DNA of 64,000 bases from Prostheceraeus crozeri (taxonomy: Eukaryota > Platyhelminthes > Polycladida > Euryleptidae), in contig CAJQUW010005310.1 in NCBI GenBank assembly GCA_907163375.1, forward strand, positions 248,001-312,000, written 5' to 3'. The translations under genes and the position numbers were made by a program. Position 1 is the first letter of the stretch; each line of letters opens with the position of its first letter. The notes beneath the pieces are model-generated. The model saw only the letters and a list, made by a program, of their open reading frames with translations. It was not told the origin of the DNA and searched no databases. Shown one piece after another: positions 1 through 64,000 of the stretch.

Positions 1-330
1 GCGGTAATATCATTTGAATACACTAATTTTGCAAACCATGATACACTTTCTGACTAGACTTATGAATACAACTTCAATGATCAAACTTACTTTCTAAAAC
101 GGGTGTTGCGGTAATATTATTTGACTACACTAACTTTGCAAACCATGATACACTTTCTGACGACACTCACGAATAAACGTCGATGACCAAACTTTACTTT
201 TACAAACGTGTGTCGTAGTAAAATTATTTGACTACACTAGCGCTTACATTTTATGACATGTGTGTTTCATAAAACGTCATGATCAAACTTTTCTAACTAT
301 ACATCAACCTGTGCTGCAGTAAAACTTTTG
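1..330. repeat. Short tandem array, ~107-bp unit
   Basis: About three units of roughly 107 bp follow each other, starting near 1, 108 and 214, with a partial fourth near 315. Each unit begins with a GCGGTAATAT- or GTAGTAAAAT-like string, followed by TTTGA(A/C)TACACTA and, in the first two, CAAACCATGATACACTTTCT. The copies differ at many positions, so the array is old. It probably continues to the left of the window. No gene is supported inside it. Confidence 0.75.
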
Positions 331-1059
331 TTCAACACTGACAAGAGCTTGTTCACTAGCGAAGAGAGAAATCTGTGGTGTGTTGCGTGTGGCGCAAGAG
401 TGGCCTCCCATTTCATTCCATTCATCATTCTCCTTCAAAACCTTTCTATTAACACTTTCCAACCCCATCATGCGATGCTTCATCCTTACAGATGCCTCTG
501 TATCATACCCCTCTTCCCGCCGTGGCGATGACGCTGCCATCGGCTTACCCACTTCCTTCCCCTCCCCCTCCAGATCACCGATATCCCCAAACAAATCCTC
601 AATCACCTTATCCAAATCAACATCAACCTTCTTGTACATTTTCGCTCTCAACTCAACTTCCTCACTCGAACTCTCATCACTCACCTTCGTCACCACTTTC
701 TCCCCAACCACGTCCTCAATCGTTGCCACCGCCTTCCTCACCTCTTCCCTTTCCAACAACTCTCCCTCAAACCACTCCTTGAACCCTGCCATAGCTATAT
801 TGCCACTTGGACACTCGTTGTGATCCTTAATAAACGTCACCTCATTCCCTTCCCCACATACCACCTGATGATGCACGCACACTCTCAACAACACCTCTCT
901 CATATGCGCGCCCACCGTCCCCTCTTTAATGTGCTTCCTCAGCTCACTGCCTCTGGCAATCTTGCCGCAACTGCATTTGCCAACCAACATTTTTGCATTG
1001 CATGATTTCGTCATTATGATTCTGTAAAGATAGAGTAAAATTTGATGGCAAGTGTTCAT
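304..1059 (-). CDS. Hypothetical protein, 251 aa
   Basis: An uninterrupted minus-strand frame of 251 codons. The protein has a Cys-rich N-terminal third (CSCG near residue 30, then CVHH, VVCGEG and HNECPSG), suggesting a small zinc-binding fold. A strongly charged, Glu/Asp/Lys-rich and probably disordered middle and C-terminus follows. I do not recognise a family. The first credible start may be the internal MTKSCNAK. The composition looks like real coding sequence rather than a shadow, because the acidic and basic residues are clustered and no repeat explains them. It could be an exon or a remnant of another mobile element. No promoter or splice signal was pinned down. Confidence 0.35.
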   Translation of the reverse strand: MNTCHQILLYLYRIIMTKSCNAKMLVGKCSCGKIARGSELRKHIKEGTVGAHMREVLLRVCVHHQVVCGEGNEVTFIKDHNECPSGNIAMAGFKEWFEGELLEREEVRKAVATIEDVVGEKVVTKVSDESSSEEVELRAKMYKKVDVDLDKVIEDLFGDIGDLEGEGKEVGKPMAASSPRREEGYDTEASVRMKHRMMGLESVNRKVLKENDEWNEMGGHSCATRNTPQISLFASEQALVSVEQKFYCSTG

Positions 1060-1123
1060 AGGATACCACTTGCATATATGTATTGAAAGACATTTGATAA
1101 CAGTCGTCTAGGCGTCAGGCTCT

Positions 1124-2560
1124 TGAATCCGTTACAGGCATTACTCAGAGGGGATCTTATCCCAGCTCCAAAGCCTCGACCCACAAATCCAACCTCGAGC
1201 GGACAGAGTGTGCGTCATATCACTGTGTTGCTATCCGGGCACCAGTTTTGACATGAAAACCGGTGGAGTTCTTTACAAGAGGAAACGACCCAAGTCACAG
1301 AGACTCATAAACGACTGCTTTTTATTTAAAAACTTTAATTATTATCATTAAATATGAATTTAAATTTTTCAGTATCTTACTACTACTCATAAAACGTTTA
1401 TAAGTAGTCTGTCACCTACAGCACAGCAAGAGCTGTCGAATGTTTTTTGAATCAAGTCTAAAGGACTTGTAGAAGCAAAGTTATAGCCGTTTGAAGATAT
1501 CGGCCTACTATCATCAAATGGTCAGTCATGCTATACTGACTAACCTACAAGTTGACACCTTAGCTAATTTCAGCAATGGAAAGTCAGAAGTCCGATATCG
1601 GAACTCAAGAGAAACGACTTACCTGTAGTCAGTTTCTCAACTTTGTGAAATTCCTCCCCCGATCCCGTTCTTATATACTCTGTGAATATGCAATCGGCAA
1701 TCCATGGAGGGGGGGTCAAAAAATTATTTGGTACAAATTTGACGCTGATTCCAAATCTGGTCTCTGTTTTCCCGTCCGATGCTTAATTCACCCGCAAGAG
1801 CGATTTTCATAAACATTCTAACTCTGTCGTTTTTTCGTCAATGTCCAAAATTTCAATAACGTCTCACCTCTAAACGAAGACAGATATGAGCAAGCCATGT
1901 TTTCCACTGAATTTGTCTCACTCCCAGCTTTCAAACGAGCTATTGCATGACTTTCTACGATGTCTACAACCAAAGTTGGAAGATCGTTGCCGAGGGGGGA
2001 GGTCAGAACTTCTTCTCTCCGATTGAGTCGGGAAGACGTTACTAGACCCAAAAGTGGCCAAAACGTCCGAATCTGCACTCCATTTTCCCATCCGAGCACT
2101 CCTTCATAACGAAAAATGGACTTTCTCATCCCAAAACCTCCAAAACCTGACTTTTTCAACTCTGACATTTTCCTGCCATTTTCCTCCCTCAACCCAGGAA
2201 AATTAGACCAAACTGAGCTTTTCACTGCATTTTTCTCACTTTTAGCTTTCAAATGAGCTATTGCACGACTTTCTACCATCTCTGGAACCAAAGTTGGAAG
2301 GTTGGTTGGAGGGGGGGAGGACGTCCTCAACATTTTTTCTCTCCGATTTTGCTGGAAACATCCTTCCTAACCCAAAATTGGCCAAAAATTCAGAATCTGC
2401 ACTCCATTTTCCCATCCGAGGTCTCCTTCATGACGAAATTCAACTTTTTTCATCCCAAAACCACCCAATCCCGCCTTTTTCCAACTCTGCCGTTTTCAGA
2501 TATTCTACCCCTTGCTGCTCCTCCTTTCACGCAGATTCCACATCTGAACTCCAATTTCCA
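1124..2560 (+). repeat. Left copy of a large diverged inverted repeat
   Basis: This stretch matches the reverse complement of about 55060-56613. The shared end starts at TGAATCCGTTACAGG, continues through ACTCAGAGGGGATCTTATCCC, an AAATTTTTCAG block and a GACTTGTAGAAGCAAA block, and reaches several copies of a ~317-bp sub-repeat containing CTTTCAAA(C/T)GAGCTATTGCA (near 1930 and 2247). The match is imperfect, with many substitutions and indels. The copies are either two members of an interspersed family in opposite orientation or the terminal repeats of an older, larger element. Small ORFs inside are repeat-derived and not called. Confidence 0.7.
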
Positions 2561-4217
2561 ATCTAAACCCTCCTTCATGACGATTTCCAACGTTTCTCAT
2601 CCCAAACACCATCAACACCTACCCCTTTCCAACTCGATCCCTCAGACATTCCTATCAGCTTCCCAACCCTTACCCGAAAACTCCTGCCTTCCTTCCAGAA
2701 GGGGGGGACCCGTTTCCTTCTCTCGGACCCATTCCTCCCAACACATCCTTGGCGAACTCCCTCACCTTCCAGACAGAGGAGGGGTAGGGGTTTGCGCATT
2801 TTGGACTTGCGCCTGGGATGAGCTTACCACTCATGTTGAATTGGCAAGCTTCTTATGTCGACCAGCACAAGCATTTTTGTCAATTTGATGCGTAGTTGGC
2901 CACATTCTTGTATACATCGCCGATAAGAAGCATGATAATAACACATAAACATCATAGGAAATGACCTGAAGACATTCTATGTCAAAAACTATTACTCTAG
3001 ACTTTTCACTCAGTAGTAGAAAACATAGAGAGTTTCAGTTAAACAAAAAGCTCCAATCTGCATCCCATTGGACTAAAATGTGCCTTTCTTTGATCGTGTC
3101 TGAGAAGAGGAGGAACCAGGCAGAACTCGATAGACGTGCAGATTCGTAGTAGGCACAGGATATACGCATTCTGTGAAAGTTTCAGTTTCGGCCTCTTTCC
3201 CTGGAGAAAATCATTGTGGCTGCCGGACTGTGTAGTGTAGCTAAATGTTGAATAAATGCCTATCACACGAAACAGGACTAGCTATCCTTATTTTTTGTTC
3301 GCATTGATCATGCCGTTTCTTTTGCCTGCTGCGTATTTCTGCATCGAATACAGCATTGTGTTCTACACGTTGAAAAGATAAGACTACAATTAGTCTCGAT
3401 TGATGATTTGTCGACTACAAAATTTGCTATGAAATTGTGTTAGTAATTAAGTTATAGGACAGAGAACGCTGAAAGAGTTTGCTATCAGCGTTCAACATCC
3501 TCCACCAGCCGATATTGTTCGCAGTGGTCATGTCGAACGTACTGTGGTTTAAGTAGTATGAAGAAAGATCTTTCTTCATTCCAGTGGTGAGGAAGTATTG
3601 ATTGTGGGATGAAGATATGTGATCGCTGTTTACTCTGTCTACATCGAACGTGTTGTTCAGGTACTTTTCAAGAAATTGTCTATTATCTTGTTCTAAGTTG
3701 TGCTGCTATGCTCGCAGACTAAACATCAATCGAGAGAGTTGCTTCTTTTTCTTTTGACGCACTACATGTACATTTTTGCATTTTATACATATTAACTTTT
3801 CCAGATAGCCTCATCCACCGAAAGATGGGTATTCATGTGTTTGCGCGCCAAATGAATAGAATTTTGCGTATTTGCTCGCATTTGTGCATATTTGCTCAAT
3901 ATGTTGTTGAATAGGCACAAAAAGATTGTAATTATTCTTGTTAACAGAGGTCATTTTGTTGAAGATGGTGCCACACATATCTTGTCTAAACATATGAACT
4001 TGTCGCAACAGTTTAGAATTTTTTCATGTAAGGAGTTTATTGATCGTTGATTGGTTTTCCTCCTGACGAAACTAAAATGGTACTCGCTGGTGTCGAGATT
4101 TGTGTTTGATAATACGTGATTTTCGTTCGCCCATTGTTTTATGATAATTTTCAATTTGTGTGCTATGAAAAAAATTGACTTTGTCTGATTTCCCTGTGGG
4201 AACGCTCATTAGTCCTG
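2561..4217. other. Intergenic, no gene supported
   Basis: The first ~300 bases are C-rich and continue the neighbouring sub-repeat in degraded form. The rest is unstructured moderately AT-rich DNA. Only short ORFs (75 codons or fewer) without recognisable motifs occur. I see no RNA gene, clear promoter or transposon end here. Confidence 0.5.
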
Positions 4218-4467
4218 CTAACCCTAGAAAGACCGGTTTGTCGATATACCTAGAAGGACCAACACCTGTCAATTGACCGGTAGCTCATGTATTATGTTTT
4301 AATAAGGAAACATTAACTGAATAAGCGACCGTTGGAAGTTATATAATATATTTACGCACGGAACCTTCCTCCTTATCTGTTCCCTTGTTAGACTCGCTGC
4401 AGGATGACGCAATCATTTCTCCTTGGCCAGCATCAGAACCTTTGTTATGAACCTTTGAGATGAACCT

Positions 4468-5529
4468 TTGTCAAGCTTTTGGTCCGAAAATTACGAACGT
4501 AGAATTTTCCGGCAAACCATGTCACGGAAGAGATACAAAGATATATTACGTTACATTCCATTTGACAATAAACTGACAAGGGAGAGACGGAAGTCGGAGG
4601 ACAAATTTGGGCCAATCCGAGAATTGTGGCAGAATGTGATGGACAATGCTCAGAAGTGTTTTGATCCTTATGGATATGTGACAATCGATGAACAACTATT
4701 TCCTTGACGGTCACGCTGTGCCTTTATACAGTGCATGCCAAGCAAGTTATCGACTGGATTGGGACTTGGAGAACATGTCGTGGAACATGTCATGGAACCA
4801 CGGAGATCCAGTATCAATGTTACCACAGACAATTTTTTTACCTCCCTTCGAATTGTTAAAAGACTACTAAGTGAAGGTATCACCATTGTTGGGACCCTTC
4901 GACAAAATCGTTGCGGAATTCCGTCGCAATTGAAGAAAAAAGACATTGCACTTTATCCTTCAAAGTTCATTTTTCTGAAGAGAATATTATGCTTCTTTCA
5001 TACAGAGCCAAAAGAAACAAAATTGTTTATCGCTTGTCATCAATGCATCAAGTAACTTCGATATCTGAAAATGATCAAAAGCGGAAGCCAGAAGCAATTC
5101 TATTTTACAACTCCACAGAAGGAGGCGTCGACACTGCCGACGAAATGTTGCGGGGATATTCGACAAAGTCTGCATTACGGCGATGGCCTCTGTCCGTGTT
5201 TTTCAACCTCCTTGACATAGTTGCACTCAACACTCATAATCTGTTCCGATGCTGGTATCACACAAAAGAGCCGACGAGAGTTCCTTATTTCTCTCGGAGA
5301 GCATCTTTGTAACGCATCTCAAATTGGAATATCCTGTCATCCATGTCCAGCGCCCGGTAATTCCGGTGATGATGGTATGCATGGAGCATGCCACACATTA
5401 CGAAAGCGTACTACATGTCGTCAGTGCCAAACCAACAAAACAAAATCAACATGTCAGATATGTTCTAAGTTCATTTGTGGATATTGTGGAAATACTGTTT
5501 GTGATTCTTGTTTTCAATCTCGTGACTGA
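4468..5529 (+). pseudogene. piggyBac-type transposase remnant
   Basis: Fragments in all three plus frames are colinear with a DDE transposase of the piggyBac family. First come RRIFRQTMSRKRYKDILRY and KFGPIRELW with TIDEQLFP (4468-4707). Next are VTTDNFFTS and ITIVGTLRQNR (4820-4920), where TDNFFTS carries a catalytic Asp. Then come EGGVDTADEM and RRWPLSVFFNLLDI (5120-5220). Last is a Cys-rich C-terminal zinc-binding domain, CRQCQTN, CQICSKFIC, CGNTVCDSC (5420-5525), typical of the family. Frame changes near 4690, 5060 and 5300 make it nonfunctional. The family assignment is firm; exact ends are approximate. Confidence 0.85.
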
Positions 5530-5698
5530 GTGCTTGATAAAGACCAGTAGCTTTTTTGAAATGGACAGGTAGTGTTTGTAAATGTTTTTTAACATTTTTT
5601 TATATAGAAAAGAAGCAGTTAGATGTTCTAGTTACATTGTGTATCAAAATATAGTAAGCCATAAGATTTCGGGAATAATTGTTTTTTCATATTTTATT

Positions 5699-5896
5699 AC
5701 CGGTCAATTGACCGGCTACGGTCGGTCTAGGTATAACAATATACAACTACGCTAATATGTAATAATTATATTTACAAAGGCCATGATTTTATTTCACACA
5801 TTATTTTTAACAAAGTCTTAATGTTTTGTAGCTTTAAATTTAATAGCTTCATAAGTTTAAGCAAAAAAGGCAACGGCTACCGGTCAATTGACCGGT
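5699..5896. repeat. Pair of CCGGTCAATTGACCGG palindromes in piggyBac B
   Basis: Perfect palindromes lie at 5699-5715 and 5879-5896 (18 bp including the outer A and T). A shortened third copy lies near 4267-4280 at the other end. The stretch after the first palindrome (CTACGGTCGGTCTAGG) mirrors the left end of the element. Such subterminal palindromes are candidate transposase-binding sites, which is an inference. Confidence 0.6.
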
Positions 5897-5915
5897 GTGG
5901 TCTTTCTAGGGCTAA

Positions 5916-6600
5916 GGAGTACCTATAACTCTATGATTATGTGGACTTCTGAAATATTTGCATATATTTTTTACAACGTTGCACATCATTTGGAAGTATA
6001 TGAAACCTTTACAATGACAATAAAATTTTGTGTACTAATAATTTCTATGCATCTCCTGATGGTCTCTCTGGAACCGTTTATTTTAGTCCTCGTCTTTCAA
6101 GTATAAATGATAAAAACATCATTGATGATTACATAGCTCGGAATAGACAAAAATTACTTGATCAGGTGGGAATGCTAGTTAATAATTATAGAGAAAGCTA
6201 TTTAGTGAATCCTTTCCAATTGCAAAAAATTCGGTATTCGTAGTCTACTTATGTAGTGAAATCAGTAGTGCAGTCTCACATGCAAAATTGTGCATGGCCA
6301 TGCATTTTGCGGTGAAGCGTGCCAATAGGAATGCAGGAATTGCATGAACTCACGGCAACACTCGCCACGAATTCGGCAACAATTGTCAACAATAGGGCGT
6401 GGCATAATAATGTTTAACAGCTGCATTAGTTCGTGGCGAGTGTTGGCCACTCGTACTTCCTGGTGTTCACTTTTGTCGCCAATGTTTCGTGGTGAGTTAG
6501 TGGCGACTTTGGTGACGAGGCATTTACAGTGTATTTGGGAAATTAGACATGATCGATTGCGGAAATGCCGAAAGAAGAATGAATCCTCACTCAATCATTT
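5916..6600. other. Intergenic with a 16-bp inverted repeat
   Basis: No gene is recognised. A perfect inverted repeat, CAACACTCGCCACGAA at 6356-6371 and its reverse complement at 6430-6445, encloses ~58 bases and could fold as a hairpin or mark a small MITE-like insertion. A 71-codon ORF at 6028-6243 has no recognised motif. Confidence 0.4.
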
Positions 6601-8200
6601 GTTGATTATGAACTTTGGGAAGACAAGTCTGACATCAGTGGAGAAGCTCTCAACAAGGAAGAAGAAAGAGTTCTGGAGTTAGGTCTCGACCAATACATCA
6701 GTCCAATGAAAACAGATCCCGTCTAGGTCTGTAGTGATTTTGAATTAACTGCTCATCAACTTTCCAAGGAATTATGCTTCTCCGAAAACGATCGAGGCAA
6801 GGTGGAAGCCTCATTGTAGAAGTTTGCTCATGACCTGGTCTCCACGAAGTTAATGGACTCCTTCAACGCAAGGAAGAATTCCCAAATCCTGAGGTCTTTA
6901 AAGGATAGAGGACCTCTATTGATGCGTCCTGATAAGGGTAATGGAACAGTTGTAGTGACCAAGACACAGTATGTAAAACGAATGGAAACAATACTGAAAG
7001 ACAATACAAAGTTCTCCAGACTGTCCGAAACCGATGATTGGAACGATCAGGAATCTCGAAAGAAGGTCACTGATGTCATTGGTAAACTGATGAATGATAA
7101 GGAGCTGCCATCTGAGGCCTTTCAACTTATTTCAAGTGCGTGCGTCTTTCCTAGACTACATGGACTCGCCAAAGTTCACAAAGAAGATGTTCCCTTGCCC
7201 CTTCTTATCGATGGTATCCTGGGTTTACCACAAACTAGCAAGATATGACGACAATCAGCTACTCAAGCCCCTATCAAAGAAATTAAGCAAATTCTCAGTG
7301 AAGGATTCCATTACATTCCGGAAGGAAATCACGAATGTCAACCTTGATCAAGAAGACATCATTATGTCATTCGACGTTGTGAGTCTCTTTACCATTATTC
7401 CGGTAAATGAGACTATTGACATTATCTGATCGGAGCTCTACAAAAATGCTGACTCCTCCTCCAAAACTTCACAATCGAGTACTTAGTGAGGATAATTGCA
7501 GACTACCGGTACTTCTCTCGACACTGGCAACTGACGTGAGATTTTCCTTCAATGGCAATATATACCTGCAACAAGATAGTCTCACCATGGCCTCACCCCT
7601 GAGTGGATCATTCAGCGAGATATTTACATGTATGAGTACTGTTGAGAAAAATCTTCAAAATATATTCAGACAATTGAAATACTACTGCCGTTATGTTGAC
7701 GACACACTATTGATCGTGAAAAGTCAAGACGAGTGTGAAGTTCTTTTTAAGAAATTCAGCAAGCAACATCCATCAATCAACTTTACTCGAGAGAATGCCC
7801 ATCATCGAGATGCATCGAGAGCATCGATCTAGCAAGGAAGATGCGCTCAGATATTGAAGGCTCATACTTCCAACTCCAGGCGATTCCGACATACCGTACA
7901 AGAACTCTGGAACCTAACTCGGTCAAAGACGTCATTCCGCCTAGCCAAATACCTATGATCATATACAAATTCGATTGTACTTGCAGAGCGAGCTACATTG
8001 GCAAAGGCGAACGATGTTTGACCTCCAGGCAGAAGGAGCACTTCCTTCCCACCTCAATCCGCCATCACACGCCATCTTGCTGAGTGCTCTGAAAAGTCAA
8101 TGCTGCTGCAAAAAGAAAAGCAAAGGTTTACGGTATTCAAGAGGACGAGACGCTCACTGTATTTGTCAATCACTGAAAGTGTATCTATACGGCATCTGAG
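6601..8200 (+). pseudogene. Penelope-like element ORF (RT plus GIY-YIG)
   Basis: A decayed Penelope-like retroelement reading left to right. The pieces in order are a segment with DKSDISGEALNKEEERVLEL (near 6620), then RPDKGNGTVVVTKTQYV (near 6925), PRLHGLAKVHKEDVP (near 7150), SFDVVSLFT (near 7370), and the RT catalytic core YCRYVDDTLLIV (near 7690) with two adjacent Asp. At the C-terminus is a GIY-YIG endonuclease, YKFDCTCRASYIGKGERC followed by SRQKEH (7960-8040). This order (RT then GIY-YIG) is diagnostic of endonuclease-positive Penelope elements. Stops and frameshifts (near 6725, 6815, 7245, 7430, 7830) kill the ORF. Element ends and flanking repeats were not identified. Confidence 0.85.
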
Positions 8201-8642
8201 ACTTGAATGTGTATTCAGAAAGAAAGACTTTTTATTTTAAAATTGTGCTCCTTTACATATCAGTTAACTTTTAACGTTTTACTATTTTTTGACTAGCATT
8301 GAATGAAGTGTTATTTGCGATGTAATTTTATTCTGAAATCGTTTTCACGATGCAGTTCTTGCTACTTATGTGATTATTCGGATAGTATATGTTTAAACCA
8401 AAATTTGTGGTATAGTTATTCTATTTTACATAGAAAGTGAATCAATTAAGCTGTTAATGGTACTCAATTAATAGCTGTTAATGTTATTCAATGTGTAACT
8501 TTTGATTTTAGTTGATATCATGCAAACCTCTCATCGTTTTGTCATTCATTGATGTACTGCCACCAGGGGAACAAGCAAGGCCATGGAGAGAAAATTGAAT
8601 TCTTATTTCTGAGATAAATTTCTATAGTATATTCAGCAGATG
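8201..8642. other. AT-rich intergenic, no gene seen
   Basis: Sequence between the Penelope remnant and the left end of piggyBac A. It is AT-rich, with short direct repeats such as TTAATAGCTGTTAATG near 8465. No ORF, RNA gene or transposon end is supported. Confidence 0.5.
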
Positions 8643-8727
8643 TTAACCCTTATCAGTATATGTGGCTACATTTTGTAACTATTGATATTTCAAGGAAGTG
8701 CTGATATCTTAGTTTTGGAATAATGTG

Positions 8728-9037
8728 AGTAGGACAGTCTAGCCCCTTTCACCCGCATTTGACCTTCAGGACATGTGTACTTTTATCGGAGCACACGCCC
8801 ACGCATCTGAGCACGGAGCACACACCCACGCATCTGAGCACGGAGCACACACCCACGCATCAGAGCACGGGTAGCGAAGAGGACAGGAAACAGAGAACAC
8901 GCCCACGCATCAGAGCACGCATCGGCGCACTTGGGGGTAGAGCACGGAGCACCAATCGGAGCACGCGGCGCCGAGCACGTGTGATGAGTCACCGCACGGT
9001 ATATAAGGAAGGCGCTGCCAGAGAAAATCATTCTCAT
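8728..9037 (+). repeat. Polinton 1 left terminal inverted repeat
   Basis: 310 bp that match the reverse complement of 33192-33447 almost base for base. The left copy has three tandem 27-bp units of the form CGGAGCACAC(G/A)CCCACGCAT plus a CTGAGCA-like tail (about 8787-8868), whereas the right copy has one. This fully accounts for the 54-bp length difference. The repeat carries many GAGCAC motifs, a CCAAT box and a TATA box, so it doubles as a promoter. Confidence 0.95.
8935..9007 (+). promoter_or_regulatory. Left TIR promoter
   Basis: A canonical TATA box (TATATAAG, 9000-9007) lies 34 bases before the first ATG of the element at 9041. Upstream are a CCAAT box and repeated GAGCAC motifs (CGGAGCACCAATCGGAGCAC near 8944). 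The arrangement matches an RNA polymerase II core promoter. The same sequence is present inverted at the other end and, in part, near 16330. Confidence 0.8.
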
Positions 9038-9040
9038 CAT

Positions 9041-9466
9041 ATGTCGACAACAGTAACGGGTAGATTACGCCCTCTGGCTAAGACACGTCATCCCAAGGAG
9101 GAGATATCCTATACACCTTATTCATCGAAAGACTTTATTGTGGAACGAGACTGTAATACACTGTATATTATTACGACAAAGGAGAAGAGTGTGTCGTTAG
9201 AGAAGATTATTGCAGAGCTTCGTATTCAGTTGCTGAATGTAATACTGTATGGACCACGCTTCTTGTTTGATATTCGAACATCTGCAAAGTTCCCCAAAGG
9301 TGCACTGGACGTGTCCTATCGCTATTTGAACATTGGTGACGATTGGGACGTGGAAGAACTGATTGATTCATTGCAGAAGAAGTTACGTTCTCAACTGGAG
9401 TGTCGTTATTTTGGGGGAATCTTGTGTATGCAGATTGACATTGGGTTTGGTTCATTGTTTACGTAA
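9041..9466 (+). CDS. Hypothetical protein, 141 aa, first plus-strand gene of Polinton 1
   Basis: First gene behind the left TIR promoter. The ATG at 9041 follows the TATA box by about 34 bases. The frame stays open upstream into the terminal repeat, but that part is low-complexity repeat translation and is rejected as coding. The 141-residue product has a basic N-terminus, then alternating hydrophobic segments (TLYIITT, NVILYGPRFLFDI) and an acidic patch (DDWDVEELID). It ends in CMQIDIGFGSLFT. No family is recognised. Its layout loosely resembles the 132-aa protein at 12818 (DFxV start, helix, acidic DVEE patch, Cys-hydrophobic end), so the two may be distant paralogues. The position suggests an early-expressed accessory protein; this is an inference. 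Confidence 0.6.
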   Translation: MSTTVTGRLRPLAKTRHPKEEISYTPYSSKDFIVERDCNTLYIITTKEKSVSLEKIIAELRIQLLNVILYGPRFLFDIRTSAKFPKGALDVSYRYLNIGDDWDVEELIDSLQKKLRSQLECRYFGGILCMQIDIGFGSLFT

Positions 9467-9491
9467 GATACATGATCTGAACCACGATATA

Positions 9492-10406
9492 ATGGAGCCA
9501 CCAACAAAGAAGAGGCGAACCACAGTCCGTCCCCGCCCTCAACCCTATTATGAGTGCGAGTTTTGCAATAAACGCTTCCGACTGTTTTCACAATGCATCC
9601 GTCATGGACGCAAGGAGATAGGGAAGGAGTATTGCGATCGTTGTGGGAAATGGTGGACTACCGATCATTGCTGCTCTCTGGATAGGGGTTATTGGGGCGA
9701 CAAGGAGAGTGAGTTCACCTGCCTGCTTTGCAAACAAGACTATAATATGGAAGCTTACCATAAACATCCATGTGTGGGTCGGTGCAGGTACTGTGATGAG
9801 AAGATACAGGAGGAGGAGAATGAATGGGATGAACATTTATGTCCCTATTTGAGCATGTATATGCCCACCGAACCCTTGGACCCTAATCGTCCAGTGGAGT
9901 CGGAGAGTACGAATTCATATCCGTACGACTTGTCAAAAGTGAAGTTGGCACGCTGTCCCTGGTGTCATAACATGTACCAAGCATTCTTCTTATGGGAACA
10001 TGTTTGCAAACATCATAAGGAGGTGCGTGGAAGGAATCTGACGTGGAGCAAGACGAATGAGGCACGCGACAACTTTGTCTATATGTGTGTCTGTGGTGAG
10101 ATGCTATACCGTGACGTGGAGGAAGAGAAGGTCCGTCAATTTGTCTCGCTGCATAAGGAGCATATGGCCAAGAAGATATGGAAAAATCAGCGCGAAAAGT
10201 TGAAACGGATATATGAGAGTCAACCGAATCCGCCCAAGGAAGTGAATAGTGTCCCCCAAGCCTCACTTCGACCAGAGAATAGAAATCGGGACCCACGCAA
10301 ATATTCATTTGACTTTAGTAAGAAACGAGGGAGACCTCTGAATCCCATTGTTTTGAAGAACCAATTGAATTGGTTCACGCATAATGTAGATTTGGATAAT
10401 GAATAA
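9492..10406 (+). CDS. Zinc-finger protein paralogous to the PolB N-terminus, 304 aa
   Basis: Starts at ATG 9492 with a nuclear-localisation-like PPTKKRRTTVRPR. Residues ~18-120 repeat the N-terminal module of this element's own polymerase: CEFCNKRF against CEFCRQSF, then YNMEAYHKHPCVGRCRYC against FDVEAYHKHACVGRCRYC, and WDEHLCPYL in both. About a dozen Cys/His pairs predict a multi-zinc fold. The C-terminal half holds a second module (ARCPWCHNMYQ, then FVYMCVCGEMLY) that resembles the start of the protein at 13958. A basic tail includes KKRGRPLNP, an AT-hook-like GRP core. AATAAA overlaps the stop (10402). The role is unknown; DNA binding or a polymerase partner is a reasonable inference. 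Confidence 0.75.
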   Translation: MEPPTKKRRTTVRPRPQPYYECEFCNKRFRLFSQCIRHGRKEIGKEYCDRCGKWWTTDHCCSLDRGYWGDKESEFTCLLCKQDYNMEAYHKHPCVGRCRYCDEKIQEEENEWDEHLCPYLSMYMPTEPLDPNRPVESESTNSYPYDLSKVKLARCPWCHNMYQAFFLWEHVCKHHKEVRGRNLTWSKTNEARDNFVYMCVCGEMLYRDVEEEKVRQFVSLHKEHMAKKIWKNQREKLKRIYESQPNPPKEVNSVPQASLRPENRNRDPRKYSFDFSKKRGRPLNPIVLKNQLNWFTHNVDLDNE

Positions 10407-10486
10407 ATGTAGTAATCAATCTCCTATTTTTGTGACTTTGGGAAGTGTCAGAACTAAGTAAGGACATCTAGCCTATCACGGTAATC

Positions 10487-10759
10487 ATGCAACGTGGAGG
10501 TATTTATCGCGGAACCCGCCGTCAAAAAGGGGGAATTTACCGTGGGAGTCGAAGACAAAAGGGTGGAATCTACCGCGGGAGTCGTAAACAAAGAGGAGGC
10601 ATCCTCCCATTTTTACTCCCCCTCGTCCCTGCACTTATTGCCGCAGGGAAAGCTGCAGCGTTGGGAGCAGCGGGTGCAGCCGGTGCCGCAGGCGTAAGTG
10701 CTATAGCGAATAAAATATCAGGAGGAGGAAAACGTCGAAGGAGACGTCATCATCGCTAA
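10487..10759 (+). CDS. Adenovirus pX (mu)-like small core/membrane protein, 90 aa
   Basis: The N-terminus contains three repeats of GGIYRG(T/S)R(R/K)QK. A hydrophobic Ala/Gly-rich segment, RGGILPFLLPLVPALIAAG through GAAGAAGAAG, follows, with a strongly basic end, KRRRRRHHR. The RGGILP-plus-hydrophobic pattern flanked by arginine clusters is that of adenovirus pX and of pX-like proteins reported in adintoviruses. It is probably a virion component that condenses DNA and/or perturbs membranes. The ATG sits in an ATCATG context shared by several genes of this element. A second pX-like protein occurs in Polinton 2 (39689-39976). Confidence 0.75.
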   Translation: MQRGGIYRGTRRQKGGIYRGSRRQKGGIYRGSRKQRGGILPFLLPLVPALIAAGKAAALGAAGAAGAAGVSAIANKISGGGKRRRRRHHR

Positions 10760-10792
10760 ACCAATCATGTTGTACACCACCCTAGGGACGGG

Positions 10793-10800
10793 TATATAAG
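10793..10800 (+). promoter_or_regulatory. TATA box before the exonuclease-like gene
   Basis: TATATAAG lies 32 bases before the ATG at 10832 and just after the end of the pX-like gene, so the 10832 gene has its own core promoter. No GAGCAC motif precedes it. Confidence 0.6.
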
Positions 10801-10831
10801 TCGAGACACACAAGATGAGATTCATTTCACG

Positions 10832-11833
10832 ATGCGTCGGATTCAGCACTTGGGCGAGCTCATGCAAGGTTCTTATACCATTACATTTGATCATCCTAAA
10901 GTACAACAATGGTGGGTGGAGCAGAAGAAGCCGGTGCACAATTTCATCGTATTTGATACGGAAGGAGATCCCATGCAGGAAGTCGCTGCCATTTGGTGTC
11001 ATTATACGCCCAGAGACGATAAACCGAGTGGATATGTGACCATTACATCGCGCTTCCATGACTTTATCAAACATGAGACATCGGGGTGTGATGTTTTTGC
11101 GACTCATTTTATTCATGGTCTCAACCCACGTGTGATTGGGAAATGTGGTGCAGAAGAGAGTGTGATTATTCACCGTTTTAATGGCTGGGTCCATGAAATG
11201 ACACGCGAGTATGGAGACGTGGAACTGATTGTAGGGAATGGATTATCGGAGATGGAAAGAGCTTGGTTGAAAAGCATAAAACTCTTAGAAAAAGTGACCA
11301 TGGATAGTATTTCTCTCCCCGATTGGTCTCAACGCATTGACTCTCATTGGAATATATTCGCCTCATGTATGCGGGATAGTGAACTGTATAGACTTGGCTA
11401 TAAGGAACATATGCGTCGCGGATGTAACTTGATGAATCATTCCCAGTATGAAGGGAAAGAAGCGTACCGTCGAACCCTGTTACATTTACGCCGAGGGAAA
11501 GCACTCACAGAAACTCAAGCTGCCAAGGTACAGTATGGGTACCACTGTGCGCTGTCAGATGTGGTCGAGATTCTCCTTCATTATTGCTTTGAACTACACT
11601 ATCGACTTTATGTGCATACGCTGTATTTAAATTATGATTCCTGTGAAGCTGCATGGGCCTGGACCAAGATTGACCACATCACTGTGATGCATGAATCAAC
11701 CACGGTGGACAATGGACAACTCCACAAGTCTTACATTGTTCATTATTGTAACTTCAGTGACTATGCCGAACATCGTACCTTGTGCAAGAATAATGCACGT
11801 TGTGAAATAACTCAAGAAAGTGCATCTCTATAA
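10832..11833 (+). CDS. DEDDh (DnaQ-like) 3'-5' exonuclease-like protein, 333 aa
   Basis: Three exonuclease motifs occur in order. Motif I is FIVFDTEGD (Asp-x-Glu, residues ~38-46). A motif-II-like VGNGLSEMERAWL (~130-142) has Glu where Asp is usual. Motif III is YHCALSDVVEIL (~235), which fits His-x-Ala-x-x-Asp exactly. This supports a metal-dependent nuclease of the DEDDh superfamily acting on nucleic acid ends. Such an enzyme could help genome ends, proofreading or host RNA/DNA breakdown; which one cannot be told. The C-terminus is Cys/His-rich. An upstream out-of-frame ATG at 10815 is skipped. AATAAA overlaps the stop (11832-11837). The gene follows the pX-like gene with its own TATA box. 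Confidence 0.7.
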   Translation: MRRIQHLGELMQGSYTITFDHPKVQQWWVEQKKPVHNFIVFDTEGDPMQEVAAIWCHYTPRDDKPSGYVTITSRFHDFIKHETSGCDVFATHFIHGLNPRVIGKCGAEESVIIHRFNGWVHEMTREYGDVELIVGNGLSEMERAWLKSIKLLEKVTMDSISLPDWSQRIDSHWNIFASCMRDSELYRLGYKEHMRRGCNLMNHSQYEGKEAYRRTLLHLRRGKALTETQAAKVQYGYHCALSDVVEILLHYCFELHYRLYVHTLYLNYDSCEAAWAWTKIDHITVMHESTTVDNGQLHKSYIVHYCNFSDYAEHRTLCKNNARCEITQESASL

Positions 11834-12114
11834 TAAATGTTATTCCAATAACCTGTTATTTTTGATAATCATTGACTTGGGAATGATAGCACTTGTCAAT
11901 TTTATGAACCATTTTCAACATTAAAAATAATGCTAACGTGTAAATTTTATGAACGATTTCCAATCTTAAAATTCAATCTTTAACATTAATTTTAACTTCT
12001 ATCATGATATGTCCTATAACCCATTTCACCCTTGAATAAAATAATCATAGCTTACCATGTATGTTTATTGAATACATGTATCAAAAAATATGAAGTAGAA
12101 GAAAGATACACAAG

Positions 12115-12582
12115 TTAAAACACCCAATCGTCAACAAAGTCTACATGATCCGAGAATGCAATCGCTTCATCCAAGTTTTGTAGTTCAGTTCTAATGTTAT
12201 ACCGACTATTCAAATTAGTCAGTGGACGGCGAAAGGGTTGACGAAAAAGATTCAGTTCAGGATAATCATCGATGTTAGGAGGAATATTCTCCTGCTCATC
12301 GTAAAGAAAGTCAAGTTCCCAATTCTCGCTGATCACACTTGGTGGTCCAGGATCGGTGACGGAGGGTGACGGTGGGACGTGAAATGACCCATCGATGGTG
12401 GGTGGCGTCGGCGGGAGGGAATATGGTCCATCGGGATCGGGAATGGAGCCCCAGTTCGAGGGGAGGTCCGTTGGGAAATCATCTTCTTCTTCTTCTAAGG
12501 TCGGTGGTGGTGGAGTGTCTGGGATCACAATCGCCTCTTCTTCAAATGCGTTTCGAACCCTTATTCCGCTGAGATCGACCAT
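12115..12582 (-). CDS. Acidic proline-rich protein, 155 aa
   Basis: The only minus-strand gene in the left half of Polinton 1. The product is acidic and low in complexity: VIPDTPPPPTLEEEEDDFP, then DPDGPYSLPPTPPTIDG and several PP motifs. It ends in DEAIAFSDHVDFVDDWVF with alternating acidic and aromatic residues, a pattern seen in transactivation segments (inference). No family is recognised. It shares a divergent promoter region (12583-12817) with the 132-aa gene to its right. A minus-strand TATA box (CTATAAAG, 12636-12629) lies about 50 bases before its ATG, and AATAAA occurs downstream near 12067. Confidence 0.6.
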   Translation of the reverse strand: MVDLSGIRVRNAFEEEAIVIPDTPPPPTLEEEEDDFPTDLPSNWGSIPDPDGPYSLPPTPPTIDGSFHVPPSPSVTDPGPPSVISENWELDFLYDEQENIPPNIDDYPELNLFRQPFRRPLTNLNSRYNIRTELQNLDEAIAFSDHVDFVDDWVF

Positions 12583-12817
12583 CTTGTATGTTCACGAGTG
12601 TTATGAAGGTGGAACATTTTCGACTTGGCTTTATAGTGTTGCAAATGCCCCATCCCCTGCTCCGAGCATTAGGCGTGCCCCATTCCATGCTCGGAGCACA
12701 GAACAGAGCATTGGCTGTGCCCCATTCCATGTCGGAGCACAGAACAGAGCATGTCATATCGGAGCACCTATCGATTGGAAAACTAGGTAAAATTAGAGAA
12801 ACGTTCAAGACACATAC
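12583..12817. promoter_or_regulatory. Divergent promoter with GAGCAC repeats
   Basis: The spacer between two divergent genes holds five or more GGAGCAC or GAGCAT strings (12660-12770), alternating with TGCCCCATTCCATG twice. These GAGCAC motifs otherwise occur in the terminal repeats and before the 508-aa gene. TATA on the minus strand is at 12629-12636; none is obvious for the plus gene. A shared regulator is inferred. Confidence 0.6.
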
Positions 12818-13216
12818 ATGATGGAAGACTTTCACGTGTACACCTATCCAAATCAGCTCATTATTTACCCGAAAACAACATGTCAACCGCACGCGATGTT
12901 GGAGAAAGTGATTCCCTATGTGAAGGAGAAGATCAAAGTGAAGCCTGAATGTGAACTCTCCATGGATACATTCACGATTTATGAATACAAAAGAAATGGA
13001 TCTCCACCATTGATGGGTGCCAGTGAACGTTATTATGAAAGTGATGTCGAAGAAATGGATGACTATTTAGCCTCACTGAAGAACGTATGGGACTATGAAT
13101 TTATGGACAGTGATAACAAAGAGATTCTTGGTGTCTATTGTATAACGTTTAATTTTGAATATTTCTCTGTTGGATGGACATCAGAAGAAGAAGAATATGT
13201 AAGCGATGCAGACTAA
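12818..13216 (+). CDS. Hypothetical acidic protein, 132 aa
   Basis: Starts MMEDFHVYTYPNQL; either of two adjacent Met codons could be used. It is acidic, with a DVEEMDDYLASL segment and a C-terminus GWTSEEEEYVSDAD. No recognised domain. Weak similarity in layout to the 141-aa protein at 9041 suggests possible paralogy. The stop is followed by the AAGTATGAATAAAG polyadenylation context. It is expressed from the divergent GAGCAC-rich spacer together with the acidic proline-rich gene. Confidence 0.6.
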   Translation: MMEDFHVYTYPNQLIIYPKTTCQPHAMLEKVIPYVKEKIKVKPECELSMDTFTIYEYKRNGSPPLMGASERYYESDVEEMDDYLASLKNVWDYEFMDSDNKEILGVYCITFNFEYFSVGWTSEEEEYVSDAD

Positions 13217-13407
13217 GTATGAATAAAGATTGTCGTTGTATGAATCATGTTGCTTTTCCATATTATAAGCATTCTGCTATTGGGGTTGATAGATTTGGAA
13301 AAACATGCTACTTGTACTCCTTTTTCTTCTGAGAGAGATTGTACGCATACACTTTGCGATGAGTGACTATTTAAGTTATGGATCCTCACACTCTCTCAAA
13401 TAAGATC

Positions 13408-13545
13408 ATGTTACTTCTGCCCTATTATCGAAAAAGACGACATCGCCCTATTCGGACAAGACACCTTCGAAAAAGACGACCACGTGGAAGATGGACATCA
13501 CGCCCACAGAAAGTTCGACCACTCCTTCGCACCAAGCGCGGATGA
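13408..13545 (+). CDS. Arginine-rich small basic protein, 45 aa
   Basis: A short frame with about 40 percent Arg/Lys: YYRKRRHRPIRTRHLRKR, then RPRGRWTSRPQK and LLRTKRG. It resembles protamine-like or adenovirus pVII/pX core proteins that neutralise packaged DNA. The ATG at 13408 lies in the AGATCATG context typical of this element. An in-frame ATG at 13378 would add ten residues, but it sits only a few bases after the likely TATA-like CTATTTAAG (13367-13375). It precedes the interrupted gene at 13542, whose ATG overlaps its stop (GGATGA). Confidence 0.55.
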   Translation: MLLLPYYRKRRHRPIRTRHLRKRRPRGRWTSRPQKVRPLLRTKRG

Positions 13546-13948
13546 AAATCCTTATTGATTTTTGGTTCCATGAACGCATCCGAGGCAAGGATATCCCCAC
13601 ATTAGAAGAGTTTACCGACACGTCCACGTCTATTTGAATCAATTGGTACTGAATGACCGCTATTCCATCGTGGGACGTGTGTATTTACTCATGGCTATTT
13701 TTGAGGATGATGTTTTGTATGAGGAAACACTATGGAGCTTTATGAATGAGAAACATTTAAAATATTTACAAGAGCTGTATCATAAACGTGTGATTTCAGC
13801 AGCAAGTTTTATTTATATCAAAGAGACATTGAATCGTATCTGTGCTCATTTCAGTGTTTTGTTTCAATGGCCAACGAATGTATTTAAGCATGCACAGGAA
13901 CACACAACAAAAATCAAAATAAAGGGAGGAACGCGTGAAAGTGAATAG
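13542..13948 (+). pseudogene. Interrupted ORF, helical protein of unknown function
   Basis: The ATG at 13542 overlaps the previous stop and opens a 31-codon frame that ends at a TGA near 13635. The following frame, open from about 13574 to 13948, continues with compatible composition (LNQLVLNDRYSIVGRVYLLM, helical and aromatic), which suggests one frameshift. This second frame ends in a single TAG at 13946-13948 and then continues in the same frame as the 416-codon ORF that follows. One ancestral gene may thus have been cut twice. No family is recognised. Confidence 0.45.
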
Positions 13949-13957
13949 ACACTGACG

Positions 13958-15208
13958 TTGCGAAAATTGAGAATAACCCTATGTCCTGTCTGTAAATGCC
14001 CTTATCAAAAAGATCGTCTGAGAAGGCATATTTTTAATTCACACAATCTAAAATATAAAACAAAAGAAGAGATAAAAGCAAGTGAAGAGTTCATCTATGC
14101 ATGCCTATGCGGGGAAACACTCGATGGAACGGTGGATAGGAAGACAGCTCAACAATTTGCGCGTCAACATACCCATATTTTAAACGAGCGAATGGAGGGA
14201 GAAAATGTGAGCAAACTCAACTATATTATTCAACAGCATGTTCCGAGATCCTCTTTGAAGATGTCCTCTACGTTGACAGGACAAGATCGACAATTATCAC
14301 CCACCTCACGTCGTGCAACCCCCTTGCGACCCCCTCAACCTATGAATACAGATTTGGATGCAGACGATAGTCTAGAAGCACTCATTCGACCCTCTCCAGC
14401 GGATCATCATACCTTAACATCACGTCAAGCAACACCTGATCCTTCTCACACGATGCTGCAAGCTGTCGTGAAAAGTATGGTTGAAGATCGAGCCAGAGTG
14501 GATGCTCCCCCGGATCTCACCCATATGGTCCATCAAATACAAGAAGAATGGAATCGATTGCCGCCAGATGTTTTAGCCATGGCTGCGAATGAGATTGATT
14601 TGAGTCCTCTATCGTTAGAGAATATTCAACCTACACTAAGTCATGTGACATTTGATAACTACCCAGGTCCGGTCAATGATCACAACAGTTATGTTCAAGT
14701 CATGTCGAACACAGTGGGAAATCCAGAGGTTGATCAACAAGAATCAAGAGGAGTGGGAACCCCTCTCCAACAACACTCGGTGGGGGTAGGAACCCCTCAA
14801 CAACAACACTCAGTGGGGGTAGGAACCCCTCATCAACCCATGGACGCACACCCCGTGGAGGAAAGAATGTTTTACCCAGTCAATTCACCTGTCATTGATA
14901 ACTCCCACGAGTACATTATTCAACTGAACAATTTGAAAAACAGCGCCATTGTTCAACTGTTGAACGATTCTATTCGTCTCCATGAACGTCATTTAAATGC
15001 TCGCAAACGCATCTTGCACGTGTTGGAAGATGCATTTAATCAACACATTCATGAACCCAATCGTACAGATGACAATGGAGACTATTTGGATGAGACATTG
15101 GAAAGCATGCGTGACTTGCTGACTCAAAAGGAAGAGTTTATTGCCCACTTAACCAACCAAAATGCAGACGTCCACGCACGCTATATGAATTTGGTGAACG
15201 CCATGTAA
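13958..15208 (+). CDS. Zinc-finger/coiled-coil protein, ~416 aa
   Basis: The frame is open from just after the TAG at 13948 but has no ATG before the conserved region, consistent with a broken fusion to the upstream ORF. It begins with a zinc module, LCPVCKCPYQKDRLRRH and FIYACLCGETLDG. This matches the second module of the protein at 9492 (ARCPWCHNMY and FVYMCVCGEMLY). The middle is disordered and Pro/Gln/Thr-rich, with three SVGVGTP(H/Q)QQ-type repeats (14745-14835). The C-terminal ~90 residues look like a coiled coil. It may be a structural or DNA-organising late protein (inference). It is followed by CTAAGTTATG, a gene-boundary string repeated in this element. Confidence 0.55.
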   Translation: MRKLRITLCPVCKCPYQKDRLRRHIFNSHNLKYKTKEEIKASEEFIYACLCGETLDGTVDRKTAQQFARQHTHILNERMEGENVSKLNYIIQQHVPRSSLKMSSTLTGQDRQLSPTSRRATPLRPPQPMNTDLDADDSLEALIRPSPADHHTLTSRQATPDPSHTMLQAVVKSMVEDRARVDAPPDLTHMVHQIQEEWNRLPPDVLAMAANEIDLSPLSLENIQPTLSHVTFDNYPGPVNDHNSYVQVMSNTVGNPEVDQQESRGVGTPLQQHSVGVGTPQQQHSVGVGTPHQPMDAHPVEERMFYPVNSPVIDNSHEYIIQLNNLKNSAIVQLLNDSIRLHERHLNARKRILHVLEDAFNQHIHEPNRTDDNGDYLDETLESMRDLLTQKEEFIAHLTNQNADVHARYMNLVNAM

Positions 15209-15263
15209 ACTAAGTTATGTGGGATAGAGGATGATAGACAAGAATGACGTGTCAGTGTGAATC

Positions 15264-15639
15264 ATGTTCAAGTCGACGTCAAGACTTTACCAAGGTACTG
15301 AAATCCCTAAGTTAAGGGATAGGATGTTCGAAAAAGAAAATTAACCGCCATGTTGATCAATTGCCTGAGGAATATGTCAAGGATATGCAAGCACTCATGA
15401 GCAAAATGCGAGAGAATCCAGGGAAATTAACACCTTTACAGCACGAGTTTATTCAATCTTACAAAGGAATTCTCCGCAAATTTGTGAAACCACCCCCTCA
15501 AACTCGCAAATACTTGGGTCAAAAACGGAAATTTAACAAGAAACAAACCCCCTTTGCACAAGCCTATGCCATGGCATATCACGATAATCCAACAGCTTTC
15601 AAACAAGCCTTACATGCATCGATCGGCTCCAAACACTAA
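15264..15639 (+). pseudogene. Small basic protein gene, frameshifted
   Basis: The ATG at 15264 (ATCATG context) opens a 25-codon frame ending at a TAA near 15341. The adjacent frame, which has no ATG at its start, runs to 15639 with a basic protein: EYVKDMQALMSKMREN, then KYLGQKRKFNKKQTPFAQAY. The two are separated by an AAAAAG run near 15330, a likely site of a one-base indel. The product would be about 115 aa and basic. The function is unknown; the position among core and virion genes suggests a minor structural protein. Confidence 0.45.
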
Positions 15640-15672
15640 GTAAACCATACCCACGTCATCAACAACATCATC

Positions 15673-16035
15673 ATGGACACTGTTCAATCCATAGCGAACA
15701 CACTTTCAACAGCTAACGGAGGAGAATTAAAATGTTCACTCATTGGTTCATTCAAAGAAACCCTATCACAATTCTTTACACTCGTCATATTCATTTTGGT
15801 TACCCTCTTATCTGGTCGAAAAATGATGAAAGATATCAAAAAACGTAAAGAGAGTGGAAATCCCTTACTCGATGTGGAAGTCGTCAACTATGATATGTCC
15901 AGAACACCTATACTCAATCCCACCAAACCGCACAATGAAATTCCCATGAAATCGAACGATTTATCGAAGAGTGTGAATAAGTCACGTTCACACAGTAAAA
16001 TTCCTATGAAATCAAACGATATACCGAAGATTTAA
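15673..16035 (+). CDS. Single-pass membrane protein, 120 aa
   Basis: The ATG at 15673 is in the ATCATGG context. One strong transmembrane segment, FFTLVIFILVTLL (residues ~34-46), is followed by a basic stop-transfer GRKMMKDIKKRK. The cytoplasm-like tail contains two copies of (E/K)IPMKSND. That tail repeat is the start of a degenerate nucleotide repeat that runs on past the stop. The family is unknown; a virion or host-membrane protein is possible. Confidence 0.6.
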   Translation: MDTVQSIANTLSTANGGELKCSLIGSFKETLSQFFTLVIFILVTLLSGRKMMKDIKKRKESGNPLLDVEVVNYDMSRTPILNPTKPHNEIPMKSNDLSKSVNKSRSHSKIPMKSNDIPKI

Positions 16036-16320
16036 AGGTTGATTTTCCCATGACATCGTTAAAAATACTACGGATTTGATGTGTTATTTTCCCATGATAT
16101 CAATCGATTCACTGTGACTTTGATGAACACACTCTGTTACAAATCCTCGTAAAATCAGGTGATTTATCGAGAATTCTGAGGTACTTTTCCACACCAAATC
16201 GACCGATGTTATCGTAAAATGACTCAGCAAATTCCCATGAAATCAAGCGATATCTCGTGAATTTGACCTACAAAAGGGGCAAGCCCCGTACACCATCAAA
16301 AATGAATGATTCATCGTGAA
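15936..16320 (+). repeat. Degenerate tandem repeat, CCCATGAAATC unit
   Basis: The string (A/T)TTCCCATGA(A/C/T)ATC followed by (A/G)A(A/T)CGAT recurs near 15940, 16000, 16046, 16089 and 16231, with weaker copies near 16150 and 16297. The first two lie inside the membrane-protein gene and the rest are noncoding. It fills the gap up to the promoter at 16325. Slippage-derived expansion is likely. Confidence 0.6.
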
Positions 16321-16324
16321 TTCG

Positions 16325-16404
16325 ACGGAGCACCAATCAGAGCACTTGTATGCGTGGGCGTCAACCAATGAGAAGAAATTTTCTCACGCTCAACTCTATA
16401 TAAA
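16325..16404 (+). promoter_or_regulatory. Promoter of the 508-aa gene, TIR-like
   Basis: CGGAGCACCAATCAGAGCAC (near 16328) nearly equals a block in both terminal repeats, and TGCGTGGGCGT is also shared. A TATA box TATATAAA (16397-16404) lies 31 bases before the ATG at 16435. It therefore looks like a third copy of the terminal promoter module inside the element. Confidence 0.75.
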
Positions 16405-16434
16405 CTGAGCCATTTCAATCATTTTCATTCAGTC

Positions 16435-17961
16435 ATGGGTAAACGTACGAACACGTTGGAAGCTCCTCTCGCGAAGAAGGCGAAAGTCACGTATTCGTCA
16501 GATACACCGACATCGAAGTCAGTCTTTGTTGAAGCGACGGAGCCCTATTTCCATACGAATGGGAAAGCCCAGAAGAACTACCTTACCAAGGCACATCCAC
16601 AGATGGAGCCTCTGCCCATCACACGTCTGGTATTGGGCAAACAATGGGGTAACACTGGATATTATCCCAATCGCGGAGAGAATGTGATGATGGATGCGAT
16701 GGATTGGCAATCACGACGAGACATCTCAAAACTCGTGTTTGCCACGGGATTTTATGGATGGCGTGCACGAACGTACAATGACCCTTGGCACGGTTCCGAT
16801 CAACTCTCCTCCCTCTTCACCATTTCTCAAGCCGTCTCACACGATCTGGAGACGTTGGAAGATGCGATACATTCCCTCTACAAACAAGTCCAACCCGAAT
16901 CTGCCTACAACCTCACCTCCTGTCTCGGTTATGAACACAGGAAATCGGCCTACGACAGTGTCTTTATGAAGCTGAAGCAGGACACACCCATCTTCCTGAT
17001 GAAGGAGAATGGAAAGAACAAGAAGGTTAGTTTGGCCACTCTTGGACATCTTCTTTCCAATCTCAAGGCGAATACCTTCCTTCAAGCAAATACCATCTTC
17101 CGCGTCACAGGCATGTACTGTAATCCACAGACAAAGACTCTGAAACTGTGTTTTACTGTGGATCAAATCCAAGTCCGTATCAAACAGGTGGAGGAAGGTC
17201 AGAACACAGCGGTGGAGGAAAAGAAGAAGAAGAAGACAAAGCTGACACTCGATATAAAGAAGGCACACAGTCCCTCCAGTGGTTTATTTAATCTGATACA
17301 CATGGTGCAACCTAAACAGGACATTGATTGGGAGGAACTCAATCACTTTATAGAGGATCTCGATCAGTTATCCCAATCAGAGGACAGCACTGTACTTATG
17401 AAAGAAAAGGAGGATGAGATGACAAGCATGCTTTCTCAAAGGTGGAGTGCTCAACCCACGGAGGAGGAGGATTGGAAGAGGATGCGTACGGATTATACCA
17501 AGGCGCAAGCACTCGGTGTGTACATTCGCATCCGGGAAGAGTCACACGCGCTGCATATCTTTGACGGTGATCAAATACAAGCCGAGAAATGGATCAATCG
17601 ATTCCTCGAAATGTTCAAGGATATGGTGGAACACAAACAGGAGAGTGAGTGGTATGTGTCATCCTCATGGTACAAAGCAGGACAGTGTGTCAATGAGAAA
17701 TGGTCTGTGTTGAACTATATTGAACATTATTTCATTGTGCGTAGTGCCTACGAAATCCATCGTCGCGCCTTTCCCAACATGTTGAAGGAAGCATTTGCAC
17801 GGTACAATATGAGTCCTCTTACCAATGACATGGAAAGGACAATGATGAGTGAAATGAAGACTGCTCTTGAAAACTCGCTCTTTAAGACATGTACACGTGG
17901 ACGTTTTATTCCACCTCTTCTTTATTCTGGAAATGATTCTATGTTCTGGAAACTATTTTAA
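16435..17961 (+). CDS. Unrecognised nuclear protein, 508 aa
   Basis: A long intact gene with its own strong promoter. The N-terminus has a probable nuclear signal (LAKKAKV). The body is soluble, with no transmembrane segment, and contains a Lys-rich linker (EEKKKKKTKLTLDIKK) and an acidic middle. Aromatic-rich C-terminal segments include WYVSSSWYKAGQ and HRRAFPNM. I cannot assign a family. The separate terminal-repeat-type promoter suggests regulated, perhaps early, expression. A replication accessory such as a single-stranded DNA-binding or terminal protein is possible but not shown by any motif. Confidence 0.7.
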   Translation: MGKRTNTLEAPLAKKAKVTYSSDTPTSKSVFVEATEPYFHTNGKAQKNYLTKAHPQMEPLPITRLVLGKQWGNTGYYPNRGENVMMDAMDWQSRRDISKLVFATGFYGWRARTYNDPWHGSDQLSSLFTISQAVSHDLETLEDAIHSLYKQVQPESAYNLTSCLGYEHRKSAYDSVFMKLKQDTPIFLMKENGKNKKVSLATLGHLLSNLKANTFLQANTIFRVTGMYCNPQTKTLKLCFTVDQIQVRIKQVEEGQNTAVEEKKKKKTKLTLDIKKAHSPSSGLFNLIHMVQPKQDIDWEELNHFIEDLDQLSQSEDSTVLMKEKEDEMTSMLSQRWSAQPTEEEDWKRMRTDYTKAQALGVYIRIREESHALHIFDGDQIQAEKWINRFLEMFKDMVEHKQESEWYVSSSWYKAGQCVNEKWSVLNYIEHYFIVRSAYEIHRRAFPNMLKEAFARYNMSPLTNDMERTMMSEMKTALENSLFKTCTRGRFIPPLLYSGNDSMFWKLF

Positions 17962-18017
17962 GTTATGTTTAATACATGATGCATGGAATATATGTCTGAC
18001 TTTTATGATTCGACAAG

Positions 18018-18610
18018 ATGGATTTCCGTTTAGAGAATGACTCATCCATGATTGTCTCGGGTCCTAGTAAATCGGGAAAGTCCACGTTTGTGGTGAATAT
18101 GATCAAGAATCGTCATACTTTATTTAAAAAGCCCATCGTAAAGTCTGGTGGTATTATGGGATAGAAAGTCCATTTCATAAAGAGTTACAAGAGGTGATCT
18201 TGAAAATGGGTGTCCCTACCCAAGATGATTTTGATCAATTGCAAGAAAATGATTTAATTATTCTCGATGATTTACAACAGGAATCTCAAAACAATGAAAC
18301 TGTGACGGGATTATTTTTAAGAGGATCTCATCATAAACGGTTTTTCGCAGTGCAAATCACACAGTATTTGTATGGTGATAAAGAACAACGTATGCGTAAT
18401 GGCAATGTCCATTATTTGGTCGCGTTCAATAATCCGAGAAATCAACAACAATTACCTCAATTCATGGGGAAAATGCTCCCAAAAGGCAATATGAGCGTTG
18501 TGCATGCACCTACCTCTTTATTGATTTCACTACAAATTGTCCGTTTGAGTACCGATTTCGCACCAACTTATTTAATCCACCTATGATTGTGTTTAAGTTA
18601 AGCAAAAGAC
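18018..18610 (+). pseudogene. FtsK/HerA-type packaging ATPase, frameshifted
   Basis: The ATG at 18018 begins MDFRLENDSSMIVSGPSKSG; the Walker A is GPSKSGKST (residues ~15-23). This frame stops near 18165. Walker B, LIILDDLQQE, and the conserved RGSHHKRFFAVQITQYLY follow in a second frame (18194-18586). The C-terminal hydrophobic segment with RTNLF lies in a third frame near 18550. Two frameshifts therefore disrupt the gene. The family translocates DNA into the capsid and is a core Polinton/adintovirus marker. Its order, ATPase then a small conserved protein then integrase, is unremarkable. Confidence 0.85.
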
Positions 18611-18618
18611 CCAATAAA

Positions 18619-19170
18619 ATGAAAATGGACTTTAGTGAATTAGTGGTGGTTCCCAAATCTGACATGAATGAACACACCGGTGGCGGACAGCAAATGGGCG
18701 GAGGTGGTGACAGTACCCAACTGATGTCGACCATGTTACAACGTCAAGCGGAAGATCAGAGGGTGAGAACCATGATGATGACTCCTCAACAAGCCCATCT
18801 TGACCGTATTGCACGAGAGATTGCGCGTCACCGTCCTTCCACCAATAATATCGCTGCATGGAACGCCCGGTTGTATTTGTTCGATAAATTTCGTCGCCAA
18901 TTTTTCAATTTGGACAATGATCATGGGAAGCGAATGGAAAAACCTCTGCTCACGCACACCGCAAAACCTCCGCTCACGCACGCCGCAAAACCTTCGCTCA
19001 CGCACGTCGCAGATCCACCCGTCCTCAAGCGATTGAAAGGGAAGGTCGTCAAACCTTCGGTTGTCACCTCTCCCAAGACGAAGCGATCTCCATTGAAATC
19101 ATCCATCAAGACTCGTTTAAGTAAAAAAGGAGTTCTTGAATTGGGATCCTATGGCTCACCATTCAAGTAA
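18619..19170 (+). CDS. Small Polinton-type protein with basic tail, 183 aa
   Basis: Starts MKMDFSELVVVPKSDM; the frame is also open upstream into the ATPase tail. The L-V-V-V-P-K start, a Gly-rich linker (GGGQQMGGGGDS) and a following helical segment resemble, from memory and unverified, a small conserved protein often next to Polinton ATPases. The C-terminal part carries three imperfect (A/R)KP(P/S/L)LTH repeats (18940-19015) and a basic tail. Its stop overlaps the next ATG as TAATG at 19168-19172. Its role is unknown, possibly a minor capsid protein. Confidence 0.55.
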   Translation: MKMDFSELVVVPKSDMNEHTGGGQQMGGGGDSTQLMSTMLQRQAEDQRVRTMMMTPQQAHLDRIAREIARHRPSTNNIAAWNARLYLFDKFRRQFFNLDNDHGKRMEKPLLTHTAKPPLTHAAKPSLTHVADPPVLKRLKGKVVKPSVVTSPKTKRSPLKSSIKTRLSKKGVLELGSYGSPFK

Positions 19171-19356
19171 TGGCAACGGCAGCCGCGCCAATTGCCTCCT
19201 CATTCTTATCACGTATCTTTGGGCGTTGTTGCGGCCAAGGCAACGCAGACGACAGCGCAGAGACACAGTACACCATCACGGCGAGCTTTAATTGTTGTTC
19301 CAACGGGAATACCGCCTATCTTCAACCCCCACGTCAATACCAAGCAGATTGTGTCG

Positions 19357-20445
19357 ATGGAGGAGGTGTTGCACAAGATTTATTACAATCCCAAACATCC
19401 CGCTGGCTACGGAAGCGTCAATGCACTTGCTGCTGCTTCACATTATTCAAAAACAAAAGTCAAACAATGGTTAATGCGTCAACCGACCTACACCCTTCAC
19501 AAATCTCGATTGCATCGTATTAAGCCCTTGCACCCGTATCGTGTACGCGGTCCGCAAATTCAATTTCAAGCGGATATTGTCGATTATCAAAAGTATGCAC
19601 AGCATAATCGTGGCTACAAGTATATTCTCATGGTGATGGACATCTTTACACGCAAAGCCTGGGCATTCCCTCTCAAGACCAAGAGTGCCAAAGAAGTGTC
19701 GGAGGTTTTAGAAGCCATATTCGCAACGATTCCCACCCCGCAACGACTACAAACGGATCAAGGCCGTGAATTTTATAACCGACCGGTGAAAGACGTCTTG
19801 GACAAGCACGCTATTGAATTGTTTTCCATCTACAGTCCCTATAAATGTGCTCATGTCGAACGATTGAACCGTACGGTCAAGAATAAATTGGAACGTATCT
19901 TTACAGCCACCAATCACAAGAATTGGGTGGATTATATCGCAGATGTCATGTATGCATACAATCACAGCACCCATTCATCCACAGGATTCACCCCGATGGA
20001 TGTGAATGCCTCCAATACCGAGGAAGTGAAACGAAACAATGCCAAACGTTTCCGACAAAACTATAAAAAGTTTGCAGTCCCGGGGAAGTCTATCCCTGTG
20101 GGAGCACGTGTACGTATTTCACGTGATAAAGGAACGTTTGGACGGGGGTATGAAGCGAATTGGTCGACGGAAGAGTTCATTGTCTCCAACATTCTCAAGA
20201 ACCCTCATGGTACCAAAATGTACAAGATCAAAGACTTGAGTGGAGAAGAGATCAAAGGATCCTTTTATGCTCAGGAATTACAAGTGATTCATCGGGAGGA
20301 AGAAGTCTATCAAGTGGACAAAGTGCTCAAGACCCGACGTCGGAATGGACGACCAGAATATTTTGTGCACTGGCAAGGTTATCCGGCCTCGATGAACTCA
20401 TGGGTGACAGACTTAGAACCTCTAGGTAATGTACGCCGCTATTGA
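19357..20445 (+). CDS. Retroviral-type integrase with chromodomain, ~362 aa
   Basis: A Polinton integrase. The zinc-like N-terminal region is degenerate (KIYYNPKHPAGYGS, then VKQWLMRQPTYTLHK). The DDE core contains QADIVDY (Asp ~73), LQTDQGREF (Asp ~134) and HVERLNR (Glu ~168); the last two are separated by 33 residues. An SH3-like region with GARVRISR follows. The C-terminus is a clear chromodomain, VDKVLKTRRRNG then YFVHWQGYP, which can target integration to modified chromatin. The start is uncertain: the frame is open from 19192 without ATG, while the ATG at 19170, which overlaps the previous stop, opens a different frame of 117 codons. A frameshift in the first ~180 bases is possible. Confidence 0.9.
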   Translation: MEEVLHKIYYNPKHPAGYGSVNALAAASHYSKTKVKQWLMRQPTYTLHKSRLHRIKPLHPYRVRGPQIQFQADIVDYQKYAQHNRGYKYILMVMDIFTRKAWAFPLKTKSAKEVSEVLEAIFATIPTPQRLQTDQGREFYNRPVKDVLDKHAIELFSIYSPYKCAHVERLNRTVKNKLERIFTATNHKNWVDYIADVMYAYNHSTHSSTGFTPMDVNASNTEEVKRNNAKRFRQNYKKFAVPGKSIPVGARVRISRDKGTFGRGYEANWSTEEFIVSNILKNPHGTKMYKIKDLSGEEIKGSFYAQELQVIHREEEVYQVDKVLKTRRRNGRPEYFVHWQGYPASMNSWVTDLEPLGNVRRY

Positions 20446-20454
20446 TTTGTAATC

Positions 20455-23400
20455 ATGCAGGAACTGCATGAGGAACAACATGTGTACTTGTTGAGCAATA
20501 CTCAACCCCATTTGTATGACAATAAAGCCAATCATTTCTTTACACGACTGGAAAATCCACTTTTTATTCCTAAAGGAGAAACATGGGAAGTAGGCTTGAA
20601 AGAGTTTGGGTATGTGAATAATGTGGATACGATTCCCGAAGATTGTTATATTACCGTGGGGAAAATGGTGGATACGAAAGATTTGAAGACCTATTTGCCT
20701 TATTATACGATGGAAGGGACCAATGTGGTCCGTCGTCACACCATTTTTGAATCCGATGAGGAAGTGAAAAGAGTCCCCATGATCACAGCGTTGGAATTAT
20801 ATACACGCCGTACCATTTCCAGCATGATGACTGTCACGACACATCCATCCTACTTGTATTATGGATGCAATGGCATAGAGGAAGCAGATGTCTATGTGAT
20901 TGACATTGTTCCATTTTCCCTATTTCAAATCAAAGAATTCTCCGCATTTCATTACGTCCTTGTGTTTTCCCCTCATTTGGCGGCCTCACTCTTATTGGAC
21001 AAATGTGTCTATCATTTATCGTTGAAGGATGTCGTTCGGATCCATACACGTCTCTCCATTCATCAAAAGGAATGTGACGTAAAGAAATATCCTGCCCATG
21101 ACTATTGGCTCAGTGTGATTCCCTTACATCGCTGCCATTTTGCCAAACATGGGATTGAAAGGTTGATGGTAAATGAAATCTCAGTGCTCAATTTATTCAA
21201 ACAATTAGAATGGTTTGGTGTGGGGAAATTAGTGTTTCATTCGTCCAGCAGTTTATCCTTTCATGTAAAACATGCTTCCAATTATACAATGTCTGCGATG
21301 GATTATGGGATCCTCTCCGAATTGCAGAAAATAGCCACTGTTACCATGGCTCCCCCAGTGACCTATAAGGATATACAACCCCTGAGTGATGATACGACAC
21401 GTGCTATGTGGATGTGGACGGATACCTTTGTGAGTTCTCTCAAACGCAATGCAAAGGCGCCTCCTATTCCCAGAGGGCATATAGGCCTGTTTCATAATCT
21501 TCGCACCCTTCTTCTTAAACTGGGACAGTTGATGAAAACCGTGAGAATGTATCAACACACCTTTTTCCAATTGCAACATTTGGCCTCTAAAAAATGGTTT
21601 GTTTTACCAACACACACCACGAAAAATCAATTTATTTACCCAGTGGAGTTCCTCAATCCACTCACCCCAAAAGATCGTGAAAAGGATTATACACAACCCA
21701 AGAAAAAACATGTGTCATGGTTCAGAAACCGTATTGATCAATTATATGACACGATTAATACACAGTTACACAAAATCGATCCTACCCTCCATATAGCCGA
21801 TGCTCCTGATTTAGTCACCTCCCGTTTCTTGCCTACCTATATCAACACACTGAATGCAAAGTACCGCAACATGATGCGACACCTACGTCAACACAAGATG
21901 GAAGGTGTTTTAGTCTCTAAACGATTCGGAGCCAAGAAGCGATTGTTTGATACTGTCTTATTGAAAAATGTTCGAAAATCGATTCAAAAGGAACAAGGTA
22001 CAAAATGGCCCATCATTCATCATCATTTAGTTCATTCTCATCCTAAAGATGGGAAAGAAAATGTATTGGCCAGTGGTGCGGATATGCAGTATGAAACGGG
22101 GCAACATGCCCTTCCCTTCACACCTACGGAAAAGTATCATATCTACAACACTTATAATGTATTTGCCTATCATAGTTTGGTGGATTTGATGGAGTTGTAT
22201 GGGAATATTCTCCATGAATTTGAAGTGAAACAGGAACGGTTGGCAACGTTCAGAAGGAAGGTGAAAGAATTCAAACCCACTGCAGGAACTGACAATCTTG
22301 ACGAGATCGTTCGTGAACGAGATAGGGTGAATGCAGAAGTGACTGTGTTGACATCGGATCTTTGTCAATTCATCAAGGAGAACAAACTGTTATTTTATGT
22401 GTCTAGACCTGAATCGTTTTATTACAAGAATTTAGAGAGTGATAAGACGTGGAGTTCTATCGTCCCCACAGGTTATTATTCGTTGGAAACCTATTTGAAT
22501 ACCATCTTCCCCACCCCTATGACATGGACCATTACATCCATGTCCTATCATTATGAACTGACCATCGATTGCACGGACGATATGGAAATCAAGATGGACC
22601 GATAATCTAAAGCCTATGAGATTTTCAAAGCAGAACAAGTGACTACCTACGTGTGGGAAGAATGGATCTTGGAAATCCCCCTCAGCACGATTCATGTTCC
22701 CTCCTTTATCCTTCAGAAACAAACCATGGAATTGGACGTTCTCTTTGAAAAGAAGAGTGTCCCCTATGCATTGAGTGGGACCCATGTCTTGCTTCGAAAC
22801 GGAAAACCGACACAACAGTATAAGACCGAGGATAAGAAGCATCCCAATATTCTCAACATCAAACATGGCGACTATTTTGAGATTTTTTATACCCTATCTC
22901 ATCTCCCTAGTCCATTACGTTTCAATTTACCCACGAAATACTATACCCTCCAATCCTTTGTGCAAGCTTTCAATCAAGCCATCCCCCTGCCTGATATGGT
23001 GTGGGTGTCGTATGCAACAGTGGGCGTCTTTCACGTGCTTCACTTTAAAATCGCGGAAGGGTATGGGTTGAAAATCAATCCTCCACAACTCTGGCAACAC
23101 ATGTTGAATCATAGTCATGAATATGGTATGTTCACCTATCATGAACACACCTGTATACACTCGGAAACGCCGGAACATTGTTCTGCAAGTTACCGTCGGT
23201 ATCAACAACGTCCAAAACATGTCACCCATGGGATGACATTACAAATCTATGGTTTACCGGAATATACCTTTGATTATGCCAAAGGATGGAACCACACCCT
23301 CGACACCCTCTTCCCATGGAAAGGGAAGGAATTGGATCGCTTGTTTCAGAAATCCTATTTTCCTTATGCTTATGAATCGAAAGAGCTGTTGGCCAATACG

Positions 23401-24303
23401 TGTTTACAATCCTACTTGTTTGGAGATAAACTCTCTGATAAGACATTGTATTCACCCGCTGTCGCGTATCAAGAAGGATCCACCTTGAAAGTCTGCAAAG
23501 ATAGATGGACTTCCTTCATTGGATGGTTCAGTGAGGATATGCAAAAGCTCATAACGACCATGATGGAACGCTGGCAAGAAAACATGTTTTATCTAGTGGA
23601 TGGTATGGTGTTGGGAGTGGATGTGGGAAAACAAGATATTCAATCGGTGATGGTGAATACACATCCCACACCTCGCCCTTTTCTTCATCTCTATAGCAAG
23701 ACCATGAAACCGTTGCACATCTATGACCACATGATTCGGCAAGGTTACATCAACCCCACCCTGGACATTTCTACCTCGTTTCATCGTGTCCTCATTCCCA
23801 AAGGGAGTTATACCTTGGAAGGACTCTTTTCCAAACTCCAGGTGAATTTACAGACGTGGACGGATGTATCCCTCTCTCTCTCGAAAGATCATTATTTGAA
23901 GGTGAAAACCGCGGAACATGCCTTTATTGATTTTGGAGAAGCGTTGAGTTATCGTATAGGTCTTCCCCAATCCTATTATGGACCCAATACACAGATGACA
24001 ACACTCTCTCCCCTCAGCATGACTCCCAATTCCTTCAACATTATCGTCTATTGTAATATTGTGGCGGAAAGTATTGTGGGAGGACAACGTGAACAAATCT
24101 TGAAAATTCACCCCATTGAAGAGAAACAACGTTTGGGGGAAATGGTGTCGTATGAAGTGTCCAATATTGAATATTACCCCATTTTTACATCCGCTATTGA
24201 TGAGATTGAAATTCAGTTGCGTGGTGATGATGGCGAATTTATTCCGATTCATGAAGGACGATCCTATTTCAAACTCCATCTCCGCCGTAAGGAGACTAGG
24301 TAA
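20455..24303 (+). pseudogene. Large penton-like structural protein, one in-frame stop
   Basis: A single reading frame from ATG 20455 to 24303 (about 1280 codons), interrupted only by a TAA at 22603-22605; the second half has no ATG of its own. Residues ~1-70 (HVYLLSNTQPHLYDNKANHF, then VNNVDTIPEDCYITVG) and the last ~180 residues match the start and end of the smaller protein at 24328. The conserved tail, NIIVYCNIV, then IEIQLRGDDGEFIPIHEG and FKLHLRR, is typical of the Polinton penton/minor capsid family. The ~900 residues between are an unrecognised insertion with helical and coiled segments. It is likely a vertex or fibre-bearing protein. Confidence 0.7.
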
Positions 24304-24327
24304 ATGGGGACAGAGTGACACTCAACC

Positions 24328-25254
24328 ATGCATGAGGAAAGGAATCACTTGTTGAGTAATGCTCAACCCAATTTGTTTCCTGAAAATAGAGCCAATCATT
24401 TCAAAAATCGCTTGGTTCCTTCCATCCCCATGGTCCATGGGGATCAATGGGAAGCCGGTATCTCCATCGTCAATTTCATCAATACCCTTCAGACAATACC
24501 TGTGGATGTCAGCTTTAGTGTGGGGACATTGAAGGATCATCCTGAGACGATTTCGACCGTCTATACGTCCTCTATCATTCCCATCAAAACGGATTCACCG
24601 CGAGGAGAGCAAGGCAAACAAGGCAAGCAAGGCAAACAGGGTGAGCAAGGCAAAAAAGACAAACAAGGCAAACAGGGAGAGCAAGGCAAACAAGACAAAC
24701 AAGGCAAACAGGGAGAGAAAGGCATGTTTACGCGCTTCAACATTCCACGCGGTATTTATTCGGAGAAGACGTTGATGCAGTGTTTGAATCAGAATCGACA
24801 GCATGGACACAATTTCCACTTTTCTATCACTACATTGGCGCCTCATGTCCATGTTGTCTCAGTGGTCGTACCCCCACACTACAGTATGAAACTCCATCCT
24901 TTGCTCAAAGACATTCTTGGGTTTAAAACAGACTTACTCACCTCCTCACAGCAAGCGAGTGCCCCTTTGAATTTGAATGCCTTTACCTACAATATTCTCC
25001 TGTATTGTAATATTGTAGGCTATCATTATGTAGGAGGTATGAAAACAAACTGTATGTGTGTGATTCCCTACACGGGGAAAGATTATGGAGACAGTATTCA
25101 TCATGAATTCCAGAATGTCACCTATCTCCCTGTGAAAAGTCAACATGTGCAAGATATTGAAATCAAACTCATGTCGGATGACGGTCATCCCATCCCTATG
25201 ACAGACGGACGGTCCTATGTAAAAATGCATCTCCGACATCGCGCAATTAAGTAA
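24328..25254 (+). CDS. Penton-like protein with collagen-like insert, 308 aa
   Basis: The N-terminus ([20 protein letters not shown]) and the C-terminal ~130 residues ([16 protein letters not shown], then [27 protein letters not shown]) are paralogous to the large protein just upstream. Between them, residues ~92-132 are about 13 Gly-x-y triplets made of GKQ, GEQ and GEK with two Gly-to-Asp breaks, a collagen-like stalk. The family is a single-jelly-roll vertex protein of Polinton-type capsids; the stalk implies a trimeric fibre. The gene is intact. It lies 24 bases after its paralogue, indicating tandem duplication. Confidence 0.75.
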
Positions 25255-25283
25255 TTGTCTGTTCCCAAGCACATCAAGACACG

Positions 25284-25919
25284 ATGACGAATCTCTTTTT
25301 AATCCGTAACCGAACACATTCCTCTGGACGATTGTTTGGAAGAGGTTCGTTTATGCAACGAGGTGGATGGAATAAAGTGATTGGACAGAAAACACGCATG
25401 ATTAGACCTCGTGTCACTGGTGTCAAGAAACCATCCATCCGTCTGCCCAAATCACTCAAAAAGAGTGTTCCCAGAAAAACATCTCGAAAATCAATTCGAA
25501 AACCCTCTCGAAAACCCTCTCGAAAAGCATCGCGAAAACCTTTGCAAAAGGGACTTGTACATACGGTACAGAAAACGTTGGGAAAATCGTTACGTTCGAC
25601 GGAGTTTCTCAATTCTGCGAAACAAGCTGTCACGGATGCTGTCAGCTCTACCGCACAAGAAGGAGTTGATCGTCTCAAAAAGGGTGTGAAAGCACTCGCC
25701 AAACGCACTTTACAGACTGCTCCCGAACGTGTTGTAGAAGCTATTCAAAATAAAGTGAGTCGGAAACGCGTCTTCACGGATGAAGAAGGGGATAGAGTGG
25801 AAGCACCTGCTCCTAAACGTCGTCGTGGTCATGTGAACATTGCCCATCATACGAAATGGGGGAAAGGAAGTTTGATGGGGCGTTATCGCGGAGGTGCTAA
25901 ACAACGCATGCTCTTTTAA
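25284..25919 (+). CDS. Basic virion core-like protein, 211 aa
   Basis: The N-terminus includes GRGSFMQRGGWNKV. A tandem basic segment of RK(P/A)SRK-type units (25480-25545) follows, then an amphipathic Ala/Val-rich helix region (LNSAKQAVTDAVSSTAQ) and a basic end (APAPKRRRGH, RYRGGAKQRMLF). The mix of arginine/lysine repeats and an amphipathic helix resembles adenovirus pVII and pVI functions: DNA condensation and membrane interaction. The family assignment is by character only. It sits directly before the capsid gene, as minor virion proteins do. Confidence 0.6.
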   Translation: MTNLFLIRNRTHSSGRLFGRGSFMQRGGWNKVIGQKTRMIRPRVTGVKKPSIRLPKSLKKSVPRKTSRKSIRKPSRKPSRKASRKPLQKGLVHTVQKTLGKSLRSTEFLNSAKQAVTDAVSSTAQEGVDRLKKGVKALAKRTLQTAPERVVEAIQNKVSRKRVFTDEEGDRVEAPAPKRRRGHVNIAHHTKWGKGSLMGRYRGGAKQRMLF

Positions 25920-25955
25920 GAACTAAGCAATCTTAGGACATCCCTCCCATCAAGC

Positions 25956-27209
25956 ATGGCGGAAACACCTGCCTTATTGGATGCGCGTTACGATGTATTC
26001 CAAAGTGATAAAGTCGATGTCTCGAGTACTTCTCAGCATACGAGCGTTCTGACGCCAGTCAATGGATTGGAAAATCCCGGCACCATTCAATTCACGGTCC
26101 CTCGACTAGCCATTCATTGGATGGATGTATGCAATGCCTATTTTCGCGTGGAAGTACAACTCATGAAACATGATGCGGCTAAAGGAGCAGACGTGCCATG
26201 TGAGTCGACAGACAAGGCAATTATTATCAACAATACGGCCCATTCCCTCTTTTCCGACATTACTATCCGCTTGAATGAACGCACCATTGAAGGAGGCAAT
26301 GACTTGTATTATTTGAGAGCTTACCTTAGCAATCTTTTACAATATACCAATGATGTGAAGAATACACACATGGTCACACAAGGTTTTACTGTTCCTCAAG
26401 TGATGTATGACACGGAGTTTGATGCAGGGACGAAGACGATAAAGACTAAGGCGGTAGAGTTTACAGATAAAGAGAATGCACTCAATCAAGCCATTCTCAA
26501 ACAATGGATAAGCCACAAATTTAAACGTACCTTTGACTTTCCCCTGAAATGTAATTTGTTCCAACAAGTGATTGCTCTGCCCCCAGGCATGCAACTGGAT
26601 CTCATTTTCACCTTGAATAAACCGGAATATGCCATTTATGATATGGCACATGCTACAGGGTCGACCTCTACAAAGTACAAGTTCAAAATCACCTCTTTCC
26701 AATTGTATATGCCCATGCTCACACCGAATGCAGAACTGCAATTGAAAACTGCGAATCGACGCAAGACAGAAGCCATTTATTATCGCTACAATGGCATGAC
26801 CGTCCAACGACAATTGATTGAAAGTGGAGTACAAAATATGACGTTTTCCAATGTGGCTGCTCTATTGAGTCCTAAACTCATCTTTTTCGCGGTTGTTCCC
26901 AGTAACTCTTGGTTTGATCCAGGAAGTCGTTAACTCTATTTTGAAAGGCATGGACTCTCTCAAGTCACCATGACCACCAATGGAGCCATCATGACAGGAG
27001 GCACCATCAATTGCAAAGATGACGTGATTGCCTACAGTCAATTCAATCGTGCGATTCAAGTCTATAACACGAATGAATCATGTGGTATTGATTTGGAGAG
27101 TTTTACCAAATACTGTTACTTTATCGCCTTTGACTGTACCTTGGATAAACAAATCGATAGTGTTCAGCCCACCAATACACGTCAATATGGACTGGAATTG
27201 CAATTTTAG
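25956..27209 (+). pseudogene. Major capsid protein (double jelly roll), one in-frame stop
   Basis: A Polinton/adintovirus hexon-like capsid gene. Supporting features in order are TIQFTVPRLAIHWMDVCNAY, NNTAHSLFSDITIRLN, YYLRAYLSNLLQYTNDVK, then RTFDFPLKCNLFQQ with LPPGMQLDLIF, and FQLYMPMLTPNAELQL. These match the pattern of the invertebrate F54H12.2-like capsid family. The frame is open from 25956 to 27209 (418 codons) apart from a TAA at 26931-26933, after residue 325. The last ~90 codons still carry conserved-looking sequence (CYFIAFDCTLDKQ). The length is near normal if the stop is ignored. Confidence 0.85.
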
Positions 27210-27272
27210 AATACGACCACGCAAAATATGGATTTATTAATGTTTGTCATTCATGACAATTCTTCATGACCA

Positions 27273-27294
27273 ATTCTCCGTCACACCGGAGAAT
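27273..27294. terminator. Perfect hairpin between capsid and protease genes
   Basis: ATTCTCCG, a six-base TCACAC loop, then CGGAGAAT form an eight-base-pair perfect stem. It lies in the only long gap (27210-27364) between late genes. An RNA 3'-end or regulatory structure is inferred; no function is proven. Confidence 0.4.
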
Positions 27295-27364
27295 GCTGTC
27301 ATCTCCAGTGCGTATATCCCTCCCGCTATTTAAGTGTTGGCGCGCATGGACATCCTCATAAGAT

Positions 27365-28085
27365 ATGGTGAAGGAGCCCGAGAATCACGTTCCTCCTATC
27401 GCTTGGACATCTCTTTATCAACATCGTCTCATTAAAGCTCAGCGTTGGCTGAATGGGAGAATGGTTAAGCAACACGGCAATCGAAGGAATCATGCAGGGT
27501 ATGAATCAATTACAAGAGAAACATTTACTCAATGCCTGCATGTGCGAAGATGATTTTCTCTGTGCTATTCAGTGTAGTTGTCAAACGTTTGCTCATCGCC
27601 TCCTCCAATCTTCTTACGTTCCCTTCCAAGGTGTGTTTCCTGCTGATCTACTTCCTGCTCATTCCCCGGAATCAAAGACACTTATTGTCAATAGTGATCG
27701 CTCTCATCAACCTGGCAAGCATTGGTTGGCCTTTTATCAAAATGCGGATCAACGCGTATGCGAATTCTTTGACTCTTATGGACTCACTCCATCTCACTAT
27801 TCACATGTTACCGAATGGTTATCGACAACACCTTATCCTCTAAACTGTCGTCGTCCGCTGCGTATACAAGGACCTAAAGCCTATTGTGGTGCTTACTGTA
27901 TTTACTTTTTAAACCAACGCCCTTTTAACACGTCTATGGAAAAAACACTGACCTTCTTTCGAACATTGGATGCTTACGAGAAAGATCAAGAACTCATTCA
28001 AACCTACTTGTCCTTCAATGATAAAATTGTCTATTCCTATTTGTATTCTACATTATCCCATGTTTTGAAGTCAATAAAGAAATGA
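27365..28085 (+). CDS. Adenovirus-type maturation protease, likely frameshifted near start
   Basis: The main frame (from ATG 27453, 210 codons) has the adenain-type active site: GKHWLAFY (His ~90), CEFFDSYG (Asp ~107), IQGPKAYCGAYC (Gln ~139, Cys ~145). The N-terminal LSNTAIEGIM fits the family start but lies at a frame junction. An upstream ATG at 27365 opens another frame that runs into it near 27460, so a one-base indel may have separated the true start. The enzyme cleaves virion precursors such as core and pVI-like proteins during maturation. AATAAA overlaps the end (28073-28078). Confidence 0.85.
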
Positions 28086-28202
28086 ATCATGTCAATGATT
28101 GTATTTTTATTTCAATGGAATCCTTGAACTTTTTACAGAGGATAATACCACAAGGTTTTGTACATGAAACACTATACACTATTCACAGAGCTTTTCCATA
28201 CA
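28086..28202. terminator. Convergent 3'-end region with poly(A) signals
   Basis: The plus-strand gene train and the minus-strand set meet here. AATAAA on plus is at 28073-28078 and on minus at 28111-28106 (TTTATT on plus). This is the transcriptional midpoint between the two TIR promoters. Confidence 0.55.
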
Positions 28203-28697
28203 TCATGCACGATAAACAGTGACTGTTGAAGCAATGTCTTGATCACAAAGGGGACAAGATAACGTTTCCAAGGGTACATAACATGTAGAACACATAACAT
28301 TATGAGAACATGGTAAAAAGAGAAGGGATCGTTCCTGTTTAAAACATGTAACACAGTTCCGTTCACATAATAATTGAAATGTCTCTTCTTCTAATTTCTT
28401 TCTAAAGTCACTTTTATGGGGAGAGTTATCTGACACATCCATTGCAATTGTCACTTTTTTCACTCCAGTTCGCGCCAATGTCATTGTATTGCAGTGTGGT
28501 AGGGAGTCATCCTCTATCCACCTACGCTCCAAATGGTGATTCATAACATGCTCATCGAGATCCATGAGTCGATCCACTAATTCACCAGCAGTGATCGTTT
28601 CATTGAGATGTGTTACCGTTTCTATCGCTTTGAATGAATATCCCAGGTCTCTTGCGACAACCCACGATGTTGGGATACTAGTTGCTGTCCGATTCAT
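28203..28697 (-). CDS. UBA-RING protein, IAP-like, 164 aa
   Basis: The C-terminus is a C3HC4 RING finger: CVTCFKQERSLLFLPCSHNV, then MCSTCYVPLETLSCPLC and an aromatic end, TVTVYRA. This is the layout of IAP-family E3 ligases, where the RING is C-terminal. The N-terminal ~40 residues (ARDLGYSFKAIETV, then ITAGELVDRLMDLDE) look like a UBA ubiquitin-binding domain. No BIR domain is present. An inferred role is ubiquitin ligation to block host cell death or degrade a host factor. The ATG overlaps the 3' end of the TBP-like gene by 20 bases; an upstream in-frame Met at 28772 is disfavoured because it lies inside that gene. Confidence 0.75.
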   Translation of the reverse strand: MNRTATSIPTSWVVARDLGYSFKAIETVTHLNETITAGELVDRLMDLDEHVMNHHLERRWIEDDSLPHCNTMTLARTGVKKVTIAMDVSDNSPHKSDFRKKLEEETFQLLCERNCVTCFKQERSLLFLPCSHNVMCSTCYVPLETLSCPLCDQDIASTVTVYRA

Positions 28698-29253
28698 TGA
28701 GAGAATCTCCTTCGAGTAGGGATTTGAGAATGTCTTCCACCAACGATTCCGCTTCTGCAATCGATAAAACACCCGTCACAATCACACTTCCATTGGAAAA
28801 GAAGGAACAGTGTAATTTACCTTTGCGTATTAACGTTCCGGGAAACAGTTCGCGCTCGTTGAAAATCACTGATGACGATGGCAAGTGTTGAATGGTTTGC
28901 ATGCGGTCTTTTGTATAATTCCATTGACATTGAACGGTGCAGGATTTTGTGATTGGGTCGCTCACGTCCAATCCGTAAGGGGCGAGTAATTGGCGCATCT
29001 CTTTACAAATACGATCGTAGGTTTCCAGAGAGTGGTTGCCCAAAATTTGGATACACCCCCGTGGAAAAATCTGTACAGCAACCGAAGAGTTCCATTTCCA
29101 ATAGACTCGACAAGGGCGTGATGCTCGGTATGTGGCCAGAGGGAGTTGCGGTAACAATGTCTGCAGTGGTATTGCGGAGGATGCTCTGAGCTCCACCATG
29201 CGGTTGCAGATCCTTGACATTTTTGAGAGCGGGGTGTAGATACCCTTCTTCAT
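28678..29253 (-). CDS. TATA-binding-protein-like protein, 191 aa
   Basis: Two TBP-type half repeats are visible. Repeat 1 (~residues 16-95) contains VAVQIFPRGCIQILGN where cellular TBP has its LIFSSGKMVCTG strand. Repeat 2 (~100-180) contains ITKSCTV, then RELFPGTLIRKGKLHCSFFS, NGSVIVTGV and a closing helix. Spacing and order match the saddle fold of TBP, and the length equals the TBP core. Of the four DNA-intercalating Phe known from yeast TBP, three have Phe counterparts (63, 137, 152); the first appears to be Pro/Cys. It lies between PolB and the UBA-RING gene on the same strand. An element-specific promoter factor for its TATA-bearing genes is inferred. The 5' part overlaps the polymerase tail frame. 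Confidence 0.75.
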   Translation of the reverse strand: MKKGIYTPLSKMSRICNRMVELRASSAIPLQTLLPQLPLATYRASRPCRVYWKWNSSVAVQIFPRGCIQILGNHSLETYDRICKEMRQLLAPYGLDVSDPITKSCTVQCQWNYTKDRMQTIQHLPSSSVIFNERELFPGTLIRKGKLHCSFFSNGSVIVTGVLSIAEAESLVEDILKSLLEGDSLNESDSN

Positions 29254-29524
29254 ATAGGCGATGGTTACCGTAGGGAAGGCTCCGATTGGGTAAATACCAA
29301 CACCGCTTGTCCTCCCAGATACTTAGGGCCTTCTTCACTTGCGTCACCGTTCTCATCTCGTGGTGTTGGGATTGGAGGAGGGTTTGTGACACTGTGGTAA
29401 TGGAATGTTTTTCAAATGCGTCCACATAATTCTGATGTTTCACTTGTCGCTTCTTTGCTTGACACACCCCCTTCATGCGACAGTCGTGGATTTCTTCCTC
29501 ATTGCCTTTGAGGACAATGTAAGA
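29003..29524 (-). pseudogene. PolB C-terminal tail beyond the in-frame stop
   Basis: The frame of the polymerase continues for ~170 codons after the TAA. Its first ~75 residues have the usual Polinton polymerase ending: RMKGVCQAKKRQVKHQNYVD, TVTQVKKALSIWEDKRCWYL, LPYGNH. These conserved features show that the TAA is a nonsense change (or a readthrough site), not the natural end. The last ~80 codons overlap the TBP-like gene out of frame and are probably not coding in this frame. Confidence 0.75.
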
Positions 29525-32500
29525 TTACATCTTGGCACTCAAACATACGAACTCCTTCACCCTATCCCCCACACACTCATCCTTGAAACATCCCAAACGA
29601 TTTGCATTCTCGGTACGTCTCTCTGGATGACTCACGGGATAATTTGAGGTATCGAGAACACCTTTCGCCTCCGTATCAATAAAATTGGGGATGTTTTCAA
29701 ACGAACGCAGCACTTCTTCGCGTGTATACCGGCTGCGGACTTTGAGGAAGAAGGAGTCTGTGTCCCCACCAATGAGTTCCACTGAGGTGCACGTCTTGTT
29801 GGCTTTCCACTGGTCAAACAGCTTGTACATAATAATCTTGCTGTTGTCCAGGATGCATTGCCCGATATAAATGGGTTTGTTCAAGTCTACCTTGGTCTTG
29901 CGCACATTCACCACCACGGCTTTGTCGCTGATGTTGAAGAAAGATTGGCAGTAGGGATGACGTGTCCATTTGCTAAATAAATTCGGTGATCGAACAAAAT
30001 AGTGCTTTCCATATTTCCGCACATTCTCCATCGTCTTGCCGTAGAGTGCGTTCACCATCAACTTGTGGAGATTGCGGCGCATTTTCGTGGTTGCCTTGGC
30101 GCGTTCTTGTGTATGGTATTGAACATAGGGGCGAATATACGGTTCTTGGTTGAAGGAGATCCCGTAATGAACCTTGGTGATATGTAAGCCCTTCTCCACA
30201 TAATACTTGAGAGCAGCGATATGTACCACATACTCTTTGCGATTTTCGTGCGTCATCATTAACTTGTTGGCTGAGTGAAAGGGTCGGTTCCCGTTCAACT
30301 CTTGCCATAGTTCTTGCATATAGGGAGACATGTCCTCCCATTTCGCCGTCCCGCGGTAAGGAGCCAATGGTAAATCTTCCGTGGCATCTTGGACGTGTGG
30401 GGGATATTCCAAATCGACGCACAGTACATGACCCGTGGTGCCATTGACATTGTATCGTCTCACCCATTCGTCGTTGATGTCCACCAAGACCTCCGGTCGC
30501 ACCCAAGCAAAACAATCCTTCGGCAAAGGTCCCATCATGGCCGCACCGTATAAATTGTTCGCATCTATATAAAACAGGTGAGTACCTTCTTCTGCTTGCG
30601 CGCGGTGCTGATTCACAAATGTCATCCCTCCACGAATCCCTGCTTCAAACACGCGGTACATATCCACGTCATGCAATTTCTCCAACTTGACCTGTGTCTT
30701 TTTAAAGAAAAATGAATAGGTCAAGCCAGGTGTGCCGAAATAGTGGATGGGGTCCAATGCAGACACGTCGCGTATTTCACTTCGAAAGTGTTCGAAGATG
30801 TCTGCGAGCAAGGCTACATCCACTGTCAAATAATAGTGGATATAATCTTCAAACGTGCTGCACCCCGTCTCTGTCCACGCCTTTTGTGCCACAGCATACT
30901 CATCCTCTTCCAACTCCTTCTCACTCAAATCATTATAAAATGCTTCTTTCGGAGGCAATTGAGTCTCGTGGATACGATCCCAGCAGTCAAAATATGTATA
31001 GGGAAAATATCCTTTCCGAATAGATGTGTGATCGCAATTCGGATAGACGTTGCTCAATATGTGATTTGAGTGAGGAAAGTCACTGATGGTCGTTGACAAA
31101 TTGTTTAGAGAGTCTTTCAAAAACTGACATGAATCGATGAATCGGAGTTTATATATGGTATTGGATGGCATGGGAAGAAAGATGGTCACTCCCAACGTCT
31201 TGTCTCCTGACACATAAATGGGCTCGATCCTATACTTGTGATCCAACTTGGTAAACCCTTGTACAATCACCTGGTGACTGTCATATCCCTTCCAATTGTG
31301 AAACAAGATGTTCAATGTGGTCCGGGATTGACGTCGTCGCATGTTACATGCATTGCACAGGGTTTGCAAATATTTGCCCGTGATATGATCGTGGTCTCGC
31401 ACCTTTGTCGTAGGCCCATGCTTTTCACCTTGCTTCTGAGGTTTTACATCACATCCGCACATGTTACATTGAGCTGTCTGTTCATAGTCTCGCATATCAT
31501 CCTCCGTCAGCGTCATGTTATGCTTCGTCTCTTCCATGTGATTAAACATCGACATGCTCACCTGTCTGATGTGTGTAATAAAGGATGGAATGCACTCGTT
31601 CCCCTTATGGATCACCACCGATTCTTTCATGTCCAGCGCCGGATGCCACACCACATAGGATCCCACATACGCTGCCGTATGCTTCTTGGACACGGAATCA
31701 ATCATGCTCTCAATGTCTGCATACATCACAGCGAGGGGTTGAGTGGTTTTCGCGTGGTCGATAAATTCGTGCGGTTTCGTATCTTCCGGGGTCGTTTCCA
31801 TCTGAAAAAATCCTCCATCGCATTTGGCTTGATGTTCCAGACGTTCTTTGTGCGCCATGTCCTTTGTCTTTCCATACTTTATCCCCTTCTCGTAGAAATT
31901 AAATCGTAAACTACATAACTCGCATGTTTCAAATCGTTTCACTTGCGTTTGGCTCATGTTCCGATACCACATGCGAGCACATTTCTGAAAATCCGTCACG
32001 GGAAGAAAATGTCCAGACTGATCCTCCATATCGTACCGCGTCACCATCACCAGATGAACGATGCGTGTGTTCTCCTTCACAGTTTGACGGACCGGGTATA
32101 ATTGGCCCACAAATCCTTTACTGTCATGTACGTGGATACGAAGAATGACATTGTTCTTCTTTTCAAACTCCTGAATATCCCGTGTATTCATCAACCCCTC
32201 TGACGTCATCATGGAAAAGTCTAGATGATAATATTGGTTCAAATTCAACATGCGCACTGTAGGAAGCTCATTCTGATACGTGTTATAGGTTTTCTTGGTG
32301 CGGGAATCAACACGTCGAGGAATGCGATTGCCTTGGTAGGCAAGTGCATAGAGGACACTGTCTTGAAAACAATGTGATGTATACGTGTTGCGTCGAAACA
32401 CACATATACCTTTGCAGAGCTTGATATCTCGGTGAATAGGAATCGGTGCGCCCATGCGAAAATTAGGGAAGGAACTTGTTTGAACTAGTAACTCCAACAC

Positions 32501-33184
32501 TTCCTTCACCGCAAATCCTGATCCATCTTCTTGAAAGTCTTCAATAAATTCTTCAAACTTTGACACCATGTCACGGAACCATGTATCAAAGTTACGTGCT
32601 TGGACGCCTTCGTGAATGTATGAGGGTGTGGTGATGTCTCTCACTTCCTCTTCGCCCGTCGACATATTCATCTTGCCAAACCTGAGTCTCATACTCACAA
32701 ACACTTTCACATCCTCGTGGGGGTGTTGTTGCACAATGACTCGATACAAGTCCGCATACATTGAATTCAAATATACCTTCCATTCATTCGTGGCTTGATG
32801 AGGGGTAAATCGATAATTATATCCGCGACCGTCCATGATACGTTCTTCTTCCACGGCTGCACCGCCCTCTTGCATAAACTCAAACAGGTAAGGACACAAA
32901 TGTTCATCCCATCCTTCCGCTTCAGCATTCACTGCTACATCACAGTAGCGACACCGTCCTACACACGCATGCTTATGGTACGCCTCCACGTCGAAACTTC
33001 CGTCGCAATCCAAACACAGCAAGTCATTGTCATCACCATAATTAAACGCGCGGCAATCGTGTTCGTCTCCATACCATTTACAGCATGTCCAACAATAGTT
33101 GCGACCCGTCTCCGCTGCTCCATGAGCAATACAGTCTTGAAAGCGAGAGAAGGACTGACGGCAGAATTCACACGCGTACTGCAT
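29525..33184 (-). CDS. Protein-primed DNA polymerase B, 1219 codons to premature stop
   Basis: Starts MQYACEFCRQSF about 40 bases after the right TIR TATA box. Residues 1-105 are a multi-zinc module (VGRCRYC, WDEHLCPYL). Residues ~260-400 resemble the cysteine-protease/OTU-like segment seen in Polinton polymerases (TSHCFQDSVLYAL, then SGHFLPV). Exo I is MYADIESMI (~490). An HNH/endonuclease VII-like zinc insert follows, CNMCGCD then RDHDHITGKY and CNACNMR (~575-620). Exo II is HNWKGYDSH and Exo III YLTVDVALLADIF. Pol motif A is YIDANNLYG (~890), motif B KLMVNALYGKTMENV (~1065), motif C GGDTDSFF (~1155). All catalytic Asp are present. The ORF ends at TAA (29525-29527) right after LSAKM, but the family's C-terminal tail continues in frame beyond it. 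Confidence 0.95.
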   Translation of the reverse strand: MQYACEFCRQSFSRFQDCIAHGAAETGRNYCWTCCKWYGDEHDCRAFNYGDDNDLLCLDCDGSFDVEAYHKHACVGRCRYCDVAVNAEAEGWDEHLCPYLFEFMQEGGAAVEEERIMDGRGYNYRFTPHQATNEWKVYLNSMYADLYRVIVQQHPHEDVKVFVSMRLRFGKMNMSTGEEEVRDITTPSYIHEGVQARNFDTWFRDMVSKFEEFIEDFQEDGSGFAVKEVLELLVQTSSFPNFRMGAPIPIHRDIKLCKGICVFRRNTYTSHCFQDSVLYALAYQGNRIPRRVDSRTKKTYNTYQNELPTVRMLNLNQYYHLDFSMMTSEGLMNTRDIQEFEKKNNVILRIHVHDSKGFVGQLYPVRQTVKENTRIVHLVMVTRYDMEDQSGHFLPVTDFQKCARMWYRNMSQTQVKRFETCELCSLRFNFYEKGIKYGKTKDMAHKERLEHQAKCDGGFFQMETTPEDTKPHEFIDHAKTTQPLAVMYADIESMIDSVSKKHTAAYVGSYVVWHPALDMKESVVIHKGNECIPSFITHIRQVSMSMFNHMEETKHNMTLTEDDMRDYEQTAQCNMCGCDVKPQKQGEKHGPTTKVRDHDHITGKYLQTLCNACNMRRRQSRTTLNILFHNWKGYDSHQVIVQGFTKLDHKYRIEPIYVSGDKTLGVTIFLPMPSNTIYKLRFIDSCQFLKDSLNNLSTTISDFPHSNHILSNVYPNCDHTSIRKGYFPYTYFDCWDRIHETQLPPKEAFYNDLSEKELEEDEYAVAQKAWTETGCSTFEDYIHYYLTVDVALLADIFEHFRSEIRDVSALDPIHYFGTPGLTYSFFFKKTQVKLEKLHDVDMYRVFEAGIRGGMTFVNQHRAQAEEGTHLFYIDANNLYGAAMMGPLPKDCFAWVRPEVLVDINDEWVRRYNVNGTTGHVLCVDLEYPPHVQDATEDLPLAPYRGTAKWEDMSPYMQELWQELNGNRPFHSANKLMMTHENRKEYVVHIAALKYYVEKGLHITKVHYGISFNQEPYIRPYVQYHTQERAKATTKMRRNLHKLMVNALYGKTMENVRKYGKHYFVRSPNLFSKWTRHPYCQSFFNISDKAVVVNVRKTKVDLNKPIYIGQCILDNSKIIMYKLFDQWKANKTCTSVELIGGDTDSFFLKVRSRYTREEVLRSFENIPNFIDTEAKGVLDTSNYPVSHPERRTENANRLGCFKDECVGDRVKEFVCLSAKM

Positions 33185-33191
33185 GGTTAGA

Positions 33192-33447
33192 ATGAGAATG
33201 AATTTCTCTGGCAGCGCCTTCCTTATATACCGTGCGGTGACTCATCACACGTGCTCGGCGCCGCGTGCTCCGATTGGTGCTCCGTGCTCTACCCCCAAGT
33301 GCGCCGATGCGTGCTCTGATGCGTGGGCGTGTGCTCTGTTTCCTGTCCTCTTCGCTACCCGTGCTCTGATGCGTGGGTGTGTGCTCCGATAAAAGTACAC
33401 ATGTCCTGAAGGTCAAATGCGGGTGAAAGGGGCTAGACTTTCCTACT
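33192..33447 (-). repeat. Polinton 1 right terminal inverted repeat
   Basis: 256 bp, the inverted counterpart of 8728-9037 with one 27-bp minisatellite unit instead of three. Its TATA box reads toward the polymerase gene on the minus strand. The outer end is followed directly by the AATGTG target duplication at 33448-33453. Confidence 0.95.
33222..33300 (-). promoter_or_regulatory. Right TIR promoter driving PolB
   Basis: Inverted copy of the left promoter. TATATAAG occupies 33229-33222 on the minus strand, about 40 bases before the polymerase ATG at 33184, with the same CCAAT and GAGCAC elements upstream. It would start the PolB, TBP-like and UBA-RING gene set. Confidence 0.8.
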
Positions 33448-33453
33448 AATGTG

Positions 33454-33899
33454 TAAAAATATTGCCAACTCATCTGCTTCTTAAGTTAGTGGGCCAAGTG
33501 CATAACCCCTCTGCCGTATGTCGTAGATACATTTTGTACCTATAGGGTAATTTGCAATATTCATGTCTATTCATTTCTGATTTAACTTCATAATCATGAG
33601 CTGAACTTGTCATATCATTCCTTCAAGTTAAAAAGAGGATATTGGAATTTTCCCGCATAGACGTACATCAACCAAATTTGGAAATATGGACATGTAATTG
33701 CTGGATTGAAGATGACAGATCAAATGCAAATATTCATTTACCATCTGCATTTTGTGCGAATGACTAACACTTAGACTGAAAGTAAATGTTCTCAGGCTTC
33801 TGAATTCCTTTACCAGTGTATGAACGGAGACGTGATTGAAGAAATCGAACAAAAGAAATGAATACGGCCAATAGAAAAGCCACAGATCTTCGACGTATA
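33454..33899. other. piggyBac A right arm, 5' noncoding part
   Basis: Piece of piggyBac A immediately after the Polinton target duplication. It is AT-rich with no intact ORF. Any N-terminal transposase coding is unrecognisable. Confidence 0.5.
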
Positions 33900-35113
33900 C
33901 TGCCAAATGTTCGAAACTTCATGACGAATAGCATGCATCGGACTATTGCTTAGAGCGGGACTTGATCGTGACAACATGACTGACTTGAATGAAATGTGGA
34001 ATGCAACAGAGGGAAGGCCTATTTTCCGAGCAACAATGTCGTTAAATCGCTTAATTTTTTCTACGATGCGTACGTTTCGACAGCTATCGCTCACCGCCAC
34101 AACGCCTAGAAAGTGATAAACTTGCGCCAGTCAATGATGGTTGGAAACAGTTTGGATGGGACGCACCTACATCCCATCCAAGCCGTCAAAATACGGTCTC
34201 AAGGTGCTTTGGCTTGCTGAAGCCTGCACAGGATTTGCTCTTAACGCTATCATCTACACTGGTCGGGAGCGAAATGCCGCACGTCACCGCAATCTTGATC
34301 ATAATGTGGTCACAGAACTTGCCAGACCATATTATTCTACAGGAAGAGAAATTCTGACTGACAATTTTTTCACCTCTCACAGCCTCGCAGTAAAGTAAAG
34401 TAAATGTATATTTTCGATTTACAATGAGAATCGTAAAAGGCAGTGACTCTCCTTCAGCAAAATATTACCTTGTTGGGAACTATCCGGTCTCATCGACGTG
34501 AGAATCCTGAGCAGCTTGAATCCAAAAGACGAGAGGTGGGTTCAAGCATAATCGCTCACGATCATGTAAATAAAATCGTTTTGGTGTCCCACATTCCGAA
34601 GAAGAACAAAAATGTTATGTCATTGCGGAAATTTGGCCATCGCTGGTGAAAAGAGCAACAAACCTCCCATGATCCTCGATTACAATCGAGGAAAAGCTGG
34701 CGTTGATCAACTTATCAAAATATTGAGGAATTAACTTGTAGACGTAAGAGTGTGAGATGGCCTATGATTATATTTTATAACATGCTCGATACTGCGGCGT
34801 ACTGATGAAGACAGATCGTCCAACATTGACCAGAAGACAATTTCTGAAAACCTTGTCTTTCCAATTAGTGGAAGATAACGGTCGACAACGTCATGTAAGA
34901 AATTTGAAGCTACCGAAATCGATAATCGACGCTGGGTTGTTGCTCGGTTTTCGCGAACTAAACACTGAATTTAGTCGTCGCGGAGAAAACACGGTTTGGC
35001 ACTGCAATATTTGCTACAAGAGCAGCAGAACACAGTGTGACATTTGTTTCAAAGCTGTTTGTCCACAACACCGCATGATACAGAAAGTATGCAAGTGCTT
35101 GTCTTGCTCTTGA
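33900..35113 (+). pseudogene. piggyBac-type transposase remnant (piggyBac A)
   Basis: Pieces colinear with piggyBac transposase: EGRPIFRATMSLNRL (near 34010-34050), IPSKPSKYGLKVLWLAEAC (near 34160-34215), REILTDNFFTSHSLA (near 34350-34390, catalytic Asp in TDNFF), ITLLGTIRSHRREN (near 34460), RRQFLKTLSFQLV (near 34825), then a Cys-rich end CNICYKSSRTQCDICFKAVC (35000-35060). The stretch between the first two pieces is much shorter than normal, so part is deleted. Stops and frameshifts separate the pieces. The sequence differs clearly from piggyBac B, so the two are separate families. Confidence 0.8.
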
Positions 35114-35601
35114 GTTCGTTTTTTTCACTTTTCTTTATGTGCACGATGTACCGGTAGACACTTAGTTATTGTTATATTGTTAAACAATCCGTGCTATTTT
35201 CATAATGAAATTGTTATGTTTGATGCATAAATTGAATGGTTTTGATAAATTAATCCAATCAGTGCCATTTTCTCGGTTGAAATGGTTATTGATTATAGAA
35301 AAAAGTAAAGTATTAATAAGCATTCAATAGTTATTGGTTGAAAAATTACAGATTTATAATTTGATATTTCAAAAACACGTTGTATCTATGTTAAGCTTTA
35401 GTTTGTGATATCTATGTTAAATTCTAGTGTACAATATCTATTACAATAGGTAGTCAGTGAAGACATAAAATTTATATCTGATATTTAGATAGATTTATTA
35501 CGCAATAATTTAGGTTAGAACAACTTCATTATCTATAGGTACAAATTGTGGCTACGTATACGGTTGAAGCAGTCGGTTTTACTCATACGGATAAGGGTTA
35601 A

Positions 35602-36274
35602 AGTGTGTATTTTGGTAGTGCAAATATTTGTGTGCTCATATACAGAGAAGCTGCTAAAACTGCAATTTATATCTACACGCAAATTATGAAAATATCTGCC
35701 AGAATTTCCGTTTTTCGTTCACCATGAGACGAAGACTGAATTCTTCAGAAATGGAAGCAGCAACTTCTGCCCAATCATCAAGACCATGTCAACGGAAGAG
35801 AATACTATTCCGAAATAATCGATGATGTAGTTGAGGACGTCATGACCGGTTAGGGGGGATGATGATGAATTCAAGACAGAGATGGTGGGCCTACCGATTG
35901 ATAATGTCATTCAGCAGTCTGTTTCTTACAAAAAATCTGATGATACAAATGCATCTGCCACTATTGAGGCCAGTTGTGACTTTCATATATTGTCTCTGCA
36001 TTTTTTACGATCGATGTAGTCGCATGTGATTGCATTGATATGTTTTGCATGACAATGTTGTTCACTTTTACATAAGCTCTTGTACTGTACATGTACAAGC
36101 ATAGATATCTGTTGGAGCGGTGTTGTTAGCCAATGACATGGAAAATAAACTAAATCTGTAAATGTTGATTACAAAGGCGAAATAAGTCAATACACGATGT
36201 CATACACGATGAACGCTAGGCAATGCCCCATTGTCATGCGTGCTGAATACTGATAATGTTCCGTTGTCATACAT
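35602..36274. other. Intergenic, no gene seen
   Basis: Host DNA between the end of piggyBac A and the GGTACA duplication of Polinton 2. It should belong to the same intron (minus strand) that Polinton 2 interrupted, if the lectin gene continues leftwards. No exon with convincing splice sites was found. Confidence 0.45.
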
Positions 36275-36280
36275 GGTACA

Positions 36281-36910
36281 AGTAATGGGAAAAAGACCGA
36301 TCCAGACCAAGACAAATTCAGAAAAATTTGTATTTTTAAAAACGACATAAGTTCATGAATTTGAACCCTTTTTCTGGTTTTTAAGATCTAAATTCATAAA
36401 TTTAGGCGTTTTTAAAAATACCCAATTTTTAAAATTTTTCAAAATCTCAAATTGAGATTAAGATCATTTTTTCTCTCTTGCTCAAATCATGACCGTTCCA
36501 GGACACCGAAAAAATCATAAAAGTTAAGAATCTTAAATTTGAGATTAAGATCATTTTTTACTTTGAAATTATGACCGGTCCAGGACACCGAAAATCATAA
36601 AAGTTAAGAAACTCAAAATTTGAGAATTACAATTTTCACCCCCCCTTAAAATCATGACCGTTCCAAGCCACAACATCAGAAAAATTGGTAATTTTAAAAA
36701 CGTCTAAATTCATGAATTTCATCCATTTTTCAGGTTTTTAAAATATGAGATAACTAAAATTATGTGACTAAAAATATTTCTTTAAAAATGGAAGAAACAA
36801 AAGTGGAAGAAACTGCAAGAATATATCCTTCGTTATCCCAATTAAACACAAGTGAAATGGTTCACAATTATTATTAAGATTAGAGCATTATGATAAATTA
36901 AGAAGATGCA
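36281..36910 (+). repeat. Polinton 2 left terminal inverted repeat
   Basis: About 630 bp matching the reverse complement of 52490-53116. Inside are repeated blocks ACCG(T/G)TCCAGGACACCG and AATTTGAGAATT-type strings. The inner ~120 bp copy the 5' coding end of the gene at 52151-52694 (ATGGAAGAAACAAAAGTGGA at 36788), with a deletion of the KMN-repeat part. That copy is only a gene fragment. Confidence 0.85.
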
Positions 36911-37673
36911 ATTATTACTTAGACATTCTTCGTTATTGTATTCTCAACATTATTTAAAGTACTAATTGTGAAGATCATTGTAACTCATAAACTCAACATT
37001 ATTCAATGAACCCGTACACTGGCTGATAATTGAAGAGAGACAGAGATTGAAGAGAGAGAGAGAGAGAGAGATTGAAGAGAGAGATATATTTATTGTTCTA
37101 GCAACGGAAAACATCTAACAGCTTTCCCTTAAAATTATCGTGGAATCTCTTGTCATTTCAACTTACCCATCGGTAAATTTTTGACATTTCAATTTACCCC
37201 TACGTAAATTATTTTCAGAATCAGTTCTCAATATCTGTTTTCAAAATCTGTTTTTCAAATTCACTTTTAGAAATCCATTTGCAAGATTCATTTAACGTTT
37301 GCTAAACACATACGGGTAGTAAAGTACTTCCCATTGTGAAGTCATAAATAGATTAAGCAAATAAGAGTGCATTGACAATAAAAGTAAAATGACAATGAAA
37401 TTCTTCTTGTGAACTCAGAACACATAAACGCCGATATGCGCGTTAGTTGTTATAGCAATTTTAAACAATCACTTTAACGATGAAACATATTAACATATGA
37501 AGTTCATGAAGAAAATGGACATATGTAAAACAATGCAGATTAGAATAATTATAATATAATCATTTCAAAATCGAATAAGTAGTAAGGAAAGTCATCATTA
37601 TGGAACAGTTTTAAATCAATACCCCCCCTTCTGACTTCTAGGGGTCCCTATAAGAAATTTTTTTAATTATAAA
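36911..37673. other. Noncoding left arm of Polinton 2 with (GA)n
   Basis: AT-rich DNA without a gene. A GA microsatellite with two interspersed ATTGAAGAGAGA units lies at 37032-37085. Short A/T-rich direct repeats (TTTACCC(A/C)TC and TTTACCCCT near 37165-37190) follow. No ORF is supported. Confidence 0.55.
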
Positions 37674-38147
37674 ATGACTAGCATTACCGAGTTCTTAAAA
37701 TTATATGGAACACAAACAACTACAAATTTTGATCTAAAGAAAATCGCTAATCAATTGGGAATAAAGAATTTTCATGTTCTAATGAGAGACGAATTACATT
37801 TAATCAAAAATAAGCCAACAGGAACCTTCAGTTCCCGGAACAATGTTCCAACTGTAAATTTCGTAACCAATCTCCACACGTCTGATCAAAAAGGAGTACA
37901 TTGGTCAGCAGGTATCTTTAATAAAAATCGAGATAATTACTATTTTGACTCCTACGGACTTCCACCCACAAATGAAGTAAGAGAATTACTTTGAAATGGA
38001 ATTTATAATACATTTCAAATTCAAAAACCAGGAACTTCTTACTGTGGGCAATTATGTCTTTATGTTTTATTCAAATTACAGGAAGGATTACCATTTCTAG
38101 ATATTATGTTAGAATTGAACAAGGGAATTTCATTCCCGAAACGTTAG
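37674..38147 (+). pseudogene. Adenovirus-type protease of Polinton 2, one in-frame TGA
   Basis: One frame of 158 codons containing GVHWSAGIF (catalytic His), YYFDSYGLPP (Asp) and, after a TGA at 37992-37994, QKPGTSYCGQLC (Gln and Cys). The N-terminus reads MTSITEFLKLYG. The order and spacing fit the adenain-like virion protease. The single stop falls between the Asp and Gln motifs and would remove the active Cys. It is shorter than the Polinton 1 protease. Confidence 0.8.
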
Positions 38148-38215
38148 TTCCAATAATAATGATATTGATAATTTAAAATCAAGCGAAGCTAGCTAGCTAA
38201 AGCGCCACCTAAAGG

Positions 38216-39481
38216 TTAAAGCTCACTTTGTTGTAACTCATTTTGATAAAATCGGCCTCTGATATCTTCATCATCTAAATCTTTGATTTTGTAAGTAATA
38301 GGATAAGTTTGATTTATTTTAAAAACTTCAAATATCTCTTTAGTCCAATAACCAACAAAGCCTTTTTCAAATTTATTCTTATACTTAAATATTCGTATCC
38401 TATCTCCAATCTTAAATTTCGGCTTAAGTTTCTGTAAATTCGGATTACTCTCATTCGAATAATTATTTTCGAATATTTTCTTTCGTATTAAATCAGGATA
38501 GTCAGAAGCATTCTTTCGAGTTTCTTCAATACCTGAATGAATCTTATTGTTATACTCTTCTACAACTCCTGGTAATATCTTCAACCATTTCTGATTTCCT
38601 TGCTCAGTAAATTTCTTAGAAATTTTATTTTTTAATCTATTGAATCGCTCAATTGCTACAGCCTTTCCTGCATTTTCAGTTGAATAAATAGTTTCAAATA
38701 GTGCCTGAACATTTCGATTGTAAAACTCAGACCCTTTATCAACGAATAGCTTCTTTGGCTTTCTATTAGTTTCTTTAAAGATTTCTTCAAACGCATATTT
38801 AACTGACAGACCACTTTTATTTTTTAAAGGCTTCACCCAAGCGTATCGTATAAATAAATCTATAACGGTAAATGCGTATTTATAATCTTTTTCTTTCGGC
38901 ATATGAATAAGATCAGCACTCCAAATATCATCTTTATTAAATACTTTTACTTTCAATAAATATTTAGGCCTTCTGTATTCTTTATGAATTTCAGACGCGT
39001 ATGCTTCATTTGCTGACGGATCAATACCCTGATCCAACAATATTTTAGCTTGTAAAGCTTTCTTAACAAACATTCTTTCAATTCTTTCTCTAAATGTAGG
39101 ATTTTGAATACTATCCAATTCTTGAATCATTTTCCTATCAGCTACATGACGAGAACTTAGATCATGATTTCGATAAGCTAAATCATGTCTGTAAGCTGCG
39201 GCATCTACTCTATTTATTGGTTCTTCACCTGGTTTTGGATTATTATTCTCATCTAGTCTTATATCTAATCGAGTTCCTGGACCGGTATATGAATGATCAG
39301 GAAGATGTTTTTCTTTTGAATATTTACTCCAAATAAATCCAGGAAAGTTTTCGAATGTTTTTTGTATGTCACCTTCAATATGCTGACAATTTGAGGTTTT
39401 ATGTACTTTTAAGAGATAATTCAATAAATCTAAATTAGAAATTTTTAATTTAATTAAATTATCGGAATTTGTAGAATTCAT
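38216..39481 (-). CDS. Phospholipase A2 domain fused to integrase, 421 aa
   Basis: Intact minus-strand frame with two domains. Residues ~60-145 are a parvovirus-VP1-type phospholipase A2: calcium loop YTGPGTRLD (65-73), EPINRVDAAAYRHDLAYRNH with the HD-x-x-Y active site (99-103), and ADRKMIQEL. Residues ~170-420 are a retroviral-type integrase: WSADLIHM (Asp 190), LFVDKGSEF (Asp 248), VAIERFNRLK (Glu 278), then an SH3-like end, KFKIGDRIRIFKYK. The usual N-terminal zinc region of Polinton integrase is missing and there is no chromodomain. The PLA2 is normally a separate virion protein that breaches endosomes. This may be a genuine fusion, or two genes merged by a deletion. Confidence 0.85.
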   Translation of the reverse strand: MNSTNSDNLIKLKISNLDLLNYLLKVHKTSNCQHIEGDIQKTFENFPGFIWSKYSKEKHLPDHSYTGPGTRLDIRLDENNNPKPGEEPINRVDAAAYRHDLAYRNHDLSSRHVADRKMIQELDSIQNPTFRERIERMFVKKALQAKILLDQGIDPSANEAYASEIHKEYRRPKYLLKVKVFNKDDIWSADLIHMPKEKDYKYAFTVIDLFIRYAWVKPLKNKSGLSVKYAFEEIFKETNRKPKKLFVDKGSEFYNRNVQALFETIYSTENAGKAVAIERFNRLKNKISKKFTEQGNQKWLKILPGVVEEYNNKIHSGIEETRKNASDYPDLIRKKIFENNYSNESNPNLQKLKPKFKIGDRIRIFKYKNKFEKGFVGYWTKEIFEVFKINQTYPITYKIKDLDDEDIRGRFYQNELQQSEL

Positions 39482-39509
39482 TTTTAAAGATAAAATAAAA
39501 TATATGTTT

Positions 39510-39640
39510 TACCGAATAGAACCTTGTTCAGAGGCCTTAGCCGATCGGACCAAAGGTCCTCAGGTTACTAACCTATAGAACCTTGTTCAGAGGCTTTAGC
39601 CGATCGGACCAAAGGTCCTGAGGTTATTACCTAATCATAC
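39510..39640. repeat. Two 67-bp repeats with paired hairpins
   Basis: Two copies of a unit reading TAGAACCTTGTTCAGAGGC, then TTAGCCGATC, GGACCAAAGGTCC and CAGGTTACTAACC. GGACC-AAA-GGTCC is a perfect stem-loop, and GGTTA-C-TAACC forms a second in the first copy. Further copies lie at 40292-40322 and, inverted, 42256-42290, always between genes. They may mark RNA 3' ends or regulatory structures. Confidence 0.65.
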
Positions 39641-39688
39641 TAGGACTTAGATATATTCCAGAACCATCTTTTCTTTCTTTAATTTCAA

Positions 39689-39976
39689 TTAAATCATCAA
39701 CATTTTAAGAACTCGGTTTTCTTCATCATCTAAATTTAATTTACTAATGAAATTATCTACTACTCCCTCACCTCTTGCCGCTTTCTCTAACTCTCGATTA
39801 TGTCGTTTTTGTTCTTCTAATGCTGCCTTCTCCGATTTATTTTTATTTACTGCTTGGACAATACCAGCTGTCCCACCTGCAATACTTCCTGCTGCTGCTA
39901 TACCTCCCATTATTAGTGGAATTAATGGGAGAATTCCACCATTCTTTTCTTCTTGTAATTGAATATTCTCTATCAT
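39689..39976 (-). CDS. pX-like membrane-active core protein, 95 aa
   Basis: Contains KNGGILPLIPLIMGGIAAAG followed by SIAGGTAGIVQAVN, the GGILP-plus-hydrophobic Gly/Ala pattern of adenovirus pX-like proteins and of the Polinton 1 protein at 10487. A charged helix follows (KSEKAALEEQKRHNRELEKA). It is intact. Probably a minor virion protein cleaved near GG by the protease; the cleavage is an inference. Confidence 0.65.
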   Translation of the reverse strand: MIENIQLQEEKNGGILPLIPLIMGGIAAAGSIAGGTAGIVQAVNKNKSEKAALEEQKRHNRELEKAARGEGVVDNFISKLNLDDEENRVLKMLMI

Positions 39977-40291
39977 TGGTTTACTTATGTAATTAATGTT
40001 TTATTAATAGTAATAGTTTTAGGGGTATTTTTGTAAATGATGTTACGTAGTTTTATTTCAACCGTTATATTATTATTATTACTTTTCGCTTGCGTCATTT
40101 TTAATAAAAAATTTTAAGTTACGAAAAATTTTAATCTATTCTAGTTATGAAAAATTTTAATCTATTCTAGTTATGAAAAATTTTAATCTAAGAATTTTTT
40201 TAATCTATTCTAGTTATGAAAAATTTTTAAGTTAAGAATTTTTAATCTATTCTAGTTATGAAAAATTTTAAGTTACAAAAAAATAATTTTA
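39977..40291. repeat. AT-rich tandem repeat, ~28-bp unit
   Basis: The unit GAAAAATTTTAATCTATTCTAGTTAT recurs about five times between 40120 and 40275 with slippage variants. The rest of the gap is plain AT-rich sequence. No gene is seen. Confidence 0.65.
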
Positions 40292-40322
40292 ATCGGACCA
40301 AAGGTCCTCAGGTTACTAACCG
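40292..40322. repeat. Single copy of the paired-hairpin motif
   Basis: CGGACCAAAGGTCC followed by CAGGTTACTAACCG. It is the same motif as at 39540-39630 and sits at the 3' end of the capsid gene, which is on the minus strand. Confidence 0.55.
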
Positions 40323-41648
40323 ATCCTAGCCATCTTTCCATTAAGAATTTCAATAGAATATTCTACATCTTCTAGCAATAAACCATAAGCCATCAATGAT
40401 GTTGTGGAATTTTTCTTTTCAATATTAATTGTTACATCACAACCAGTCTTGATAATATCTTCAGATTGCGCACTTAAATCGAAACAGAAAACAGGATATA
40501 AATGTCTCCAATCTCCAGGAGTTAATTGTGGTTCAACTCCAAATTATATACAAAGATTTCTATAAGCATCATATCCTTCCATAAATGATTATTGGTATCA
40601 TCGAATCTTAGTGGATCAATTGGATATCGGGTTTGACTTAAAGCAACTTGTAAACTTCGAATTGTATCAATATGAAAAGGATTATTGTTCTTATCAAACT
40701 TGGAGAATTATTTCTTTGAAATGTCAGTAATAAATATCTTGGAGTATTCGAAGTTCTAGTAAAATGTCAGTCAAATCGTTGCTCTGAAAAAGTTACTGAA
40801 CTAGCCGTACGCTTTAGAAAATTTAATGGAATTGGTTTGTTAGTATTTAATCTTTTTGAAATAGCTGTTTCAACCTCTAAACTAGGAGTAATATGCTTAA
40901 TCCACTATTCAAGTCTATCAATTTTTAAATATGCTTTTTTTCGAGTCTTGCCAAAAAAGATTAATTCATTATTTGCTGTACGATGAATTATTAACTTAAA
41001 TTTTAATTGATATGATATTTTTTCATAATCTAAATATCGGAATAATGGAGACAATGACCAATTTACTGTCTGTTTACTTTTCTTGTTAAATTCACGTCTT
41101 TCTTTATATGCACTATTGTTTGTTTTATTTAAATGATTTGCAATATTTTCTACATCTTTCGCAATTCCTGCTGCATCTGTTACAGCGTGAGTTAAATCAT
41201 CAACAATTATACCATCATAAGTATCAGGAAACCAACCTTCGACTTCATGCTTTTTATTATTTTCATCAATTGTTACAAATCTAAGCATTGTATCAATTAC
41301 ACCTGGAGAATCACTTATTGTTTGTATATTTTGAGTTGCAACATCTAAACGCATTTGTGTAAATAATCTTGGAAAGAAATTATTCTCTAATGCAATATTA
41401 TCGGTATCTGGTAATGGTGTTGTAAAATTGGCATCACTATAGAAAGAATAATCACAGTGTAAAAAGGAATCAGGTAAATATAAATAACTTTGCTGATTAT
41501 CAACTTCAAAAATTAAATCTCCTCCAGTATTTACTCTACTGGAAGATCCGGGATTCATAGCAACTCTTATATAGTCATTCTTTTTTTGATTGTAACTGAC
41601 GAACGGAGGATCGTCTAATCTAAATTTATTTTCGATGATAGAAGACAT
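40316..41648 (-). pseudogene. Major capsid protein of Polinton 2, broken
   Basis: The first 247 codons (41648-40905) are intact: RLDDPPFVSYNQKKNDYI, GDLIFEVDNQQSYLYLPDSF, a LENNFFPRLFTQMRLDVATQ segment matching the LHSLF-x-x-V-x-(V/I)-x-LN region of the family, and FKLIIHRTANNELI. The remainder to 40316 is spread over frames with several stops, but its end (HLYPVFCFDLSAQ, then VTINIEKKNS) keeps the expected capsid C-terminal pattern. It is a double-jelly-roll hexon-like capsid protein by family. The total of ~440 codons is normal length. Confidence 0.75.
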
Positions 41649-41649
41649 T

Positions 41650-41757
41650 TTTAAAAAAATAATTTGACTTTATTTTACTAAAAAAATTTTACTAAAAAAA
41701 TTTTACTAAAAACTTCTACTAAAAAAAATTTAACTAAAAAATTGTACTAAAATATAA
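41650..41757. repeat. ACTAAAAAAATTTT tandem repeat
   Basis: A short unit close to AAAATTTTACTAAAA repeats about seven times in the spacer upstream of the capsid gene. It is a slippage product in AT-rich DNA. Confidence 0.6.
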
Positions 41758-41759
41758 TT

Positions 41760-42212
41760 TTAGAATTTTGCGAGACCATTACCTCTTATTTCTTCAATTA
41801 AACGTTCTAAGGCTACGCCTGATTTCTTCTCCTGTTTACTATCAGGTACTATGTTAGCAATTTTGTTTTTTGTTTCCTCTGAAAGTTTTTGTAATTTTTT
41901 TAGTTCTTCTGAATCATTCTTAAGTTTACGAATAGTTTCTAGTTGTTTTAATTCGTTTTGAGACTTAACAGCATTTGATATTGCACTAGCTGTACTACCT
42001 ATAGCAGCTGCTCCTTTTGCAGCAGATGTAATCAAATATTTATTATTTTTAATTAAGTTAACGATACTTCCAATACCAGAAAAGATGCCAGCCCCTTATT
42101 TTTGAATTGTTTCTACACTGTCATAATGGTAAACAGATTTCATAGATGGTTCATGAGCAATTTTTTTATTTGAAGCAAAATGCTTAAGATTGTATTGATA
42201 AATTATAGGCAT
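41760..42212 (-). pseudogene. Virion minor protein, pVI-like, one in-frame TAA
   Basis: The ATG at 42212 begins MPIIYQYNLKHF. The frame is interrupted only by TAA at 42098-42096, then continues with GAGIFSGIGSIVNLIKNNKY and ITSAAKGAAAIGSTASAISN, followed by a charged coiled region ending GNGLAKF. A GAG(I)FS-GIG amphipathic/hydrophobic start after a protease-cleavable linker recalls adenovirus pVI. Placed directly before the capsid gene in transcription order. The assignment is by character and context. Confidence 0.55.
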
Positions 42213-42255
42213 TTTTTAGGAATAAATTTGACTTCTGGGAAAAAAATATTTACGA

Positions 42256-42290
42256 TTGGTTAGTAACCTGAGGACCTGAGATCCGATTAA
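42256..42290. repeat. Inverted copy of the paired-hairpin motif
   Basis: GGTTAGTAACCTGAGGACC followed by TGAGATCCGATTA, the reverse orientation of the 39540 motif, at the 3' end of the fibre-like gene. Confidence 0.5.
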
Positions 42291-43172
42291 GATTTACGTT
42301 TGTGAATGGACAACAACTTCGTGATAACTTTATTAATTTTCCGTTGCACGTTATCTATTGCGTCAAGCAGCGTGTGATGTACTTTTATTTCTTTTCTATT
42401 AACTTGCATTTTCTGCTGATTAATTTTCAACGCCGTTTTAAGACCATTCAATTGAACTTTAAGAACATCTAAACGATTTTTAACAGCATCTAACTGTTCT
42501 TTATTTCCTTTAAAGTTTTCTTGTAAATTTTTCTTTAATTCATTTTCTAAACTGATTTTAAGAGTTTTCATTTCATCAACTTTTTGATTAAGTGAGTTTA
42601 CTTCATTTATTATTCTATTCATCTTTTTCATTTGTTGAGTAATTTTAGAACTTAATTCATCAACACTGTTTTGGAATGTAGTTTGTAACTGCTTTAATTT
42701 GTTTAATTCTTTCAGGTAGTTTTTCTATTTCATCTTCTAATTGTTCTTTCAATAGTTGTATCTGATGTTTATTTTTAATGACTGCAGATTTTAACTTTAT
42801 AGAAAGTAATATTAAAATTTTTGATTGTTCTGAAATATTTTTAAAAAGTTTTGCTATATCTGCTTCTAGCTCTCTATCCTTTTCATCAAGTTTTAATAAT
42901 TTTTCGTTTAATGATTTGTCATTAAGTCTAAGCAACTTAAATTCATTCATCAGTGGAACCAAAACATCGTTTATATATTTTTCTTTTAAGTCATTGATTT
43001 GTGTATCAACATATTGTTTATTTGTTAACTCTGTATTTTGTTGCGGAAGAATAGAAGGATGCAATGGACCAGATAAAACGTCTCCAGTTTTCATGATATA
43101 ATTTTCTATTTCTATTTCTAATTCACGATTATTCGGGATATATGCACCTCCACCAACATTTGGTAACATCAT
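42287..43172 (-). pseudogene. Fibre-like coiled-coil protein, frameshifted
   Basis: The ATG at 43172 begins MMLPNVGGGAYIPNN. Residues ~27-60 read YIMKTGDVLSGPLHP, then NTELTNKQYVDTQI. This is the bacteriophage tail-fibre style motif in which a short M-x-G-(D/P)-L unit is followed by TKQYVD. A long coiled coil follows through two frames (43172-42660, then 42631-42287), ending LLSIHKRKS. One frameshift near 42650 splits it. A trimeric receptor-binding or spike-like fibre is inferred; Polinton 1 uses a collagen-like penton instead. Confidence 0.6.
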
Positions 43173-43249
43173 TTTTTAACAATAAAAAAGTAATTTTTTT
43201 ATATAATGAGAAAAAAAAATAAAATTTTTTCTAATAAAAATAAAAAAAT

Positions 43250-44518
43250 GGAAAAAGCAAATTTGAAAAAATTATATTCGCCCGTATCATCCTGTTCTTC
43301 TTATTCGACGAGATCATCGGGATTTGAAAATTAATATTTTGATAATAATAATAATCCATGTATAGATGTTAATATTTTATTTGAATTACAAGCCAAAATA
43401 TTTAGAGAACAGACTTCCATAGAAACTAACTATTGTATTTTCCCGAGGGATCCATTTATTAAATTTATGGATATTGTAAGTAAGTATAATTATCTTGCTT
43501 ATGTAGAATTAAATAAAGAAAATATGGTTATAATTGGTCACAATTATGTTTATGGATTTATTAGAGCAGTGTTACCAAGTAGTGATACAGATTGGATTGA
43601 AACTAAAACTATCAATTATATCAACATTAGAGAATTAGTAAAAAAATTAAAATCTTTCTCAAAAGAAAAAATTAGATTATTTGTTGATGAGTTTAATCAA
43701 TATAATATTCATATTGAAAGTAAAAAACATAACGAAGAATTATTATGCCGAGTTTATTATAGAGATACAATTTATAAAAAAGAAACATCAGAAATGCCAC
43801 AAAGATATGATGATGATACTTATATAGGGTTATATTCAAATTTAAATATTAATTTATTAAAATCTTATATAAATGGATTAGCTCAACAAGAGAAAATTTA
43901 TATGTGGACAACACCTTATTAATTATTAATGACCATAATCATAATAATTTTAAAGAATCTGATAATAATAATTTTAAAGAATCTTATAATAATAATTTTA
44001 AAGAATCTTATAATAATAATGATGATGATAATATAGATGATGATAATATAGATGATGATTCTGAAACATCTGAAAAAGGTGTAAATGGTAACAAAGATTA
44101 TAAAAATATTAGTAATTATTAAAATTTAAGTGAAGAAAAACTTATATTTCAACATGATATTAATACTACAGATAATCAAAATTTATCTAAATTTCATTTT
44201 CTTACAATTGAAAATAATAATGATGGAATAGTTGAAGATACTGTTAGACAACTATGTGTCCGGTCTACAAAATTTAAATTAGGATTTACATCTAATCAAT
44301 TTAAAATTTTATCATCTTTAATAAAAACTAAAAATGATTCAGATTATGATGGTGTTATTAAATTTTCCAAAAGAGATCAAAGACCAATATTTTTCTCTAT
44401 TATATTATTATCAAATAATAAATATAATTTGGAATTAGATATTCCTATCAGGGAATGGCATCCTATACCAAAAAGTGTAATTTATGATGTTGAAGAATCA
44501 ATTTATCATGATGATTAA
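43250..44518 (+). pseudogene. Unrecognised two-part protein, possibly sliding-clamp-like
   Basis: The ATG at 43250 starts a Ser-rich leader, stopped at 43334. The following frames contain two segments of similar size: 43380-43920 (NYLAYVELNKENMVIIGHNY, then NIRELVKKLKSF) and 44150-44518 (VRQLCVRSTKFKLGFTSNQF, then ILSSLI). A low-complexity Asn/Asp linker made of three 30-bp repeats (43945-44030) joins them. Two comparable beta-rich halves joined by a linker recall PCNA, but no diagnostic motif is present, so this is only a guess. It is encoded upstream of PolB on the same strand. Confidence 0.3.
43935..44035 (+). repeat. 30-bp repeat in coding DNA
   Basis: Three copies of AATAATTTTAAAGAATCT plus a (G/T)ATAATAATAA tail, followed by GATGATGATAATATA units. 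They encode an Asn/Lys/Glu/Ser linker and likely expanded by slippage. Confidence 0.7.
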
Positions 44519-44748
44519 GAATAAATAGTTAGTGAAAATAAATTTAAATTATCTTTCGATAAAACGTTATATGATAAAACGTTATATGATATTTGATATA
44601 TATATATATGAAAAGTTAATGCGACAAACAAAATAAAATAACTAAGGAACGTGAAATATATAATAATATAAAATAACTCTCAAGACCTTGACATTAGAAT
44701 GTTTATATCAAAAATTAAAACACAAATTTTTTCTTTAAAAAATTAAAA
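44519..44748. promoter_or_regulatory. Likely promoter region of PolB (Polinton 2)
   Basis: AT-rich spacer with a TATATATATATATG run near 44600 and AATATATAATAATATAAAAT near 44655. Either could act as a TATA element for the polymerase gene. The assignment rests on position and base composition only. Confidence 0.3.
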
Positions 44749-47700
44749 ATGGAAAATACCAAGTTTTATTGTAACTTATGTAAAAAAAATTGCAAACAAA
44801 AAGAAGTTAACAACCTCATTTACAAAGTAAATTGCATTTACAAAATGTAGATCGAGTTGATGAAGGAAATATATTAAAATTAAATAATTATAAAAACTAT
44901 CTAGAGACATTACCTACTGATATAAAAGTTAAAAAAATATTTGATGATTATTCACATTCGGAATATGAAAAAGTTTTTAATAGTGAAGATGAACATGTAC
45001 GAACCGAAGGTTCTAGGGCTTCGCCCGCACCAGATGGAAGATATTCATTCATTTAGCGATACTGATGAATTTAACGAAATAGATGAATTTGATGAAACTA
45101 AAAAACCGATGAAGCGGAACGAACCGAAGGTTCTAGGGCTTCGCCAGTAACAGATATAAAATATTTATTTAATGAATCTGTTGAACATAATGAAACCGAT
45201 GAAACTTTTTATAATGTGTTAACAAACTTTTTCAAAATATTTAAGAAATCTTTCAAATGTTATATGAATGTAGAAGTACTTTATACAAAAAATGGACCTG
45301 ATGGAATTCCTGAAGAAATAATACAAGGACATTTTGTAAATTCGCAAGACACTCATAATGTAAATGATATACAACCCATATTTGAATCGATGATAAATAA
45401 ATTAGAAAATTGTATAATCGAGGCCCAGTTACATGAATCTGGTTGGAGATTTGTTAAAATACTATCTAAGAAAACAGCAATTGATAAATATAAAAATAAT
45501 ACTGGTGGTAGTTATGTTCCCTTACCTTTCAGTTCACCACAAATAATCCACATAAAAAATGAAGATGATTATTGTTTTCTGTGGAGTATTATAGCACATT
45601 TACATCCTGCAGAATATCACAAAGAAAGACTAAGTCATTATGCCAAAAAAGAATATATAAATGAGTTTGATCTTTCTGATGGTTTAGATGAATTTCCATA
45701 TGATTATAATAGCTTAATAAAGTTTCATAAAAAGAATAAAAATTTAATAGAAGTAAATGTTTTTGAATTAAATGTGAATTATGTTTCTATTGGTGATATT
45801 ACTCCATTTTACTCAGATTCAAAAAAATTTATTTGAATAATAAAAATTTATGTCAATCAGAAATAGTATACAATAAAAGAGGAAATTACATGCATCATAT
45901 TATTTTTTACCAAGGAAAAATAATATTTACTGAAAAATTTGAAATTGTTAAAACACTATCACCAATAATGATTAATCATAATAATTATATAGGACGTAAT
46001 GATGATTATGATTACAATTATTCATCTTTATCTTTAGAATATCAGCAAAAATTACAAAATTTAAATATAAGTTTACAAAAATGTAAAACAGATTATTTTC
46101 AACAAACAAAAATATTAGTACAAGAATATGGCCATAAATATCAAAATAAGATAGAGACGATCCAAAAATTAAATGAAGACAATAAAGAATTAGATAATGA
46201 AGAAAATGAAACCAATCAAAAAAAATGAATGTTTAAAAAAATGTCAACAACAATATAAAGAACAATATGATAAAGAGTATAATTATCAGCTACAAATATT
46301 AAATCAAAATTATCAACAGTCTGAAAAAGATATATCGATTTAACACATGAAACATATCAAGAAAAAATTGAAAAATTAAAACAAACAAAACAATCAGCAC
46401 AAGCGAATATATTATATTATCAGGGTCATTTTATATTGTGTAAAGATGTTTCTATATTTACAAAAACTTCAGATAATGATAATTTTTTCACTGTCTCCAA
46501 TGTATGACGAGCTTTAGAACTAAAGAAGAAATGAATAGACATTTGGAGAATTGCCAACAAAACGAAGCAGTTGAAAATACTTTTCCTAAAGATGGTTATT
46601 TAATTTATAATAGACATTATTTGAAAAAAAAGTACGCTTTACTATCTATTGTGATTTCGAAGCATATAATGTTAACATAACACAAAATTCTGATAATGGT
46701 AAATATGAAAAAGTGCACCTGAAAAAGTGCATCTGAACAAAGTAAAGAAAAACATTTATTTGAACAAAAAACATTATGTTGGGGAATGTACATTCATTCA
46801 AATTATCCTGAATTGTTTAAATCAGAACATTATCAATACTATGGTGAAGATAGTTCAGAAATGTTTACAAAGAAAGTAGAAGAATTACAAGGACGTTTTT
46901 CACAATTGCTTAAAACAAATATACCAATGCTTCCATTAACGGATGAAGAAAAAAATAATTTTGTTAATGAAATAAAATGTTTTTACTGTGGAAAAGAATT
47001 TACAAATAATTATAAACCTGGCAGAGGTAGATATCTTGATAAGCGAAGCGACGGCTCTGCCGACAAAGTAAAAGATCATGATCATCTAAATGGATTCTAT
47101 AGAGGTGCAGCACATAATTCTTGTAATCTTAATGCTAATAAATTCAGATATAACTTTGTTCCTTCATATTTCTATAATGGTTCTAAACATGATTTCCATT
47201 TAATAATGAAAAATTTATTTTCATCTGAAAAATTACAACAACAACAACAAATAAATGTACTATGTAAACAAGAAGAAGAATATTTTTCAATGCAATTAGG
47301 TTGTATTAGAATTTTAGATGCATTTAGATATTTTACTCCTTATTCATTAGATGTTATGGGAAAAACTTTGAAACCTGAACAATGTAAAATATTAAATAAA
47401 TATAATTTAAAACCTTTAAAAGGCATATTTCCATATGAATATTTAACTGGAGATATAAATAGAATAAATGAAACAATGAAAGAACGAAAACTTCCTCCAA
47501 TAAATAAATTTAAATCAACATTAAAACAATCACAATTATCTGAAGAAGACTATGCAGAAGCTGAAAAGAATTGGAGAGAGATAAATTGTAGAACAATGTA
47601 TGATTATGCAATGAAATATCTTCAGATAGATGTATTAATCCTTGCTGATCTTTTTGAAAACTTTCGTGATATGTGTTTAGAATATTACGGAATAGATCCA

Positions 47701-49218
47701 TGTTATTGTTATTCTACACCAGGTTTAACATGGTTAGCAGGATTAAAACATACTGGTGTTAAACTTAAGCATTATAAAGAGAATACATATAATAAATTAT
47801 TATTTTTTGAATCTGGAATTAGAGGTGGAGTTTCATCAGTTTTAGGTAATCGTTATGTACAGTGTTACAATAAAAAAGTAAATCCTCATGAATATGGAAT
47901 AATGAAACCTTTATCTCCAGAAGAAAGCGATCAGTTTATAAAATTGTTTAATCAAAATATAGAAGGACTTATATCAAATGAAGTTAGTCAAGCAGCAGTT
48001 GATGAATTCATGAGAGAAAACTATTTGTTATGTTATGATTTTAATAGCTTATATTCTTCTTGCATGATACAAGAATTACCAACAGATGAAATGTCATGGT
48101 GTAATATTCTTGATTATCAAAAAACACATGATGGAAATCATAATTTTGGTTATATATATGAAGTTGATTTAGTATACCCTGATTATATAAAAGGCGCAAC
48201 AAAATATTATCCTTTCTGTCCCGAAAACAAAATTCCCAATATAGAAGAATTTTCAGATTATCAAAAATCTATAATTCCTAAGAAATACAGACCAACAAAA
48301 AAACTTATGTTAACACAAGGTAATAAAGGAAAGTATGTTGTTGAAGGAAGAATGTTAGATTGGTATTTAGAACATGGAATGATTCTCACTAAAATACATA
48401 GAAAACTAGAGTATAGAAAATCTAGGTGGTTAAAAAATTATATAGAGTTCAATATTGAAAAACATAAAATAGCTAAAAGAAATAAAGATGATTTTGGAAA
48501 CGTGTTCTTCAAATTAATGAATAATGCATTTTATGTTAAGACTTTAGAAAATGTGCGTAATAGACAAAATATTGAAATAGTTTATGATAGAGATAGGTTT
48601 CAAAATTTAACAAGGAAACCTACATATAAAAGAACTACTAGATTTAGTGATAATCTATGTGTTGCACATTTACGTCGAATCAGCGTAAAACATAATAAGT
48701 TTAATTTTATTGGATTCACTATATTAGAATTAGCTAAACTATTTATGCATAGATTTATATATGATTATTTAGCACCTGCTTATGGCAAAAACTAAAAATT
48801 ACACTTTACAGATACCGATTCTGTTTTCTTAGAATTAACAATACCGTATAATTCTTCACTTGATAAAGAAATTAATGAAGTAAAAGATATCATTCATCCT
48901 TCTGATTTATGTAAAGTAAAAGATGAACTAAAAGGAAATGAAGATTTCATAACAGAAGCTATATTTTCAAAATCTAAATGTTATTGTTATAATACAACTA
49001 ATAATATTAAAACACACAAAACATTAAAAGGAGTTTCAAAGGCATCAGTGGCTAATCAAATAACATTACAAGATTATAAAAATGTATTATTTAATAATGA
49101 AATAAAAACAGCATGTAATTATAGACTTAATTCAAAGAAACATAAAATGTATTTAAAAGAAGAACATAAATTAGCATTAGATCCATTTGATGATAAAAGA
49201 AAAATTTTACCTTTTTAA
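44749..49218 (+). pseudogene. Protein-primed DNA polymerase B of Polinton 2, broken
   Basis: The ATG at 44749 starts a CNLCKKNC zinc-like segment. Next come FVNSQDTHNVNDIQPIFESM, GGSYVPLPF and YCFLWSIIAHLHPAEYHKER (45340-45640), the usual Polinton polymerase N-terminal cysteine-protease-like segment. Exo I is YCDFEAYN (near 46650). An HNH-like zinc insert, CFYCGKEF then KDHDHLNGFYRGAAHNSCNL, lies near 46980-47130. Exo III is YLQIDVLILADLF, motif A CYDFNSLYSS, and motif B KLMNNAFYVKTLENVR with Val replacing the conserved Gly after Tyr. A TAA at 48793 precedes motif C FTDTDSVFLEL. The C-terminal tail ends DDKRKILPF. An extra coiled segment (45840-46480) interrupts the N-terminal half. Many stops; not functional. 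Confidence 0.9.
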
Positions 49219-49304
49219 TTTTCTAATTTCTAAGATAGACAAATTTGATATAAATATAAAATAAAAAAATAAAATATTATAACACTATATTTGTATATTT
49301 TTTA

Positions 49305-50065
49305 TCACTCGGTAAACAAATCTTCTATAACTCTATCATGAATTTTTTTATCAATATTAATTGTAATGAAGCCATAATCTTTTGACCAAGCATTGTTGCA
49401 CGATTGTTTAAATTCATCTTTATTTCTTACACATAAATCTCTTAACAAATCACTTAAGTTTCTTGCATTTATTTCAAATAGTATAAATATATTTGCATTC
49501 TTTCTAATAACACTTCCGTCTAATGAATACATACTTTGTGTTAAAGAAAAACACTACAGTTATTATGTCTACCTCTTGCGAAATAATTTTTCTGAACTGA
49601 CTGATTTTTATCATTAACACAATCATCAAAAATTACACAATGTTTCATTGTTTTATCTAGTTTACTAGGATCTTGCATATTACCACTATCATCTATTAAT
49701 TGTATCTTTATATGCTTATTTTTATTGGATTCAACTAACTGATTATTTTTTGCTGCTTCTTCACACCACGAACTTATTTCTTCTTCATCTTCAGATTTTT
49801 CATATTCTTTGAATAATGAAGCAATTGCTGTTTTTTTAAGATTATTTTCAAATCCATATTTTAAAAATTGATAGACGGGTTGTTCTGCTGTTGTTGTATA
49901 AATTATAAGATTGTTATAATCCAAAAAATTTGGAGTCGTGAAAATTTAAAACAATACGTTTTACCACAACCTGATCTTCCACAAAGAACTGACAAAACTT
50001 TATTAGATAAATTTGAATGATGATTAAATTTGAGTTTTTTTATTTAATGGGGGCACTTCACTCAT
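49305..50065 (-). pseudogene. Packaging ATPase of Polinton 2, broken
   Basis: From ATG 50065 a first frame holds the Walker A CGRSGCGKT. A second frame (49924-49541) holds the body and Walker B HCVIFDDCV, then FARGRHNNCSVF. A third (49532-49305) holds IRKNANIFILFEINARNLSD and ending DDLFTE-type sequence. These match the FtsK/HerA-type ATPase of Polintons in order. The Walker A differs from that of Polinton 1 (GPSKSGKST), supporting a separate lineage. At least two frameshifts. Confidence 0.8.
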
Positions 50066-50141
50066 TTTTTAATAAAAAGATTTTATTTTTGTTTTAAAAG
50101 AAGAAGAAGAACATTAAACTTCTCTAGCTTCGCGTGGGAGT

Positions 50142-50943
50142 TTATACCTCCCGAACCAAAAGATCTATCATAATCTCTTCACCTCCAAAATTTATTTATT
50201 TTCCTTTCTCATCAGTGATTCTAATGATAATGTTGTTAATAGTTTTTCTTGTAATAGGGAAATGTATTAATGTTTGTGGAATTACATTTAGTCTATTACC
50301 AATGGGTACAGTAAAAGCTGGAAAACTGAATATTAAATTTGACAATTTACCATTTATATATCCTCCTTCAATAATGTCACAATGTACAACAATTGAATTT
50401 ATTTCAGTTATTTTTGGAATCTTCTCACCTAAATGATAACCTTGACTATAGGTTTGTTTATCAAATCCTAATAGCTTTGACGATGATCTATCATGATTAA
50501 AATCAACTTGATGATTTTCGTCTAAAGTAAGAGAAAATTTATTAACTGCCGGTTCAACTGCAAAATGTAATTGTTTCTTATCTTTAAATGGTATACCTAA
50601 ATGTCTCTTAATTTCATTTGATATTGATTCAACTTCAAGAACCAGGAAGAAAAGTTAGTATTTTCCACGTTTTACCTTTATCAGTAGAATAACTAAATTG
50701 ATCATTCACATCTTTGATAACGCTTTGAATAGTGTTAAATGAGGAGAAACTAGTCAATGCAATTTGATAATTTTTATTTTGTTCCAAATGTAGAATGGGT
50801 TCTAAATTACAAGTGTGTGATGAAGTAGTTGTCATAATTTTTAACGTCGTACTAAATTTTGATGAACCCAAAATCTCTGTTAAATTTTCTAAATGATTAT
50901 TAATTTTGTCAAAATCTACTGATGATAATTCTCTCGAAGACAT
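50142..50943 (-). pseudogene. Penton-like minor capsid protein of Polinton 2
   Basis: The ATG at 50943 starts MSSRELSSVDFDKINNH; the first frame stops at 50635 and the next carries the conserved tail to 50142. Tail features are NSIVVHCDIIEGGYINGKLS, IPQTLIHFPITRKTINNI, then ITDEKGK and a GGEEI-type ending. This is the single-jelly-roll vertex protein pattern of Polintons (HCxI-x3-YLNG, then D-x-x-G near the end). A stop lies near 50198. It is homologous in its C-terminal part to the two penton-like proteins of Polinton 1. Confidence 0.7.
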
Positions 50944-50954
50944 TTTTTAACTAA

Positions 50955-51034
50955 AAATTTAAATAAATATTATAGATAAAAATCGTAGATAAAAATCATA
51001 GATAAAAATCATAAATAAAAATCATAGATAAAAA
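50955..51034. repeat. 15-bp tandem repeat, ATAGATAAAAATCAT
   Basis: About five copies of ATAGATAAAAATC(A/G)T in the spacer before the penton gene. Slippage repeat. Confidence 0.65.
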
Positions 51035-51830
51035 TTAGAAACAACATATTTCAGCTATACTTTTATAATACTCTTCATTAAGAATCTTCTTTTCTAACAG
51101 TCTTTTCAATATAGCATGAATTTCATTGAAACTAGAATTATGTCCTTCTTTTTTATTGCCGATATTAAAATATTTAATCTATTTAGTAATTCTTGTGGAT
51201 CATCTGGTAAAAATACAGTTGTTTCTGTTTTAAAACCTTTCCCTACTTTAACTCCCGCTGATAATAAAGTTTCTAATTGTTTATAACGCCTAACAGATTT
51301 CGTTACACCAACTCTATCTAACAAAGCTTTATATTTTACAAGATCTTCTACAACATAATTTTTTAAATCTGCTCCTCTCAAAAGATCAACAAAATTTCTA
51401 TCTAAACTAAAAGGTGATTTATCTGGCGTAGAAATTAACCCCCGTAAAGGTTGTGGAAATATTTCTTTTCCACCAAGATAAAATCTTGCAAATAATTTTT
51501 TATCTAGAAAGAAAGTAGAATGTTCAAATAACATAGATTTTGGTAATTTTTTATCTATGTTTGCTTCTATCAAACCATAATCATCTAATAGTGTTTTAAG
51601 TACTGGATCCGCTATATTAATATGTTTTTCAAGAGTTTTAAATGGTTCGATAGTTTTTTCATAATCAGTTTTTACTTCTTCAGTTAATTTTAATTGATTA
51701 AACATATCAAATTGTATACCAGTTTTTTCATTCTATGTTGAAGATGATTTTCTTTCATAATATTTCTTTGTTTTATTAACTTTTCTAATTGTTGAATTCT
51801 TTTAAAATTATCAGCTCTAATTTTATCCAT
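51035..51830 (-). pseudogene. Unrecognised Polinton 2 protein, ~260 codons, broken
   Basis: The likely ATG at 51830 opens a coiled start (MDKIRADNFKRIQQLEK). The main frame 51705-51106 has KTLLDDYGLIEANIDKKLP, FARFYLGGKEIFPQPLRGL and a helical C-terminal half with VFLPDDPQELLNRLNILISA. The ending (LKRLLEKKILNEEYYKSIAE) is in another frame. Two frameshifts are thus likely. No family is recognised. The position between penton and the TIR-proximal gene suggests an accessory virion protein. Confidence 0.45.
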
Positions 51831-51839
51831 TTTTTTATG

Positions 51840-52150
51840 TTATATTTTAATATATATTTTTTTGATTATCAGCTTTAATTTTATCCATTTTATAAAATAT
51901 AATATTTGAATTTTGTGGTAACATTGGAATATATTTACTGAACAAATTGTTTTTTTATTGCTTTGTTGTCTGACATCTTTTAGTTTAAAGTTTTCTCGTT
52001 TTAAGTTTTGTTTAATAAAGTTTTGCTTAAATTTTCGCTTAAAGTTTTTAGTTCTTCTAAAAAAATTTTATCATTTTCTTCATTAGAAATTTTACCATCA
52101 CTAAAAGTTTTACCATCACTAGAATTTTTATCATCAACTTTTTCGGACTT
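51840..52150. other. AT-rich spacer, no gene supported
   Basis: Low-complexity AT-rich sequence containing AAGTTTT(A/C)(C/T)CATCA-type repeats near 52095-52130 and a duplicated fragment of the start of the neighbouring gene (ATTTTATCCATTTT near 51822 and 51881). No coding potential is recognised. Confidence 0.5.
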
Positions 52151-52694
52151 TTAATGAAATGTTATTTTGTTAGCTTCATTAGCTATTTGATCAAATTTTT
52201 CAATCTCATCTAACGTAATAACATTATCATCACAGACTCTTTGAAAATAATAATGTAGTTTATCATAGACTTCTTTAATATGTAAATGTTTAGTTTTAAT
52301 GATTTTCGTTTCTTAGTAATTAAAGATTTATCTAACATTGTAACAAGTGAAGTTGTAAAAACACTCGTACCTGTTAAAGCTGTAGCAACTACTGGAATTA
52401 CTAAAACACCTGAAGATATAACAATTGTTAAAGCACCTAAACTTATTGTTAAGAATATGCCATTCCTTGTGTTACATTCTTAACTTTGGTCCATCTCTTT
52501 CTTAATTTTTCATAATGCTCTAATCTTAATAATAATTGAGATTCCTTATCTTTCATATACCTAACTCTATCTTTGTGTTTTTCTTTGTTCATTTTTTCAA
52601 TGTTCATCTTTTCAATGTCCATTAAAGTAGAACTACGTTCATATGATAACGAAGGATATATTCTTGCAGTTTCTTCCACTTTTGTTTCTTCCAT
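52151..52694 (-). pseudogene. Conserved Polinton coiled-coil/hydrophobic protein, frameshifted
   Basis: The ATG at 52694 starts MEETKVEETARIYPSL. A KMN(I/K)EK repeat and a coil ending LRLEHYEKLRKRWTKVKNVT follow. The frame then changes near 52455 into a long hydrophobic stretch (LTISLGALTIVISSGVLVIP) and again to a soluble helical tail with ITLDEIEKFDQIANEA. The coil, hydrophobic Gly/Ala segment, helical tail order is one I recall from many invertebrate Polintons, with no known function. Its 5' end lies in the terminal repeat, so a truncated copy exists at the other end. Confidence 0.55.
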
Positions 52695-53116
52695 TTTTAA
52701 AGAAATATTTTTAGTCACATAATTTTAGTTATCTCACATTTTAAAAACCTGAAAAATGGATAAAATTCATGAATTTAGACGTTTTTAAAATTACCAATTT
52801 TTCTGATGTTGTGGCTTGGAACGGTCATGATTTTAAGGGGGGGTGAAAATTGCAATTCTCAAATTTTGAGTTTCTTAACTTTTATGATTTTCGGTGTCCT
52901 GGACCGGTCATGATTTTAAGGGGGTGTAAAATTGTAATTCTCAAATTTGAGATTTTGAAAAATTTGAAAAATTGGGTATCTTTAAAGACGCCTAAATTTA
53001 TGAATTTAGGTCTTCATAACCTGAAAAAGGGTTAAAATTCATGAATTTATGTCGTTTTTAAAAATACCAATTTTTCTGAATTTGTCTTGTCCTGGAACGG
53101 TCTTCTTCCCATTACT
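52490..53116 (-). repeat. Polinton 2 right terminal inverted repeat
   Basis: Inverted partner of 36281-36910. Its inner end overlaps the start of the minus-strand gene 52151-52694. The outer end is followed by GGTACA and then, 23 bases on, the splice donor of the lectin exon. Confidence 0.85.
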
Positions 53117-53146
53117 GGTACAAGCTAGGCGATGTACAATACTTAC

Positions 53147-53602
53147 CGGCTTGGTAGACTTCAACTTCGCAGAGGACCAGTTCCGTAGACCGTTTGAATA
53201 TCGAAATGAAGCGTGCTGGTTTGCTATTCAGAATTATACCCATTGATCTAGATGTTAGATGAAGTGTAACTCCATATTGATGAATGTCCATACCTGGTGG
53301 ATACCACCCACTGCGAGCGGAAACACTCAAAACGACATAAGCACCTATTATTTTGTCTCCACAGCAGTCAACTCGATTGTAAATAACAACCTTATCGATG
53401 AAGTATACTTTTCCCAAGTCAATATTAAAATAATTTTTTCTTTCGGCCTTAGTGAGACTGCATGAGTTGCCGTTGAAATTTCCGTCTCTGTTACCATCCA
53501 CAGCACGTTCAGGGACTCCGCCAGATGCAACTGAACTTTGATATACTTGTTTTCCAAAGGCAATATTTTGTTCCAGGGGAGGTGCAGGCAGGTTTTCTTT
53601 TT
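53147..53602 (-). CDS. Host exon: F5/8C fucolectin-type lectin domain
   Basis: Minus-strand exon of 456 bp. The acceptor CCCACTCTTTTACAG ends at 53603 and the donor G|GTAAGT starts at 53146. It encodes a complete F5/8 type C (discoidin) domain: NIAFGKQVYQSSVASGGVPE, RAVDGNRDGNF, NYFNIDLGKVYFIDKVVIYN, RVDCCGDKIIGAYVVLSVS and LCEVEVYQAG. The NR-x-DCC-x-x-x-x-x-GA signature is that of eel-type fucolectins and related metazoan proteins. The usual SCTHT His is replaced (NSCSLT) and the Arg before GA is Lys, so fucose binding may be lost. A longer ORF upstream reads through intron. Other exons lie outside or were not found. Polinton 2 sits just inside the following intron. Confidence 0.85.
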
Positions 53603-54437
53603 CTGTAAAAGAGTGGGAGAATTCATTGTCAGAATCAAATAATTGCCTTAACCCTTTAGCTGCTGTCTTTATCTCATACACATACCGACTTTCACTGAGC
53701 CTGAATTAACTAACTCAAATCGTCACAGCAAGACAACATCAAGTCACAGCAAATCACAGCAGGTGGTAATACAAGTACAATGAAATCGAAGCCCAAGTCA
53801 ACTCGTAGTATTGATTTATGCGCAGTAGATGATCTAATTTAGACAGCTCTGTCTCTCTCACACACATACATACATGCATACATGCAGTTTGACAATTTTG
53901 ACGAATATTACAAATTGAAACATACGTCCTCCAGCCATGACTTCTTCAGTCAATACTTTACCACAACTGTAGATGCTTCTTCACAACATATGTGCGAGTG
54001 GCACTACAAGGAAAGCCCTTCGCTCCTCGTTCTCTCTCTCTCCTTCGGTCTCTGGAGAGTTTTTCGGTCAAAACTGAATATCCACAACTTTTGCAAAAAC
54101 TGCTTTTCAGAGAAATTTAATGAAACGTGAACGCGAGGCACTTTCGACCGGTTCTTTTTCCGGCATTACACAGGTGTGAAACAGATGCGCTAGCATTAGA
54201 AGTGTTGTGCACTCTGGAAATGACAAATCACTGATGTGCTTAAAATAAAGAAAAAAAATAAACAATAGATGATTAAAGTTGATTACCAAGATAGGGCTTG
54301 AACACACAAATTCACCCAGAGGAGTTTGATACACAATGCCTCCGAAATGTGCATGCATAGCAGGCTGCTGCGCCTCACATGAAATGACACACGAAAAACC
54401 ATTTCTCCATGTTGACATTTTTCCTTAAATACATGGA
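53603..54437. other. Host intron/intergenic, no further exon identified
   Basis: Upstream of the lectin exon. It contains a TCACAGCAA(G/A) cluster near 53727-53765 and CACACACATACATACATGCATACATGCAG microsatellite-like sequence near 53855. No additional exon was supported. Confidence 0.4.
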
Positions 54438-54637
54438 AATAAATACAAATCATCCGCGCCGTCGCCGGTTGTGTTTTGTCTGCTCTCGCGCACTGTGTTT
54501 TCCTGTTGGTTTCCTATGAGATTTGGCTGGCCTTACAGTTGATTTTTGGTATCTTTTTGATCGTCCTGCTCTTGGGAGTCTTGCTGTCGATTTGGATTTT
54601 GGAGCTGCATCGTTGCTTTTGAGATAAGTAGTAAGTA

Positions 54638-54775
54638 AAGGTCCAATACAAACACGCGCGCCCCGAAATGGGGTGGGTCCAATACAAACACGCGCGCCTC
54701 GAAATGGGGTGAGTCCCATACAAACACAGCGCGCCTCGAAATGGCTAGCTCCCATACAAACACAGCGCGCCACCT
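54638..54775. repeat. ~38-bp tandem repeat
   Basis: Four copies of TCC(C/A)ATACAAACAC plus GCGCGCC(T/C)CGAAATGG. Translated ORFs across it (Cys/Gly/Arg-rich, repeated RGARVCIGP) are repeat artefacts. Confidence 0.75.
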
Positions 54776-54975
54776 TGGCCGGCCGCCCAGGTTGGAGTGA
54801 GAGGTTGTCTTGACCGACCGTCCAGGTTGACGTGGTCGACCGTCCAGGCTGACGTGGCCGACCGTCCAGGTTGACTTTGCTGACCGACTAGGTTGACATG
54901 GTCGACCAACCAGGTTGACTTTGCTGACCGACTAGGTTGACTTGGCCGACCGACTAGGTTGACTTGGTAGAGTGA
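54776..54975. repeat. ~21-bp minisatellite
   Basis: About nine units of (G/C)AGGTTGAC(G/T)TGG(C/T)CGACCG(T/A)C in various states. Units alternate between CGTCCAGG and GACTAGG forms, suggesting higher-order duplication. Confidence 0.75.
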
Positions 54976-55059
54976 GTGTGTTTTGAGGGTGAAGGAGGCA
55001 CGGGAGAGTGAAACGGACTTCAGATTCGTGATCAGCGTCAAATTCTGCATCGGTATGGT

Positions 55060-56613
55060 GAGTTTCAAGTCAATCGAAGAGAAAAAAATTCTCTTAAAAA
55101 TTTTTTTGAAGAAACGACAGAGGTAAAATTTTGGACGTTTTGGGCTGTAGCCTCAAAACGAAGCATCGGAGAGCAAAACGGATGTCAGATTTGGAATCAG
55201 CGTCAAATTCTGCATCTGTATGGTGAATTTCAAAGCAATCGGAGAGAAAAGTTTTCGCTGACGAACCCCCTCTCGGCACCGAGCTTCCAACTTTGGTTCT
55301 AGGGATCGTAGAAAGTCGTGCAATAGCTCGTTTGAAAGCTGAGAGTGAGACAAATTCAGTGATAGGAATGGCTTGTTCATATCTGTCTTCATTTAGATGT
55401 GAGACGCCATTTAAGATTTGGGAGATTGGCGAAAAACGACAGAGTTAGAATTTTGGATGTTTTGGACTGTAGCCTTAAAACGAAGCATCGGAGTGCAAAA
55501 CGGATGTCAGATTTGGAATCAGCGTCATTTATTCACCCTAGGAAGAGTGCTTCCATAATGTTTTGAAGAAAAAAATTTTCAAATTTTTTGAAGATGGCGA
55601 ATTTTTTGCATTTTTGGTTATTTTTTGTCAAAAAACTAGATCGATTCAAGGCTTCGGACCTATTTCAATGAACGGACCGCACTGAGATGTGCTAGATCTG
55701 AAATTTTGAGACTGATTGGAGTCAAACTTTTTGATTTGGAGTTCATTGAAAACTCCACTTCAGATGTTAAATTGCACATTTTCTGAAATGATGAATTTTT
55801 TGCATTTTTGGCTATTTTTTGCCAAAAAACTAGATCGATTCAAGGCTTCGGACCTATTTCAGTGGACAGACCGTTCTGAGATGTGCTAGATCCGAAATTT
55901 TGAGACGGATGGGAGTCAGGGTTGTGAGTTGAGATGCCATTGAAAACCGTAAAATAGCCAATTTTCCCATTTTCTAACTTAGGAATTTTTCAGGATTTGA
56001 CAATTGTCCGACTATAAAAGCGTGGAGCATCAACTGAGAAATCAGTTGTTCTGATAACTTGCTAGAGGTAGGTGAGCAGATCCGAGCTCCGGCTCTGAAT
56101 CGTGTTTTCGTATGGAAAACGGGTTAGATTTTTCGATTGCTGATATCAGCTAAGGTGTCAGACTTATAGGTTAGCCAGGAGATGGCCTTCGTCTCCAGGC
56201 CATAAAAGACTCCAAAATTTTAAAGGCTTGTAATTTTGCTTCTACAAGTCCATTTGACTTGATTTAAATGACATGTGATAGCTCTTGATCAGAGCTATAT
56301 TTATAGACTACTTATAAAATTTTATAAGTAGCGCAAAAATGCTGAAAAATTTAAATTTGTTATTTTTGATAATTTTTCGGGGTTTTTGACCCTGCTGAAT
56401 TCAACTAAGACATTTATAAAGTTGTGGGAGGCGAGCTTCGGCTCGAGACTTGTTTCCTGATGTAAATAATCCACTGATTTTCATGTCAAAATCAGGGTCC
56501 GGATACCAACACATGGATATGACGCATGCTCTCTCCGCGGGAGATTGGATTTGTGGGCCGAGGCCTTGGAGTTGGGATAAGATCCCCTCTGAGTAATGCC
56601 TGTAACGGATTCA
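55060..56613 (-). repeat. Right copy of the large diverged inverted repeat
   Basis: Inverted partner of 1124-2560. It ends at GTAACGGATTCA (56613). Inside are two ~330-bp sub-repeats with ACGAAGCATCGGAG(A/T)GCAAAACGG (near 55157 and 55483) and two ~190-bp sub-repeats with AACTAGATCGATTCAAGGC (near 55635 and 55828). The outer 480 bases (56130-56613) match the left copy best. Confidence 0.7.
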
Positions 56614-57820
56614 TCAGCTTAACTTCTCTATCTTCAAGTCATGTCTACTACATGAATTTAAAATCATGATATTCCCTTTTTTCGCATCAGAAAAAATGGT
56701 TACTTACAATAACTCCAAAACGGCTTTTAAGTTGTGCCAGTGCAGTAAAGTTGATCGAAGCGACGCTTTTAAGAAGCATTCTTGTAGAAGTAAGTGAATG
56801 GTAGGTGAATGAAGGCATTATGGATGATATTTGAGCAAGCCTTCTGATTGGGCGAGCAATCTCGACCATTCTCAGGGTAGGAAAATCATATAAAATCCAG
56901 TGAGGTGACTTTCAACTACACATTTGCCTTTAGCAAGTGTCATGATGTTGCATGGTACAAAGAGTTTCGCTGTAATATTCCACTGACAGGGTGTTCCTTC
57001 CGGACAGCGGATAAGATCGTAGTGATGGGTGCAGCAAGGGAGGGAGACTTCGGTAATCTCGACTCTATAAATGTCGTTGCGGTCTCTTTCTCAACGTAGC
57101 ACCTTGAACGCCAATCGGTCGAGTCTTAGCTATCTTGTCATGGGTGGCTTATAAATTCTCCATTGCGAAAACGTCAGCTTTACTTGCTAACAAGTCTCTT
57201 ACTATCAGATCAAGAAGCACTCAACGTGAGCATGGTAAGGAGAATTTCGGTGTAATACTTCCTTTCGACGGGCGTTCCTGTAAAGGGCGGTGGTGAAACC
57301 CGTAGCTATGTATACCGCAAGGGACATTCGGCAATGGTCAATCTTGTTAGACCTCTCTGCGTCATGTTTGCAAGTGATTGCCTCTGTCTCAACGTAGTAT
57401 GCATTCGCGCCAGGGTGACATTTAGCCAGCTGTCGAAGGTTAATTCATAACCTCTCCATTGCACTAATAGTGTGAAGCTCGGTATGAGTGAGGGATAAAA
57501 TCCTCCATCACCTTAGGCGGCTTGATATCAGGCTACAGCATGAGTGATGCGGAGATCTTTGATAGTACACTTCCTGTTGGTGGGTTTGCACGGCGAGCGC
57601 TGCCGCAGATGGAAGAAGGGGTGTGTCATAGTTAAGACCGAAACCACTTGGCCGGTGTTGGGCAACTTTCCCAACGTCATCTTTTCTCGCTTGGTCATGA
57701 GTGTTTTAGATGTCTGCAGCAGGTTTTTCAAAATTTCCACTCATCGTTTGATGATTTACAAAGTAGGGCACATGTCAAGTAAAGTTCTCATAATGATGTC
57801 TTAATCAATTCCTCTTGTGA
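56614..57820 (+). repeat. Diverged promoter-and-exon-like units
   Basis: Older members of the array at 57820-59840. GATTGGGCGAG, then AATCATATAAAATCC (TATA-like, near 56887), precede a 64-codon ORF (56905-57099) with RCNIPLTGCSFRTADK. A second unit near 57110-57420 repeats CCAATCGGTCGAG, GGCTTATAAATTC (57149) and TTTCGGTGTAATACTTCC. A partial third lies near 57430-57800. The order CCAAT/ATTGG, TATA, then a TGTAATA(C/T)(C/T)(C/A)-containing unit is kept. Function unknown. Confidence 0.45.
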
Positions 57821-57861
57821 TTGGACGCGAGGTCTCATCCATTCACCGCTTAGGAAAATCT

Positions 57862-57870
57862 TATAAAAGG
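57862..57870 (+). promoter_or_regulatory. TATA box of array promoter 1
   Basis: TATAAAAGG with ATTGGACG about 45 bases upstream and a CTCTGCTCTTCAC likely start region ~25 bases downstream. The whole block is duplicated at 59370-59460. Confidence 0.5.
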
Positions 57871-59413
57871 TAGTGCACCAGCTCTGCTCTTCACATTTAT
57901 CTTTCACAAGGTGAGTGTTGGTGAGCTCCTGCTATCAGGTTGTTTTGACTTGCTATCTAGTTGAATAGTCTCTTGCTATCAAGAGATTCACTTCTACTCA
58001 TAAAGCACATCATCGCTGTAATACCTCCTTTGCTCGAGCGTTCCTTCGGGACGGCGGGTACTGCCGTAGAGGGATTGTGTTGCACGGGTTGTTCGTCGTT
58101 TGTTAGACCGAAACCTCTGAGCCGTTGCTCATGTTGGGCGTTCGACTTCATACTCAACGTGACGCTTTCTCTCGCCAGGTCAGAGTACTTCAGCCATTCG
58201 ACAAAGGTTAGTCTTTATGATATGGAGTAGAGTGAAATGTAATTCATTGGATGTCACTTCAATGATTGTTCCCACGATAAACGTTGACGAGACAAATGAA
58301 ACGATTCTCATCTTTCCTTTTCAGTGAGCTCCTGCTATCAGGTTGTTTTGACTTGCTATCAAGAGATTCACTTCTGCTCATAAAGCATATCATCGCTGTA
58401 ATACCTCCTTCGCTCGAGCGTTCCTTCGGGACGGCGGGTACTGCCGTAGAGGGATTGCGTTGCACGGGTTGTTCGTCGTTTGTTAGACCGAAACCTCTGA
58501 CCCGTTGCTCATGTTGGGCGTTCGACTTCATACTCAACGTGACGCTTTCTCTCGCCAGGTCAGAGTACTTCAGCCATTCGACAAAGGTTAGTCTTTATGA
58601 TATGGAGTAGAGTGAAATGTAATTCATTGGATGTCACTTCAATGATTGTTCCCACGATAAACGTTGACGAGACAAATGAAACGATTCTCATCTTTCCTTT
58701 TCAGTGAGCTCCTGCTATCAGGTTGTTTTGACTTGCTATCAAGAGATTCACTTCTGCTCATAAAGCATATCATCGCTGTAATACCTCCTTTGCTCGAGCG
58801 TTCCTTCGGGACGGCGGGTACTGCCGTAGAGGGATTGCGTTGCACGGGTTGTTCGTCGTTTGTTAGACCGAAACCTCTGAGCCGTTGCTCATAATGGGCG
58901 TTCGACTTCATACTCAACGTGACACTTTCTCTCGCCAGGTCAGAGTACTTCAGCCATTCGACAAAGGTTAGTCTTTATGATATGGAGTAGAGTGAAATGT
59001 AATTCATTAGATGTCACTTCAATGATTGTTCCCATGATAAACGTTGATGAGACAGATGAAACACTTATGAAGTACGTACATGTTTAGATGAAGTATGTGA
59101 ATATTTTTCTGTTGTATCTCGACCAACGTATTCATATGAAGGACTAAAACTCCAACGTTGAGCATCTCGTCGGTATGCAACGCAAAATATCTTGAACTTA
59201 TAAAAATGAAACACCCCGTTTCTCATGCGAGTAAGATGTAGTAGGAATTATGCATGTTGGACTTAACGCGGTTGATCTGATGAGTGATTCCAGTCTGACT
59301 AAGCAAATTATTCGAACTTTGTTTGAACTTGAAAGTGCGTGGGCGCACTGGAAACTCTTGCTCGTCTTGTGATTGGACGAGAGGTCTAATCCATTCACCG
59401 CTTAGGAAAATCT

Positions 59414-59422
59414 TATAAAAGG
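59414..59422 (+). promoter_or_regulatory. TATA box of array promoter 2
   Basis: Second copy of TATAAAAGG in the same context as 57862. It precedes the fourth repeat unit and is near-identical over ~120 bases. Confidence 0.5.
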
Positions 59423-59840
59423 TAGTGCACCAGCTCTGCTCTTCACATTTATCTTTCACAAGGTGAGTGTTGGTGAGCTCCTGCTATCAGGTTGTTTTGA
59501 CTTGCTATCAAGTTGAATAGTCTCTTGCTATCAAGAGATTCACTTCTGCTCATAAAGCATATCATCGCTGTAATACCTCCTTTGCTCGAGCGTTCCTTCG
59601 GGACGGCGGGTACTGCCGTAGAGGGATTGCGTTGCACGGGTTGTTCGTCGTTTGTTAGACCGAAACCTCTGAGCCGTTGCTCATGTTGGGCGTTCGACTT
59701 CATACTCAACGTGACGCTTTCTCTCGCCAGGTCAGAGTACTTCAGCCATTCGACAAAGGTTAGTCTTTATGATATGGAGTAGAGTGAAATGTAATTCATT
59801 GGATGTCACTTCAATGATTGTTCCCATGATAAACGTTCAT

Positions 59841-60180
59841 GAGACAGATGAAACGATTCTTGATAAACTCTCCATTTCATGCGTTATCAGAATGAACCAC
59901 GAGTTCTACTTATCTCTATCAATGAGACGAATTGATGAAATGGAATGAAATGGGAGGACACTCACGCGACAAAACGAAACATAATACACTTCTCTCTTCA
60001 CTAGTGTAACAAGCTCTTTACACATGTTGATGGATCGCAGTCGATTGCTATACCTGAATCAGAAGTGTAAGCTATCGTAAATTTTAAATGTGACTGCACT
60101 ATTTCATCTACCATAATCACCAATATGAAGTGTTACAAGATCGTAAGATTTACTAGTTTGCAAGTCAGACCAAGCGTTCT
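59841..60180. other. Transition to satellite, no gene seen
   Basis: Unique-looking sequence between the array and the satellite. The last ~50 bases already contain the satellite block AAGATTTACTAGTTTGCAAG. No feature is supported. Confidence 0.4.
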
Positions 60181-63100
60181 ACTATTTGTAAATGAAAGAT
60201 GTAGTTTTAAAAGATTAAAAACAAAGTTTCAATAGTGTGTAGGTTAGAAATAAAGCTCTAGCCGTTTGTATGTTAGAAATAAAAAGTTTACAAGTCAAAA
60301 ATAAAAGTGTGTAAGTTACGAATAAAGTTTTATCTATTTGTATGTTAGAAACAAAATAAAGTTTCAATAGTTTACAAGTTAAAAAATAAGGTTTCAACAG
60401 TTTACAAATTGAAAATAAAGTTTTAATAGTATATACGTTGGAAATAAAGCTTAAAAAGTTCATTCGCCTGAAATAAAGTCATACCAGTTTATATCTTGGA
60501 AATAAAGTTCTAACAGTTTGTATGCTAGAAATAAAGTTATAACTGTTTGTAAAAATAAGATCGTAAGATTTACTAGTTTGCAAGTTAGACTAAGTATTCT
60601 ACTATTTGTAAACCAAAACTAAAGTTTCAACAGTTTCCAAATTAAAAATAAAGTTTCAACAGTTTACACGCTTGAAATATAGTTATATCAGTTTACAAGT
60701 TAAAAATATAACTTCAAAAGTTTACCAGTTAAAAATAAAGTTTCATAGTGTGTACATCAGAAATAAAACTTTAGCTGCTTGTGAAAATAAGATAGTACGA
60801 TTTACTAGTCCTGCAAGTTGGACAAAACGTTCCACTATTTGTAAATTTGAATAAAGTTTCCATAGTGTATACATTCGAAATCAAGTTTTAGCTGTTTGTA
60901 GGTTAGAAATAAAAGGTTTACAAGTTAAAAACAAAGTCACAATAGTGTGTACGTTAGAAATAGAATAAAGTTTCAATAGTTTGCAAGTTAAAAATAAAGT
61001 TTGAACAGTTTACAAGCTGAAAATAAAGTTTTAATAGTGTACACGTTGGAAATAAAGTTTTAATAGTTTATGTGCTTGAAGTAAAGCTATAGTGGTTCAT
61101 ATGTTGGAAAGAGTTTGTATGCTAGAAATAAAGGCATAACTGTTTGTAAAATAAGACCGTAAGATTTACCAGTTTGCAAGTTAGACTAAGCGTTCCACTA
61201 TTTGTAAATTAAAAATAAAGTTTAGCAGTTAAAAATAAAGTTTCATCAGTTTACAAGTCAAAATAAAGTTTTAACAGATTACAAGTTAAAAGAAAAGTTC
61301 CAATAGTGAGTGCATTAGAAATAACGTTTCAGCTGTCTGTACATTAGAAATATAGTTTAGCTGCTTGTTAAAATAAGATAGTACGATTTACTAGTCTTGC
61401 AAGTTGGACTAAACGTTCCACTATTTGTAAATTAAAATACAGTTTCAATAATGTATACATTCGAAATAAAGTTTTAGCTGTTTGTAGGTTAGAAATAAAA
61501 AGTTTACAAGTCAAAAATAAAGTCACAATAGTGTTTACGTTAGAAATAAAGTTTTAGGTTTTTGCACGTTAGAAATAAAATAAAGTTTCAATAGTTTGCA
61601 AGTTGAAAATAAAGTTTGAACAGTTTACAAGTTGAAAATAAAGTTTTAATAGCGTACACGTTGGAAATAAAGTTTTAATAGTTTATGTGCTTGAAATAAA
61701 GTTATAACAGTTTATATGTTGGAAACAGTTTGTATGCTATAAATAAAGTTTTAGCTGATTGTTAAAATAAGATAGTACGATTTACTAGTCTTGCAAGTTG
61801 GACTAAACGTTCCACTATTTGTAAATTAAAATAAAGTTTCAATAGTGTATACTTTCGAAATAAAGTTTTAGCTGTTCGTAGGTTAGAAATAAAAAGTTTC
61901 CAAGTTAAAAATAAAGTTTCAACAGTTTACACGCTTGAAATATAGTTATATCAGTTTCTAAGTCAAAATAAAGTTTTGACACATTACAAGTTAAAAGAAA
62001 AGTTTCAATAGTGTGTACATTCGAAATAAAGTTTTAGCTGCTTGTAAAAATAAGATAGTACGGTTTACTAGTCTTGCAAGTTGGACTAAACGTTCCACTA
62101 TTTGTAAATTAAAATAAAGTTTCCATAGTGTATACATTCGAAATCAAGTTTTAGCTGTTTGTAGGTTAGAAATAAAAAGTTTACAAGTTAAAAATAAAGT
62201 CACAATAGTGTACATTAGAAATAGAATAAAGTTTCAATAGTTTACAAGTTTTAAAATATAGTTTTAATAGTGTACACGTTGGAAATGAAGTTATAATAGT
62301 GTACACGTTAACAACAGTGTTCAACTTTAACTGTAACTCAACCTTAACTGTAAACGTTAACAGTTTCAACAGTGTGTACGTTAGAAATAAAGTTTTAGCT
62401 GCTTGTTAAAATAAGATAGTACGATTTACTAGTCTTGCAAGTTGGACTAAACGTTCCACTATTCGTAAAAAAAAAGTAGTGTGCAAGATAAAAAATAAAG
62501 TTTGAACAGTTTACAAGCTGAAAATAAAGTTTTAATATTGTACACGTTGGAAATAAAGTTTTAATAGTGTACACGTTGGAAATAAAGTTATAACAGTTTA
62601 TATGTTGGAAACAGTTTGTATGCTAGAAATAAAGGCATAACTGTTTGTAAAATAAGATCGTAAGATTTACCAGTTTGCAAGTTAGACTAAGCGTTCCACT
62701 ATTTGTAAATTAAAAAAAGAGTTTACAAGTTAAAAATAAAGTTTAAACAATTGCAAGTTAAAAATAAAACTTCAAAAGTTTACCAGTTAAAAATAAAGTT
62801 TCATCAGTTTACTAGTCAAAATAAAGTTTTAACAGATTTCAAGTTAAAAGAAAAGTTCCAATAGTGTGTGCATTAGAAATAACGCTTCAGCTGTTTGTAC
62901 GTAAGAAATAAAATATAGTTTCAACAGTGTGTACGTTAGAAATAAAGTTTTAGCTGCTTGTTAAAATATGATAGTACGATTTACTAGTCTTGGAAGTTGG
63001 ACTAAACATTCCACTATTCGTAAATTAAAATAAAGTTTCAATAGTGTATACATTCGAAATAAAGTTCTAGCTGTTTGTAGGTTAGAAATAAAAAGTTTAC

Positions 63101-64000
63101 AAGTTAAAAATAAAGTTACAATAGTGTGTACGTTAGAAATAAAGTTTTAGCTTTTTGCCCGTTGGAAATAAAATAAAGTTTCAATAGTTTGCAAGTTAAA
63201 AAAAGAGTTTCAATAGTTTACAAGTTTTAAAATAAAGTTTAAATAGTGTGCAAGTTGAAAATAAAGTTTAAACAGTTTACAAGCTGAAAATAAAGTTTTA
63301 ATAGTGTATTCGTTGGAAATAAAGTTTTAGTAGTTTATGTGCTTGAAATAATGCTATAGTGGTTCATATGTTGGAAACAGTTTGTATGCTAGAAATAAAG
63401 CCATAACTGTTTGTAAAATAAGATCGTAAGATTTACTAGTTTGCAAGTTGGACTAAGCATTCTACTATTGCAAACTAAAAATCAAGTTTCAACAGTTTCC
63501 AAGTTAAAAATAAAGTTTCAACAGTTTACACGCTTGAAATATAGTTATATCAGTTTCTAAGTCAAAATAAAGTTTTGACACATTACAAGTTAAAAGAAAA
63601 GTTTCAATAGTGTGTACATCAGAAATAAAATTTTAGCTGCTTGTAAAAATAAGATAGTACGGTTTACTAGTCTTGCAAGTTGGACTAAACGTTCCACTAT
63701 TTGTAAATTAAAATAAAGTTTCCATAGTGTATACATTCGAAATCAAGTTTTAGCTGTTTGTAGGTTAGAAATAAAAAGTTTACAAGTTAAAAATAAAGTC
63801 ACAATAGTGTACATTAGAAATAGAATAAAGTTTCAATAGTTTACAAGTTTTAAAATATAGTTTTAATAGTGTACACGTTGGAAATGAAGTTTTAATAGTG
63901 TACACGTTAACAACAGTGTTCAACTTTAACTGTAACTCAACCTTAACTGTAAACGTTAACAGTTTCAACAGTGTGTACGTTAGAAATAAAGTTTTAGCTG
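60181..64000. repeat. AT-rich satellite, ~28-bp units with higher-order repeats
   Basis: Short units built on AAATAAAGTTT(C/T)AA(C/T)AGT followed by (G/T)T(T/G)(T/A)(A/C)A(C/A)GTT recur dozens of times to the window end. A ~65-bp block (AAGATAGTACGATTTACTAG, CTTGCAAGTTGGACTAAACG, TTCCACTATTTG) punctuates the array about 12 times at irregular intervals. A segment at 62040-62400 is nearly identical to 63639-63999, giving a higher-order period of 1599 bp. No gene is seen. Confidence 0.85.

Follow-up and report, generated by a model that had tools for sequence, protein, structure and literature searches.

A gene of the TATA-binding protein family in a Polinton of the flatworm Prostheceraeus crozeri

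The Polinton and its genes

A Polinton lies in the window, that is, in the 64,000 nucleotides of Prostheceraeus crozeri DNA analysed here (contig CAJQUW010005310.1), and carries on its minus strand an open reading frame (ORF) of 191 residues, at 28678-29253, whose product resembles the TATA-binding protein (TBP), by which eukaryotes and archaea locate the start sites of genes. The element ends in terminal inverted repeats, at 8728-9037 on the plus strand and, as found by a repeat search, at 33192-33447 on the minus strand; both start with AGTAGGA. Directly outside them stand the two copies of a 6-bp target-site duplication, AATGTG (8722-8727 and 33448-33453), and from the repeat boundaries and this flanking duplication the element measures 24,720 bp.

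Three plus-strand ORFs could be assigned by their domains: a retroviral-type (rve) integrase with a chromodomain (19192-20445; PF00665, 45.3 bits, and PF00385, 32.8 bits), a collagen-repeat ORF (24328-25254; PF01391, 27.6 bits for a cut-off of 27.2) and an ORF resembling the adenovirus-type (C5) protease (27453-28085), whose score of 21.0 bits to PF00770 falls just below the cut-off of 21.3. The family B DNA polymerase (PolB), which is protein-primed in Polintons, is encoded by the minus-strand frame 29003-33184. This frame itself reaches no Pfam cut-off; it was identified by similarity to the PolB of L200, a metagenomic Polinton of 17.4 kb (27.6% identity over 1135 columns, tblastn), and to that of a second Polinton in the window, which is a PF03175 match. 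Similarity to L200 ends at 29261, at most five residues from where the L200 polymerase stops, and the ATG of the TBP-like gene stands at 29253. Directly downstream of the latter is a minus-strand RING-finger ORF (28203-28697), whose ATG (28697) falls within the end of the TBP-like ORF; its match to PF13920 (41.2 bits, E 1.4e-10) was scored on the ORF starting with GTG at 28772. No Rfam family and no tRNA was detected in the window.

Terminal inverted repeats, a 6-bp target-site duplication, an rve integrase, PolB and a C5-protease-like ORF, the last below its cut-off, are shared with other Polinton/Maverick elements and bear out the assignment to this group made in an earlier sequence-only reading. 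We reject an assembly chimera, as the repeats, the duplication, the strand of PolB and the spacing are coherent. Near the left end, the ORF at 9549-9863 shares 48% identity over 105 columns with the zinc-finger-like N-terminus of PolB, so that the two element ends encode related N-terminal domains.

The copy is decaying, with a single in-frame stop at 29525-29527 in the PolB frame. By eye we recognised a Walker-A-like GKSTF motif and, at 25956, an ORF that could encode a capsid protein; the putative packaging ATPase frame and the putative capsid frame are both interrupted, and none of the ORFs compared with Pfam and PHROGs matched a capsid or packaging ATPase profile.

The second Polinton spans 36281-53116, with a GC content of about 24-31% along most of its span and a perfect GGTACA target-site duplication. 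Besides its PolB (PF03175) it encodes an integrase ORF in which a phospholipase A2-like domain (PF08398, 34.3 bits) precedes rve. An ORF at its end (53112-53681) looks by eye like a fucolectin or F5-8C-type protein, and the element may interrupt a host gene there. Elsewhere in the window, 4735-7832 appears by eye to hold the remains of a transposase of PiggyBac type and of a Penelope-like reverse transcriptase, which suggests an animal host.

A diverged protein with two TBP-type repeats

The sequence-only reading had placed a 191-residue ORF with three TBP-like motifs at 28678-29253 and divided its product into two TBP-type half repeats. The ORF is present on the minus strand with all three motifs, and the two repeats (residues ~14-93 and ~101-181) were recovered by profile searches. 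Pfam assigns the protein to PF00352 (TBP) with 41.5 bits and E 1.2e-10, for a cut-off of 22.9, in two matching stretches. Seven TBP models of NCBIfam match as well, the best with 31.9 bits in an alignment to residues 15-179; none of the seven reaches its subfamily or equivalog cut-off (181-347 bits). The ORF has no PHROGs match.

We also built a TBP profile from 94 other TBPs (98 gathered, minus one fragment and three near-duplicates), without the Polinton protein. Run against all 452 stop-to-stop ORFs of at least 50 residues in the window, it matched the ORF at 28678-29253 and no other, those of the second Polinton included. The protein scored 29.6 bits, and the highest of 5000 composition shuffles 8.7. 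The second half alone scored 20.4 bits (top of 5000 shuffles, 7.8) and the first half alone 10.0 bits with E 0.11 (top of 5000 shuffles, 4.5); residues 1-84 alone gave 5.7 bits and E 2.2, with the top shuffle at 4.2. By these half-by-half scores, the first repeat is the weak part of the protein.

This weakness could mean that only the second repeat is real and that the region of the first, 29003-29253, where the PolB frame is also open, forms the end of PolB. The E-values of the first half and of residues 1-84 fit such a reading, and so do the codon scores in the overlap, where both frames are open and PolB (-0.190) stands slightly above the TBP frame (-0.282). Yet the profile alignment spans both halves, the first half exceeds all 5000 of its shuffles, and homology to PolB has already ended at 29261, close to the stop of the L200 polymerase; we regard a PolB tail as highly improbable. 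Of the six frames, that of TBP ranks first by codon score, both across the full ORF (-0.148; next, -0.353) and outside the overlap (-0.045; next, -0.358), although a control stretch of PolB scores higher, at +0.061. The ORF is uninterrupted over its full length and is almost certainly a TBP-family gene located in a Polinton.

The AF2 model of the protein has the two-repeat, two-fold saddle over ~170 residues that the sequence-only reading had proposed to look for, and several BFVD fold matches of the model are named TBP or TFIID. The predicted saddle is partly imposed, because the AF2 input alignment was made up of TBPs; predicted without an alignment, the protein reaches a pLDDT of 43.3. In the AF2 model 13 residues precede the first strand, and the protein is otherwise a bare TBP core.

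Identity to the aligned TBPs is 14-25%, and in a tree the protein sits on an end branch of 10 changes per site, which makes the tree unusable for placement. It nevertheless keeps all eight invariant columns of a 60-row alignment, including four non-stirrup glycines and the second-stirrup FPG. One may ask whether the gene is a captured TBP relative that selection no longer maintains, carried along or fossilised in a decaying copy and without a part in transcription. Extreme divergence, the loss of most DNA contacts described below and the broken state of other genes in the copy speak for it; against it stand an ORF that is fully open, two repeats collinear with TBP, the eight invariant columns and a frame with the best codon score across the ORF. 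A fold still recognisable at such divergence would be hard to expect without selection, unless selection ended recently, and we consider a fossil unlikely.

At the positions that, from work on yeast TBP, contact DNA and TFIIB, conservation is uneven. Of the 22 DNA-contact residues, six are identical to yeast TBP (two in the first half and four in the second, out of 11 each). They comprise three of the four intercalating phenylalanines, one of the two minor-groove asparagines, one threonine and one arginine. The missing phenylalanine is that of the first stirrup. Nearly all 22 positions are kept in 80 archaeal TBPs. By contrast, all three TFIIB-contact positions are as in yeast; the third is Gln in 79 of the 80 archaeal TBPs and Leu in the Polinton protein, in yeast and in 4 of 12 viral rows. 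Given three of four phenylalanines, one of two asparagines and six of 22 contacts, we do not class the protein as a canonical TBP. Judging from this pattern of conservation, its second half appears capable of contacting DNA and TFIIB, and TATA specificity is doubtful.

Residues for TFIIB that outlast most of those for DNA would also suit an antagonist, which would bind TFIIB or compete with host TBP and so dampen host transcription, perhaps together with the adjoining RING-finger ORF. Three retained intercalating phenylalanines would be superfluous in a protein that did nothing but bind TFIIB, and we find this role rather improbable.

Promoters and a candidate transcription unit

The sequence-only reading had also noticed strong TATA boxes in the element, its terminal repeats included, and TATATAAG does occur in both repeats. 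In the left repeat it lies at 9000-9007, 41 nt before an ATG at 9041, and in the right repeat at 33222-33229 on the minus strand, 45 nt before the ATG of PolB, with TCAT 28 nt downstream. Three further boxes precede ORFs within the element: TATATAAG at 10793-10800 (plus strand, 39 nt before the ORF at 10832, TCAT 29 nt downstream), TATATAAA at 16397-16404 (plus strand, 38 nt before the ORF at 16435, TCAT 28 nt downstream) and TATAAAGC at 12628-12635 (minus strand, 53 nt before the ORF at 12582, TCAT 29 nt downstream).

These boxes emerged from a test of the 29 TATAWA sites of the element, with overlapping registers and opposite-strand readings counted separately, for a position 25-70 nt before any of 20 listed starts of longer ORFs; the start at 9041 had joined this list after its TATA box was noticed. 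Six sites were flagged: those at 9000, 10793, 16397, 33229 and 12635, at distances of 38-53 nt, and one at 16399 that overlaps 16397. TCAT follows each of the five boxes, 28 or 29 nt past the first T, and is missing at this distance from the 24 other TATAWA sites. Since the boxes of the left and right repeats are copies of each other, the five amount to four independent cases of TATA with TCAT. The pattern looks like an ordinary TATA-initiator arrangement of RNA polymerase II (Pol II), which host TBP could serve.

Position is stronger evidence than number here, since counts are only modestly raised: TATAWAWR occurs 12 times (5.6 +/- 2.5 expected), and TATATAA seven times for 2.3 expected, no significant enrichment, with as many as 11 in one of 200 random sequences. 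Other short motifs concentrate in the terminal repeats. GGAGCAC is found in 13 copies (1.9 expected; at most seven in 200 random sequences) and GCGTGGG in eight (1.25 expected; at most five in 200 random sequences), both mostly in the repeats at 8728-9037 and 33192-33447, where they crowd next to the TATA box and TGAGTCA lies upstream. Further GGAGCAC copies stand at 12693-12761 and 16327, close to two of the other TATA promoters. GCGTGGG presumably resembles EGR sites and TGAGTCA AP-1 sites; over the whole element TGASTCA is not enriched (12 for 10.6 expected).

Upstream of the minus-strand block of PolB, TBP-like gene and RING-finger ORF, the sole TATA-initiator pair is that of the right terminal repeat; the TATAWA sites inside PolB at 31155, 31153 and 30571 have no TCAT at initiator spacing. 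The only poly(A) signal (AATAAA/ATTAAA) on the minus strand in 27900-33184 lies downstream of the RING-finger ORF, at 28106-28111. With one such pair and one such signal, the simplest reading is that the three genes may form a single transcription unit, whose second and third ORFs would then be translated through splicing or internal initiation.

Between 18194 and 27453, no listed ORF start has a TATAWA 25-70 nt upstream, which leaves room for a factor of the herpesvirus kind that would read TATT-type late promoters before structural genes. The viral TBPs of herpesviruses (ORF24 of KSHV, BcRF1 of EBV; in betaherpesviruses, UL87/U58) are indeed comparable: diverged, and partners of host Pol II, as the Polinton protein would be. 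That arrangement is known from ORF24, which, according to PMC7498053, has an extra N-terminal domain that binds Pol II and reads TATT late promoters. Unlike ORF24, the 191-residue Polinton protein has no separate N-terminal domain, and a TATT pattern is unsupported. TATTTAA does occur seven times, always on the plus strand, for 3.6 +/- 1.9 expected, but the excess is small and most of the sites fall inside reading frames. Four of them have their nearest listed start at 14, 73, 77 and 126 nt, the others at far greater distances, and the spacings share no pattern. On these grounds TATTTAA finds no support as a herpesvirus-like signal for late transcription, and a late factor reading TATT-type promoters survives as a weak rival that we think quite unlikely.

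Distribution, known systems and proposed function

The sequence-only reading had suggested a search for syntenic homologues next to PolB in other Polintons; none was found in IMG/VR, L200 included, or in the second element of the window. As a lone query against IMG/VR, the TBP-like protein retrieved no relative. A profile led by yeast TBP found 16 TBP loci there, and one led by the Polinton protein a single locus (L202, 23% identity), on the same contig as another, L008. A motif scan for relatives of PolB and the integrase returned 103 loci, of which one (L200) has a long PolB similarity and four have short ones; against their 7384 ORFs, the TBP profile gave no match at E <= 1. A further PolB scan of IMG/VR led to L200 and L201, and TBP was absent from both, for L200 in the 16.1 of 17.4 kb examined. 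A phage collection gave no match.

The element thus differs from the other Polintons compared, the second element and L200, in carrying a TBP. A literature search, with most subscription journals outside its reach, found no report of a TBP in any Polinton, and the parts covered of PMC11071296, PMC11071308 and PMC10120064 mention neither TATA nor TBP. The nearest case is that of sporadic TATA-binding proteins in elements of putative mirusvirus origin in Cymbomonas (PMC10675990).

Large DNA viruses and mirusviruses likewise have TBP-family genes in the genomes of eukaryotic DNA viruses; a TBP gene cluster is present in 59% of mirusvirus genomes (PMC10132985). Their genomes are large, and some encode RNA polymerase subunits (for instance Megavirus, PMC11464507), whereas this Polinton measures 24.7 kb, and none of its 23 ORFs tested with Pfam matched an RNA polymerase family. 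With archaeal and eukaryotic TBP (PF00352) the protein shares the two-repeat saddle of ~170 residues, the FPG stirrup of the second repeat, the TFIIB contacts and three of four phenylalanines; it departs from them in its low identity, its few DNA contacts, the lack of the first stirrup phenylalanine and its location in a mobile element.

We lean towards the view that the TBP-like protein serves its element as a promoter factor, or once did so. The Polinton would encode a TBP-family transcription factor, produced from the PolB-TBP-RING unit that the right-repeat TATA-initiator promoter may drive through host TBP and Pol II. Its saddle would bend promoter DNA, mainly through the better-kept second repeat, the second stirrup would contact host TFIIB, and host Pol II would be recruited to element promoters. 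Its recognition preference would probably be unlike that of cellular TBP. Its targets may include the gene cluster at 18-28 kb, where no TATA box was detected before the listed ORF starts; a distinct role in late genes is possible but unsupported. This explanation is based on homology, the modelled fold, gene position, TATA-initiator promoters and residue conservation, from which we infer expression of the protein, its binding of DNA and TFIIB, and its target promoters.

The sequence-only reading had taken the protein for an element-encoded promoter-recognition factor that gives transcriptional autonomy. A TBP-family protein adjoining PolB in a Polinton, and TATA-initiator promoters that look true, agree with it. 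Recognition of the TATA box is harder to maintain with so few yeast-like DNA contacts and one intercalating phenylalanine missing, and so is transcriptional autonomy, since the TATA-initiator promoters of the element look fit for host TBP.

More speculative, and less likely than not, is an animal Polinton lineage with its own promoter-recognition factor, a diverged TBP that would be made early together with the DNA polymerase, would direct host Pol II to a distinct group of element promoters and would so time transcription. If true, an element of 25 kb would run a timed transcription programme, as herpesviruses and giant viruses do.

Polintons are thought to stand near the root of several groups of eukaryotic DNA viruses, and to our knowledge transcription control in such small elements is little studied. 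This one supplies its own candidate promoters for a direct test, and the diverged TBP that it encodes suggests that the element may take part in activating its genes. From a TBP in a Polinton it would follow that a promoter-recognition factor can belong to an element of 25 kb; viral TBPs could be studied in a small system, and the case would bear on the origin of the TBP genes of larger viruses.
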